DNA of 64,000 nucleotides from Filobasidium wieringae. Its lineage: Eukaryota; Basidiomycota; Tremellomycetes; Filobasidiales; Filobasidiaceae. The notes under the pieces were generated by a model. That model had not been told where the DNA came from and did not search any database. It was given only the letters and a program-made list of their open reading frames with translations. Position 1 is the stretch's first letter, and every line of letters starts with the position of its first letter. The stretch spans positions 1,908,146-1,972,145 of the forward strand of contig BCIV01000001.1 of the NCBI GenBank assembly GCA_001600055.1. Reading direction: 5' to 3'. Below, piece after piece: positions 1-64,000 of the stretch. The translations under genes and the position numbers were made by a program.

Positions 1-736
1 CCCTTTCCACTCCCGTTCAAGGAGAGGGGATGGGTGTGCTTACTGTAAGGGTTCTTGGGCTGTGGGACGGGCAAGAGACAAGGGAAACGGGAGGGGGGGG
101 GTGGTTAGTATACGTTCTCAAAGTGTCGTTGAAAGGTTATGGGATGGGAGATGAAAGATGGGGCTGGGAGATGGGAGATGAGAGGGGGGGGACTTACGTC
201 GGCCAAAGCCTCGGGAGCTGTGGAGAGAGCAATGGGAGGTGGTCAGTTTGGTTGTTTGTCTTTAGGTTGGTGGGCGTGCGGTTTGATTGGGTGGGNGGGT
301 GGGTGGTGAGAGGATCAGGAGTAGGGGATTAGGACGAGAGGATGAGAAGGGGAGAGAGGGGTTGTTTGCCGTTCTTTTTGAATTGGGTACGATGTGTTCT
401 CTTCGAACCGCCCGTAATCCCGACATTACGACCAGCACCCAACACCCGACTCGCTAACCCGAGCCTGCAGAAAGTTTGAAAAGGGCGGGGACGAAGGACG
501 TACTGTTGACGGCCATATCCTGCAACTTGGCTACCCCAAAGTAGGTGATAAAGGTCGCTACGATGAAGGGAGCGAGGGGACGGGCGAACTGATGTGCGTG
601 GGCAGGATTAGAGTGTTTGAGATCGATCGTTCGGAGTAACAGGAACGAGGGTTCGTCAGTATTCTTCTCGGTATAGCGGACTGAAGGGGACGAGAGATGG
701 GCTTACGGGAGTGGGCCAAGCACGGAGTCCGAACAT
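1..736 (-). CDS. ATP18: F1Fo-ATP synthase subunit j (ATP18), 3' end beyond window
   Basis: Small membrane subunit of the mitochondrial F1Fo-ATP synthase that sits in the Fo sector and supports dimer formation. The first exon (736-707) encodes MFGLRAWPTP. Exon 2, ending at 504, gives FARPLAPFIVATFITYFGV followed by AKLQDMAVN. Then comes a 20-nt exon (217-198, TPEALAD) and an exon from 59 to the window edge (PKNPYSKH...). WPTP, the single hydrophobic helix and the DPKNP tail match the family. Splice phases 0/1/0 agree at every junction. The stop codon lies left of the window. The long intron 218-503 holds G-rich repeats and the only N (296). It is divergent from SNU13, 455 bp apart. Confidence 0.85.
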
Positions 737-1191
737 CTTTTTAGAGTTTTGTCTGTGGGGGGACGGTCGGTTGTCAGTCTGTGGCTGTCGTCGAGGAGGT
801 GCAGGTGGGGTTGAGTATACGGACTTGCAAGTTTCGAGTGTGGAAGAGCGAGCGAGCGAGGTCGAGGGAGAGAAGAATGGAGAATGGTCAGGTCGGATGT
901 GATGTCCAATTCCAACGGAAGAGCTCGTGTCCGTCCAAATCCCTGAAGCTCGAGTTAATAGCTTCACCCGGTTTGGGAAAAGTACCACCAGTAAAACTCG
1001 TCCTTTGCATCCGCGCGAGACAAGTATTTCTCGCTTTCGCTTTTTACATCGACTTGCGCAACTTCGCTGCCTCGACGGATTTCTCCTTTTCCCACAAATC
1101 CAAACAGTCTCGACCAGTGATCCAACGTCGTGAGGTCATCCAACTACATCCACATCCACATCCACATCCCACACACGCACACGCACACACG
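737..1191. promoter_or_regulatory. divergent promoter region ATP18/SNU13 with CA-rich microsatellite
   Basis: 455 bp between the two start codons. The SNU13-proximal side (about 1145-1190) is a pyrimidine/A-rich leader made of repeated CCACAT followed by a CACACG microsatellite. No TATA box is obvious. ORFs in this stretch are low-complexity and not supported as genes. Confidence 0.5.
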
Positions 1192-1754
1192 ATGGCCAGC
1201 ACCACTCCCAACCCCAAGGCTTTCCCCCTCGCCAACGCTCAACTGACCAACCAGATCCTCGACCTGGTCCAGCAGGCGTCTCACTACCAGCAGCTCAAGA
1301 AGGGTGCTAACGAGGCCACGAAGACTCTGAACCGTGGGATCTGCGAGTTTATCATCATGACTGCCGGTGAGCCACGCTCTCCCCTTCCACCGCGCACATA
1401 GCAGCACCGAACTGAATCCTCTCCCCCCCCCCTCTTTCCCCGCTTACATAGATACGGAACCCATCGAGATCCTACTCCACCTCCCGCTCTTGTGCGAAGA
1501 CAAGAACGTCCCCTACGTCTTCCTCCCCTCCAAGACCGCCCTCGGACGAGCATGCGGCGTCTCCCGGGCCGTCATCGCCGCTAGTATCACCACCAACGAG
1601 GCGAGGGAGTTGAACTCCCAGATCCAGAGCGTCAAGGTGGGTCCAGCGTCTTTTTCGCGCCTTTTTGCTCTCTTTTGGGGGGGAAATGTGTTGAACCTTT
1701 GGTTTGGTCTTGGTCTTGGTTTTATAGCAACAAATCGAGAAACTCTTGATCTAA
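1192..1754 (+). CDS. SNU13: U4/U6.U5 snRNP and box C/D snoRNP protein SNU13 (15.5K, L7Ae family)
   Basis: Kink-turn RNA-binding protein shared by the spliceosomal U4 snRNP and box C/D snoRNPs; acts in the nucleus and nucleolus. Three exons: 1192-1366, 1452-1636, 1728-1754; phases 1 and 0 close exactly. Translation starts [14 protein letters not shown] and contains [15 protein letters not shown] and [20 protein letters not shown]. It continues with LGRACGVSR and [11 protein letters not shown], and ends QQIEKLLI. These are near-invariant L7Ae/SNU13 blocks. Length (about 128 aa) is normal. The long ORFs overlapping this gene on either strand are shadows. Confidence 0.97.
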
Positions 1755-3513
1755 ACGACCCTCTTCCCTCAATCGCCCTCGGTCCGCTCTCATTCTGTTT
1801 ACAAAAGCAAGATCTCAAGATCGCAAGAGAACGAAGACGGAGAGGAAAAATGGGTGGAAGCGGTGGAAGACGGCCGGGCGTTGAGGGAAAGAGGGGGGGG
1901 GGGGATTCCTTGATTGTTGTATTCCCCTGTACACCTTGCGAATCGCGTGTGCTGTGTGCTGTGTGTTGTGCGTTGGAGTGTATGGAAATGGAATGAGATT
2001 GTGGGAATCTTGTTTGAGAACCTCGTGTGTTCGCGGACGACAGGTCGAGCGATGTACCCATCGGTTCGGTCAAGGTCAAGGTCAAGGTCTCGAAGACTGG
2101 GAATTCGGAGGGGGACGGGAAGATTGTGTTTTTGGTTGCGCCGGTGATACGTTTTACACGGGTTTCAATTAAAGTCATCGAAAGGACAGGCACGGAGCTT
2201 CATCTAGGGAAGCATCTACGAATTCCCGAGTATGGATTTGCTTGAGGAACTCATCGCTGGGGTAATTGGTAAGCTAGGGATGTTAGGTCTGGTCCTGGAT
2301 CAGGTGGCAGTCGTTTTGAACTGGGAATCGATAAGTGATGAGTTTCACATTTGGTGTTTTTATATCGTCCGGTTCGTATTCTCCAGCGGCTTCCTCCCTC
2401 CTCTTGAATCGGTCCCGCTACTTCCTCCGAGATGCGAATGACACTCCTCCTTCTGAAATCTGCAACGACCAGTTGGCTTTCGCTTCAGTTCTCCTGTGGT
2501 GCCCTTCTCGATGTCACCCTTTGACATGATGCGAAAGGCAAAGATGGACGCGCCTCGGGGTCGGAGTCGCGGCGCGGCACTCTGGAACATCTCAAACCCG
2601 TCGCATTCGATAAGACCTTCCACCTCACCTCAAGCCCTCTACTGTGGCAAGATGATGATGGATCGTATTGTTGTATGAATTTAGATAGATCATGGAATTG
2701 ATCATGAGGTACCTACGTGTTGGGGAGAGGGAGGAGATATGATGAGCCCTCGATAAGGGGGGACTTGGTAAACTCCTGGAAGGTTATGAAGAAAAAGAGG
2801 TGCCGAATAGTAGTATAACGACCGGCTGATGGTTGCTGGCCTGACAGCTGATTCGATAAAATCGCGGACGGCGATGGCAGTGACAACGCTGAATATGTTA
2901 TCTGAGCTCGAATATCTTGCAACCACTCGAGCCACCTGTCACGAAGCGAGACCCAGAGCTCTGAAGTTGCGAGCGTTCGCTCCAGAAACCTGGTGACGAT
3001 TCTGTCTCCAGCTGGTTGTATGGTCAAGGAAGATCACGGACTCACCTGTGGGACCCGCGCAGCGATTGGACGGCATGACTCGAGACTACGTAAGTGGATC
3101 GACCGTGCAGTCCGAGATTTGATGGCTCCGTCTCGGTGCCAGCTCGTGATCCGCTCATGGAACAGCGAGTCTGCTGACTTTACAGCAACGGCGCCAATCA
3201 TAGCTGCCCCGCTCATATCTCAATTTCAATGTCAAAGTGAGCTAGACTTCTGACCATTCATCAGTTTGATCCCATACTTTTCGTGTCAAGGGACACTGCC
3301 AGCTATGGCCCCGCAGAGGTACAGACGCTTGTGCTCGTAGGCTATCATCAATTCGGTAAGGCATTCGTCACCCATCGTTTGTTAGTCGTTTTCGCCTCGA
3401 TATCCCTGACATGGTCGCGAAACCGGGACCGACGTGGCGACAACATGACCATCCCTAGCCAACCAGGCTCATTCCATGACCAAACGAAAAAAAGCAAACA
3501 CCCACGCCCCATC
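1755..3513. other. 1.76-kb stretch without a recognised gene
   Basis: Contains a poly-G run near 1895-1906, short direct repeats such as CAAGGT x3 near 2068-2085, and several ORFs with no recognisable domain. On the minus strand, 3216 to about 2710 can be read as two exons joined at a GTGAGT donor near 3046 (first residues MSGAAMIGAVAVKSADS). The downstream frame is not convincing, so I do not call a gene. SNU13 3' UTR and the terminator of the transporter gene probably occupy the two ends. Confidence 0.4.
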
Positions 3514-5615
3514 TCAAGCGAAAATCACATTCGAAGCCCAATCGCCTTTCCTCATCCTTAACCTTTTCTCGCCCTCCTCATCGACCTTCAACGTTCCACC
3601 TCCATTGACGAAATCCAGCCCCGTCCCGTCCCCCCTCAACTTGACTTGCCCCGCCTTGAGCCCGTCCCAGATGTGATAATCTGACGCGTCGGAGACTTCC
3701 TTGGGCACGCCGAGGGTTTTGGAGATGAACACGTTGTACAGGGTCATGGGGAAGTTGATCAGCCAGAATAGAGAGACCCAGCATGTCCCGAAGACTTGGA
3801 TCGCGCTGGTCGTAAAAGGAAGATATGTGATCGGCCGTGAGTCCAAAACGCGCTCTTCTCACGTCGCCAACCTAAATACCGAGACGGGACTGACGTGCAT
3901 GTACGGGAAGGCAGTTGGCTCCCCAGCTGTCCAATGGCCATGAAGAACCCGACGAGCGGGAAGGTGAAGCTCCACCAACTGATGGCCCATTTGAATTGTC
4001 TATCGTGTATCATCCCTCTTATCCAAATCGTCAGGATCGAGAGGAAGAGGTATAGACCCATTCCCTGTGTCGTGAATACGAAACGGACGGAGAATGAATT
4101 TGGGTTGGGTTTGAGAGAAAGGGGAGGGAGGGAAGAGGAAGGGACGTACGAGGAGAGGGAAACTGAACCAGACGTTTATATATTGAAAGACTTGACCGCC
4201 GTTCCCCCCCGCTTGGAGGATATTGGAGACGGGGAAAACCTCTACGGCCCTGTTTCCGAGGTTCAAAAACGCTAGCCCCATCATCACGAGTTCTTCAACA
4301 AGCCGCTTTCCTCTCAACCCACCACCCTGGAACGGGACTCACCAAAAGCGGTGAACCCCGGAGGACCTACGGCGATCAATAAACCCGGAATACTAGTCGG
4401 CGCGGGGTTGGGGAGTAACATCGCCCTCGCCTGCCAGACGGCCAGTTTCAAGAGCGACAACATGAATCCCAAACCTTGTAGCCAGAAACTGAGGACGACG
4501 ATGTACCCGGCTTCCGTGCTTGGGAGTTGGGTCGCGAGGGCTGAACCGATCGTTCCGGATAACATGAAGGGCTGATTGGACCGGGTACCGGTTCAGTGCT
4601 GGGTTTGGGAAGGTGTTGGGATGGTGGGAATGAGGATTGGGCGACGCACGAAGAAGAGGAGACAATCTGCCGGTGTGATCGTTTCTAGGCTCCTGTACCT
4701 TCCTCTGAGCGTGATCTCCAGTGTCATAGCGATCGTCAATGAGACTGTATCGTATGTGTGTCAAATCGATATGAGAGAAAATACCTTGTTCAGTTGAGAC
4801 CAAGAGGGAAAAGCGAAAGAAAAAGGGATGGACCGACCTGCGATGTACACCCAGTAGACGACGTACATTGTCCTGGTCAACCAGAAACCGGTATAGGGGA
4901 TCCCGTAGTCCACGATCCCTACGAACCTACATCAGTTTGCAGCCGGGAGGACGAATCGAAATCGAACCAGGTCGGGAAGATCGATCAGTATACCGTTACA
5001 AACCGATCGGACGAAAAACGGGGCCAGACGGGCGGGACATACAGGGTAGCACAAGCAAGTCCGAAACAAGGGATGTAAATCCCATCCTCGTGATCATAAA
5101 AACTATCCCTCCAACTCCTCGGGTGATATACCAGACGGGATAAGATCCCTGCGGTATTGATCAAGAAGAGGACGAGGTTTATGAGGAAGAAGACGGTGCC
5201 CAGGGCGTGTTGACCTGGGAAGGTGTAGGGGGAGGAGATACCGTAGAGAAGGATGGAGACCCCGCCTGTCCCCATGTTGGCTGTGTAGCAGCTGGAAGAC
5301 GGAACTGAGTAGTGAGTCTTGAAAGAGGTAGAGGATTTGTGTGAAGGAGAGACGAAGGCTTACTTCCATGTCCAATATTGACTCCTCTCCTTCCAACCTG
5401 ATCACGAGACATTCGAGCGCGATCAGTCCTCCTCTCCTGTGTATGCCGTACGGGCGACTCGTGCACCCACCTCGAGGAGGCTCTACCTTTCCTTTCCTGG
5501 CGTTCGTAACGGCATCCTTGCCTTGCTTGATGGCTCGAGCGTTATCTCGTTTGGCTTGTGATGCCGCTTGAGTCTCGGTGGTGAGGTTGTTGGACGAGGC
5601 TGAGTGGGATGACAT
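3514..5615 (-). CDS. TDT-family transporter (C4-dicarboxylate/malate or sulfite exporter type)
   Basis: Multi-pass plasma-membrane carrier of the tellurite-resistance/dicarboxylate transporter family, which includes Mae1 (malate uptake) and SSU1 (sulfite efflux). About nine exons; the start ATG at 5615 (MSSHSASSNN) opens a 48-codon hydrophilic tail. The hallmark W-x-W-N then M-G-T-G-G-V-S block follows at exons 2-3 (5397-5364, from 5291). Later exons give VDYGIPYTGFW and, after a junction at 4650/4571, ITPADCLLFF-PFMLSGTIGS. Further on come FPVSNILQAGG, GMGLYLFLSILTIW, WWSFTFPLVGFFMA and a cytosolic C-tail ending at 3514. Family assignment is firm; the substrate is not. Its divergent neighbour is malic enzyme, which favours malate. 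Confidence 0.85.
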
Positions 5616-5909
5616 TGTGTGGGCTGGGAAAGAAGAGGAGCGGTGTGCATTGTATGAGGTGTGGTGGATGGTGGTTGCAGCTTTCCAGTAGTTCACAGCA
5701 GCGCAGCGTTGTGATTTGCGGATATTCAACGGCGAACGACGTTGGTTACCACCTTCTCAGCTTTCGCTAGGCTGGCGTGATGACGTAAGACGATGCTCAC
5801 CTCGACTCGTAAACCTCTCTCAACGGTTCATATATCACCCAGAATCTTCTTCGCTGTCACCGCTACCACACTGCTACTCCACTTACCGCTCCCTACCACA
5901 CACAACGCA
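5616..5909. promoter_or_regulatory. shared divergent promoter, TDT transporter / malic enzyme
   Basis: 294 bp separate the two start codons of a dicarboxylate-type transporter and malic enzyme. The side next to the malic enzyme ATG is CT/CA-rich (TACCACACACAACGCA just before ATG), typical of a fungal 5' leader. No TATA box is clear. The two genes are probably co-regulated from here. Confidence 0.5.
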
Positions 5910-8224
5910 ATGCCAAAACTAAAAATCGCCCTACGCGGGGAAGCCCTACTCCTCAACCCATCCCTAAACAAAGGCTCAGCCTTTACCCGTTCGGAAAGAG
6001 AAGCGTTCGGTCTAGTAGGATTATTACCTCTCCAATCGAATACCCTGGAAGAACAGATGGCTAGGGCTTATGAACAGTATGGATCCCACGATTCGGATTT
6101 GAGTAAGAACACTTTCTTGCAGAGTTTGAAAGGTTCGTCCCCGAGTGTTGTTTTTATTGTCAAGTAGAGGTTGTTCGTCTGATTTTGATTGAGACGATCG
6201 GGATTTTGTACATCAAAATCAGCTCAGAATTGGGTCCTCTTCTATTCCCTGATCAATAAACATCTTAAAGAAATGTTCCCCATCATCTACACCCGTAAGC
6301 TCTTCATCTTCTCGTCTCTAACCACCCCTCCGTCTCTGACCCATACCCCTCCCCCATTCCTCTTCCCCGACCACCCGCGCACACAGCGACCGAAGCCCAA
6401 GCAATCTCAAACTTCTCTCACCTATTCAGAAGACCAGAAGGACTCTGGCTCTCCCCCTCGGACGAGGACCATATGGAGCAATCCCTCGTGAACGCCATGA
6501 GGGGGAGGGAATTGGATTTGATCGTCGTCTCCGATGGGGAGGCCATCTTGGGGATTGGAGATCAGGGGAGTGGAGCTATTGGGATTAGTAGGTGGGTCTT
6601 TTCGTTTTACTTGTCCTTCTTGGTTTGGCCGTTTCACTTGTGCTGATTTGTTCATTCGTTTGTCCGTCCGTCCGTTGGCTGTTACGCTCGTTCGATAGCG
6701 CAAAAGGAATGATCTATACCCTCGTAGCAGGTGTAGACCCCGCCAAGATCTTACCTATCGCTTTGGATGTGGGGACGAACAACAAGGATCTATTGGACGA
6801 TGACATGTACCTCGTTCGTCAACTCTCCTTTTTCCCGTCTCAGGGCAGAAAAGTGATGATTTACTCGAGACACCCCCCTCCCTCGGAACCAACAGGGCTG
6901 GCCAAACCCCCGAATCAGGGGAGAACCTTACACCCGATTCCTCGATAAATTCGTATCCTTGATCAAAAAGTATCAACCCGCCGCGCTCCTCCATTTCGAA
7001 GACTTCGGGGTGGACAATGCGCAGTCTTTATTGGATACTTATCGGGATGGGTTCAAGGTGTTTAATGATGATGTTCAGGGTACGGGGGCTGTCACCGTGA
7101 GTCCCCAGCGGGTGCGACAGGGGGAGAGAGAGAGCGAAGGGGGGATGAGTGGGAGGGTAATAGGGGTAGGGCTGACCCGTTTTTTTCTTTCTCAGTTGGC
7201 GACCATTCAAGCGGGGTTGGAAGTGACCAAGAGTAGATTATCCGATCAGAGGATAATCAGTTTCGGGGCGGGTTCTGCCGGATTGGGGATCGCTAGGCAA
7301 TTGAGAGACGCCGCGATGCTCCTGGACGACGTTTCCGAGGACAAGGCGAACGGGATGATCTTCCTGGTCGATAAACATGGGTTACTCAAGGAGGGGATCG
7401 CCGGGAAGATCAGGGAGGGGATCGATAAGGGTTTCATCAGGCCGGATCGTGAGGGCGGAGAGATGGGGAGTTGGCCAGAGGGGGAGAATGGGCTTTTGGA
7501 AGTCGTCAAGAGAGTCAAACCGACCGTTTTGATCGGGACTAGTACGGTCTCTGGGGCTTTCGATGAGGACGTTATCAGGGCTATGGCAGAGGGGACGGAG
7601 AGACCGATCGTCTTGCCCGTAAGTCTCCTCTTGTCGCGCATGCCCGTCTCAGTGAAGGTGAAACGCTAAGCCGACGATCGACGGGGATAGCTCTCCAACC
7701 CGACTTCCAAGTGCGAAGCTCAACCTCAGGATATAATGAATTGGACCAAAGGTAAGGCCCTCATCGCCACCGGCTCACCCTACGATCCCGTCGATATCCC
7801 AGACGTTTCCGAAAAGTACCAAGTCGCCGAATGTAACAACGCCCTCGTCTACCCCGGATTGGGAATGGGAGCGATCGTCGCCAAGGCGAGCAAGGTGACG
7901 GATAAGATGATCGTCGCCGCTTGCAAGGCGTTGGGGCAGATGAGTCCCGCCAGGAAGGACCCGAAGAAACCTTTACTTCCTGACTTTCAAGGTCAGTTCC
8001 CGGTTGTCGATTGGTCGCACTCCGCGTTTACTGACCCTGTTTGTGATACAGACGCACAAGCGGTCAACAAGGAAATCGCGCTGGCCGTCATCAAGCAGGC
8101 GATCGAGGAGGGCGTATCGGACTTGAAGGTCCCCGAGGACGAGCTCCGAGATTATTTGGAGAAGCGGATCTGGAAGGCCGAATACGCCGAATACGAGTAT
8201 GATAAAGGTGGACTGGGCTTTTGA
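5910..8224 (+). CDS. MAE1: malic enzyme (malate dehydrogenase, decarboxylating; probably mitochondrial NAD-type)
   Basis: Converts L-malate to pyruvate and CO2 with reduction of NAD(P)+. Starts MPKLKIALRGEALL at 5910 and runs through about eight exons. Recognisable blocks in order: GLLPLQSNTLEEQ, RRPEGLWLSPSDED, LIVVSDGEAILGIGDQG, LPIALDVGTNN and ALLHFEDFGVDNA. Then FNDDVQGTGAVT, the Rossmann motif ISFGAGSAGLGIARQL (7256 on), VLIGTSTVSGAFDEDVI, LSNPTSKCEAQ, ALIATGSPYDPV and NNALVYPGLGMGAIV. It ends DKGGLGF at 8224. Metal-binding and catalytic Lys/Asp blocks are intact. I see no clear long presequence, so location is inferred from the family. Cofactor preference cannot be read by eye. Confidence 0.95.
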
Positions 8225-9173
8225 GGCGGTCCGGTTCTTCACCAGATGGAGATACTAAACAGGAACGAAACTCGAATAGATACTATAGATGAGAGGAACG
8301 AAACGAAACCCCATGCATGAGGCACGTATATAGTCCTCGATAACGATGTAGCCATAAACTTTCCTGATGTAATATGTAGCGACACATTTGAGCGTAGTCA
8401 AGCAGGATCTTACCGTCAACCGATGGAAACCACGGTTTACGAGACATGGCGATTGCATCTAATGGGATGACGAGACTTTAGGTCATCTCTTCTTCTTTAA
8501 ATATGACACCGGTAGCCTGCGCCCCTCTCAAGCAGGAAGCAGTGGCCGCGCTACAGAAGGAGGGAGAGCAGGATGGTGGTATATCCGTCGATCTACTGGA
8601 TAAGGCTGGAGGAGGAAGCGATAACACGGGCCGCTGAACGGGGAGAAAGAGAGTACGACGTCAAATCAGATCATTGCAGCCTTGAGCCTTGACGAGGTCC
8701 GCAAACCGCTTCATATGGAGTGGATCTCCTCACCGAGCTTCTCCCAAGCCTTCCTTTTCTCCATCTGAGAATGCTCGTACCTGTACACTGGGTTGTACTG
8801 CTCTTGCTGCAGGTGCGGCTCGAAAGGATCTAGGCTGCCATTTCCTCATCAGGGTGCTATCATTGGACGGATGATGAGCAAACTCCTTGATACCTGAAGT
8901 GATACTGAGAGGAAGCAAGTGTACGCGAAGACAGTAGCCCTTAACCTCATGGTTCCCTCGTGTCGATATTTGGCAGCCTGAAACACTGCTTGTCGAGACC
9001 CCTTCTATCGACACCTCCTCTCTATCTTGCGCACCACTCGCGGTTGATTTGATGTTTCTTTCACAAACTGTTTATGGACTGTACATACCTATACGGAGCT
9101 GACCTGCACGGCGGTCTTCAATCGTGTTACAACCTTTGACTGCATTTCTTTGTCTAACGCTCGAGCCTTTCCT
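8225..9173. other. intergenic region with one possible small minus-strand coding exon
   Basis: 949 bp between malic enzyme and the GNAT gene. On the minus strand 8845-8711 is open for 45 codons and reads like real protein (LDPFEPHLQQEQYNPVYR, then charged MEKRKAWEKLGEEIHSI and a stop). An upstream piece ending QYHFS near 8890 would splice to it in phase. I cannot find a confident start, so only a possible exon of an unknown small protein is noted. A 44-codon plus-strand ORF from 8503 has nothing to support it. Confidence 0.35.
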
Positions 9174-9945
9174 TCAAGCTCGAGGTTTCCTGATCATCAC
9201 CGGCACTTCCAGTCCTCTTTCACGACCCCGGATATCATACCGTAATACCTCTTCGAATCCTACTTTCCGATATAAAGCTTGTCCCTCTGGTGAGCTCTCC
9301 AACTGGACAGCGAGGTGAGAAGGGATGTTGTCGAGGCGGTTTTGAAGGAGAAGCTGGCCCAGGCCTTGTCTGTGGTATGCTGGATCGATAGCAAAGATCT
9401 CTAGGTACCTGATTGATTAAAATGGGTCGAGTGACGTTGGAGCCAATGCATGATCAAGCGAGAGGCAATAGGACCTACCAATGCTCCTTGCCCTGATGCA
9501 GCTCATCCCGTTTAGCTTGCATGATCCCGTAGACACCATTCCAGCCTTCTAAGTCCACAGGTTCATACATGTCCCTCAATTCAGGACTCAAACTCGCTTT
9601 GTCGGTAGACTCGAAAGTTCTGTATCTAATTCCAGGTGGCTGCCATACGCTCAAACCGACTGCCACTCCATGCTCTGCTGTACCCGGTTCATTCCGGACC
9701 ACCTTCCATGCTTGCTTTCCATTTTTTAAGCCGTACACCAGTCGCTTAGTGTACGACTTGGATCGTTCGGCGGCTGGAGGGTAGGGTACATTGTAGTAAG
9801 CTCTTTGGAATTCGCTGGCGTCCCCGTTGAAAGCCCGTTCGAGTACTCGGATTGCTGAATCGATGTCATCTGCCGAGTTTGGGTCCAAAGGCTCGATACG
9901 AAATCTGCTGAACGAACGTGGGACCGAGTTGGACGTAGCAGACAT
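9174..9945 (-). CDS. GNAT-family N-acetyltransferase
   Basis: Transfers an acetyl group from acetyl-CoA to an unknown amine. Two exons, 9945-9479 and 9408-9174, joined in phase 2 through a 70-nt intron; 233 residues. Motif A lies just after the junction: YLEIFAIDPAYHRQGLGQLL, residues about 157-175, with the Q-x-x-G-x-G/A acetyl-CoA loop at HRQGLGQ. A motif-B-like piece ALYRKVGFEEV follows. The first half has the open, charged composition usual for fungal GNATs of this size. It is divergent from the cutinase gene, 689 bp apart. Substrate unknown. Confidence 0.85.
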
Positions 9946-10634
9946 CGGTAGTAGTGAGATCCGATCTATGTTCCGAAACTAATTGGAGGCTTTATTCTGG
10001 CTCAATTGCCGGCGATTAGAGTGGTAAAATCAGGTGACGATTGACACGTCGATGACTCGAGCCCCGCACGAATGGGTAGGTGAGTCGGCTGGTTCAAGCT
10101 TGAGTGGGGTTGCGACCTGACCCTGGAATCGGCCGTCAGCCTGGCAGCCAATTGGATTGAGGAGGATAGCCGACAGTAACTTTCCGGCTTACAGTAACCT
10201 TCGCTCCCAAACGACATTCTCCATATCGATCGTCTTGGTCGGAGTCAATCTTTGGCCAGATCCATGCGCTACGCGCGCTAATAAGCGGGGCCTGGTCCTG
10301 ATCAGCGGCCGCTTGTGCTAGCGCATGGCATCTGACAGAACGACCAGTTCACGAGCTAGACATCTTGCGATCGACCTAATACGGATATGATCCTAGTGCA
10401 AGGACCTGGTGCTCCGGTTATTCGCTAGTACTTTTTTCCGAATCTTAGAGATCTTAGACACCGATTCTTACCAACGATGCAACCAGGATTCGGCCACCTG
10501 GAAACGTATATATAGGGGCAACTATCGCCGGTTGTCCATCTCGATCTTTGCCTCACATGAACCCATCATTCTGCACCAAGTACCTCCTTGACTCGAACAA
10601 CTAACACCCTTCGATCGACTTTACTATCACTACC
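9946..10634. promoter_or_regulatory. divergent upstream region of GNAT and cutinase genes, TATA box at 10507
   Basis: 689 bp. A perfect TATATATA at 10507-10514 lies about 120 bp upstream of the cutinase ATG, in a pyrimidine-rich leader. Inverted-repeat-like GCGCTACGCGCGC sits near 10268-10280. No gene recognised. A strong TATA fits a highly inducible secreted enzyme (inference). Confidence 0.55.
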
Positions 10635-11419
10635 ATGCTATCTCAACTCCTCATCGTAGCTACTACCTTGTTGGCTGCCGTCGACGCCAGCCCCGTCGCC
10701 AGAGCCACCTGCTCGAAATACACCCTCATCGACACCCGAGGGACTGGCGAGGCCCAGGGTCCTTCTGCAGGATTCAGGACCATGAACTCGCAGATTCTTT
10801 CTCAGCGATCCGGCGGTCAAGAATACGATACCGTTTACGCTGCCGATTTCAGTCAAAACTCCGCTGCGGGTACTCAGGATATCATCAACCAGGTCAACAG
10901 GCAGTTGGCTACTGATCCTGCCCATTGCTTCATCCTTGAGGGATACTCCCAGGGAGCTGCCGCTACTGTCGCGGCCCTGCCTAGGCTCACTGGCACTGCG
11001 TTCGACGCTGTCAAGGGTAAGTCAGATATACGCTCATCAAGCCAGATCAATGCTGATGGACTGGAATCTCTGTAGGTGTCTTTTTGATCGGAAACCCTGA
11101 TCACAAGGCCGGATTGGCCTGCAACGTTGATACCAACGGAGGTACCACCACCAAGAACGTCAACGGAATCTCCGCCACTTATCAAGCAGGGATCCCTTCC
11201 AACTGGGTCTCGAAGACCCTTGACGTCTGCAACTACGTGAGTCTAGCATTTTTTTTCTCCTAAAGACACGGTTCCTGATCTTCAATCTGCTTCAATCTTT
11301 AGGGAGACGGTGTATGTGACACCACTCACGGACAAGGGATCAACGCACAGCATCTTGCCTACCCTAACTCCGCCAGCACTCAGAGCCAAGGAGTCAAGTT
11401 CGTCCTTGCCAGGATCTAG
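10635..11419 (+). CDS. secreted cutinase-like esterase
   Basis: Serine esterase of the cutinase family, expected to hydrolyse cutin-type polyesters and other aliphatic esters outside the cell. Three exons 10635-11016, 11076-11236, 11303-11419; 219 residues. Residues 1 to about 19 form a signal peptide (MLSQLLIVATTLLAAVDAS). Nucleophile Ser105 sits in the motif E-G-Y-S-Q-G. The catalytic Asp is in CNYGDGVCD and the His in AQHLAYPN. Paired cysteines match the family disulfides. Oxyanion-side motif DTRGTGE is present. The layout resembles the basidiomycete cutinase-like enzymes described from Cryptococcus-type yeasts, some of which attack biodegradable polyesters; substrate range here is inference. 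Confidence 0.93.
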
Positions 11420-11826
11420 TCGAAACCCACTTCCAAGTTACGATCGTAAAGCCAAACAGGACGCGAAAAAAATGCAAGCATCTTTCCATCGGGTATCTAG
11501 TGTCCTATATCTAGCCCAATCAATATTGTCAATAATAAATCAGACCTAAAATTATTATCTCTCAGCGAATCTATGATTGGCAATGTAGTCCATTTGCTTT
11601 GGGTTCATTCAGTTATCGTTCATCGCTTGCTGGCTCGCTTGGGGTTCATCAAGCGTGCGGACTGACGCGGCACCCAATACAGAGTCAAACTGAATGCATA
11701 TGACAGGTGGGACATCTACACAACCGGATATCAAGCCAATTACAAATCCACACAAACTCTAAAAACCCCTTGATGGACAGTTGCAGTGAAGAGAGAAAAG
11801 TTCATAAATCGCAAGCGGACTAGCGA
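11420..11826. terminator. convergent 3' region, cutinase / seven-helix protein
   Basis: 407 bp between two convergent stop codons. AT-rich stretch with AATAATAAATCAGACC near 11531-11546 probably serves cutinase polyadenylation. Nothing else seen. Confidence 0.4.
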
Positions 11827-14018
11827 TCAATTCCTAGCAGGAGGAGGGTGAGTGGAACCGTACACGCCCTCCGCTGGAGTATCGTGCGTGATCTCGACGT
11901 GTCGCGAGACCTCGATAACGACATCAGGTGTAGTCACTGGTTGAGCGGGAAAATCGAATCCCCCTAGAGGTCCGGCGAACCGGGCAATCTACGAGTTTCA
12001 AAGACTTCACGTTAGTCATTCCGCCCATCTTATACTTCCAAGCTTGACGGCATGTTGGACTTACGGCGGAAGGCAAAGGAGCCGCGAAAGATTTTTCCGA
12101 ATGATCGCTCTTCCTCTTGACCGCCAACTGCGGTTCCATCGACTTCGGAGAAGTGATGAAACTGTTGTCCCCAAACTCGCGCCTTCCGTCATCATCCGCG
12201 TTCAACATGCCCACTCTCGTCTCTCGAGGAGCATAGTTGCGGTCGTTACGATCATGTTCCTCATCCAATTCACCGTCCATATCGAACAAATCGTCTTCCG
12301 GAACCCGCTCGTTCTCCTGGATCGTTCCTCGGTCTCGTAAAAGCGTTACCAAGGTCCGATGTTCGTAAGAGTGAGGCGATCGAAGTTGACTGAGCGGATC
12401 TTGGATCTCAAAATCGTCCAGATACTTGCCCTTCCCGCCTGCTTGAAGCGTATCGGGTCGCATAGAAGATCGGCGAGCGTGAGGACCGAGATCAGGTCCT
12501 CCATGGGTGATTCGTCTTCGTACAAGTTGTCGAGCGGGAGTTTCGGTTTCGTTTGTTTCCGACAATGAGATGGGCAGATAGAGCTACGGGACCCGAGTAG
12601 TCAGTATAGGTACCAGGACCTGAATAGACTGGCGGGACTGACCATGATACTGATGATGTTGCTCAGCCAGAACGACATTATCGTTATCATGAACAGTACG
12701 TCGTTAGACAACCTGTACCGTCGGTAGCATTGCTCAGCGGTCCAAAATTTCTTCAACGCTATCACGAGCTGAGTGCGCTTACGGATTGACCAACAACGCT
12801 TTCGCATCGGTAGTAGCCGAGTAACCCTGAGCGATCAAGGTAGCCGCAAGCAAAGCTCTCAAAACCGTCCTAATCAAGTTCAGTTCTATTCGGAGGTTCG
12901 AAGCGTCACCATCCGGTCAGTTAGATAGAGAATCAAGCGGGTTTGAGATCAGGTCACTCACCCTCGAAGAACCGAAGTTTAGACACGACATCCTCGCTAG
13001 CTCCGTGAGCCTGGACCTAAATGAGCATGATGGGCAGGTGAGTTCCTCTACGCAGCCTTTATACGATCGTTGAGACTCACTTGACGGATGAATCCAGGTA
13101 GGTAATAGACCAAAAGTAGACTGAGAAAGCTTTTCAATCCAGAACAAGATCTCGATAAGTCCGCTGCTCTCCGGTTCTACTCACTTGCCGTTCGAACAAC
13201 TCACACGTTTATCGCCGCTACACCACCCTCGAATAAGAACAACCTTATGCTCTGCTGAACGGCATCCGTCCCTCCCACAAAGGGTACCGAAGCATGAGCG
13301 ATGGTGGCCAACACCGTCAAGACGACCCATATCATGAAAACGTTGGAATTCAGGTATCTGGTGAATTTACGAGACTTGGATTGATGCCGAGAACGAGGGG
13401 AACGAGATTCTTTCATCGATTTCAAGAGGAATGTCCAGTATAGTGCTTCTTCCAGATTCACCGCGTCTAGAAGCGAAACAGGATGAACGAGTATCGTCCG
13501 ACACCCTCCAAAGTTGTCCGCACTGACCGTAAAGGCAAAAGGAAATGACTAGAAGAACATCTCCGACCTTGTACAGATTCTTCTGGCTTTCCGTCCAAAG
13601 CGTTACTGGAATCGGTACTATGCCTATCGGTTTTGGAAGTAACATCCAGCCTATTTGGTATTTCTGCACGGCTAGGAGGATGGCCCAGGCTGTGAATCCG
13701 ATCATCGAGCAAGCTAGTAACCACTGTACATTGAAGGGACGCATAAAGGGTTCAAGACGGGGTCGATGAGAAGCGAGTTGGGAAGCGGCGACTGACGACC
13801 ATTCCTGTCCTGATTGCGTTTTTCCTTCGAGGAATCAAGCAACGGCATCTATCAAACTTCCACTGGTTAGCAGGATTCCAATGCTTTGTCAGTCACGCAA
13901 GTCTTGCATAATCCAGTGTGCAATCCGACGGACTCACAGCATGAACGACCAGATAGGCGGGAATCGACATCCCTAAGATAGAGCTTACTAGCATATTCGC
14001 TGGAGTTGTGCTTGCCAT
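11827..14018 (-). CDS. seven-helix membrane protein with long acidic cytosolic tail (unknown function)
   Basis: Not recognised by name. Starts MASTTPANMLVSSILG at 14018. Later exons supply successive hydrophobic helices: WLLACSMIGFTAWAILLAV, VGDVLLVISFCLYG, FMIWVVLTVLATIAHASVPF, FEGGVAAIN..., LIRTVLRALLAATLIAQGYS and FMITIMSFWLSNIISIM. About seven helices result, with the topology of fungal seven-TM receptors. The last large exon is a roughly 150-residue charged tail beginning after SLSETNETETP. It has phospho-acceptor-rich and acidic segments (DLFDMDGELDEEHDR) and ends PPPARN at 11827. Introns are numerous and short. A receptor role is suggested only by topology. Confidence 0.65.
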
Positions 14019-15129
14019 TGTTCACGGATATCGTAGCAAATCTGAGCGAAACTACGGCTGACTGAGATACGTGGCGAGTGAGCAAGTGATTATCAATCGT
14101 GGTTGAATTCGGGTCAATGTGTGTTGATGCTATATATGCCCGAGCACGAACGACCAATGGCTTCCTGGAACGAACAAAGGACTTTGTTTAGTCACCGCTC
14201 CCCCGTTTCGGGCCGGTTGGGACACCGACTGGTCCATACCCGCTTCTTTTACTGTTCGTTCGTTCGTTGATGGAAGCATCTCTCCCCATTCTGAAACACT
14301 CGCATAGCCCTTCGCGCTCGCGCTCTGGCCCCGTCGCCGAGCGCGTCTCCTTCTGGAAACGGACATCAGATCGCCAACCCCTTCCAAAGGGATACGCTGA
14401 TCAGTTGAAAGCATGTCTCGCGTTTCATCCTTGACCTTCGCTTGATCTTCCAGCAAATATCCCGGTAGCTCTACCGCCCTCTCTGTCAATTCTAGCGTCG
14501 TTGGCTCGTCGCGAATCAATCCTTCCCGTGATTTGATCCTCCTTCAACGGGATCTGCTTCGGTCTGTTTGACAACAGTACCTGAAATACGGTCGGGGCGT
14601 GGCTGATCAGGGATCTATGTTTGTATGCGGATGGCTTTACTGATCGTTGCAGTCCTCACGTCCTCATTGATTGCCAGGTCTGATCTCAGCTGATCGTATA
14701 TTTCCACCGTGATGCTGGTATCATTCCCCCGTGGTCACGTGACTTTTCTTGCGCGATAAGCCTCGGGATGCAGTCATCCAAAGCTTCCAAAGAACATGTC
14801 TCTGCGGTGTGGCGGTGTGAGGGCATGCAGACCGTGCGAACCGTACAGACTACGCTGTGAGCGCGATTCATCGACATCGAATGATCTCTCAGATTGTCGT
14901 TGTATTGCTGCTGCTTTCGACGTACAGTGCAGTAGCAGGTCTAGAACTGGACGATAAGCAGCCACCAGACCAGAGCTGAGCCCACTCGCCGTACCCCATT
15001 CGAAGTGGAGGAGTCGATCAAGATGATGATGTTGTCCTGGAAACGGGTTGCAAGTCCTCTTTAATGCACACCAACTTCGATCATCACTGGTCACTGAAGT
15101 GTATATAAGATAGATGTGATCGTTTAATA
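14019..15129. promoter_or_regulatory. upstream region of seven-helix gene and zinc-finger regulator
   Basis: 1.1 kb between divergent starts. TATATAT at 14131-14137 lies about 115 bp upstream of the seven-helix ATG. A minus-strand ORF (14519-14130) of 129 codons has a basic cluster SVSRRRRARRRG but no domain or conservation I can name, so it is left uncalled. The regulator's leader contains GTATATAAG near 15100. Confidence 0.4.
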
Positions 15130-17879
15130 ATGCTCACCTGTCCGGAACCAGGCTGTGATAAGGAATACAAAAGGAAGGACCACCTGAAGCGACATTTGGC
15201 TAGCCGTGCGTTTCCGTCCGTCGTCGTCGAGCTACTTCGACTCGCTGATGGTATAGATTCAAGAAAGATTCTCAACCTGAATATGAATGTTCCACTACGG
15301 GATGCGGGATGAGATTTCGAAGATTGGACTTGCTTCGAAGGCATCTAAGAAGAAACATATGCGTGAATCCTCGTCGAAGGAGACGTATCGATGAACGTCT
15401 ATCTTCCGTAAACGATAACGATCGCGAACGGATCCTGGCAGAAGAAGAGGACGATGAGATCGAGTCCAGCCCGGTGCCTCCCCCGATTTTGTTTACATCA
15501 CCCTCGCGACTTGAAGAAAGCCAACAGGTCCCGGCACTCGATATCGGAGAACCGTCTGGAATTCTAGAACCGGCTGTCAATCTGAACACATCAATTTCAA
15601 ATGGAACGAGCCAGTTTCCCGTATCGAATAGCTTCGCACTGCCTCAGATACCACCATACCACCCACCTGAAGGAATCGAGGAAGAACACTGGGATTGCCC
15701 TGCTCCTTTTGACGCGATGGATACGCTAGCGGAACCATGGTGGAACTGGGACATGTCATCCGCCTCAAATCCACCCATAGATAGCTCGACGCTATTTCAA
15801 GATCTCAACGATATCTTGTCTGCTCCTTTCGATTTCTCGTTCTTAGATCAACCGCAAATTGCCTGTCGAGACAAGCCAGGACCGTCAGACACCGATAATA
15901 CCTCTCGACCAGAACCCATATCTGACGCGGTCGCGGAGCAGATCAATGAAGAGTACAAGGTGATTCTTCGTCGTATTGTTCTTCGGTATATGGCTCATAA
16001 CAACCCGTTGTGTAGAACCAGAAAGGGGAGGCGGTACTGAGTCGCCAATTCATACGGTCTTCAATCGATCGGTTCTGGAGTCAAGTAGCTTTATCGTTTC
16101 CGTTCATACATCATGGCACCTTCGACTACGAAACGTCCCCAAGTCATCTGCTCCTGCTAATGTGTATCGTAGGATCCACATACAACCCTGAGGGGTCTAG
16201 CTTGCACGATAACGTCCAGCGATACAACTTCGGACCGGTCGTCCAATGCATACGTGGACAACTGATAGCAGAGCTCTCTCTTACGGTCCCGATCAGTAAT
16301 CTCCAGACTTTCTTCTTGGCGCATTTGTACGACGTATGGATGTCTACATCGGAATCGCTCACTATCGCTCAGTGTACTTGGGGAACCATGGTCATTCTCT
16401 ACCGTCGCAAGGGGATTGGAGTCGGAACCCAAGGATTCAGCTCGACCTCGGACGCCGATCATGAATTTGACCTCGATGCGATTTGGCGCAGCTGGGCGAA
16501 AGAAGAAGGTCCGCCGTGATGGTTTCACTCTATGCAACTTTCGTCTGAAGTTTCCACCCTAATATAGAATGGCGGCGAGCAGTCTTCTGTATATGTCAGA
16601 TGGACACTCATATCTCTGGGTTCTTCAGTCAGCATCCCACCCGAGCTTTGAGCATCTTCGCTCACCGGATCAAAATGCCTAGTCCGCACCATCAGTGGCA
16701 AGCCGACTCGGCCTTGGCATGGGCAAAGTCTTTAGAAACGGGTCAACCACTCCATGCTTCTGGCCAGTCGGCCACACAAGATACTGCGACCACGGATGCA
16801 GCGATCAAAAAAGCCTACCTTCCGGCTATACACCCCGAGTTTGCTGTTCAAAAAGCAGCCGAGGGTTGGTCAGCCGGTATACAGGCAGCTTTATCGCCTT
16901 TGCCCACAGCAGTTTTACCTTTCGATCCAGCTGATCCGAACTCGGCCTTCAACGTCGAACTAGTATTGTGAGTCTCAGTACGCTCAAGTCTCCACGAGTC
17001 CGAAGCAGAGCGGATTTCTTCACTAGGACTGGTCTCCTTGCAGTCGCGTGGGATTGTAGAGTTCGGGGTGGAATGGGTATCCGCGCCTGGGATAGTGCGA
17101 ACGGAATGAAGCAGTGGAAACCTAATCTCTTGCGAGGTAAGTTCGCCCTTTATATTAAGGGAACTCTATAGCTCATCATATTCTGAGCCTTCAGCTGTGC
17201 TAAAACTTAGGCACACTGTATCTCCTTGGGCGGCATCGCATCTGAATCTGCGAGATTCGTTCGCTATAGCCATCGTCTCCGTACTGTCTGACATACCCAT
17301 GCTCCAGATCGTCGCGGGCGCTACGGAAGTTTGTGGATCTCCAAGTGAGCGCGAGTCATCGTGATCCACTTGAAAATATAGACTCACGTCCAAACTTCAG
17401 TCGGACGGAGAGAATATGCAGATGCCAAACGTCGTCATCGATTGTGGGCGAAAGGGCACGACGCCAGGACCTGTGTATATCAAAGTGCTCTTTACCTCCG
17501 TCAAACACTCGAAGCAGACAAGGGAATGTACACCAACTGGGCGATGTTCCTAACAACTGTAGGTCGGTCTCGTATTCTCATCGAAGGATCCATCTCATTC
17601 AGATTCGATACACAGCTCGTTTGTTGGTCATATATTACAGCAACCCGTAATGATCAAGCTACTGCTCCTCTGCCTGCGGACACGATATTCGGAACCCCCA
17701 AGGCTGCCTATCATTTTCTGGATCAGATAACGTCGATGAAAAACGTTGACGACATCACCTTTTTGCCTTTGCTGAACACTGATCCTCTTGTGGCTGCCGT
17801 GACGGCCAGCTCGACCAACTCCTATCCCATCGATAAAGAACGGCGAGCCATGTGTCTGCGACTCATGTCATATCGATAA
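15130..17879 (+). CDS. C2H2 zinc-finger transcription factor with fungal-specific regulatory domain
   Basis: Nuclear DNA-binding regulator. Eight exons: 15130-15205, 15268-15959, 16016-16508, 16568-16967, 17027-17136, 17195-17344, 17401-17562, 17641-17879; 773 codons, all phases close. Finger 1 is CPEPGCDKEY...H-x3-H; its last His is created by the first splice. Finger 2 is CSTTGCGMRFRR...RRHLRRNIC (C2HC). An acidic, Ser/Pro-rich linker follows. The fungal transcription factor middle-homology domain then runs from about residue 270: FPFIHHGTFDY, IWRSWAKEE-EWRRAVFCICQ, GLLAVAWDCRVRGGMG. It sits next to the MFS/deacylase/RidA/dehydratase block and is the likely pathway regulator (inference). 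The donor at exon 7 (GTCGGT) was chosen over GTAGGT to keep frame. Confidence 0.85.
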
Positions 17880-18274
17880 TACTACGGATCTACATTCTGC
17901 TAGAAAGGCGAATGGTTGTTCTCAACCGGAGAATATATCGAGATATAGGCCGTCGATTGAAGAAAAGTATGCGCTCAGAACCGCGTATGATTTCAATAAG
18001 TCCTGTCGAGAACTGATGAATGTCAGGGTCTCACAGCTCTTCGAAATGGCTGAGCCAGGTATGTATTTGCTCTATGAGTTTCACGGCGACAAGCGAAGAC
18101 AACGCAGACCAAAAAGCAATTTGGCCCTATACAATGAACTGACACGAACTAGACAATGATCGCCGTCAAGCTATAAGTTTCTGCAGGCAATTTCATCACG
18201 AGACTAAGACCCCTAAACCTACTTTATATACTAACTTAATCACTTCCTATCGACACAAGGCCTTCGACGAATGC
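17880..18274. other. convergent 3' region, regulator / MFS transporter
   Basis: 395 bp between convergent stops. AT-rich near 18220-18240; nothing recognisable beyond 3' UTR. Confidence 0.4.
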
Positions 18275-20788
18275 CTAGTAGAAGTAGCGGAACGCTGCCG
18301 ATGCAAACTTGATCAGCTCCTCGTTGTGAATGGCGACGAACAGAGAGGTACTTACCCGGATCAGTTGGCCCCTTTCCTAGGATCTCCGTGGGCACATCTT
18401 TGCTGCCGTAACCTTCGGGTAAGCCCTGCTCGCGATTCCTCCTTCGATTCTCGTATCGCATGTAGAAGCCCCAAATGAGAACACATGTGCCAGTCAGACC
18501 GCCGACAGCAGCAGATGTAACGAGCGCAGGAATGTATTTTGGCTCGTCCTGAGCCCTGAAGATGTTGGTCGAGATCAATCCACTAGAATTCGCTATGGCC
18601 ACCATGACTCCTGCCAGGACTGCACGTCTACTTTCAGAGGGCGAATTATTTGAGTACCAAGTACTCAACAGTACGCTGGGAGCGTTAGCGCCTGCGTAAA
18701 GTGGTCAGTTTTCGACGTTGTGTTTGGCCAGATGCCTTACACGTACCTATACAAAGCAAGAAACACGCGCTTGTATCGAGTGGGATTATCAGCATGCGAT
18801 TGGAAGAACAAAAATAGAGGGGTAGAACCCACAAGTAAGCGACTCCTTTGTTGTGCAACACATCTATCACCCCTAAGATGATGAAGCCAATCATGGTGAT
18901 GAAGAGCGGTATTGCCATGTGAATGGATCTTTCTCGAAAGTAATCCGAGCTCTGTGTGAAACCGATCAGGAAAAGTGTCCCAACAACATTGCTGTGATTA
19001 GATGACGTTAGTATACAATATAACAGGCCTATCACGCTGGACAACGAACGAAGACTCACGGAGCGACGGTGTACAGATTCGTTTTGACAACGCTCAAACC
19101 CTGAAAAACAGCTTCTCTGCGTTAGTTTTACAGCTAGTCCCCCGCGGTAACATCAGAGTACCCACTAGACGCGCGACGATCTGTGGAAGGAAGTTACCGT
19201 TGCTAGCTAGAGGTACTCCTAGCCCAAGAGCTAATATTGCCCATACTCCGTAACGCCAGTCACGGATAAACGGCAAAAACGCATCTTTTATCCTCAGCTG
19301 ACAATTGCGCAAGTCCGTTAGTGTATTGATCCAGTGGTAAAGAGAGGAATAGAGAGTACCTTCTCGTCCACTTCACTGGACCCGTCCATCAAGGATCTCT
19401 GAAGACACATCTCTTTCTCTTCCGGACTTAACATCCAGGCCGTAGCTGGGCTTCGAGGCAAATACTAAAAAGATATGAAGCCCACTCAATCGACACGTCC
19501 AATGACGTCAAGGCAGCCATAGACGTACGAAGAAAGCGAACAGCGCCATCGCAACAGTTCCGCTTCCTTCGATCAGGAATAAATACTGCCAGCCATAGAG
19601 CTTTGCGTTTGGAATTTGAAAAACCTGATCAAACGCACAGGTAAGGGGTCAGTGACATTGGAGGCATTCTCGATAGCGCTTACCCCATAGGCAATGAGGC
19701 CACTGAAAGCTCCCGAGATTGATGAGGCAGCGTAGAATAATCCGATCCTTCCAGCCAACTCGCCTCGCTTGTAAAATAATGAGAGATAGTAGACGGTCCT
19801 ATTTATCGCAGTCCGTGTCAATGGCCATAGTCGCGCCAACAAAGGGAAAAATGACCTACCCAGCTAACATTCCGCTCTCAAATATACCAAGCAGAAACCT
19901 TAAGGCAAAAAGACCCCCGAAATTCTTGACAGCAGCACTCAAGAGAGAACAACTTCCGAATCCCATCATGCAGATGGGAAGAACTCTAGCAGCCTGAGCA
20001 AATTCGTATTCAGTAAATGTCCTTTCAGCAGCATCTGAAGCAAAAAGACCTACTGAATATCGTTTGGCAAGCTGAAGAGTAGGTTGAATGAATGAAGAGA
20101 TATGTAAGATCAGTCTGAAATCCATGTCAATTCGACAACCCATACTCATACCATTGCAATCGGTGTACCGCAAAGACATAGGGGAATGTAGAACACCATT
20201 AAGATCAAATAGTCTGATAGGAACAGATCAAGATCAACCAAATATCTCGGGATTCAAGACGATAGTCTGGCTCTGCTCACATTGGTTTCCGACAAGGCCT
20301 ATATCCTTATCCAGTCCGTCTGTCTTAGCGTTACCCATATTACCCCTAATTCCAAGCCGAAGCCGAGATGATCAGCTTTACCTGATACGCTTTGCTATGG
20401 TAATTGCGAAGGCTTACTTGTCCAGACTATTGAATAGGTACATGATTGCTAGCACAGGCAGCAAGGTGAGGTCCAGCTTTCGACATAATCCTGCAAGTCA
20501 GCCGCGCATCGATCGAGGACTGGCCGTTAGAGCAGATCGAGTTGAACTCATATTCAAATCAGGCTTACGCTTCTCTTTCACGTGATCGACGGGAACAACC
20601 GAAGGTTCGGTGTCAATTGGATATTCCTTGAGATCGTACTGAGGCGTTGTGACCTGCTCCGTCGCGCCCGTCTCCATGTAAGACTTGTCTTTGGACAATG
20701 ATTCCTCTTGCATATTCATGAGTGTCTTATGATATTCACGTGTTTTGAGCCGATTTGTGGCCTCGATATACAAGTTCGAGATGTTCAT
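18275..20788 (-). CDS. MFS transporter, allantoate permease (DAL5) family
   Basis: Twelve-helix proton-coupled carrier of the anion:cation symporter group, whose members import allantoate, ureidosuccinate, dipeptides, nicotinate and similar anions. The N-terminal cytosolic part starts at 20788; an internal Met near 20719 is an alternative. A splice then restores the hallmark RKLDLTLLPVLAIMYLFNSL followed by DK. Later: ICMMGFGSCSLLSAAVKNFG, LRFLLGIFESGMLAG, YKRGELAGRIGLFYAASS, SGAFSGLIAYGV, EEKEMCLQRSLMDGS and YGVWAILALGLGVPL. The last exon gives ELIKFASAAFRYFY ending at 18275. It is divergent from the D-aminoacylase gene, so the cargo is plausibly an N-acyl amino acid or peptide (inference). 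Confidence 0.9.
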
Positions 20789-21246
20789 GATCTCATGGCT
20801 ATATATCTAAGTCAAACCGGACCCTCTACACCTGTCTTACTGATACAATCAAGAGCTTCCACCCGACGTATCTCGAGCGTTGAGGCGGGGAAGGTGGGGG
20901 AGTTGTAGTCAGCTGCTGTTTTGATCGGCAACGATGCGGAGCTGCAGCGAGAGCGCGTCGTCGGGTGTCACTATCTGCCACGCGGCCACCACCGATCGGG
21001 ACGGTTGACACTGGCCCGGATAAGGAACATACAGGAACGAGTGGAGTATCGAGATTCTATATTCCCTATTCTAATCTATCATCTCCCCCACTCAAGCAAG
21101 GGTTGAGGGGCTTCACAAGGTCAACACCTTCGCTTCAGGCAATCAGTCAAGTCTTAGGGGCAGCATATCAAAATGAGAACTACGCTTCACATTTCCGTAT
21201 GCGAACATAGCTATTGGAATTACTGTATCGACTACAACGGACCAGC
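20789..21246. promoter_or_regulatory. divergent promoter MFS / D-aminoacylase with repeated GTTGAGG-GGGG motif
   Basis: 458 bp. Contains CGTTGAGGCGGGG at 20878-20890 (about 90 bp before the MFS ATG) and AAGGGTTGAGGGG at 21108-21120 (about 130 bp before the deacylase ATG). AAGGGTTGAGG recurs exactly in the RidA/dehydratase promoter. TATATATC near 20802-20809 may be the MFS TATA element. Confidence 0.5.
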
Positions 21247-23048
21247 ATGACATTAGCTTTGATGCGAGACATTCTCTTCGTGCAACCTACCATCATCTCG
21301 GGCGAAGAGGACGGCGTGCCCTATGTCGCTGATGTACTGATCACTGAAGGTCGCATCTCTCAAATCGGAGATTTATCCCATCTGCCCTCATCAGTGGATT
21401 CTGTGGATGCCACTGGACTCGTCCTCTGTCCAGGATTTATCGATCTCCATGCGCATTCCGATCTATATCTGCTCACGCATCCGTCTCACGAGCCTAAGAT
21501 CACTCAAGGAATAACGACAGAACTGGTCGGCCAAGACGGTCTATCATATGCACCTACGAGGTCTGATAACGAGCTGAAAGCTATCAGAACGCAGATAGAA
21601 GGCTGGAACGGCAATCCGTCCGATGAAGACTGCAAAACTACCCACAAGAACGTTGGGTTGTTCGAATGGAGGACGATTGGGGATTATCTCGACTGCCTGG
21701 AAGCAAACAAGACCGCTACTAATGTCGCAATGCTGGTACCTCAGGTATGGCTCGATGAGGTCCCTTGCCACCAGTGACATGCTGACATGCTCATTTCCCG
21801 TAGGGCAACCTGCGACTGCTTGCCTGCGGACCAAACGACGAGCGCGCATCCGAATTGGAAATGAGGGATCAGCGGGCTCTTCTTCGTCAAGCGATGGAAC
21901 AAGGAGCAGTCGGTATGAGTTCAGGTCTTACTTATACTCCCGGAATGTACGCCTCGACTTCCGAATTGACTGCCCTTTGCCAAGAATTGGCTACTTTCCC
22001 GGGTTCGTTCTATGCTCCGCATCATAGATCCTATGGCAAAGGCGCTTTAGAGGCGTACGAGGAGATGCTCCAGATCGGACGAGACACGGGTGCTGCGATC
22101 CATCTCACTCACGCCACGATGAACTTTGCGGAGAACCGAGGGAGAGGAAAGGATATGCTGAGCTTGGTGGACTCTGCCAGAGCTGATGGGGTGGACGTCA
22201 CTCTGGACACCTATCCCTATCTTCCTGGCTGCACGACTCTATCGGCTATGCTCCCGTCCTGGGCCCAAGAGGGAGGACCTCACATGACGCTCGAGCGATT
22301 GAGGTGCCCAATCACTGTCGAGCAGATCAAACGTGACGTCGAAGACGGATGTGATGGAGGGCATGGTTTACCCATCGACTGGACAACAATCGAGCTATCA
22401 GGCCTTGGAGATGCAGGCATGGCCAAACAGTTTTCGGGGAAAACTATCATGGAAATCGCTGTGATAGAGAATAGGAATCCTGCAGATATGTTCGTTCGGA
22501 TTCTCATCGACGACAACTTGCGGACGAGCATCATCATGCACGTCGGAAACGAGGAGAACGTTCAATGCATTATGCAACACGAAGTCCACTGTGGCGGTAG
22601 CGATGCGTGAGTATAGCTTGTCACTGCAGACCAGTCTCAATTCGCTGACTATGATCACTGATGGTGAAGAATCTTGCATGGGGGCAAGGTTCACCCACGC
22701 GCATGGGGAACTTTCCCGCGGTTCGTGGGCCATTATTCTCGAGATCTCGGACTCATTCCACTTCATCGTATGATCGCCCACTTGACAACTCGACCGGCAA
22801 AGCGACTCGGAATTTATCCTCGGCGAGGTGTCATCAGATCCGGATCAGCGGCTGATCTCGTCTTGTTCGATCCCAAGGCGATACGCGATCTCGCTACTTT
22901 CGCAAACCCTACGAAACAATGCGTGGGGGTGGAATGGGTCTTGGTCAATGGTTCTGTAGCTGTACAGAATGGCAGAACTACAGGTCTTCGAGGCGGAGAA
23001 GTGCTTCGAAGACGAAAGGATGGCACAGTCAGGGGAAATCTCTTGTAA
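21247..23048 (+). CDS. N-acyl-D-amino-acid deacylase (D-aminoacylase), amidohydrolase superfamily
   Basis: Hydrolyses N-acyl-D-amino acids to a carboxylate and a free D-amino acid. Three exons 21247-21744, 21804-22606, 22670-23048, phases 0 and 2; 559 residues. Metal-binding HxH is H68-A-H70 in GFIDLHAHSDLYLL. The block TELVGQDGLSYAP has QDG where many bacterial D-aminoacylases carry NCG with the bridging Cys. Further motifs: GMSSGLTYTPGMYAS, FYAPHHRSYG, IHLTHATMNF, LDTYPYLPGCTTL, and the catalytic Asp in GGSDA at the exon 2/3 junction. The C-terminal GSAADLVLFDP and CVGVEWVLVNG form the closing beta-sandwich. The ATG at 21247 is the first in frame; MRDILF at 21262 is an alternative. No signal peptide, so cytosolic. 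Confidence 0.92.
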
Positions 23049-23231
23049 ATTGTGAACAGATGACATGAGTGAACTATACTCTGGAAAAGACGATATTGAA
23101 GTTCGAACCCCATTATATCACTGTATCAGGAAACATCAGTAGTTCGAATCTGTTCCGGAGAATCAATCGATGGGACGATGTAAGGGGTGTACGTAGAGCA
23201 GTTTACACCATTTGAATTTCGCATTACAAGT

Positions 23232-23730
23232 CTATACAGCAGCGATAAGCTCAATTTCGACCCTGACATCATTAGGTAGCTTGCCAGCCTGAATACAGCT
23301 TCTAGCGGGTTTTGGGTTGCCGAATAGCTGTGAATCGAAGAGTTCAGATCGTCATCCATATAAGAAGCATTGTTCACTGACAGTTTCATAAACCTCGTTC
23401 ATTTCCGCAAAATCAGCCATATCCTTGAGGAAGACCTGAACTTTGATGACTTTGCCGAGATCCGAACCGGCGTGGTGCAGCACTTGCTCAAGGTTCCTCA
23501 CGCATTGCGTAGTCAGCTCCTTGATTCCCCCTTCAACCACTTTACCCGAAGCATCGATCGGGGTCTGTCATGAAACCAATTTAGCTGTCGTATTCCTACG
23601 AGGTACAACTACTTACCTGGCCTGAGCAATAGATCAAACCTCCATGGATTGTCGCGGGCGAAAGAATATGGGGGACAGCCTTCTGGTCCTTCACGCCCGT
23701 GACAAATGAGACATTGTTGTTGGAAACCAT
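23232..23730 (-). CDS. RidA/YjgF/UK114-family enamine-imine deaminase
   Basis: Hydrolyses reactive 2-aminoacrylate/2-aminocrotonate released by PLP-dependent dehydratases. Three exons 23730-23617, 23564-23382, 23327-23232, all phase 0; 130 residues, the usual length. Motifs: VPHILSPATIHGGLIYCSGQ near the N-terminus, ELTTQCVRNLEQVLHHAGSD, VIKVQVFLKDMADFAEMNEV, and FGNPKPARSCIQAGKLPNDV with the conserved Arg, then RVEIELIAAV. It is convergent with the deacylase (183 bp between stops) and divergent from the D-serine dehydratase-like gene. That places it exactly where its detoxifying role would be needed. Confidence 0.95.
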
Positions 23731-24075
23731 TTTGTAATGAACTGAAGTACTACAGTCGGCTTCAAGGCAGGTGATCTGAGCAAGAACGGAATTGGTTCGC
23801 CAGGAGAGCCGAACGGAGGTGTAGTGTGACGATCCTTTATACCTTGTAACCTTGTCGCCCGCGCTAGTGATGGTCGGGATTTTACGTTACCGATAGGGTG
23901 GGGGCGCGGCCTCATCCGAATCTAAGGGTTGAGGAGGGGATGCTTGCCCAATGGGACGGGTAGATGAAGCCGATGAGACTGTACCGTATAAGAAACATAC
24001 TCTGGGTTTTCATCGTCAGGTCGATACAGTCGGAATACCAGCACGAGGCCGACAAGCTCTTGCGCTCTATCAGCC
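23731..24075. promoter_or_regulatory. divergent promoter RidA / D-serine dehydratase
   Basis: 345 bp. Holds AAGGGTTGAGGAGGGG at 23924-23939, sharing an exact 11-base core with the MFS/deacylase promoter, plus GATAGGGTGGGGGCG at 23892-23906. A 62-codon ORF starting at 23951 overlaps the dehydratase start and is not supported. Confidence 0.5.
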
Positions 24076-25804
24076 ATGGTTCACCAATCGTTCACTGCTT
24101 CACCGGATTTGTTTGGCGGACCCGATCGATCTAGGTTAAAAGCCGCATTTGTTGGAAAGGCGTTGAGCGAATTGAGAACACCATGTAAGCTGGAGACGTA
24201 TCGTGTTGGATACTCCAACTGATATAGTCAGGAAATCGCCTAGGCTTTGTCATCGATCGAGATGTTGTCGCTCGTAACTGTGCAAAGATGCACGAGCGAG
24301 CTGAGCGGATGGGAATGGGATTCAGAGCTCACGTCAAGACCCTCAAGGTGAGCAGAGCTGGTGCCGAATGGAAGAAAGTATCTTCATTGACCGGTGATAT
24401 GCTGCGATTTCCTGTGTTATAGTCCGCAGAAGTGATGAGACACCAGCTCAAATCGTCCAAGGGTTCTTCGTCTGCGATAGTCTGTTCGACTATGCCTGAA
24501 GTGCTCGGAGCTCTCCATTCCAATCTGGTCGAAGAGGGGATCCTAAAGGATGTAAGTACCCTCTTGTATGAGCCCTGTGCGCGATCTCTCAGCTCATAGC
24601 AATCAACCAGATCATGCTGGGTATCCCCCTCCCTCTAGACCGCATATCAGAACTTGCTCAAGTCGCAGACACCTTACAAAAGCACGCTGGTCATGTTCGC
24701 ATACTCATTGACCATCCGAAGCAACTCTCATTTGTCGAGGAGTGGACGAAGCAGGAGGCTAGACATCGGAGATGGAGTGTCTTTGTCAAGTGTGATGCGG
24801 GCGGGAAGTGAGTTCGATGTCATAACGGGACGCATATCGATACCGAACTGAAAAGAAGCTCTACGCAGTCGAGCTGGATTACCACCTCAGTCCGAAGAAA
24901 TGAGAGACTTGATACAACGGCTTCTAAGCTCGACATGTGCGGACATCTTCGGGTTTTATTGCCATAATGGAGGTCGGTAGCCTTGCAGTCTGGATCGTCG
25001 CGCCTTTGACTGAACCTTCTAATTCGATACCTCACAGCTTCTTATGCCTCTTCCACTCCAACAGAAGCCGCCACATACCTCACGGGAGAACTCGCGGCTG
25101 TCAACGATGCAGCTGGAGTCTGCTTGGAGCTGAGAGGATCCGCACCTGAAGTCCCATATGTCTTGGCCATGGGTAGTACGCCAGCTGCTCATTGCGTAAT
25201 GGAAGAAGGAGCGATCATCCCAGCGAGATTGAATGGTGTCATGGAGTTGTAAGTGGAGACCGCATGGAATGAGCGAAGCACCTGATATTTATGTATCCCC
25301 TTCTCGCTACAAAACAGGCATGCCGGATGCTATCCTGCTTGCGACCTGCAACAGATGTCAACCAAGGCTGTCCAGCAATCAGATGTGGCGATCAAAGTTG
25401 TATCGCGAGTCATCTCAATATATGAGAAAAGGAAAGAGGCGTAAGTACAGATCAGCAGACAGATCCGTTTTAGCGCTGACGCCTCCGCTTCTTTGCGCTA
25501 CAGCATGTGCGATGTCGGAGCAATCGGTCTGTCCAAAGACACTGGGCCATCCGGCGGATTTGGTCTGATCGTCAATTCATCGGCACGTGGCTGGAAGATT
25601 GGCAGGACATCCCAAGAACACGGTCTGATGGTAGTTGACAACGCTTCCGGCTTGAGTGCCCCAACTCCAGTAGATCTGGGACAGATGGTGCATATCATCC
25701 CACAACATGCATGCTTAACTGCAGCACAGTATCCGTGGTATTACGTAATGGAGAAAGGAGGGGAAGAGGTGGTCGACGTATGGGTTCCTTGGAAATTCTG
25801 GTAG
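24076..25804 (+). CDS. DSD1: PLP-dependent D-serine dehydratase / D-threonine aldolase-like protein (alanine racemase fold)
   Basis: Zinc- and PLP-dependent enzyme expected to deaminate D-serine (and D-threonine) to the 2-oxo acid. Eight exons: 24076-24184, 24244-24347, 24423-24551, 24611-24807, 24869-24972, 25038-25248, 25318-25440, 25504-25804; all phases close. Lys68 in GFRAHVKT is the expected PLP lysine. Other blocks: VARNCAKMHERAE, VFVKCDAG, RAGLPPQSEE, GFYCHNG, SYASSTPTEAA, YVLAMGSTPAAH, LHAGCYPACDLQQ and MCDVGAIGLSKD. A His-x-Cys (QHAC near the C-terminus) matches the zinc site of eukaryotic D-serine dehydratase. The start was chosen because MVHQSFTASPD runs in frame into the conserved VGKALSELRTP. 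Confidence 0.93.
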
Positions 25805-25971
25805 TCGTGAGGTTCTCGAAAAGCCAAACCCGAACAGAATATCCATGCCATCCACACATACACTCCGGCACAAGTATTGCCAGACGGTGTTCATCAAACA
25901 TAACGGTCTGCAGGTTTCGTCGCCATCTCGGAGCTACGTTTTCGTCAATATAATGTTGAGGAAGTGATGCA

Positions 25972-28521
25972 TCAAACCCAACCCGTCTCTGGGAGGTCAT
26001 ACAAGGCCGTCTGCACTGCCTTTATACAGTCTCTGAAACAGTTTGCCTCCAAACTTGTCAACTCCGGAGCCAGTTCAGGCAACTTTCGTAGTTCTTCTTG
26101 AGCCGATTTGACAATCCCGGCTACTTTCTGGATCATCACGGCCCACGCGCCGTTGCAAGGGATTTTCTCACTCATCTATGCGCAAAAGTCATCGTTTAGA
26201 TGCGAGAATCACGACCGTATGCGGATTCAGACACTAACAGCTTTCAGCCCGCCGTTCCAATGAAATTCCTTTTTATTATGATTTTCAAGTCCCATTCTTA
26301 CAGCTTGGAAAATTTCGTTAGGCACTCCGTCGATAGAATTCATCCGTTTTGCAACCTAAAATCAACCAAATGAGGTCACATTCACGAGCCGATATTTAGT
26401 GACCCGGCTCACCTGGTACATCAAGCAGTATAGAATTGACTCGATATCATCAATGTACCGATGTGGCGCGTTTCTGAGTCCCGCTGGAACCTCGTCTTGA
26501 TAGACATCTTCAAATCCCATGCACAGGTTGAATTGCTCAACGGCTTTGGCAACTGATGTACAGAGAAACGTGGTGTTACCAGATCTCCTGTCGTCCTGGC
26601 ACAGGTTTTTGATTTCCGAATTGGTTTGATCTCGAAGAGGATCTCTTCGCTCGTTTTTGTAACGAGAATTGCCATAATCGATCAAAAAGCCGTACAGCTC
26701 GCCCGAAGGAGACCTTGCAGATACGATATTCCCGAGGTTGAGATCCCGGAAATGTATGTTGTGGGATGACGCCAAGAAAAGCGCTTGCATGGCTCCAAGA
26801 TAGATGGCTGAAACGTCTCGCAAGGAGAGATTATCTTTATCTGCATCAATGCGCCTCCCTACGGGTCCTTGCATGACGAAGACGGAAAGCTCTAGAGTCT
26901 TTTCTGAGAATTCGTCTCCCAGACAAAGTCGTTCGTTTGTGACCCACGGAATCGTGGAATCGGGCAGGTCGACCATCCCTATAGGAATTGGGACGCTACT
27001 TCTGATGAGTGGGGGTACGATAGGATCGTTTGCTGTCAGTAGCGGGCTCGTGCTGGTCTCGTTCATTCGGTGTAACATTTTTAGTTCGTAATGTACCAGT
27101 CTCGGAGGTAACCAAGCCGATTTGAGAATCACTGAAACAGGCGGCGCTTCCACTCGAAGGGAAGCCATCGTGCGCCAGACAGCGGTCCTTCTTCCCCAGA
27201 TTGCAGCTCGAGCATCCAAAAGGTGGACCAGCACCTCTTTGTTCGTGGCAATCCTGTTTTTATCAACCTTCCGTACTTTCTTTGACTTACCGCCTTTCTT
27301 TATCTTGTCGACTGCCCTTCTTTCCCTGGCTGTCTCTTTAGTCTCTGTGCTTTCCGCTTCCCAAACCAGCTTGAATGTCCCGGTCCGGCGAGGAGTGGCC
27401 TCTTGGGAAAAGACACTGCATGTGACCGAATGAGCAGGTGGCTGCCAACTCTGTAGAATCCTGTCATCGGGGCCGCTCAATAATGCAATGATCTTGACGA
27501 CATCCTTAGCGTGGTCTGGCTTGAAGATATTGTAGGCTCGTGTGGCTATGATGTTTCCTGGATCTACGAAAAACAGGCGGAGATAAGATCCACATAAGGT
27601 AAAGAAGTAGCTTCTGCCAGCAGCCGGATTATTGCAAATTTTCCTTCGCTAACCAATCGATCCCCGTCATCAAAGCACTTGATTGATGAGCACATCGCAA
27701 GGCAGACTCACTTCGTAACGACAGCCCTCTATTACTGGACTTTCGTCAGCAAAAAGCGTTTTCATGTCCGAGGCCGGTAGCAGTTCCACCAGTCCACCTG
27801 TTGCGAGATCAGACCAGTGTGTATTCTCGTTACTTGAGAGCGCGATCGTGAGCTTGCGCAGGATGCCCATTTTTGTCTTGTCTACTCGTTCAGCAGGCGA
27901 ATCGCCGATGTCACCGAGGTATGTATGACCGCCGAAGACGAACGGATCGTGTCCAGCAGCATTCACGTCCGATCCTGAAAGTAGGGATGCAATCTTGCTG
28001 AAGTAGATCGATACCGCGAATGAGTATCGGTCTTCCTTTGAACTCAGTAGAATGGCCGGTGATTTATGCCCATCTTTCATCTCTTTAGCATGCTCTAATT
28101 CTGGCGGATTCGCTTGGATCCAGGCGATGGTCCGGTCAATTGCTCCGGCTTGTGCGTCTGTCAAGTTTTTCCAATTCAGGTTCAACGGGCGACCATCCCA
28201 GTATTGGCCTATGTCAGAATGAATCCACTCATTGACCGCTAGCGTCCGAGATCCCCGATCGTCCAGACTTTCCTGAAAATCATCAAGTCCATTGCCGTCG
28301 CTGTTGACAGGAGTGCTCTCACTCTGTGTATCGAATGGGAATTTGTCCTCTGCTTCTTTGATTGCCTCTGCCTCTGCGTGATAACGTTGATACAATAGCG
28401 GGTAGGTTCTACGGAATGCCTCATGGGTGCTCTTTCTGAAGTTGACCCTGTCATGCGCGATCCAATGTTCGGGAGTGGCCAAACTGGTGCTGACTTCCAC
28501 CTTGATATCATGAACACCCAT
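25972..28521 (-). CDS. FunK1-type fungal protein kinase
   Basis: Serine/threonine-kinase-like protein of the FunK1 group expanded in Basidiomycota; targets unknown. ATG at 28521 (MGVHDIKVEVSTS). The first exon, about 280 residues, is the variable N-terminal half. After an intron come NNPAAGRSYFFTLCGSYLRL and DVVKIIALLSGPDDRILQSW, conserved with the second copy at 61.9 kb. The catalytic loop reads HNIHFRDLNLGN (HFRD, Asp and Asn kept). The magnesium loop is IDYGN in place of DFG. Downstream RYIDDIESILYCLMYQ matches the FunK1 activation/F-helix region. Two short C-terminal exons end at 25972. The exon join near 27660-27690 gives a shorter-than-usual middle segment. Confidence 0.8.
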
Positions 28522-28830
28522 CTTATTTAGGTTGATACACCCTGCAGCTGTGCTAAAGGTGAGCAGGATATAAGCCAAATGTAACTTGCAATCTGAATCG
28601 AGCCAAGAGGCGCGAGTTGATCAATATTGTGCATTGCGCAAAACGCATATTGAAGAGACGAACGCTCATTTTGCTTCCGATGCTTGAATGAGATTACTCA
28701 TGTACAGGATCTTGAGGTACCTTCTGAAGCTTCTGAGCTTCTGAAGCTACCGATCTTCTGTTTAGCACCGCACGCAACACGAAAACTATCGGTTTATAGG
28801 ATCGATCCAGGTTGATATTGCCAACACTCT
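28522..28830. promoter_or_regulatory. divergent promoter FunK1 / ALKBH7-like
   Basis: 309 bp between start codons. Contains a tandem of GAAGCTTCTGA/TTCTGAAGC near 28724-28746 (imperfect palindromic repeat). No TATA. Confidence 0.4.
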
Positions 28831-30054
28831 ATGTCGATACCAGTTCAACGGTTCCTCTTTCAGCTACCTAGAAAGCTAACAACCCAATCAAGAGCTTTCA
28901 GCAGCAAGTCCTACCGCCTTGTCGATACGACATGTCCCTACATCCGACCTTTGACGCCCACATCGTCACCTAGAGAGTCGACCTCTGGCCCCAATCTAGA
29001 GCATGACGATTTTATCTTATATCCAAATTTCCTGTCCGTTGAGGAGCAAAAGATCTTGCTCAGACTAGCCTTATGGAAGCTCGATCGAGTGGACGGAAAG
29101 CTCAAGAGACGTAGACAGCGGGTGGGAGGTGCTCAATCGAGCAAAGAGGAGCGGATTGGAGGAGGGGGATCGCAGGAGGGACTAGATGCCTTATTCAAGG
29201 GACAGGAGGAATACGGCTTCGAAGAGGTAAACGATGTGTTGTGTCATTTCTAGGTTGATATACCCTGACTTCCTTTTACTCTTGCCGTTAGGGACACTTT
29301 GATTCTGTAATAACCTCATACAGAGAATCGTTGTTGACAGCTTTTCCCAATCCATCCACCTTGTCCTCGTCCGCTCAATCCAATGCAAGTGGAGGCTTTT
29401 CAGATGTCCTTCACTACCCTTCCATCCTCAAACGCCTCTATGCCCTGTTGCCCCATTCAACTACCTCTGATCTGGCGAGAGCGATGCACGAGTCTCTGGT
29501 TCTGCCGGATCAGTCGGGACAACGTGCAGACCACCCGGACGAACCTTTCGTTGCTCCTCTCAAGACAACAACGCATGCGTTGCATCTCTCTCCGACTGGA
29601 CGGATCGACAAGCATGTCGACAATGTTGAAGCGAGCGGAAGTACGATCATCGGTTTATCGCTGGGCAGCGAAAGAATCCTAAGACTTGAGCGAGACGATG
29701 CGTCTGGGAAGGAACATGGAGCTGGTGCGGGTTGGGACGTCTTGTTGCAGAGCGGTTCAGTATACGTGCAAAAGTCAGTCCTGGGTATATGACTGGAATC
29801 GCGATGCAAAACATCTTCCTGATCCACTTGACGGTTTCGAATAGAGATACGATACGATACAGCTATGCCCATTCTATCCTCCCGTACGGTCCAAATGTGA
29901 TCTGGGATGGCTCGCCGTTAGTACCGGGGCATAGAGTTTCTCTCATGATTCGCGTAAGTTGCGTGGGTGTGCGAAAATGCCAGTGGGAATTTGTGACTGA
30001 TTGAATCCTCGTGGCCCGCGTTCGCGTTCTCAGGATGCCAAGAGCGTGGGATAG
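28831..30054 (+). CDS. mitochondrial AlkB homolog 7-like 2-oxoglutarate/Fe(II) dioxygenase
   Basis: Fe(II)/2-oxoglutarate-dependent oxygenase of the AlkB superfamily; human ALKBH7 acts in mitochondria. Four exons 28831-29226, 29292-29773, 29845-29953, 30034-30054; phases 0,2,0. The first 30 residues (MSIPVQRFLFQLPRKLTTQ, then SRAFSSK) look like a mitochondrial presequence. Conserved blocks: FILYPNFLSVEEQKILL, GHFDSVITSYRES, the iron ligands H-x-D in GRIDKHVDNVEASGS, then IIGLSLGSERILRLE, GSVYVQKDTIRYSYAHSIL, and PGHRVSLMIR containing the 2-oxoglutarate-binding Arg. It lacks the nucleotide-recognition insertions of DNA-repair AlkB, so a protein substrate is more likely. Confidence 0.9.
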
Positions 30055-31035
30055 ATTCTCGGATCTGGGACTGTGCTTCGGCAGAGGATCTCCTGGTTCT
30101 CGCCACTTACCACCCCCACCGTTCACTTTGTGAGGGAAATCGTGGACTTCACAACCGATGGGATGATTAACCATCCGAGAGGGAGGTCGAGCGAACAAAG
30201 CTCGGGGAGGAAGCAAATTCTGATGTCTTCTGTTTCTAGCGCATCTCCTCTTCCGAAATCGGGAATCTTACGTCGCTATCCACCTGCAAAGGATCGGTTG
30301 AGCAAACGTGAACGGGGAGCCAATATTGATTCCCAGATTGTGCAGCCTTTCGTCCAGAGTGATGACATGACGATCTCTCTGCATCTGGTTTCTCCGTATG
30401 TCCGGACGCTTATAGCCAACCGCGAATGGTTCCGGTCGATGTAGGAAAGCGAGTTTGGAAGCAAAGGAGGTTTTGTCATCCATACCGGCCACACCCACGT
30501 ACATTATTACACTACATGTCTTCTCTTCTCACTTCCGTACCGTAGCGTACATGACTGTGAGATACTCGTGGGTGCGCTGAAGTGCCTGGTCGCGGCTTGG
30601 TTACTCATTAATGAGGCTTGGCCCTGTCCCGATCGCGCAGCGTCAGCTTCAGTTTTGCATATGACCGGCGATGAACTGCATTTTGAATGCTTGGCTATGT
30701 ATGGATTCCTTCCGAACCTGCCTCTTTGCAGTTGTCCATAGTGTAGTAATCAGACTTCGGTCCCGTTGAACATCATACATCCCAGCATCAGAACAGTAAA
30801 CTGGAGCCATTCGAACCCAGTCTGATTTCTAGCTCATGACAAGCGACGAGCAAAGTGACTGGGTGTAAACAAAAATAACGATCAGATCAACATCATCAAC
30901 ACCGAAATCTTGACAATTGGATCGCGCAACCTGATCTTTCGGAAACATCAGATCGAAAAGTACCAATATTTCACTACCGTTTGGCACAGGTAGAACCCTG
31001 TACGGTCTCGATTTCGGAAACTAGGATAGTCCAAA
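30055..31035. other. 981-bp intergenic stretch without recognised gene
   Basis: ORFs here (for example plus 30073-30444) have no domain or codon pattern that convinces me. Probably the ALKBH7-like 3' UTR and the RasGAP promoter/leader. An ATTCGAACCC near 30821-30830 resembles a Pol III B box but no tRNA cloverleaf fits. Confidence 0.4.
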
Positions 31036-34000
31036 ATGGCAAGCCTGAGTAGTGATCTGCAAGGGAATGTTTGGGAGGTTACGTGCTTTCGATTAGTCGG
31101 AAATCGATCTACACAACCCGTCAAACCAGGTGTAAGTCCTTTCTTCTGCTAGAAGTGCTCTGATTGCTGAGTACCTGAGTACCGATCGGCCCCGAATGCA
31201 GCCCACCAATCTTGGTTCCAGATTATCTACCGCTTTACGAACACGAACCAGCTCTTATCACTCATCTGCTTCTCATCGGTCACCTCGAGGTAGTATCGAT
31301 ACGAGTCTTGATGGTCTGTCAATGGGAGATGGCGAATTTGATAGAGGCCAAGAAAAGAGAAAAGGCAAGTTCGCTCTTCTGTCAATGAAGGCAGAATCGC
31401 AACCTAAGATTGATTGTCCTTCTCTGCAGAGAGCAACTCAGGCAGCATCTTTAGGAAGTTCACGAACAAGCAGAAGCCAGCTAGCACAGGTGCTAACGAC
31501 AATCACGGAAGGAACACATCTGGAGGATCCGGTAGTAACTACAGCAGTGCAGATGTTGCTGTCAAGTCGAATACAATTAGTCTTGGCAACAAAGAGGACA
31601 AGCGGGAGTCAAGTCAAGCGGAGAGGGCTGCTTCTAAAGACAGGGCAGTCTGGCAGCCTGTCAATCTAATCGTGAACGAGAATGAAGGAAAGGTTTCAGT
31701 CTCAGTTCGTGAAGTGAGTACAAGGAGGGTTACCTTGAGTCAACACTAATCGACCCTTCTTTGGCATCACAGGCTCCATCAGGTCGACTCGTCACGGAAT
31801 TTAATCCCTCCAAGTTATACTCCACGGATATCAACCTGCCGCATCACTCCCTTTTCCCGACTAAAGGAAACACTGTCATCCGGTTTTCGAACCTCTCAAG
31901 TGCTTCCCGTGCTCCTGGTGAGCTAGGTGAGAACGCAAATGCCGATCGATCAGAATCGACTGGATTGGGTCACGGCGAAGGGAGACCTCTGGGTAGCCGT
32001 CAAGGATCTTTCAATGGGGTTCCGAAGCAGAATGATCGTCGAGCGAAGGGAACATCCGAATTTTCCACACAGTCTGATCGTGGCGTGGACGACACCACAC
32101 GGCACATTAGAAAACAGTCTGGCTCGAGCGGAATAGACCTCCCGCATAGTGAGACGATCAGAGATCTTGCTCAATCGAGGAGGCTGGAGCAGCAGGGATC
32201 GCTCGGAAGAAGAGCCTCGCACGATCCGATGTTCACTCAATTCTCGTCCCGTCGTGGATATGCTTCAGACACAGTACGGACGACTCGAAGTCAAGCGAGC
32301 TCGTCATCACTGCGCACTGCTGCGACCGAGGAATCAGATGAGACGTGGCTCTCTGCTACCGATGGTCTAAGCCCGCCACTCGTATCTCCGACAGCCCCTG
32401 AATTTCAGTGGACTAAGATTGATATGGAAGACGTGGACGGAAACGGCATCGACCAGAAGGATGATCAACAGGATAGGGATTCCATGACACCCAAAGCTCA
32501 CAAGGTCTTGTCATTTCCCGATCCCATAGATGTCTCTAATGGTGCTGTCACTCAGAGCAAACCGAGCCCTATTGACGGGCTGATAATCTCATTCGCTGAT
32601 GTCGCGGAGACCAGTCAATGGTTCGCCTTGCTGAGGAGTTTCACTCGGCATGACCTGATAACCATAATCTCCGGCCCTCTTACCGATGATTCGCGATCAA
32701 CCCCTTCGCCAAGTCTGTATTCTGCGTTCAGCATTAACGGTACAGGAAACAAAGCTGAATGGGCTCGGGTATGGCGATCATTGGAAATCGATATACAAGA
32801 TGTCAAAGATCTCAAGATACCTGGTAGTCTCAGTTCGCTGAACAACGGAGGACCACAGAAGACCGCTGCTAGACGTGGGATGTTGCGCAGCATATCTACT
32901 GGGTTTGGACAAACATTGAAGGGACTGATGGACGAGGAGGATGTACGTCAAAAGAGGGAAGATTCACTCTTTTGGCAGATGTGAGCTTGCAAAGTAATCT
33001 AGACAAAGGACATGATTGCTCATCTTTGCCGTTAATAGATCCATCGACAGTCATACTGTGGCAAGAACTCAGAGACGGCATTTCGATACCAATATCTGGA
33101 CAGAATCTATCAAGCTGGAAGACATTAGCGAGTGGACAAAATGCAGTAAGTCTAGCTCGAGCACTTGACGCTGCCCTTGCTTACGTTCGGGGCAGCTCTT
33201 CATCTCTTCCGGAGATTGCGGCACTCTGGTCAACCACCGATACAGACATCCGTCGGGTACCTGCAACTGGATGCGCGGGATCTGGAAAACATCGCGGTAT
33301 TGGAAAAGAAGGCGCCACTTCTGTCTTTGGTCGATTCTGAGATCATCGGCCAGGTCAGATTCAGGTGCAAACCAGACCAGTTGAACATCAAAACCATCCC
33401 AACGTACAACGCGATTATTGAGGTACGTAGATTGCGCATCCCTTCCTCAGAGCCCTAGAGAGTCTGACTTCTGATTCGTTGTTCTAGACTATTCAGTCTG
33501 GAAATCCGGATCGTATCTCAAAATTGGCATCCCTAACTTCCGCCGATGGAGGTCCTGAAGCTCTTTGCAGGCTGGCCCTGCATCTGAGCTTGCTCGAGCC
33601 GCTCATATGTTCACTGATAGACGCTGAAGTGCAAGCTCGTAAGCCATCTCGCTCTGTGCCGTGCGAGTGAAAATCCGATTGACGCTTACCTCATGAACCT
33701 CAGCATCGGCAACTCTTTTCCGATCCAATACCCCTCTGACTAGATGTCTCGAGTATGTCATGCGGGTACAAGCCATGGATTACGTTCGACAAGCCATAGG
33801 AGACGATATCAGGAAGGTTTGCGACGATAAGGCGGATTGTAAGAACGAAAGCGAGCATCTTCAACGATTATGGGACCACATATACAGTAAGTAGCACTGG
33901 TGCGAGGAAGTACCAAGGTATTCAATGACTGTCATTTTCCAGTGTCAAGACACAAGTTCCCTTCGTAAGTTGCCTATGTGAAGTGAAAAGTGTCATTGCT

Positions 34001-35170
34001 CAGAAGCTCATGCGCGACGAACAGTCAATTACGTTGGATGTTCAGCTACTTGTTGAAAGCCGTAGCTAGATATCATCCCCAATCAAAGTGAGTGTACTCG
34101 TTTGTGTCACTTTTCTGCTCAAACTGATCAAAGTCGTCCTCAGACATCTACAGCTTCAGGCAGTCGCAGCTTTCATCTTCGTGAGTTCCTGACACTGACT
34201 TCATCCACCGATACTTACGCCCTACTCACAAAAGCTTCGGTTGATTGGACCATGTATCATGTGGCCTGACAAATTTGGGCTTATCGACTGTAAGTACTCG
34301 CGCATATCATTGCCTCACCTACGGATGGTGGTAGACTGACAAGTCTGTCTTCCAGATCATCCGACTGAGGACAAGCAAAGAACGCTCAAAGCTCTCGCGA
34401 AAAATATCATTAATCTCGGATTTCTAGTCGAGCCCAAAGACACTGATCGCTCACCTACCGAAACGAGCTTTTCCGCCGGGTTCCAAAAGGTAAAGCTGGG
34501 CTTTTGACGGGATGGTCGGCACATCAGCTTATTGTTTCTGAATCTAGGACAACACAGCAGCCATGCTAGATTATCTCGCAGCCTGTTCGGTAAGCGCTGA
34601 GGTTTTACGCCGAAATATGTCATGAACTGATCAGCATCCTTTCAACAGACGTCTGAGCTCAGCTCCACCCTCGATCGATGCGGTCAGGACGAGTCGCTCG
34701 CTTCAATCCTACAAGATCGACAATACGCACTGTCTGGTTTGAGCCGGGATGCACTGCTCGGAGTGAATCCCTATATGAACGTGGACGTAGCCAAAGACTT
34801 GGCCCTTCTCGACCGTATCCAAAAAAGAAAGATCGAGGCTTCTCCATCCTCGAATGCTCCTCTGTCCCCACCCTCATCAGACATAGCCCTATCTACCAGT
34901 TCCCGCTCGAGCCCAGAGAATACGATGTCGTCGTGAGTACGCAATGTTAGCGGTGCCTAGGTTGATACTGATATCGGCCATTCTAGATTGCCTGACGATA
35001 CATTTGGAGCTATGTCGTCGAATGGACAAAACCGAAATAAGATTGGGCGACGATCGAATCGTTCCCCAAAGTTCCACATTACTCCTGGGCCCCCGCCGAT
35101 GATAGGTCAACGATCTAGCAGCATCTCAGGCGGTGCTCCCTTGTCTAGCATCTTAATCCCTCGAGCCTGA
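31036..35170 (+). CDS. RasGAP-domain protein (BUD2/GAP1-like GTPase activator)
   Basis: Stimulates GTP hydrolysis by a Ras/Rsr1-type GTPase. Starts MASLSSDLQGNVWEVTC. Exons 31036-31131, 31202-31364, 31430-31713, 31773 on, then about nine more. The first 500 residues are Ser-rich and low-complexity with a PH/C2-like part (GYLQLDARDLENIAVL, IGQVRFRCK). The RasGAP domain occupies the middle: YVMRVQAMDYVRQAIGD, AVAAFIFLRLIGPCIMWPDK, RTLKALAKNIINLGFL. The C-tail is Ser/Pro-rich and ends SILIPRA at 35170. Intron 31365-31429 uses a GC donor. The frame between about 32960 and 33040 does not close with a normal intron, so that exon end is unresolved (unusual splice or sequence error). Confidence 0.85.
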
Positions 35171-35360
35171 GACCCAAGTGAGCGAGTCTCAAAACATCAT
35201 CAACATCATGGGCTGCGAAAAATACGACATATTACGACATGAAACGACCCTAGATACATAATCCACCTTCCATACACCCTTCTAATCCTGCCTCACACAA
35301 ACGTCACCTTGTATCCCTAGACCTGTTATGTATACATGATTTTTACTCTCACGCCAACTC

Positions 35361-37808
35361 TCACGCCAGAGAACGGAGGTACAAGGGCATTTGAGGGCCC
35401 GCCTTCTCCTCTCCCCGGATAGTAGGACGAGTGACGATCGCCGTTTTAGCAATAACGTCTTCGGTCGGGACGGCTTCCGCGAACGCAAAGTTCCTGATCA
35501 AGACGAAGAGGATGCATTTGATCTCGATGAGCGAGAAACGGAAACCGCTGTCAAGGGGCCGTCTTGTCAGTTTCTTGTTAGAATGGATCGATAGGCTTTA
35601 CTCACATGCAAGCGCGAGGACCGGCTAGGGATGGTGCCGCGGGGGGAATTAGCCCAAAGGACGTTGCAGGGAATGATCCCTTAGAGACTCACCGATGAAC
35701 GAAAACATATTCCCCCAGACGCCTCCGACCGGTTCCAAGACGGGACTCTTTTCCTTGTTCAACCAACGTTCCGGCCTGTCACATCGGCATGTCAGATTTG
35801 GATCCGATCATGCCGTTCCCCCATCCATAAACTCTTGACTCACTTGAATTCCAATGCGTCTGGGCCCCAGATCTCGGTCGACTTGTTCACATTGATGATA
35901 GCTACCGTTCCATCCGTTTCAGTTCCCTGATCTCCTGGTCTCGCAAACGACGAAAGAAACAACGGGACTGACCGAGCATACAAGCCATCCCTTTGGGTAC
36001 CCTTATACTATCCATCATCTGCCCGTCCTTCCCCCTGACCGGTTTACCGATCGGGATGACGGTCTCGGATATGGAATCCCTACGCGTTTGCGGGACGGGT
36101 GAGTGTAGCCGAAGGACCTCGTGAACGAATCCATCCAGGTAAGGAAGAGCGTTCAACTCGTCCCTGAAAAGCTCCCCCAAAGGGTCTCGTCAGCTCCTGA
36201 TGAAAGATGACGAATGACGGGGAAGACTGACATGCTAGGTTCATCCTCCAAGACCGCTTCACATTCCTTCCTCAGAGCTTCTTGTACTTGAGGCATCTTA
36301 GCCAAGACCCAAGAACCCCAAGTGAGAGCGGTACTGCTCGTCTCCGCTCCGGCCAGCACGAACGTCTGGATGGTGGCGATGACTTCGGCATCGGACATCC
36401 GAGCGTTGAGAGGAAGGGAGGGTTCCATGTTCGCTCGGACTGATGTTTGTGTCGAGGGTAAGCGGGAGGAAAGTGAACGGGGGAAGACGGGCGACAGGGG
36501 TACTGACCAACCATGCTCAATAAATCCTTGCCTTTTCCTTTCTCCAAACTAGCTTCGCCCGCTCGAACGGCTGCCGTCTTTTCCTCCAAAAGGGCCTGGA
36601 ACGGTAGGTAATGGGGTCAAATCATCAGCATCGAACCAAACGTTTCAGGACTCGCAATAGATCGGTACTCACCGTCCCGATCCGATGAGTCGTATCTGCA
36701 CTTTCCTTCTGATAACGCTTACGTTTCGATGGCTATGAGCGAGAATTACAGCTTTTCAGTGGTGTTCGATGAAAGAGCGGAGCAGATGGGTCGGAAGGGG
36801 AGCGGTGACTGACGATGTATTTTCCAAAGGGGATGAATTCCGTCAAGAAATGTAACAAGGATGGGTTCTATGATGAAGCAGTCTTGTTAACCTCTGATTT
36901 TCCACCCATTAGTCCGCGGGTCAAACAACTTGACTGACTTGAGTGGCGGTGAACATCCTTTCCATGGCCAAAGCCAATTCGTTGGTCGGGTCGTGGAGTG
37001 AATTGAAATCGTACCCGAACCCTGCTAGACCGATCACGTCCAATGTCGTCTTGCCTAACCACTTGGAGATATCCATTCGAGTGCCTTGCGAGGATGGCTC
37101 AGAACCGGGCCCAGAAGAGGAAGGGGAGGAGATCAAACCCATCAAGACTTCCTTCAACTGATAAGCCTTGTCGTAGAAAATAGGAAGATGATGATCCCTG
37201 ATCAAACCCGGACCAAACGCTGGGTTCATCACTTTGCGTTGACGACGATGATCAGAACCTTCTACGTTCAGTAACCCTTCACCGAGGATTCGACGGAGGA
37301 AGGTTCGGGTGAGGTCGTCTTTCTGGAAGATCTCGGTGTGCTGGAGGATGTAAGAGATCGCGGTTGGGTCGCCGACCATGAGACGGGGGGTCTAGCGAGA
37401 GGGTGAGAGTGATTAGGAGAAGAAGGCAAAGAGGATTCGAGGTTGGCTTACTCCAAAGATACCTTCATATTCTATGAGAAACGATTGGTTGGATGTGTTC
37501 AGCCAGACCATCCTTTGACCAGATCGAACGCAAGGAGACTCACGAAAAACCCTCCCGAATCGTTCAAACCACTTTCCAGCTGCTTCACCTGGTAGGCCCT
37601 TGATGATCGGTCTCAAATGACCTATGATGGGACCCCATGATTCCCTCCTGGTTGGACCGGGCAAGTTACGGTACGGAGCAAAGGCAGGTCGGAGGAAGTA
37701 GCGGTTGACGAGGAGGAAGAGGGCGTAGAGGGATGCGAGGTATAGCAAGTGGGACAGGGGGATGAGAGTGAGGATACGCTGTAGTAGCTCTGGGATGAGC
37801 TGTGCCAT
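35361..37808 (-). CDS. cytochrome P450 monooxygenase
   Basis: Heme-thiolate monooxygenase anchored in the ER. Starts MAQLIPELLQRILTLIPLSH at 37808, whose first 45 residues form the membrane anchor, followed by NLPGPTRRESWGPIIGHL. Helix C piece DHRRQRKVMNPAFGPG is present. The I-helix oxygen groove is VLAGAETSSTALTWGSW. The K-helix ExxR is HEVLRLHSPVPQTRR; PERW follows in FKPERWLNKEKSP. The heme ligand Cys is in FSFIAGPRACIGFRF, rebuilt across two introns near 35690-35550. The C-terminus is QMPLYLRSLA. CYP family and substrate cannot be told by eye. It is divergent from the EME1-like gene, only 168 bp apart. Confidence 0.93.
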
Positions 37809-37976
37809 CGTCGCTGTTGCCGATGTCTTTCGAGGTGGCGAAGAGAGTGTTTGAAGCTCGAACGTTGATGATTCGAGCGGTGTCAAGTCGTCCAATTCGT
37901 CATAACCGAAACTCGAATAAGCGGAACTTGATCCCTTTTGAACCAATCAACCGTCTTCAATTTCGATTCAACGACC
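37809..37976. promoter_or_regulatory. compact divergent promoter P450 / EME1-like
   Basis: 168 bp between start codons; pyrimidine-rich toward the EME1-like ATG. Both strands stay open through it in some frames, but the frames lack an ATG, so I treat it as promoter plus leaders. Confidence 0.5.
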
Positions 37977-39675
37977 ATGGATTCACCCATTCAACTCGAC
38001 GACGACAGCGATAGAGAGCACTCGAGAGCAGGTCCAAGTAGATATAAAGAAATCATAGCCATCCCTTCCTCCGATCCGCCCAGCGAAGACTTGCCCGACC
38101 TCTACTCTGGCGTTAGGTACGATAGGTTACCCACCTCCGAACCCGAACCCGAACCTACTCCCCTCTTATCACCCCAGAAAACAAGTGCGAGGAAAAGAGC
38201 ACATGAGATTGCGGAGAATGAGGATGAGCCGGAGAGAACCATAGAACCTGAACCCAAACGGATCAGAAATAAAGGGAAATCCAAATCAACCGATCTGGTC
38301 GAGAAACAACTCGAGAATGCTCGAAAACTAGCCGAAAAGGAATATAACAGACGGTACAAAGAAGCCAACAAGGTGGGCGACTTCTCCTCCTCTTGATCCC
38401 CGCACACATACCTCCCATCGAACTGACTAAGAACTAGCTCCGTACTTCAAAATCAGAAACCATAAAGGAAATCAAAACTTACCTCTCACCCACTTTACGT
38501 TCAAATCCATCATTCTCTCCCATCCTCCCGGCCCTGAAGGAGAAGTTCGAATCCCTCTCATCGACCGTTTTACCCCTGGAATCCGCGCTCCTGGAGGATC
38601 ACCCCGGGCTGATCTGTTTTAAACGGTTCGTCAATGCCGGATGGAACGAATCGAGACGATCTTGGGAACCGTTGTGTCAAGAGGAAGAAGGGTGGATGGA
38701 TGAAGGTCTTGTTCTCTTTTACCTGGAGGCCAAAGAATTGATCGGTTTGATCAAGGAAAATAAACTTTCCGGGTGGCTAGAAACGATCCGGACTTTCATC
38801 TCCTCAAATCACCCACCCTCCCCCTCGCTCCCTCGAAACTTGAACCCGCCTACTTATCCGAGAAAGAAGGACGGTTCACCTCAAGTGATGTTACTCATCC
38901 ATGGTCTAAAGGAGTATTACAAATCCACAGCCCGCTCCAGATCGGCAGGGAAGATCACAAAAGTCATGGTGGACAAGGAGTTGTTAAGGATCTGGATGGA
39001 ATGGGGTTGGTTTCAGGTCGAAGGTGATTTCCCATTTCTCAATGCCTCGTGCAGTCTCGAATGCGTTTGGGATGATGGGCTGATAGGGGGGAAGAACGTT
39101 TCACGTACAGTGGAGAGTCATGAATCGTTAGAAGTATGGATGTACAATATCGCCGCGGACCTGGCTATCCGACCTGTAAGCCCATTAGCATCTTCTCTCC
39201 CCCTGTCTGATCTAAACCCCGCACAACTGTTCACCTCGACCCCTTCCCATTCCCTTCGCTTAGTACCGCCTCATCCAAAAATCACACGCTCATGCGATCA
39301 TTAGGGAGACGACCCAAAAGGGTTCCTCGAAACAACACACGCTCGAACTGATGTTACAAGAAATCCCCGGGGTCACTCCCAGCGGGGCTATCGGGATCGC
39401 TCACAAGTACAAGTCATTCGCGGGGTTGATGAGCGAGTTCAGGAGGGTGGAGAGGGAGGAGGGGAAGGAGACGGCTAGGGGGATGGTGGCGGATTGTCAG
39501 GTACGTCTTTCTTTCTCGTTCACTTTCTCTCGCCTGTGTTTACGAGTGAGTGGGAATATAACAACAGGTAAAACAACTCAAGAATGGGGTGCAGAACGAG
39601 AGGAAGATCGGCCTGGCTGTATCGAGACATATCTGGAACGCTTTCCGGGAACCCAACCCGCTTGCTAACGTGTAA
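37977..39675 (+). CDS. EME1: EME1/MMS4-type subunit of structure-specific endonuclease
   Basis: Non-catalytic partner of MUS81 that helps cut branched DNA at stalled forks and recombination intermediates. Starts MDSPIQLDDDSDREHSRAGP at 37977. An acidic/basic disordered region follows with a coiled stretch (KQLENARKLAEKEYNRRYKE). The degenerate ERCC4-type fold contains VMLLIHGLKEYYK, ELLRIWMEWGWFQVE, and ESLEVWMYNIAADLAIRPYR. The C-terminal helix-hairpin-helix has MLQEIPGVTPSGAIGIAHKY. The last exon starts VKQLKNGVQNERKIGLAVS and ends at 39675. A canonical ERKxxxD motif is absent, as expected for this subunit. Four exons; introns short. Confidence 0.82.
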
Positions 39676-39773
39676 CGTTCGTATAGACACCAGCTCTTGC
39701 ATTCCGCATGCTTGTCTATCATATAACATAATATAGCGACTCCGATGAATCCAAGGCAGTACCGGAGGATCTA

Positions 39774-41177
39774 CTAGCGACCATCTTCATATGCCACTAG
39801 ATGAATCCCTCCACACCCTGCCTGAGTCGCCTGCTTCCTCTCCCGCTTAGGGGGTAGAGGGGGTCGCATCTGCTTCTGGAGGATACGTAGTTTCCCGAAC
39901 TCCATGGCGGCTTGAATATCGGTAGGTGAAGTAGCGGAATCGGGGGAGGTCTGACAGATCAACGCGCTCGGGATCCCGGCTGGAGGAGTGAGACTGGGAG
40001 GGGTGTCGTGAGACAAATGCGCAATCTCAACTTGACGGCAAATATAAGGAATGCCGCAAAGAATACCAATGTCCCTATCCAGAGCAATGTGCCTATCCAG
40101 ATACTGAACACAATCAGGACAGTTTTTGAAGGCCGGGTTCATTTGCAGCAAGATTTTATTCATTCGTTCGGCATCGGAAGCAGGCAAACTAGATTCCGCA
40201 TCCCCGTCTGATTTCTGATCGGTTTTCTCCTTGACCAGCGATTGATACTCCACGGACAGACAAGGGTAGCAGTACCATCCCGATCTGACCTGTCCATCCG
40301 GCATCTTCCTCTCGCTTTCCCCCCCGACGTGTTTCTGTACCTGCTTGGTGGTCTCGTCCATGATGAATACGTGCTCGCATCCGAGGCAAGAGAAAGTCTC
40401 GTTCGTCCCTCCGTGCTCTTCTTGGACCCCGAAGGACTCGGTATCGACCATCCGAGGGCTGATCATACTGACCGGTTTCGTCTGATCGGATCGCATTGAG
40501 GCGCCGGAGACGATCCGTGATTGGGATTTGAGCTTGGGAATCGTCGCCGCAGGTGGAAAGACTTGGACGACGAGCATCGTACCGGTCATTGAGTACTTCT
40601 GTACCGCCCATTTCCTTAGGGTTTCCCATGCTTCGGGGGAGATCACCAGTTCGGAAGGTCCTTTGAGATCAGTCTGATCGGAGGGATGAGGGAATTGTTG
40701 GATACTGGGGGACATTGTTATTTCCGTGATCCCCGTAGGATCGTTGAACGATTCCAACTTTGTGCTGAGCAGGATGGAGGTGAAGATCTTAGAGGTCAAG
40801 TGTCGCGAGAGGAAACCTTGTTGCTGGAGTGATGAGACGGTTTCCTACAGGTCCAATTCATGAGCATCAGATGACAACTACGATAAGCCTGAGTACACTC
40901 ACTGAATGAGTAGGATACAGGCGTCCCACCACCAATCGGTTTTCCACCTCGAAGACGCATTGAACGACGTCCTGTTGCGATCTCACGAAATCTTCCGGAC
41001 GAATCTAAACATGATCGTCAGTATTTGGTACACGTATATTCGGTTTGCCATTGTCTTCAAGCCCTTTGTATCACTCACGCCAAGTCTTTCCAGAATGGTG
41101 TGTTTCTCCATATCGGAAAGACTATTGTCAGTGTGCACGGTGGTATCAGAGTGTTGACTGGAAGGATGAAGTTCCAT
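39774..41177 (-). CDS. unrecognised protein with clustered CxxC motifs
   Basis: No family recognised. Starts MELHPSSQHSDTTVHTDNSL at 41177. Short N-terminal exons (LERLGV, then IRPEDFVRSQQDVVQC, VFEVENRLVVGRLYPTHS) lead to one long exon from about 40844. That exon includes CLGCEHVF, WYCYPC and NCPDCVQYLDRH, plus ILCGIPYICRQ. The spacing CxxC...CxxC...CxxC suggests one or two zinc-ribbon-like sites. The C-terminus is proline/basic-rich (MRPPLPPKRERKQ). It is transcribed toward the EME1-like gene (convergent, about 100 bp). TATA-like GTATATAG at 41215-41222, 38 bp before ATG. Confidence 0.65.
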
Positions 41178-41958
41178 TTTAAATATAGTCTCTTCTAAGC
41201 GTTTTGAGTGGAGAGTATATAGAGAGAGCAGAGAATGAGAGCGACGAGTGTTCGTATGACGTTAGATATCGCTTGGTATCACTGGGGCCCTGGATATGGA
41301 TACCTGTCTCAGGGGTAGTGAATGTGGATTGATGATGGTGAAGTTGGGAGCTTTGGGAGCCTCACTTGTGGATCGAACTTTACGCGTCACCGTTTCTCGC
41401 TTTTGCGGATTGGGCACCTACCCCCAATCTCGCAGATTACCATGATAAGATGATTTCGATATTTCAATTGTTATGAAAGAATAAATAGTAACCCCTGAAA
41501 CAAACCTCTTAGATCTCTTGGTGAAGGTATTGAGTCTGATTTTTTCAATACTCTAGCTGCTAACATAAACATCCGAGCGCGGGATGTTGCATATCGCCAG
41601 TCGTGGGTGTTCCACAAAATCGAGTTTGGCCTCAGACAAAAGAAGGTCTCATACGAGGGATAACTTCTTGGGATATTCAAATGTATTGTCTTATGGGAAG
41701 GCCCAATTATGGCATCTCATACCGTCTATTCACGGTTCTTCAAGTCTCTATACAAGTTCGCTTGGTGGCGTATTCAGTTCGATCTGTCTATCGTCGGTAA
41801 GACCAGGCGGGGTTTTCCGAAAGAGTACAGCTATCACCCCATCCCGCCATCCGTATTCATTTCGCTTCAAAACATGTTCTCCGTTTCGCTCGTCCAAGAG
41901 AACATACTCCAGACCCATCAAGGTCGTCCCTCGCAAGCCCCTATTCTCTTCGCTCGTT
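41178..41958. other. 781-bp intergenic stretch
   Basis: Upstream region of the CxxC protein and 3' region of the proline-rich protein. Several overlapping ORFs on both strands, none with a recognisable domain. A TATA-like element at 41215 is noted with the neighbouring gene. Confidence 0.35.
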
Positions 41959-44900
41959 TCAATCATCCTGCTCCATCCCAATGCCTTTCTCCCTAACGAC
42001 CCGCTCACAAGTCTGCCACAACCTCGCCTCTGCGATATTCCTCGGTAAACGTCTTTCATCGATCGTAGTCGACAGACCTAGTTTGCGACGGTTTGTCTGG
42101 ATTGTTTGGATCGTACAGGCTGGACCGGTTGGGCTTTTGATCGGGATGGGCGCCAGTTTGATATTGACGTTTCTTTTCTTGGGTTTGGGAAAGTACCTCT
42201 TGGAGGATCGTGATGAGCTGGTGGGATTGAGTTGAGAAGGCCCAGAGGCGAGGGTAAGCTCCGTAGATGGCGCAGCTGTCGTTCCAGCACCGATCGCTCC
42301 GCCCTCATTCATCGATCGCAAACCATCCGCAGCCTTCTTAGAGGCCCCTTCAAAGTACTTGATCACCTCTTCCGCTCTGATAAGCGGGTCCAAGGGGTAA
42401 GGCTCAATCTCCATCGAAATCGCAGGAGGGATGGAAGGTGTTGATAAAGCGATCTGAGGGGTAGAAGGGGTTGTCTGACGTGCAAGATCAAGGGGACGCG
42501 GGGACGTTGCGATTTTCCCCGCGCGTGCGGTAGTGAGGACCGTGTTGGGGATTTCCAACCGATCGGTTGTTTCTCGACTCAAGAGGGGGCTCATGGAGAC
42601 TCTTTCGACATTTGTAATGCTGCACATCTTCGCCTGCTGTGACACCTCCCTCGCCTTCGAAGCTGAAGTCGGTTTCGTAGGTATAGAATCGACTACCCCT
42701 TTTTGCGCGGTCAACGAGTGGGTCGTAAGGACAGGAACATCGAGCGGGGTCGTCGTGATCGATGGAGAAATAGCGGTCGATTCTGGTGTATGAGCGATAG
42801 TCGGATTGGTTTTAGTAGCTGAACCGGCCGGACGGAGCGGGTCCATCGGAGCAGGAGCGCCAGGTGCCCGTTCGTCCCCCTTACGTCGTCCCGATGCCCG
42901 CAGCACCGCTCCATCCGCCTTCTCTCCCCTCACCGTCCCCCCAGGCCCAACCGAGTTCCCATCAACCGCATCCCGCTCATCCATACCCCTCTTCAAACCG
43001 GGCAGGACGTTCTCAAACCTCACAACCCGGTCCTTTTCCCCTCCCCCCTCCAACCTAGGTCCGTCTGATGATCGCACGGAGGGTCGTTTTTCACCTGTAC
43101 GTCGGGCCCAGACGGGTTGATGCCGATGGAGGTTCGCTCGTTGATCTGCAGATGGGATGGGCTGGCTGACCGGCGCTAGAGCGTGGGGTGGTCGTGTGGG
43201 ACGGTGATCAGATGCGTTAGATGCGTTAGGTGCGGGTTGAAGGGCCGCTTTGATCTTGGCCACGTTGAACCGGATGACGATCGGTTGAGCGCGGGGTGGA
43301 TTTTTCTCCGAGACTCGCACCGGGCGAAGAGGGGGATGTGGGTGTGGGTCGATGGTGTTGGTTCTCTGGATGGGGATTCTGAGATCCGGCGTGAGGACGG
43401 GGCGGGGTTGGGAAGGTGGTTGGACCTGGATCGGGAGGACCGGTTGGGAGTCATTTTGATGCGGGCGTGGGGGTTCTTTGGTCGGGGCCGGCATGTTGGG
43501 GAGGGTCGAAGGGGGTCGAACGTTCTTGTCCACTGAGCTGGATGGAGGTCCCGCAGTGAATACCCCGGGGGACTGAAGCCGAACCGGACCCTCGATCCCC
43601 CCCATCCCTGACCCATTTCTCATCCCCTCCTCCCGCCGTGGACGACCCAAAACCTCACCCGAACCCCACCCGCCCACAGTCCCCGCCCTCGAACTCCCAC
43701 GAGGTTGGACCTGAACGGGATCCTCAATCCGTAACCGTTCCAAACCCCGCTCGATCTTCTTCTGCCCCGTCTCATCCGACCGCTGAAGATCCTCGAGCCC
43801 TCCGGTCGGGTCGAGGTGGGGAGTTTTTCCTTGGACCTGGCGCTCCGGATGCTCCGAGTGAGCAGGACCGATGGAGCCGATGGAGCGGACCTGGATGGTA
43901 CACACCCTCGTCCCCCGTGCGGCCTGATGATCCTGGTCTTTGAGGGAGAGGAGATGCCCGATCAGGGCCGGCCAGGAATGGGCGGTCAGGTCGTGCCCCG
44001 CTTTGGGTGGGTGGGGTACCAATTGGGGGTCGGGGAGGGGGATGGGGAATGGGAAGGGAGCGTGCAGGACGATCCCCCCTGCCGGGTTTACTAGGTCGAA
44101 TGACAGCTGGACCTTCCTCATCGTCGCCTGGGCTCCATCGCATATCCATTCCCAAAAAGTATTCAAAAAACGTCGATCAGCTTTCAGTCGTACTTTCAGT
44201 CGTACTTTCTGCCACGGTCTCGGGGTCCGACCCTATTTGTCTGAAACTGAAGGTAGAAGGGAGAAGGGAGGATGACTCGACTCGACTCGACTTGACTTAC
44301 GGGAAGATCGGAGGTACAAGCCAGTAAACGGTTTGAATCCTTGTGAGTGAAGTTGATCAGGATCTGGGGTTGGGGCTGGGGCTGGGGCTGGGGCTGGGCG
44401 GGAGAGCCGGAGGTCGGGATGCGGGAGGATGGTTGGAGGGATTGGGCGGGTTGGGCGGGTTGGGCGGGTTGGGCGGGTCGTGCGAGATGGGCGGGTCGTA
44501 AAGCCGAGGACGAGCAGGATTGGAAGGACTGGAGTGACTGGTTGGGATGCGTGGGTTGCGTGGGTTGTGATCGGCCAGGCAAGGATCGATGGGCCGTTCG
44601 TCCAGCTGCATGAACATTGTCCTGCCCGTTCCTCCTAGGGAAATGACGACTCGTTGTAGGTAACTGTGGAAGACGAGGGAATGTTCGTGCCGGATATCCA
44701 GGCTGGATCTGCGATTGCGAGTGCGATTCCGGTCCACCGAACGAGGGGGGGAAAAGAGGTCCGTCCGTCGTCCGACTCGTCGAACCCGTTTGCGTCTGTC
44801 CCACCCTCGTCGTCTCCTTCCCTCCCAAGCCCGACCCCTGTGCAGATCGAGTGAAGAAACACCCCCCCAATCCTGCCCCCTTTCGGTTCCCGCCCTCGCC

Positions 44901-45068
44901 CTCGTCCCCGGTGGAGGAACGAACGGGGTTTTGGTCCAGGTCCTGAGCGTTGTAGGCGGGGGTAACGCGGTAGATCTTGCTGATCGTCGTGTACCTCTGC
45001 GTCTGCGTCTGGGTCTGGGGGAGGGGGAGGGGTGGGAAGGGGCACACTGGGGCTTGTGAGGAATACAT
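41959..45068 (-). CDS. 978-residue proline-rich, mostly disordered protein (unknown function)
   Basis: Two exons: 45068-44301 (starts MYSSQAPVCPFPPLPLP) and 44127-41959, joined in phase 0 through a 173-nt intron (donor GTAAGT, acceptor CCCAG). The first exon carries Gln/Pro repeats: four PAQ units and a (PQ)5 run next to ILINFTHKDSNRLLACTSD. After the splice TMRKVQLSFDLVNPAGGIVL is one of few folded-looking parts. The rest is Pro/Ser/Thr/Arg-rich. A conserved-looking C-terminus has LIRAEEVIKYFEGASKKAAD and a basic segment SSKRYFPKPKKRNVNIKLAP, then RNIAEARLWQTCERVVREKG. The very high GC content leaves long shadow ORFs on all frames. No function assigned; a nuclear scaffold is a guess from composition. 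Confidence 0.6.
44366..44480 (+). repeat. G-rich tandem repeats (GGGGCT hexamer and TTGGGCGGG nonamer), G-quadruplex-prone
   Basis: Plus strand 44366-44403 has five GGGG runs spaced by TT/CT. 44442-44479 has about four copies of TTGGGCGGG. On the minus strand they encode the (PQ)n and (PAQ)n tracts of the proline-rich protein. Confidence 0.85.
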
Positions 45069-45691
45069 GGGCGCTCGGGGTGGGTTTATTGGTGCGGCTG
45101 AGCCGGGTGGGAGGGATGGGGGTTGGGAAAGATGGGGGAAGGACTGGGTGTGATCGGGTCAGTTGGGGAGAGATGGGTTCGGGAGGTGGGACGTACGGGA
45201 TTCATTCTGGGGTGACTTGGATGTTCGTTGGGGTCTGTACAATTAGGGAACGTTGTCCATGGTCGAGAAAGTGAGAGCGACGATGTGACGACGATGTTGT
45301 GATGGAATGTTGTGATGAGATTTGATGGACGACGACCATCACTCGAATTGATTCTGATCACTGATTGGCTCGATCCATCAGAACTCGCAGAACGTCCCGG
45401 GTCGTCGCATCCGACGGTCCCTCGTATCTTTCCACTCGACGACCTCTTCGACCTGCTCCACCATCGTCCACGTCCACATCGCACCCACCGACCTCTGACC
45501 TCTGACCACTGCTCAAACCCGCCAGATCGTCCCCGTTGAAACGTCTTGAACGCGGAATCAACCGGTTCGTTTTCGCACCCAACACGAGCAGCACCATCAG
45601 TGTGTATGACATCGACGCCAGCGCCGTCCCCTCCGACGATCCCTCATTCCACCTTCACCCACCCACCACCCACCACCCACCACCCGCCACG
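45069..45691. promoter_or_regulatory. divergent upstream region, proline-rich protein / RWDD2-like
   Basis: 623 bp. Contains a CCCACCACCCACC microsatellite leader at about 45660-45685 just before the RWDD2-like ATG. ORFs spanning it are GC-driven and lack ATG in the right place. Confidence 0.4.
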
Positions 45692-46719
45692 ATGTCCACC
45701 CACCGCACGACCCACACCGAGACGATCCAGATGTTACAATCCCTCTATCCTCTCCCTGACGAACTCGTCCTCTCCCCCCCCACCCTTCGCGCACTCGAAG
45801 ATCCGGGGGGGTTCGGGGTCGACTCGCTCGTCTGTACGCTGACCGTCCCTCTGGATCCGGATCGGGAAGGGGTACAAGGATGTGCTGACGGAGAGGGAGA
45901 GGGGGAGGGGATGGTCAGGCTGAAGATCACGCTGGGAGTGGAGGGGGGGGAGGTGAGGGTGAATTTAGTATCTGGGCCCGGGGGGTTGAGGAGGGAAGAG
46001 ATGGTCATGATCGATCATACGTTGGCTCGATCGATTTCGCACCAAGACCGACAACAAGAGGAGGAGGAGGAGGAAGACCCGTTGACCCGGATCAACTCGT
46101 TGATCCAACTCACACGTCAGACCATCACTCGTCTCATCCAGCTCAAACCCCACCTTCCCCCTCCCAACCCCCTAGACCCCTCTTCCCTCTCTTCCCTCCC
46201 CTCCCTCACCCCACCTACCCCCGAACCACTACAAAGGATCTACTTCCGATTCCCCTCCCTCTCGACCCCCTCTAAACGACGAGACCTAGTCTCCTACGCC
46301 GAACAGCGGGGCTTGACCGGGTTCGTACTGGCCGGAAAACCGGGACTGCTCTGTGTGGAAGGGACGGATACGGTCGTAGGGGATTATTGGAGGGAGATCA
46401 GGGCGGGGAGTTGGGGGGATATACCGGGGTTTCAGAAGAAGGTTAGTTGGGGGTCGAGGCTTGGTGTTGCTCCGTCCGTCTAACTCGGTCTCTCTCTCTC
46501 TCTTATCACTCTCCTATCCCCCCCCCCGCTCGTTCACAGGTCTCCGAGAAAACCCGGCACCCGATCCCGCACCGCCAGTTCCCGGATATGCAAGAGATAA
46601 CGCACCTCATCGATCAGCGGGGGTCCAGGGGGAATAGGGGGGATATGAGGCAGGTCAGGGAGTGGATGGAGCGGTATGGCTTGGGAGGGGAGTTTGGGTT
46701 CGTACTTGGGCAGGGGTAG
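45692..46719 (+). CDS. RWD domain-containing protein 2 (RWDD2)-like
   Basis: Cytosolic protein with an N-terminal RWD domain and a C-terminal DUF1115 domain; molecular role unclear. Two exons 45692-46441 and 46540-46719, phase 0; about 309 residues. The RWD part starts HTETIQMLQSLYPLPDELVL and includes GGEVRVNLVSGPG. An acidic stretch QQEEEEEEDPL links to DUF1115: RIYFRFPSLSTPSKRRDLV, LTGFVLAGKPGLLCVEGTD, VGDYWREIRAGSWGDIPGF. The end is MERYGLGGEFGFVLGQG. The KPGLLCVEG and W-x-x-I-R blocks match human RWDD2A/B. The ATG at 45692 is the first in frame. Confidence 0.88.
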
Positions 46720-46762
46720 GGCTGGGGTTGGGGGTGGGGTTGGCGGATGGGATGGGGTGGGA
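46713..46762 (+). repeat. G-run tract at the RWDD2-like stop codon (G-quadruplex-prone)
   Basis: At least six runs of three to five G within 50 bp (GGGGTAGGGCTGGGG and on). It begins at the stop codon of the RWDD2-like gene and would be in its 3' UTR. Confidence 0.7.
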
Positions 46763-48467
46763 CAGTTCGGATCGACTGGGTACTCCCCTTTCCTCTCCCC
46801 TTCACTGCTAGGATCGAATCCCTCCTTCCTACCCCTTCCCTCCCAGGACCGACCGGTCTCGCCCTCCGTCCTACCCGATCTCAAACGTCCATCCGCTCGG
46901 CCCCTGCTCCTACCCGCCTCGGGCAAAAGGACGAGATCAACCACTGCGGATCTCCAGGACGGGTAGGCTATGCATCGTGAGCGTATCCGCACATCGACCT
47001 GGACCTATCTACCTCTGCACGGACGGGACAGATCGATCGACCCCGGTGCAGTCACAAGGTGGAACAGGCTCGAACGTGAGGCTGATTGGGATGCGCGTTA
47101 GGAAGGATGAGACGGTGGTCGAGGTGCATATCCCTCAGTCGGGTTTGAAGGGTGGACGGGTGATCCGGGAGTCTCATTGTTCGACAGAAGGTCATCCCAC
47201 AGAAGGATCGAGAGGTGGACGATGGTGTCATCTTGCACCCGAGGTCTTACCTGTACAGTCAGACACCTGGTCGATGAAGAAGAAAACCGTCGATGATAAA
47301 ACGACCGATCTAGGGGTTCTGCGATGAGCGACAGAACTTCGGGGGATATCGTATCATACGTCGTCTTGATCATCTCTGGAGGGCCGGGGGTGTAGTGCTT
47401 TGGTAATCAAATCATAGATGTCTCTCCTGGATACTCGATCTGGCGGGATGGTGCGAGATCGGTTTCCCCCCGGGATGGATCACTCGGTAGCGGCATCCTT
47501 GCTTCTTACGATGCCTCATGCTTGGTACTTTATACATTATGAAACCCCTTCGGTATGGACCGAACTGGATCGTCCAGATGTGCACCGAGATCTGGGCATG
47601 TCGAGACTGTGCATCTTCCCTGGAAGCGGTCAGACGATTTGTGAATACGATGATCACCGACGATCACCGCTGATCACCGCCGATCGTGAATCGCTCTTTT
47701 ACTCGGTCTCACGACGAGAGGACTCGGGCTGCTTCGGTCCCATCGGGGGGGATGGAACGGTTGAAACACTGTGCCCTCCGATCAATCTTTAGCCTTGTGT
47801 GAATTATATATGGTGGGGTGAGAATCAGGATCAATGGAATGTCCTCCATCGTGCTTGTTAGCAGAAGAACCCTTTTGTTCCACTCATCTCGATAATAATG
47901 GCTGTCATAACTGCTACCATTGATGGGTTTCATCCTTTGTCCCCCCCCCCCTAAGGGATTCTACCATTGGATGACGAGGGCTCTTCCAGAAGGTATACTA
48001 GATTCGACCCTGACGGATCTTCAAGAAAGTCCTCTTTCCAATCCTTTCAATCAGGATGGATGGAGCTAAGGCCAGCTTGAAAAAGTGTATCAATGGATCA
48101 TTCCGAGCATAGAGGAAGGTCCTTCTCCACACAAATCTATGATGAACGTTGAGAACCTTCCGCTCGCCTTGCCTGTCGTGATGCCCGAAATCACGTACGA
48201 TCACAGCGGTCGAGAAAGGGGAAGGGAAAGGGACGATCGCTACCGGGGCAGGGGGCAGCGAGAAACAGACCGTCAGCAGCGACACCGAAGTCAAGACAGG
48301 GGGAGGAGTCACACGCTCAAACTTTTGACATTTGTGGGAAGAGCAAAACACGAGGATTTTAGCAGTCGTGTACGCCTACTGAATCGATTTCAATCTTAAC
48401 AACAATTCCATGTGACTCTAGCTACAAAACATGATCTTCCGCCTTGAACCCGATTACCAGCTCGCAT
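46720..48467. other. 1.75-kb stretch without a recognised gene
   Basis: GC-rich start, then a C homopolymer at about 47940-47952. ORFs 46977-47327, 47418-47792 (starts MSLLDTRSGGMVRD) and 48085-48399 (Arg-rich) are open but show no domain or exon structure. Holds the 3' ends of two convergent genes. A gene may be hidden but I cannot support one. Confidence 0.35.
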
Positions 48468-49829
48468 CTATCCCAAAACCTGCTTCAACCCTTCCTTTTG
48501 ACTGGCAGACAGACTGGTAGGGAACACGACGTTCCATCGGACGATCAAGTCTCCTACTCGTTTCGTCGAACTGGCTCGGGTGATGGGGAAACCCTCATCG
48601 GGGATCTTGATCTCGTCGTTGGGTTTGATGATCTGCGTAGGGAAGGATTCATGCTCAGTCAGCGAAATTCGGGAACGGAACTAATGATGTGGACTCACCC
48701 CTCGAGGTACGGGGACCTTGATCCTCCTTCCATCCAGATGTTCGACCTCCTTGGTCGTCTCGCTACTTCCCGTCAGTGCGTCGAGCAACCCGACGTTCAC
48801 GTTGATGACCAGGTCGTCGTCTTGCCTCTTGAACCTCGTATGCTCCTTCTCTTCTACGACAAAGACCAGAGTTTGCCCTCTTCCATATTCATCCTCGTTA
48901 CCCGAGTCGGTGAATTTCACCTTGGTGCCTTTTTTCCATCCGGCTTTGTAAGAAATTTCCAAGACCTTGTCCATCGATTGTCCTGAACGTAGCTTTCGAG
49001 TGATCTTGAGTCGTTTCGTTCCTCCCTTGTAAAGTTCTTCCAGGGAGAGAGCGAGGGGACGGGTGATCTCGGCTACGGGAGGGGGTGGAGCTGATTCTTG
49101 AGGTTTCCTTCGTTGTTGTCCGCCTGGACGTCCGCCCGGCATTCCACCGAATCCACCGAACTGCGAACCTCCACCACCTCCGAACATGTCTTCCATTCCA
49201 CCACCACCACCTCCCATTCCACCCATCCCTCCGCCGAACAGTTGCCTATACATGAACGAGAGTGAATCAGCTTTACCGATGTGACTTCAGGTGTTTCCCA
49301 TCGACCGACTCACGAAAATATATCGTTAGGATCGGATGGTCTGAATCCTCCTGCACCTCCACCACCACCACCACCGAAGTTGAACGAAGCACCGGGGAAA
49401 GCGCCTCCTCCCATCCCTGCACCGAATGGGTTGCCTCCAGGTCCTCCACCACCTCCTCCGCCGGCCTTCAAACCTTCTTCACCATATTGGTCGTATACGG
49501 CTCGTTTGTTCTGTTTCACGAATGGCTAGTGAGCTCAACATATAATCGCTACCACTAGGAAAGGACGGATGACTAACATCATCAGAAAGAACCTCGAATG
49601 CCTCGCTGACAGACTTGAATTTCTTGCTGGCGGCTTCCTCGTTGTCCTTGTTCCTATCCGGATGCCATTTCAAGGCCTATACATAATGCATCAGACGATC
49701 ATCAGTGGCCTGTTTCACAATGGTCAGACGATAGCGAATGACACTCACAGCCTTTCGATAAGCTTTCTTAATCTCGTCCTGAGAAGCACCCTTGTCGACT
49801 CCCAGAAGTTTATAGTAATCTTGACCCAT
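48468..49829 (-). CDS. SIS1: Hsp40/DnaJ co-chaperone, class B (SIS1/DNAJB type)
   Basis: Stimulates Hsp70 ATPase and delivers clients; cytosol/nucleus. Starts [20 protein letters not shown] at 49829. The J domain includes the HPD tripeptide in [15 protein letters not shown] and [14 protein letters not shown]. It continues [17 protein letters not shown] into a Gly/Phe- and Gly/Met-rich linker ([20 protein letters not shown]). There are no zinc-finger CxxCxGxG repeats, so class B. The C-terminal beta-sandwich domains show [49 protein letters not shown], and end KEGLKQVLG at 48468. Five or six exons. Confidence 0.93.
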
Positions 49830-50501
49830 TGTATGGAGTTAAAATGTCCGTTATGGTATACGCTAGCTTGTGTGTTGTGGCGTGTGCAGGCAAGCTGTCC
49901 GAATGAATGCCATCGAGAGGTGATGGATGATATCCACCCCGGTGCTCCCTCTATCGTCGTTCGTCATTCAACGGAAACTCGTATCACGTGATCTCTCCCG
50001 ACGATTCCCGCGTTTGCGAGCATTTTCGACAACAGACAAGACATGAAACGCGAAACCTGAGGGAAGCTGGACTAACTGAAACAAGATTCAGCCATTTGTC
50101 ACATTGCATTCTTGCTCAAGTTCTTAGCCCTTCAAAGCTACTCAAACTACTCGATATCTTCGGATCATCTCGACAATGGGGTTAGTACATTCGAGACCTC
50201 AGGAACCAGTTCCTGAGGGATGGATCTTCAGTCTGCTTTCGGCCCGGTCAAGTTATCATGATACTCTCGTGGTCAGCCATTCCCTGTGTCATGAAAGGAT
50301 CTACCAGACCTTGTAACATTCTCCGTACGGTCACTATTGGCAAGATCGACAGCTTTATGGTCTTGCCTCGCTTGAGAATGGCTTCCCTTCGTCTGATAAT
50401 CGCTACGCAGCGCTGGCATTCAAAAGCATGAATCGGAATTGACAAACGATTCTTAGACACAATTGAGTTTCCTCAAGACTGGCATCGCCCCAGCGACCGA
50501 C
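49830..50501. other. 672-bp intergenic stretch
   Basis: Upstream region of the DnaJ gene (CGAACACTCG-type and TTTCGAC-type elements only weakly resembling heat-shock boxes) and the 3' side of a small candidate gene. No gene seen. Confidence 0.3.
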
Positions 50502-50809
50502 TTATCGAGGCGAGTTCCGTTCCTCCCTCGATCTCGTGCCAGCTTCGCGTTTTCTCTCTTCGTACTTCGCGTCGTTCATGTAATTGAACCGCTCACTGAG
50601 AGGCTGAGACAGCGAAAATTTAGTGTATGTGGTGTTATTATTATGCATTTTATTGCATCAAGAAGAAATCCCACCACGGTCCTATTGGGAACATAACTTT
50701 CGCAAGTGACGATAGATGCATCGTCTTTCAATGCAGTAGTAGTGGCATTAGTTGCAACCCCCGAAACGAAAGAGTCAGTTTTGCTACTATTATTGTTGGA
50801 AGAACTCAT
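50502..50809 (-). CDS. candidate small protein, about 77 aa (unknown)
   Basis: No family recognised. ATG at 50809 (MSSSNNNSSKTDSFVSGVA) opens a Ser/Asn/Thr-rich exon. A GTGGTG donor after SYVPNRT can join, in phase 0, to an exon preceded by a branch-point-like CTAAAT and CTCAG acceptor. That exon reads PLSERFNYMNDAKYEERKRE, then AGTRSREERNSPR and a stop at 50502. The second exon's charged, repeat-free composition and good acceptor argue for a real gene. Alternatively the unspliced first ORF (to about 50576) is used. Confidence 0.4.
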
Positions 50810-51474
50810 ATTTGCAGATTGGGTTAAATAATGAGGTATGTCCTTATGACGACTATGGATATCCAAGCAATCTATCTCCTGCTTTATACTTTACGAGACA
50901 TACTAGAACGGTTGTGGCGTTATCGTGACACAAAGGAGACCCATTCCTCACCCGTCACGTGCTATAGGGTAGTCCAGACGTCATCTTTCCGGAAGGCTAT
51001 CTCACGAAAAGTTCTAACGATAGGCACTCCGTTGTATCTTTCGGTCGTAGTGGCCACTATGGTCGATACAATCTCGTCCAGTATGTAGCCAATCGTTCCG
51101 CGTCGATTTCGCCACCGAGCTGATGAGCGATACTCCACCCTCTGAAGGTGCGTGGTGCACGTGGGATGCCTCATTCCGTATGACTCTATCTATGACGTAT
51201 TATCGAGAAGTATAAAGGACTAAGGAAGACCTGCAGTGATCGCATGACGAGGGCGTGTCGCTGAATGATGCAAGATAATGTACCATCATGGAGATGTACA
51301 GGCCAGCAGATAGGATATGACGAAGCAAAGATAGCAACTGACGCAGCGGTCGACTGCACTGCTTCCTGCTCTTTATATGTCCATTGAACGACATGAATAG
51401 ACGTAGCCGTTCCCTCATTGCATAAACCCAGGACACTAAAGATTAACATGGGTTCCTACAGAGGTTTCCGTCTT
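50810..51474. other. 665-bp stretch without recognised gene
   Basis: Two minus-strand ORFs (51174-50962, 51449-51186) have no start context, domain or splice structure I can support. Confidence 0.3.
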
Positions 51475-52336
51475 CTAGATGTCTGGTTTTCTCCAATGAT
51501 AATTTTCCTCCAGCATCCTCTGGACAGCACCCCTCATTAGAAGACCTTTATTGATTTTGAACTGTTCGTACGCTAGCATCTTACCTTATCGATGATGATC
51601 CTGGTCTCAGTTCTTGAAGGCTGATCTCGCGAGATAGATAGTCAGGTTCCGTTCCGCGCGGATCGCTTCTCAACATACCTTTCGAGATTTCTTATCAGTG
51701 GAAGTGGGAATACTGATTGGTGGTCTGTTTGTCTGAGATTCTTCAGTGGTCATGGGCGATGAGACTTCAAGCTCTTCAAGACTCTGGCTGGCGCGGGTAG
51801 TGTTCATCAATTTCTCACCCGCTCACTCAGCGCGACATTCCACTCACTTTGTCGACTGAAAGCGTTTCCATAGTAGAATGAGCTGTACTCTCCCTATCTG
51901 TACCCATGTGAGACATATTCACGTCGTCGATTTTGAATTCGAGTAAACCTTGATCGACCAGGTAATCCTGGATTTATCTGCGTCCGAAGCGATCATATGC
52001 CGTCGGATTCCGCAGGTGATCCGTACCTTTTGTAGTTCAACTTGAGACATGTCTGCGAACCCAATCGAAAATCATACCCACGTGCGTGTAGAGCAAGACT
52101 CACATGACCTATCACTTGACCGTGAGTCTTAGAGAGTAGGTTCTCTGCGAATCGGCCCGTACCTCATATGGGCAGTGAGATCCGTTTCTCTCTCGGCATG
52201 ACTCGTGTAGTGAGCTAGGCGACCGAACACGAAGAGGTCATTCGTGTTCTATACAGAGACGTCGAGAAGCTTGTATCAAGCATTTCTGGATAGCTACACG
52301 TGTAGATCGGAGAACGCCTGATCCGATTGACGTCAT
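51475..52336 (-). CDS. candidate small multi-exon gene, about 140 aa (unknown)
   Basis: Not recognised and invisible as a long ORF because all exons are short. Read on the minus strand: possible start at 52336 (MTSIGSGVLRST), then TGRFAENLLSKTHGQVID and MSQVELQK. Next DYLVDQGLLEFKIDDVNMSH, MGTDRESTAHSTMETLSVDK and SLEELEVSSPMTTEE up to KKSRK. Last are TRIIIDK and RMLEENYHWRKPDI with the stop at 51475. Each join uses GT..AG ends and keeps frame; donors GTACGG, GTGAGT, GTATGT and GTAAGA are good. The first join (GTGTAG) is the weakest; translation could begin at MSQ (52050) instead. Confidence 0.5.
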
Positions 52337-52740
52337 GATTCATCTCCAGTCTTCTTCTTTCAAGAATTCCGATCAACGTTCCTTTGGATCTTCGTCCTCA
52401 TCGAAGTTTTAATTACAGGCCATTTTTATGCTCAAGGCTGCCGACCGAAACGGGTCTCAGTCTGATATCGACATCGCTTGATATCAAGCAGCGGGTCGAT
52501 ATGGGCAGACATAAGCTGCGTGCCACGTCTTTCAATGTACTTGAGAAGAACCTACCAATCTCAAATTAGGGAACATGACCACATTTGCCCACCCAGCGAT
52601 GAGAGCGACGACATCGATATTGTACATGCCCACGAAGCTAACCTCGCGCTCCGGACGATGCAATCATGCTATATTTCTCACGGTTCAAACGAAAACGGTC
52701 CGTTTACAACGAAACATATATCAACTTCCTCCTGATGCCT
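52337..52740. other. 404-bp upstream/3' region
   Basis: Between the small multi-exon gene's start and the M61 peptidase stop. Open plus-strand ORFs 52384-52790 are shadows of the peptidase C-terminus or without support. Confidence 0.3.
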
Positions 52741-54584
52741 TCAAACCGATCGAGCTTTCCGCCCGTACTGCCAATTCTCGACCTCTTTGAAGCCTCGCGG
52801 CCAATAAGCAATTTCCCGCTCATCGCCTCCTTCACGTATCACCGTATAAGAGACATTTCTGCTGTAATCATCCAGAGCCCCGTTCCTGTACTTGCGCCAA
52901 GTCATTCGATCTCCACTTTCCAACCCGGCTAGATCTGCTCGGGACCCACGCGTGACGTTCGTGAAGACCGTTCGATTCCCTTGGATTTGCCTCACGAATC
53001 CATCCTCAAATACGTATTGATCTTGTCTGACCGGTACAATTGCGTCCCAAATAGTCCGGATGGCGGTTGGACGACCCAGTTTCCGGCGGACATGTCCATG
53101 AACAACCGAAGAGCGTAGTCCCTATCGATGTCTACTCCAACGATGTTCAGCCATTCTTCAAAGGTATATGGCAACCCAGCCAGTCTCAGCTGGATCAGCT
53201 TGATCGCTGAATTCCTCAAGCTTTTCTTCCCTTCCGTTCGTTTCCTTACCTCCGCATCGATATGCAACAAGTAAAGCACTCCACGATAATAAGGTAGCCT
53301 CTGTGCGTTGTTGTCGGACCAAGCCTTTTCGCTGCACTCAACGGATGACATATGGATAGCTGGCGAAGTGTAGTAAGAGGAAAGGATGTTGTTGAGCTGA
53401 ACAAGGAAACGGTCTTCGGGGATCAGACCTAGCTCGTAAGGGAGTACAGCTTGGTAGTAGGTAGCGATTCCTGAATCGTGATGAAGGATCAGCGAACGCC
53501 TTTTTGGTGGCGACAAGGGATGTGACTGACCTTCCTCGTACCAAGTCGCATTCGGATCCTCCTGCCCACCCTCAACCCCTTGCATGGTAGGCCAGTTATG
53601 TACCATCTCATGCGATACTAAAAAGTACAGATCTTCTTGCTTGCCCTGCTCATCCTCGTCATCTTTCCCTAAACGGATCCCCTGATCCCATTCGAGCATG
53701 AAACTCCATGTGTACGCACCCCCTCCGTAACCCCTGGGAGATTCTCGTAGGAACACGCGGTATGCTTCTCCAGGTGTTTCGAAGAATTCAGACATCTGAG
53801 GGTACAGCTTTGAGATCTGCTCAGCGAGGAGGGAAGGGTCGTCCATGAGATGTCGGGGAGGAGTTGTGAGCCAGTAAAATCCGTACCCGGGCAGATCAGG
53901 GTGAGACCAAGATGACAAAGTTCTTCCGATCATGTAAACTGTATTGACTAACGTCTCTGCAGGGCCGATACGGGTACTGGACGTGCCTTCACCGAATGTC
54001 CACACCGTGCGAGTGTCGTTGGGAGAACGTGACAAATCCCAATTGACAGTCAGATTGTATAGCACCAGAGTCTCAGCGAATCCTTCCAGGACAGTAGGTA
54101 CGAAAACGTTCCCAGTGCCAATCAGTCCTCCAGAATTATCCCTGAAATCTATCCGAGGTCCCGGAGGAGTAGCCTTGTTAGTCGGTCTTGGGTAGACCGT
54201 GAAATCAAGGACGATGTCTCCGACCGTATCTCTGCGTGCAGACCAGCTGCGCAGAGGGACACCTTCCTTATCAGATATGATCAAGTCGAGAGGACCCAGA
54301 TCATCTGAAGCCCTGATAGATTCCCTTCCACGATAGTCCATACTGGGCACTCTCCCGACTTCCAGGACCATCTGCAAGAAGCTTTCATCGTGCTCGAACC
54401 GTCTACCGGATATAGTCAACGTAGCGTTAAGAGCTTGAACAGTCGTGTTATCCTGAGACCATCTTGGTACTAGATCCAGAGCTAAGCCCGGTAAAGATGT
54501 TGCAATTTGTTGGGATGCCGACGGCCAGTTAAGACCGAGCCAGAGCTGGATCGTCGTGAGGATGTATACGAATATTGCTCGCAT
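52741..54584 (-). CDS. secreted M61-family (glycyl aminopeptidase-like) metallopeptidase with C-terminal PDZ, apparent frameshift
   Basis: Zinc peptidase with N-terminal signal peptide (MRAIFVYILTTIQLWLGLNW). N-terminal beta domain; GNVFVPTVLEGFAETLVLYN precedes the catalytic part. The zinc site is H325-E-M-V-H329-N-W331, and the Glu ligand is in WYEEG (about 350). An intron follows WYEEG and exon 2 resumes IATYYQAVLPYELGL. After WVVQPPSGLFGTQ (about 53050) the frame stops. The continuing sequence VPVRQDQYVFEDGFVRQ is in another frame and leads into a PDZ-like module (SRADLAGLESGDRM) ending at 52741. No intron fits, so a one-base loss near 53035-53041 (error or real mutation) is likely. N-glycosylation sites are abundant. 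Confidence 0.85.
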
Positions 54585-54903
54585 TTCTGAACTCTCCTAG
54601 CACTGGTTCGAACACAAAGTGATTCGACAAGCCTGTCCAACATGGTTGAGTCGCTGATTTTTGAGTCTAAATGGTTCGACCTGAGCGTTGCTGATTGCTG
54701 ATCGAGGGTTGACTGGACTGCCATGTCGCCGTGTGATCGACCACGCGGACTAGACCGAAAGCGTACCAGATCATAATGGCTAGCGTACCAGACTTCTACT
54801 GGTCTGCAAATGTGCAAGAATCGAAAAAGCGACATCCACACAATTGATGGTGATATTTTCATACAAACCGTTCGCTTGTCATTCTAAACATAGCATATTA
54901 GCA
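54585..54903. promoter_or_regulatory. M61 promoter / RBM42-like 3' region
   Basis: 319 bp. Both neighbours are on the minus strand, so this is the M61 promoter side only up to the RBM42-like gene... with the latter upstream in coordinate terms. It contains direct repeats GCGTACCAGA at 54761 and 54783. Nothing else recognised. Confidence 0.35.
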
Positions 54904-56034
54904 CTACCAAGGAACAGGTCGTCCGTCCAACGGTTTCCCCTTGTTCTTCTGAATCTTGTCTAGCTCCTTTCCTCTCCTCGCTCCGATCGTGACCGCTTTC
55001 GTACCTCCAAACTTGTCTGTACACTTCATCAATCTGATCGGTCTATTTCCTACGTATTTGCCTGCGAGGATGAATCGTAACGCTCATGAGACTCGAATTG
55101 ACAGCTAGAAAGATGCGAGAAAGTTTGACTTGCCGTCCATCTCTTTCCAGGCTTTCAAGTAGTCTTCAGGATCACTGAAAGCAATGAATCCATACCGCGC
55201 CTGGTTGAACCGCGAGATGATGGGGATCAGTACCTGCCAACGATGCCTCACCGTGTCGACTCCCGTAAACCGAACTCGCACTAGGACTCACCTTCATGCT
55301 CAATCGATCCCTCACAACTTTACACTTCATATAGCTTGGGTATTTTGCAAACGCATTGTTGAGCGTGTTGTCATTCACATCGTTCGAAAGATCCCCCACA
55401 AATAGCCTGAACCAAGCTGTTCGTCGTTGCTATCAGTCATCACATTACCAAGCCACGGTCGCTCGAGCGAAGCCGACTTACAAGGATCCCATTCCAGAAG
55501 CGTCTGATCCTCCCAAACCCTTCCTCCCTTGTTTCTGATCACCGTCTCTCTCTTTCCTTGACTAGCCTTCTTCCCCGGTTTAGGCGCGTGAACCCATTTC
55601 CCATCAGGCCCCATGTACCCACCTTGAGCAACCGCAGCGGCCGCAGGGACAGACCCAGAAGCACCCTCCGGGTTGTATTGATATGCCAATGCTTGCTGAG
55701 CCATCTCGGGATCGTACGCATTTGTGCTCGAGACGGAGGGGTAGGTGGTTGGGTTGGATGGACCGGGGGCGTAACCGGCTGAACCGTAGTACGTCGGATT
55801 AGAGCTCGAGCCCGTTGTCGAAGCGTCCCCTTGAGCAGCGTAATACTAGTTGAGAGAACCGTACGTTTAGTTTGAATGGCGATGAAGCTATTGAGTTACG
55901 CTATTGATGACTTACAGCAGCCCACTATTGAAGCCGAAGCGAGAATAAGATCAGCTTGTGATTTGTATTTCCAGCCTTGGGCGAGCAGTACATACGGCAG
56001 CCTGTCTTTCAGCTTCAGTATATTCAGTCGACAT
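54904..56034 (-). CDS. RBM42-like RNA-binding protein (single RRM)
   Basis: RNA-binding protein related to RBM42. ATG at 56034 (MSTEYTEAERQAA), then a possible 9-nt exon 55924-55916 (WAA), then YYAAQGDASTTGSSSNPTYY. An Ala/Gly/Pro-rich linker follows with MGPDGKWVHAPKPGKKASQG and DQTLLEWDP. The RRM starts FRLFVGDLSNDVNDNTLNNA (RNP2 = LFVGDL), then KYPSYMKCKVVRDRLSMK. After introns come RYGFIAFSDPEDYLKAWKEM (RNP1 = YGFIAF) and KYVGNRPIRLMK. The C-tail ends at 54904. EVND/NDVND and KYVGNRPI are diagnostic of RBM42. About seven exons. Confidence 0.87.
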
Positions 56035-56350
56035 ATTGGATTAGTTCAGCTGAGATGGAAGGTAGTGATTGTGATGGAGGCAGAACAACAAGAAAGGTAA
56101 ATAAGTATGGGTTCACGTAAGGTTGCTCAATGATGAACGAGATGAGAGCTTGGACTGTAGGGAGACCATGACGATTATCAGAATTAGGCGACGGGATAAA
56201 CCTCGTATCGTACAGGTTCTTCTCATCGTCCTTTGCTATTACAGTAATTACAGGATAACACCAGCCACAGGCTTACCGATCAAGGAAGTATAGCGTTTCC
56301 TCTGACCATCTTCGCCTGCACACACTCACCGAAAAAAAAGGATCTTCAAT
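56035..56350. promoter_or_regulatory. divergent promoter RBM42-like / mitochondrial membrane protein
   Basis: 316 bp between start codons; no TATA box or long ORF. Likely bidirectional promoter. Confidence 0.4.
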
Positions 56351-57194
56351 ATGAGTTGTCTCTCTTGGGCGTTCTCTTCCCTCAGGTCGTCCCGTAAGCC
56401 GAACAATCTCTTAGATGGCTGTCCACGATCATAAGCTCATCAAGGAACAAACGTGTGTAGGAACTCATCGGACTCTTCGATCATCAACTGGTCGTACCTT
56501 CTCTTCTCGCTCCAACCCATCTCCTTCTTCCGCATCCAACCCTTTCTTCATTCCTCCACCAAAACCGGAAGATCTACCACCCATCTCTGAACGACTGAAA
56601 CCTCTTATCCCGTTCATTCTGTACTGGACGGCTCTCACTTCGCTAGCTTACCATCTCATGCAAGTACGGACTGTGACCAAGGAGGATTTGGCCAGAAAAG
56701 ATGCGCAATTGAGTGTTCTGGAGAGCTTGGTGGGGAAATATAGAATTGCGCATGAACAGGGAACTCGGATGGATGAGATAGAAGTGGAACGGGAGTTACA
56801 GATGGTTGGGTTGAGAGAGAGAACGAGTTTGACTGAGGGCGAAGAGGAATTTACGGAAAATAGGAAGATCACCTGGAAGGAGATCTTTTTCGGCGGAAGT
56901 GGTCGTGTAAAGTTGACAGAAGATGAGCAAGAAGATGTAGCGAGGAAAGAATGGCAACAAAGTCAGTACACCTCATCATTCCTGCAATTTTTTCTCCATT
57001 TATCCTTGTCTGACGCAACCTAAATCGTTACGTTTCCTGACTCGACCTCGGTAGTCATCAATTCCGCTTCTTCACAATCACCCGCACCATCCACGCAAAC
57101 TCATCCAACGCTACATCCGTCACTTAACCAAGCTGTCTCTGAGCCTGAACGGATAACGGGAAGAAGAGCCCCTGGTGCTGCGGTTTACATGTGA
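56351..57194 (+). CDS. probable mitochondrial single-pass membrane protein (unknown function)
   Basis: Start chosen at 56351: exon 56351-56393 (MSCLSWAFSSLRSS) splices in phase 1 to 56461. It continues RTHRTLRSSTGRTFSSRSNP, a Ser/Arg-rich mitochondrial-type presequence. Starting at the later ATG 56415 would lose this. Residues about 60-80 (LIPFILYWTALTSLAYHLM) form one membrane helix. A long acidic coiled region follows (VTKEDLARKDAQLSVLESLV, RMDEIEVERELQMVGLRERT). ITWKEIFFGGSGRVKLTEDE precedes the last exon, which ends GRRAPGAAVYM. Not recognised as a named family; an inner-membrane location with the coil in matrix or intermembrane space is inferred. Confidence 0.72.
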
Positions 57195-57663
57195 TCCACG
57201 TCTTTCGCTTTTGCAAGATCAGAGGAAAAATAGTGGCAAATTGCAACTTGCAACCAGTATGATTCGTGGTATGGCATTACAGTAACGATGCGAGGAGCGA
57301 GAAGCTTCCAAAACGATGCTCTCGAGGTCGTAGGTCGGTGAGCTTTGCGACAGGCACATCTTATCGTTTTGCAATCGTTGTATCCATTCTATTCACACCA
57401 ACAATCTACCTGGCTCGTTCTATAATATGTCAGGCCGCAGATGCTTGTGCCTAGGCATCGATGGATTCAGCGATCTTAGTTGTGTAGGGTGTATCGCGAC
57501 CGCGAACGCGGTAGAGCAGCTGTTGTCATCATCGTTCGAACTTGCCGAGCTCGGTTAGCTCAGCAGCTTTATTTGACTCTTTTCTCAGCTTGACCTACGT
57601 AACCAGCTCGTCTTTCCTCTGACAAGGTCACAAGCTCGTCCTACAGCTATAATGCTCTTCAAT
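57195..57663. other. 469-bp intergenic stretch
   Basis: Upstream of the FMN oxidase gene. CTCGGTTAGCTCAGCAGC near 57550 superficially recalls a tRNA A box but no matching B box or acceptor stem follows. No gene called. Confidence 0.35.
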
Positions 57664-59478
57664 CATGTCTCTTCACACATCACCGTGGGCTTTCAAATTC
57701 AGTCGCGGCCGACATGAACGACTCGGTGCGTGCCGCAAACACCGTGGACCTGATATGGATGCTGAATGGACGGACCTCATATAGCCTGCGTCTACCAAGA
57801 CTCGGCCTTCCGCTTATCAAAAGGAATGCTATCTTAACGGCTTACACGGCGTGCGGCCGGTATATCCTTTTCACAGCACCGACTGGGCTCCTGCAGCTAA
57901 AGAAGTCCTCTCCGCAAACGCATGGGGTTACGTCAACGGTAACGCAGGTGTAGGGCACACCCACGATAGCAATCTGGCTGCTTTCAAGAAGTGGCAGTTG
58001 ATTCCCCGGCGTCTCCTCGCCAGGTCTGAAGACCCAGAGGCGGATCAAGCTCCCGACCTCTCCGTTGAAGTGCTCGGTTTCAAGCTGCCGAACCCAATCA
58101 TGGTAGCTCCCGTTGGAGTCCTGAAGATCTTTCACTCGGATAGGGAGCTCGGAGTTGCAAGAGCAGCCCGTGATTGCGAAGTACCGTATATCCTCAGCAC
58201 GGCGAGTGCGAGTAGTATCGAGGAAGTAGCTGAAGCAAGCGGGTGAGTTGCACACATGACATGGGTCCGACCCTCAGCATCAGCATCCTCTAACGCTCCA
58301 GCATTGACGCAGAGAAGGTCTCCGCTTCTTTCAGCTATACTGGCCGCCTCGCAAAGATGACGATATCACAGCAAGTATGTTGAAGCGAGCTAAGGAGAGC
58401 GGGTTCAAGGCACTCTTTGTCACTCTGGACACGTATATGTGAGCGTATCGATCTACACCATGTTCCGGCTGGTCCTGACGCACTCCTCCCCCCACTCTCC
58501 CCGCAGCTTGGGTTGGCGACCTGACGATATGCAGCATGGCTTCAATCCGCGAGTTCAGCCGCCGAAATACACTACGACCAGGGCTGATTCATACCGCGTG
58601 TTAACCCAGATTCTATATGCCAGATGAGGTCGGCGTAGAAATCGGGTTCTCCGATCCTGTATTCCGCTCTCAGTTCAAGAAAGAGACAGGAAAAGAGGTC
58701 GAAGAAGACTTGGGTCGTGCAGCTATGACTTGGAGTCAAAAAGTATTCCCTTCCGTTTCTCATACCTGGGAAGATCTGGAGTTCTTGAAAAAGCACTGGG
58801 ACGGTCCAATCGTCTTGAAGGGCATTCAAACCGTTGAGGACGCACAGAATTCAGTCGAGAGAGGGATGTCAGGAATTGTGGTATCGAATCGTGAGTTACG
58901 TTTTCTGCCTACAGTGTACGGGAAGTGTCAACGTTCGACTCTCGCAATAGATGGCGGTAGGCAGGTGGATGGTTCTATTGCATCGCTTGACGTGTTGCCA
59001 GAGATCGTTGCGGTGGTTGGGAACAAGATCGATATACGTAAGTAGAAGCCAGCTCCGCGTTACGGTCTTTCTGATATGTTTTCGCTTCTAGTGTTCGATT
59101 CGGGTATTCGCTCAGGTCCTGATATCGCTAAGGCGCTCGCCCTGGGTGCTAAGGTAGGTAAAATCTCGAAGAATGGGTTCTTAACACACTCATGTCTGGA
59201 CATCTCGTACAGGCTGTGTTAGTTGGCCGACCGTTCGTATACGGACTTGCTTACGGAGGCGAGGCTGGTGTAAAGCATACCCTTAAATGTCAGTAGGCCG
59301 AGCCGACTGTTTGCTTAACCTTGTGAGGTTGACGTGTGTTTGGTCATCGTCTTCAGGTTTGCTCGCAGATCTTGACCTGACCCTCACTTTAAGTGGGATA
59401 TACAGCGTACATCAGAAGGACCTTAACGCTGAACGTATGCGCAGAGTAGGAGCGAGACATTGTGGCTGTAGTCACTGA
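57664..59478 (+). CDS. FMN-dependent 2-hydroxy-acid dehydrogenase/oxidase (lactate 2-monooxygenase-like)
   Basis: TIM-barrel flavoenzyme oxidising L-2-hydroxy acids such as lactate. Recognisable from AYQKECYLNGLHGVRP at about 57815. Then WGYVNGNAGVGHTHDSNLAA, WQLIPRRLLA and NPIMVAPVGVLKIFHSDREL. Next VPYILSTASASSIEEVAEAS, RFFQLYWP, FKALFVTLDTY and DGPIVLKGIQTVEDA. The catalytic SNHGGRQVDGSIASLDVLPE has its His created by a splice near 58891/58953. LFDSGIRSG, VLVGRPFVYGLAYGG and the C-terminus to 59478 follow. The 5' end is unresolved: an ATG at 57664 (MSLHTSPWAFKF) is in frame but a TAG at about 57781 must be spliced out and no join is clear. No heme domain, so not a cytochrome b2. Confidence 0.82.
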
Positions 59479-59665
59479 GACATTATATGTGGAGATCACA
59501 TTCCGTTCAAGGTTGGCGTCCATACCATTCAGTTACAGTCCTGGTCGTACATCGAGCATTCCATCGACTTCCTAGTCCATTTGCTTCCTCTGATTCGCTG
59601 CCATCTAGCCTCCCGCGTCTCATTCAAACCTCGCATCGTTGGCGTGGTAGCCGCTAGTGGTTTTT

Positions 59666-61136
59666 TCAATTGCTCTTCTTACCTTGAGCCAAGAACGTCC
59701 CGATAGCATGAGCTAAAAAGTTGTGGACTATTGGGAAAAGCCCAGGTCAGCAGGCATCCTTCACAAAAACCCCATGCACTTTGCTCACCAGGCCAAGTTG
59801 GATGCAACGTATTGAGCCAAAAGTAGCTTGAGACCGGGGGGTTGGTGCCGATTTGCGAATTGGGCAGGGGTGTACCGTTCGCGTAAGCTTCGTTGTACCC
59901 AGTGGTATTGACAAAGCCGAAGTTATCAGGGCAATCGAGGATAGTCTGCACGAGACACAATCAGCCACAGCGATAAACTAGCGGGTATACTTGGCAACTC
60001 ACGTTGAAGATCTCTGAAGTGTCGAACAATCCAGTATAACCACCGAGGCTTTGTAGAGCAGGAACGACAGTGTTCTTCAGTCCGTCATTGAAAGTCTTGG
60101 TAGCATCCGCCACCTGCTTGGATACGGTGTTTCCTTGGCTGCCGAACAGAGGTGCACGAGAAATGGGAGGTACCGTCAAAACGAGGAAGTTGGGCTTGGA
60201 TTGATTGAACGCAGGTGACAGGCTTGTGAACAAATTGACGATCTCTCTGAACAAGCGCCAGATGAAAAACCGTCAGCGGAATGTTTAAAGCACAACGACA
60301 GACCATGCTCACTCCTGTTCCGTCTTGTAGAAATCGGCCAAGGTCACGTTGGTCCATCCATAAGAGTTACCGACACTACAGAAGGGCATGTGAGCTGTTG
60401 GCATTTCACGTTGCCGAGACAGCTTGCGCTCACTCGTTGATACCGATCCAGATAGCGAACAAGGTGTTATCTACTTTCCAGGGTGCTGCAGACGGCGATT
60501 GACTAAAGTACTGCTTGAAAAGCTGAACCTGGTCTATTGCACGAAAATATTTTATCATTCAATTCGCCGTCATCATGGAACTGCAACGCCTCAAGCTCAC
60601 CTTTCAACGACTGGACTGTTGGAAGATAAGGAGTGACAAACTTTGCATCTACAGTCGCTCCGCCGTAAGCGAGATTGTACCCTTTCAGAGCAGGATTGGC
60701 AGCATAGACCGTCCTCAAATTCTGAATCCAGTTGAGTCCATTGCAAGAGGTCTATGAGGCCGATCAAAACATGTTGGTGAGTGGTTCTGCCTATTCGTAC
60801 GGGCAGTGGACACTGGACACACATATCCTGGATAGGGCGAGTTGATTCCTGCAGACACATTGTATCCGGTAGTGGTATACGAGTCCCCAAATGAAAACCT
60901 GCCAAGCCATACCATCAACACAAGAACTTATGCATTAATCGGGCTGACGCTACTTACAGGTAGTCAATCCCCGTCCAATTGAAAGACGACGTTTCTGCGA
61001 CGGTGTGCTGCTCGTTACGACTCAGCAGACCGCCGTCGGAGATGGATGGTTTTGCGGGCATAGCAGAAGATGGGTTCAGCAAGAGTAGGCTGAGAAACAA
61101 AGCCGAGAGGGTGGAAGTTGAAGCTACGGCAGGCAT
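59666..61136 (-). CDS. secreted GDSL/SGNH esterase (CE16-like acetylesterase)
   Basis: Extracellular carbohydrate acetylesterase of the SGNH fold. Start at 61136: MPAVASTSTLSALFLSLLLL is a signal peptide. Catalytic block I is FSFGDSYTTTGYN after a NWTGIDYL exon. Further exons: NLAYGGATVDAKFVTPYLP (block II Gly), DNTLFAIWIGINE (block III, G-x-N), NFLVLTVPPISRAPL. The C-terminal block V reads WLNTLHPTWPVH, with the Asp position occupied by Asn/Thr and the His in LHPTW. Several NxT/S sites. About nine short exons. TATA-like TTATATAC at 61219-61226 lies some 85 bp before ATG. Likely part of the plant-polymer-degrading secretome together with the cutinase. Confidence 0.85.
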
Positions 61137-61895
61137 CGTGGAGTCTGATTCTTGACAGCGATATGATGTTCGTACAGGGACCCTTCTGTCATCGTATCGC
61201 TCGCCGCAAAGGCTCTCCTTATATACTTGAACGATTCGCGATCGTGCCGACAGAGTTCTTGAAATAGTAGCGATTGCTCATAAGGGTATGGCCTGCCTCA
61301 GTGCCCGGGGTTTCCCCGGAAGGCTTGTCGACGATGTTACAGTAGTAATACAGTAACCACAGCTGATCTGCGTGCTCGTTGTTTGACTCATTTATGAATT
61401 GACGCCGACTCCGGGGAAACCCGTCGTAGCGCCCCACAATTCCCCGTGTTCAGCCCTCGTCCGGGGCGACCTGGTATCATCGAAGGTATCTCTGTGGGGT
61501 GGAACGGCGGGGCTCATTATCGTGTTCAAACATGGGAGATCGAAGCTTTGTCTGACACACGACTCGAGTCTGTTCGAATCGCGTCAACGTCGGGTCTCAG
61601 CTCAAGTTGATATTCCTCAGGCCCAGGTCGACAACCTCGCAACCTTGCATCTTCCACTCTCTCTTCTTTCGCGGCTCACACGTCCAGATTATAAATCGAT
61701 GGAGAGTCTGAGGGATATAGGTTGAGCGGACCTCGCCTTCCGCAGAGAGCTTACTCCAAACACTCCTCAAATCCGCATTAAGAGTAAGCAGCATATCTTT
61801 AACGTATACGATTTACAGATCAAGCATCTTTTGGCCATACAACAAGGCCAAGCTCTGCAGCGAATAGTTTCGCTTCCCTGACATGCTCAGCAGGC
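61137..61895. promoter_or_regulatory. divergent upstream region GDSL esterase / FunK1
   Basis: 759 bp. Contains a TATA-like element near 61219 and an imperfect inverted repeat around CCGGGGTTTCCCCGG at 61307-61321. A 108-codon plus ORF (61399-61725) is not supported. Confidence 0.4.
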
Positions 61896-63945
61896 ATGCG
61901 ACATCGATACCATCCGATACTGGACATTCGTCCCGCCATCGAGAGCGAATGGCAACGAGATCTAGGGCATTTGCAGAACGTTCCGACTCCATGGGACAGC
62001 CATCCTTTGGCTGCGCAGCGGTATCCTGCCCACTATGAGATAGCCGGAATCGCAGGTACGAGCGACAATGCAAGGCAGTTTTCAGATATTACTCTACTCA
62101 AACCAGGCCCAGGCGAAACCGAGGACGCTACATCCGATGACAGTATGATGTCGCTTCCAGCAAACGAACCGGCCGACTTACACATGTTGGCTTCGGTCGA
62201 GAGTCGCTTCAGCCCAGAAATCATTACGATCGACTTCGAAAGTGAAGCTTCTTGGACCGAACTACATCAAACAATCGAATGGGTCAGGAGCTGTCCAGAC
62301 CTTATTGTCGACTTTCAGAACTGCAATCTCAGTACTTCAGAACGGTCCGGACCTACTGAAGACCAGGGTTCTAAAGCCCTCGTATCGTTAATGAACGAGA
62401 TCGCCTGGCGATTGAGCGAACAGCAAAGTGAGAAAGGACACCTTTTCTTCTTTCACGGTACCCGTGTCTATGATAGCGTCACTATTGGAGACCTTGAACC
62501 TCAAGATGACAACAAATCAGATATCGGCGTCCTTGATCAAGCTATATCGCCTCAGGAATACAAGAAAACCTCAACGATACCGTTCGCCCGGGTCAGGTCA
62601 ATCGGCGAAAGGAAGAAGAGCCGTCTGACCGATTTTCGTACTGGCCATGGTACAGGTACGAAGCTCAACTTCGACGTAATACCTGTTGGTCAGATGTTAA
62701 GAAGAATTGTGAGTGATCAACTCGACCTGGCAGATGTATGCATACGCCGATCAATTGCTTTCTGAATCACAGCGTAAAGTCATTGGAAACAATCCCGCTA
62801 CTGGACGAGTTATAGGTTTCACTAACTGTGGTACAATCATGCGTTTATGGATTGTAGAGGCCTCCGGAATGGCATCCACGCTTTCCTGCGACATAAGCAA
62901 GGCAGAACATGCCGAGGATTTCGTCAAGATGGTAGCTGTACTAAGCGGCCCTTTGGACCAAGTCATGGAGATCTGGCAACCTTCCGATGGTGGTTTCATC
63001 ACAGAGCGGGCCTCAGCTGTCGAAGAGTGGGAGTGGGTAAAGGACAACGATGGAACCCCTTTCAAGGCTATATATACCAGACCGCAACTGTTTGGCCGCC
63101 GTTCAGTAATTTTCCATGGCATGGCCAGGCGACGGTATACGGATGAGGAGCCCGTTTCCATGATGCTCAAATGCGCATGGCTTCTGTCCGATCTAGAGAC
63201 ACACGAGTTGGATATACTTGACAAGCTCAACAACCCGCCCGTAGCCTTTTCGACGCAAGACGGTGCTGAAACTCTGACAAATACTGATGGAAGCTTACGA
63301 GACGGAGATTCTTCTCACCCGACCGTCGACAAAGAACAATGCCTTACTCAATCTGAGATCGACGATTACACGTCGAAAATCGATCCTGAAGTGAAGAGGG
63401 CTATCCCCAGGCCTTGCGGAGTAGTTGGAATTGGGAGCCATCTCGTCACGTTATTGGGAAATGCACGAGATCTGACTGAGGATCACTCTAATTCCCGGTT
63501 ACATCTGACCTGCATTGCCATCGAGCAGGACCTGCTCACTCGGATCGACGAGAACACCACATTTTTGGAGCTCTGGAATTACTTGGGTCACATCTACCAA
63601 GGGCTCTTCTATGCATCGCTTCACGGCGTCCATCACCGTGACGCGAATCTCGGCAACATGATGATACGCACTGTATCGGGAAGGAAATTTGGCGTTCTTC
63701 TCGATTTCAGGAATTCTACCCATTTCGGGGACCGTTGGTACACGTCTCACCCGGATGCGCAAGAGCAGGCGGAAGATGCATGCCGGTCTGCCAACCGCAT
63801 GTACTGGTGCTTTGCGGTTGCGGAAGCGGACGCGATACTGCACGGCAATTGCGATAAGCGCACACTGTATTCTCAGCAAGAGATGGAACGGCTGAAAGCC
63901 AACTTAGGGGTTAGAACGTGGTGTAGTACAGTAGAGAGCGTCTAG
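61896..63945 (+). CDS. FunK1-type fungal protein kinase, second copy
   Basis: Paralogue of the kinase at 26-28.5 kb. Starts MRHRYHPILDIRPAIESEW. Exons 61896-62675 and 62734 to at least 63945, phase 0 across a 58-nt intron (donor GTAATA), giving LNFD-MYAYADQLLSESQRKV. Conserved blocks: GNNPATGRVIGFTNCGTIMR, EDFVKMVAVLSGPLDQVMEI and LFGRRSVIFHGMARRR. Catalytic loop is HGVHHRDANLGN (HRD intact); the metal loop is DFRN in place of DFG. It stops at VESV* (63945), soon after the loop and before the region containing the usual DDIES block. It may therefore be truncated or continue through an intron beyond the window. Confidence 0.8.
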
Positions 63946-64000
63946 TTACAAGGTGTATTCGATTCCTAGCCATTCAAACGAGTCGTGCACCTTGTACACT

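Follow-up and report, generated by a model that had tools for sequence, protein, structure and literature searches.

Among the closest described systems is the ong cluster of Pseudoalteromonas, a named and experimentally tested bacterial pathway whose substrate, N-acetyl-D-glucosaminate (GlcNAc1A), is the oxidised end of chitin (PMC9537276, in the parts used here). The cluster has a copy in Vibrio (locus L141). For fungi, no route for the oxidised chitin acid was found in the literature searched, the tested route being bacterial. Fungal D-aminoacylases active on N-acetyl-D-amino acids are described in patents. A literature search on D-aminoacylase with Hypomyces found nothing, and the match for D-aminoacylase with Cryptococcus concerns Epichloe. 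Yeast Dsd1p, a eukaryotic D-serine dehydratase, and 3anu, the chicken enzyme, serve as comparison for the fungal dehydratase described below.

Layout of the locus

The window analysed here is a stretch of 64,000 nucleotides from Filobasidium wieringae. Its positions 15130-25804 hold five adjoining gene models, spliced without internal stops, which run from the regulator ATG at 15130 to the end of the dehydratase stop codon at 25804, the same outer limits as in the initial annotation. The features are as follows.

15130..17879, + strand, C2H2 zinc-finger and Fungal_trans regulator, 799 aa, 7 exons (15130-15205, 15268-15959, 16016-16508, 16568-16967, 17027-17136, 17195-17344, 17401-17879); Fungal_trans 57.7 bits, zf-C2H2 37.6 bits
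18275..20788, - strand, MFS transporter, anion:cation-symporter-like, 555 aa, 14 exons; MFS_1 97.5 bits
20789..21246, divergent region of 458 bp between transporter and deacylase, containing the element at 21006-21032
21006..21032, + strand, 27-bp element, possible regulator site, 22/27 identical to the copy in the other divergent region
21247..23048, + strand, deacylase (Amidohydro_3, D-aminoacylase fold, "QDG" type), 559 aa (exons 21247-21744, 21804-22606, 22670-23048); Pfam 96.8 bits
23232..23730, - strand, RidA-family enamine/imine deaminase, 130 aa (exons 23730-23617, 23564-23382, 23327-23232); Ribonuc_L-PSP 123.5 bits
23731..24075, divergent region of 345 bp between RidA and dehydratase, containing the element at 23974-24000
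23974..24000, + strand, second copy of the shared element, suggestive only
24076..25804, + strand, D-serine-dehydratase-family enzyme (fold-type III, Zn/PLP), 425 aa, 8 exons (24076-24184, 24244-24347, 24423-24551, 24611-24807, 24869-24972, 25038-25248, 25318-25440, 25504-25804); D-ser_dehydrat 83.8 bits

All five families are backed by Pfam (Fungal_trans with zf-C2H2; MFS_1; Amidohydro_3; Ribonuc_L-PSP; D-ser_dehydrat with Ala_racemase_N), and enzymes, transporter and regulator are contiguous, as in a fungal catabolic gene cluster. Exon borders were chosen by hand, with weak donors at three places (regulator 16509, RidA 23381, dehydratase 24973), and the ends of the regulator and transporter models are uncertain. 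Of the five genes, that of the deacylase is the poorest in introns per kb. The spliced models and Pfam matches agree with the initial annotation on five consecutive genes, their families and their order, and the model orientations confirm its two divergent pairs among the four structural genes. Its remark that no named cluster is like this one stands uncontradicted for fungi in the literature searched; for bacteria it does not hold, the ong cluster being both named and tested (PMC9537276, in the parts used here).

Regulator, transporter and shared element

The regulator carries two finger-like motifs (residues 4-26 and 33-57); its model is uncertain at the GTCCGC donor (16509) and in the last exon. 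The transporter ends at a TAG stop (18277-18275) in a last exon that is likewise uncertain. Its best NCBIfam match is the D-galactonate transporter TIGR00893, at 137 bits under a cut-off of 395, and its best solved relative is DgoT at 23.6 bits; by these scores it appears nearest to D-galactonate carriers, weakly so. The element common to the two divergent regions is a candidate, and possible, site for the cluster regulator. Its score was reached by dinucleotide shuffles in 1/60 and 14/1000 and by random window pairs in 64/1500, and its core TAAGRAACATAC matches the genome five times, twice at this locus, with five matches also for the reversed-pattern control.

Deacylase

By phmmer the deacylase scores 258 bits against D-aminoacylase (1m7j) versus 167 bits against PpOngB (9kb1), and in a fold comparison D-aminoacylase and OngB tie. 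The HxH motif and catalytic Asp of Subtype V amidohydrolases (AfDam, BbDam, OngB) are present as His68, His70 and Asp433. The Cys/His/His metal site of that subtype is altered, with Asp97 at the Cys column and His239 and His269 kept. At the positions of the OngB substrate residues Ser292, Glu226 and Lys254, whose roles are taken from the parts of PMC12017989 used here, the fungal enzyme has Thr310, Tyr243 and Thr271; these putative counterparts follow from PpOngB numbering transferred via Vibrio OngB, which runs six ahead. OngB Gln298, in loop 2, falls at a MAFFT gap in Vibrio OngB, and this loop is longer in the deacylase's family. D-aminoacylase and N-acyl-D-glutamate deacylase (1m7j, 3gip) differ from the fungal enzyme in having Cys as zinc ligand in place of Asp97, and their carboxylate Lys and Glu correspond to its Thr271 and Tyr243. 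As the Cys zinc ligand and further residues of characterised D-aminoacylases and OngB are missing from the deacylase, its residues settle neither substrate. Its clade, too, is without the Cys ligand that the D-aminoacylases characterised in the literature used here have.

Among the matches listed, the closest named non-fungal relatives are actinobacterial, at about 49-58% identity, and the QDG motif was found by pattern in 115 of the 120 proteins as well as in 77 of 80 bacterial loci. An outgroup was sought among other Amidohydro_3 genes in four actinobacterial genomes, where nothing but the three QDG deacylases scored and none of the frames inspected looked like a D-aminoacylase; plasmid D-aminoacylases were therefore used. 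In a quick tree with six outgroup rows, the fungal deacylases form one clade (support 100) nested among the actinobacterial ones. When the tree was rebuilt with only two rows as outgroup, neither a monophyletic bacterial set (p-AU 0.43) nor monophyletic basidiomycetes (0.31) was rejected, and so only a shared fungal-actinobacterial clade, with no direction of transfer, is claimed. The deacylase gene may be of actinobacterial origin, added to a dehydratase-RidA pair native to the fungi.

Dehydratase and RidA

RidA matches TIGR00004 at 118 bits, over the cut-off of 106.25, and has a PARSC motif whose Arg, residue 108, is presumably catalytic. The best solved relative of the dehydratase is 3anu (145.6 bits), with which, as with Dsd1p, it has in common PF14031 and Ala_racemase_N domains, the PLP lysine region (HVKTLK, 66-71) and the HxC zinc motif (394-396); we take its Lys, His and Cys to be the PLP and zinc residues. 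It differs from them in that its gene adjoins a deacylase and a transporter, and its D-serine activity is a prediction here. It is the sole PF14031 match found in the genome. Against a Kwoniella homologue it scores 368 bits, against an Azospirillum PF14031 enzyme in a peptide-type context 68.6, and against OngC 22.7; judged by these scores, the fungal enzyme is Dsd1-type rather than ong-type. In a tree of 43 sequences hand-picked from 120 matches listed, plus that of the window, the latter forms a long branch that groups with Pseudohyphozyma, and the tree thus does not show the linked dehydratases as one clade.

Bacterial gene context

Within 8 kb of the deacylase relatives in the 80 bacterial loci kept, genes were found for a PF14031 enzyme (79), an IclR regulator (76), RidA (74), a KDG-kinase-like protein (71), a GntP gluconate permease (60) and KDPG aldolase (57), and one seven-gene order is common to 37 loci. 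Gene labels were HMM-checked in L002 and partly in L009, L035, L060 and L077. The kinase, aldolase and permease neighbours point to an N-acyl aminosugar acid, and by analogy the actinobacterial loci would be an ong-like pathway for such acids, as their resemblance to the tested ong cluster (PMC9537276, in the parts used here) and to its Vibrio copy also suggests.

The actinobacterial clusters (L002-L081; RidA, IclR, KDG kinase, PF14031 enzyme, deacylase, KDPG aldolase, GntP) have a deacylase of the same clade and QDG motif as the fungus, but differ in dehydratase and RidA, neither of which is a close relative of its fungal counterpart. The fungal RidA matched anywhere in 75 of the 80 loci and the transporter in three; the fungal dehydratase as query matched no PF14031 enzyme in them at E 1e-5. 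With the ong cluster the fungal one has in common an adjoining deacylase of D-aminoacylase fold, PF14031 PLP enzyme, RidA, transporter and regulator. No KdgK, KDPG aldolase, GH20 or SSS carrier is seen in it, the subfamilies of both PLP enzyme and deacylase differ, and the regulator is of the fungal C2H2 kind. Neither KDG kinase nor KDPG aldolase was found by Pfam among the five models or 22 of 36 flanking ORFs (>=150 aa), and a genome search for KDPG aldolase (PF01081) gave no match. Genome matches to PfkB (contigs C9, C10, C21) and to PF00701 (C5, C6, C8, with frames broken by introns) all lie outside the window.

Linkage in other fungi

Eleven fungi have locus tags for both enzymes among the matches listed. 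By order inferred from these tags, deacylase and dehydratase are at most two tags apart in six and far apart in five. In Meredithblackwellia, the matches for deacylase, dehydratase and RidA are all on contigs of 441,921 bases. By tags, then, the deacylase-dehydratase linkage is conserved in fungi, and the co-occurrence in relatives that the initial annotation had set as a check is borne out. Fungi without a deacylase among the 120 matches listed likewise show RidA-dehydratase linkage, judged from tags or same-sized contigs.

Substrate and proposed pathway

The analysis shows the gene models, families, kept catalytic motifs, tag-based linkage of the enzymes and context of the bacterial relatives; from these we infer the substrate, flux and regulatory steps of a pathway. 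The cluster would catabolise an N-acylated 2-amino-3-hydroxy acid of D configuration, for which GlcNAc1A is the likeliest candidate, at about an even chance. The MFS carrier would import GlcNAc1A, and the deacylase would split off acetate to give D-glucosaminate. The PLP enzyme would then eliminate the 3-hydroxyl as water, and RidA would hydrolyse the resulting enamine/imine to 2-keto-3-deoxygluconate (KDG) and ammonia, with the zinc-finger protein turning the cluster genes on. The import, deacylation, elimination and RidA route of the initial annotation is plausible in its logic; its ordinary D-amino acids are not supported as the likeliest substrate, the bacterial gene context pointing to an N-acyl aminosugar acid.

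GlcNAc1A is favoured by that context, by the ong resemblance, by the fungal clade within the actinobacterial deacylases, by the low number of introns per kb in the deacylase gene described here, by the fungal linkage and by the transporter's weak nearness to D-galactonate carriers. Against it are the Dsd1-type dehydratase with no match in the 80 loci, the higher D-aminoacylase score and missing OngB residues (Cys, Lys, Glu, Ser) of the deacylase, the patents on fungal D-aminoacylases, a match of the bacterial GntP to DsdX, the model for D-serine carriers (192 and 213 bits, lower than the gluconate models), and the failure to find a KDG kinase or aldolase in the cluster or KDPG aldolase in the genome search. 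AA10 LPMO (PF03067), the one LPMO family searched for, was also not found in the genome; GH18 chitinase matches are present. If GlcNAc1A is the substrate, the acid end that LPMOs leave on chitin would be usable by fungi whose hosts are insects or other fungi. More tentatively, and at somewhat less than an even chance, Tremellomycetes, Microbotryomycetes and Hypocreales may have a pathway from N-acetylglucosaminate via glucosaminate to KDG, which would be the first in a eukaryote, formed by a horizontally acquired actinobacterial-type deacylase with a new variety of metal site and the native dehydratase-RidA pair. The deacylase clade is also found in a recurrent actinobacterial cluster, one whose substrate is open to direct assay.

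A less probable but substantial alternative is that imported N-acetyl-D-serine or -threonine is deacylated and converted by dehydratase and RidA to pyruvate or 2-oxobutanoate and ammonia as a nitrogen source. The dehydratase, beside which no second PF14031 gene was found in the genome, has D-serine dehydratase as its closest solved protein, these products require no extra dedicated enzymes, and RidA and dehydratase are linked even in fungi lacking the deacylase among the 120 matches listed. On an Azospirillum plasmid, amid oligopeptide ABC genes, a D-aminoacylase is accompanied by RidA and by a PF14031 enzyme that is nearer the fungal one than OngC is. Against D-serine, most actinobacterial deacylases in this clade have as neighbours genes for a KDG-kinase-like protein, KDPG aldolase and gluconate permease, none of which its breakdown would need.

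It is unlikely that the substrate is instead another, related aminosugar acid, such as the galacto epimer or one with a different acyl group. Among the models scored against the bacterial kinases tested, those for bifunctional KDG/KDGal kinases come out best, so that context does not fix the sugar configuration, but GlcNAc1A alone has a tested pathway in the parts of PMC9537276 and PMC12017989 used here. Least likely of all, and very improbable, is that RidA and dehydratase are the only real pair among neighbours without common function, as the five fungi with distant genes and the weakly significant promoter element might suggest, given adjacency in the other six and the same enzyme trio built in bacteria from non-orthologous parts.

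Gene Models and Linkage

The five-gene cluster at 15130-25804 of the window is real, and linkage of its enzymes recurs in other fungi. The initial annotation had described five genes there, the four structural ones in two divergent pairs; spliced models without internal stops were obtained for all five with identical outer limits, the proposed arrangement was recovered, and Pfam bore out the family assigned to each product.

Genes of the cluster in order, with strand, Pfam families and introns
Regulator (+): Fungal_trans and zf-C2H2; 6 introns in 2,400 coding bases
Transporter (-): MFS_1; 13 introns in about 1,668 coding bases; model ends at 18275 (stop codon)
Deacylase (+): Amidohydro_3; 2 introns in 1,680 coding bases
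RidA (-): Ribonuc_L-PSP; 2 introns in 393 coding bases
Dehydratase (+): D-ser_dehydrat and Ala_racemase_N; 7 introns in 1,278 coding bases

A search of the genome, 19.76 Mb in 33 contigs, yielded a single PF14031 gene, the cluster dehydratase, and RidA-family matches in four places. The divergent intergenic regions measure 458 bp (transporter/deacylase) and 345 bp (RidA/dehydratase) and have a 27-bp element in common, identical at 22 of 27 positions. Its score was reached by shuffles in 14/1000 cases and by random window pairs in 64/1500, and the element is a lead to a putative basis of cluster regulation.

Linkage in other fungi was judged from locus tags and shared contig sizes of database proteins rather than gene maps, using the best 120 deacylase and dehydratase relatives of each search; eleven fungi had locus tags in both. 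The enzymes appear to co-occur in relatives, the check that the initial annotation had proposed, with deacylase and dehydratase tags one or two apart in 6/11.

Fungi with closely spaced deacylase/dehydratase locus tags
Kwoniella shivajii: IL334_005086/005087
K. dendrophila: L201_003873/003872
Cryptococcus floricola: B9479_007290/007291
Cryptococcus sp. DSM 104548: IAR50_007545/007547
Kwoniella sp. CBS 9459: IAU59_006908/006907
Kwoniella sp. CBS 6097: IAT40_005889/005890

The tags are distant in the other five (K. newhampshirensis, K. shandongensis, Cutaneotrichosporon spelunceum, Cryptotrichosporon argae and Pseudohyphozyma bogoriensis). Both enzymes lie on contigs of 672,263 bases in Kockovaella, and both plus RidA on contigs of 441,921 bases in Meredithblackwellia. 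For RidA and dehydratase, Saitozyma and Phenoliferia have tags two apart, and K. dejecticola and Psilocybe cyanescens have distant ones; Lentinula boryana and Mycena floridula carry the two genes on same-size contigs, but L. raphanica does not. The 120 best matches (out of 6,056 among 7,997 scored candidates) include no deacylase from a mushroom.

Origin of the Deacylase

The 120 best deacylase matches comprise 48 named fungal proteins, followed by proteins of bacteria and of metagenomes without a species name, 53-58% identical; where a bacterium is named, it is Arthrobacter or Nocardia. The fungi are Tremellomycetes, Microbotryomycetes, Hypocreales (among them Metarhizium, Beauveria, Cordyceps, Clonostachys and Trichoderma) and a small number of others. 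In a tree of 23 fungal rows (22 of the 48 plus the window gene) and 22 bacterial rows (20 of 80 actinobacterial loci plus two database-search proteins), the fungal deacylases form one clade with support of 100. A monophyletic bacterial group also passes the AU test (p-AU 0.43), so the tree does not prove which side was the donor. The deacylase has the fewest introns per kb of the five genes, a low density that might fit later acquisition. The narrow fungal spread among the matches listed and the few introns favour a transfer from bacteria to fungi.

Bacterial Gene Context

A scan of prokaryote genomes confirmed 585 stretches, and the best 80 (actinobacterial loci L002-L081; 15/80 shorter than 20 kb owing to contig ends) were searched by phmmer with Arthrobacter L002 proteins (E 1e-8, up to 8 kb from the deacylase). 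A PF14031-type enzyme is present in 79/80 of these best loci, IclR in 76, RidA in 74, a KDG (2-keto-3-deoxygluconate)-kinase-like protein in 71, GntP in 60 and KDPG aldolase in 57; the complete seven-gene set occurs in 43, and the order RidA-, IclR-, kinase-, PF14031+, deacylase+, aldolase+, GntP+ in 37. Family HMMs back the gene labels in L002 and those of the genes examined in L009, L035, L060 and L077. Aldolases and GntP proteins tested exceed the TIGR01182 and TIGR00791 cut-offs, respectively; the GntP proteins score with DsdX, a D-serine carrier, as well, but lower than with gluconate models. Kinases of L002, L035, L060 and L077 best match KDG/KDGal kinase models, below cut-offs, and the L009 kinase label is from Pfam alone. 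The regulators score similarly, below cut-off, with KdgR and BhcR models. The combination of KDG kinase, KDPG aldolase and gluconate-type permease fits an aminosugar acid rather than serine or threonine.

Growth of Pseudoalteromonas on N-acetyl-D-glucosaminate requires each of OngB (deacylase), OngC (PLP enzyme), OngD (RidA) and KdgK; OngB yields glucosaminate, OngC follows, and the KDG that results is phosphorylated by KdgK, the role of OngD being left open in the consulted parts of that study (PMC9537276). A Vibrio plasmid (L141) carries the gene types of this ong cluster: PF14031 enzyme, RpiR regulator, deacylase, RidA, SSS carrier, KdgK-like kinase, KDPG aldolase and GH20. The PF14031 enzymes of this plasmid and of Arthrobacter share 34% identity (216 bits), by which the recurrent seven-gene clusters of L002-L081 look like ong clusters with a QDG deacylase other than OngB. 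On a Cetobacterium plasmid (L144:3529-11612), a deacylase of the window gene's type (QDG) is flanked by YgeY hydrolase and SsnA, with dpaL and guanine deaminase adjacent.

Candidate Substrate

By analogy with the bacterial context, there is about an even chance that the cluster acts on N-acetyl-D-glucosaminate, which is somewhat likelier than D-amino acids. C2 and C3 of D-glucosaminate are D-threo, as in D-threonine and D-threo-3-hydroxyaspartate, which could in principle let a Dsd1-type enzyme eliminate the 3-hydroxyl. The dehydratase would remove this group to give an enamine, which would be the substrate of RidA, and the KDG produced would need an aldolase downstream. The transporter matches D-galactonate carrier models best, though weakly. 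Against N-acetyl-D-glucosaminate, the fungal dehydratase is Dsd1-type, and no kinase or aldolase was seen in the cluster; the genome search found no KDPG aldolase. Matches to PF00701 occur elsewhere in the genome, on three contigs.

The D-amino-acid substrate of the initial annotation is possible, perhaps one chance in three, but is not the first choice given the bacterial context. The fungal dehydratase falls outside the OngC subfamily (22.7 bits) and more closely resembles a PF14031 enzyme of Azospirillum (68.6 bits); as query it matched in 0/80 actinobacterial loci (best 80 of 585). Its best NCBIfam model is the 3-hydroxy-D-aspartate aldolase BhcC, with 74 bits where the cut-off is 690. The Azospirillum plasmid (L143:1424-11181) encodes the PF14031 enzyme, labelled 'alanine racemase', together with D-aminoacylase and RidA, amid genes for oligopeptide ABC transporters and for an IclR regulator: the same enzyme trio in what is likely a D-amino-acid setting. 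Fungal and actinobacterial RidA are 33% identical; with the deacylase the sole clearly shared enzyme of the three, the fungal and bacterial trios look assembled separately. In the literature listings covered, and in PMC9537276 and PMC12017989, no such pathway or gene cluster appeared for a fungus.

Other Features of the Window

Further observations in the window
296: single N base
6860-8221 (+): malic enzyme (malic and Malic_M), split across at least two frames
26362-27648 (-): frame with Pkinase_fungal match; the adjoining frame 27670-28620 has no Pfam match
45506-46480: Prp3_C domain
48684-49286: DnaJ_C domain
52995-54596: weak Peptidase_M61 match
62713-63942 (+): frame with Pkinase_fungal match
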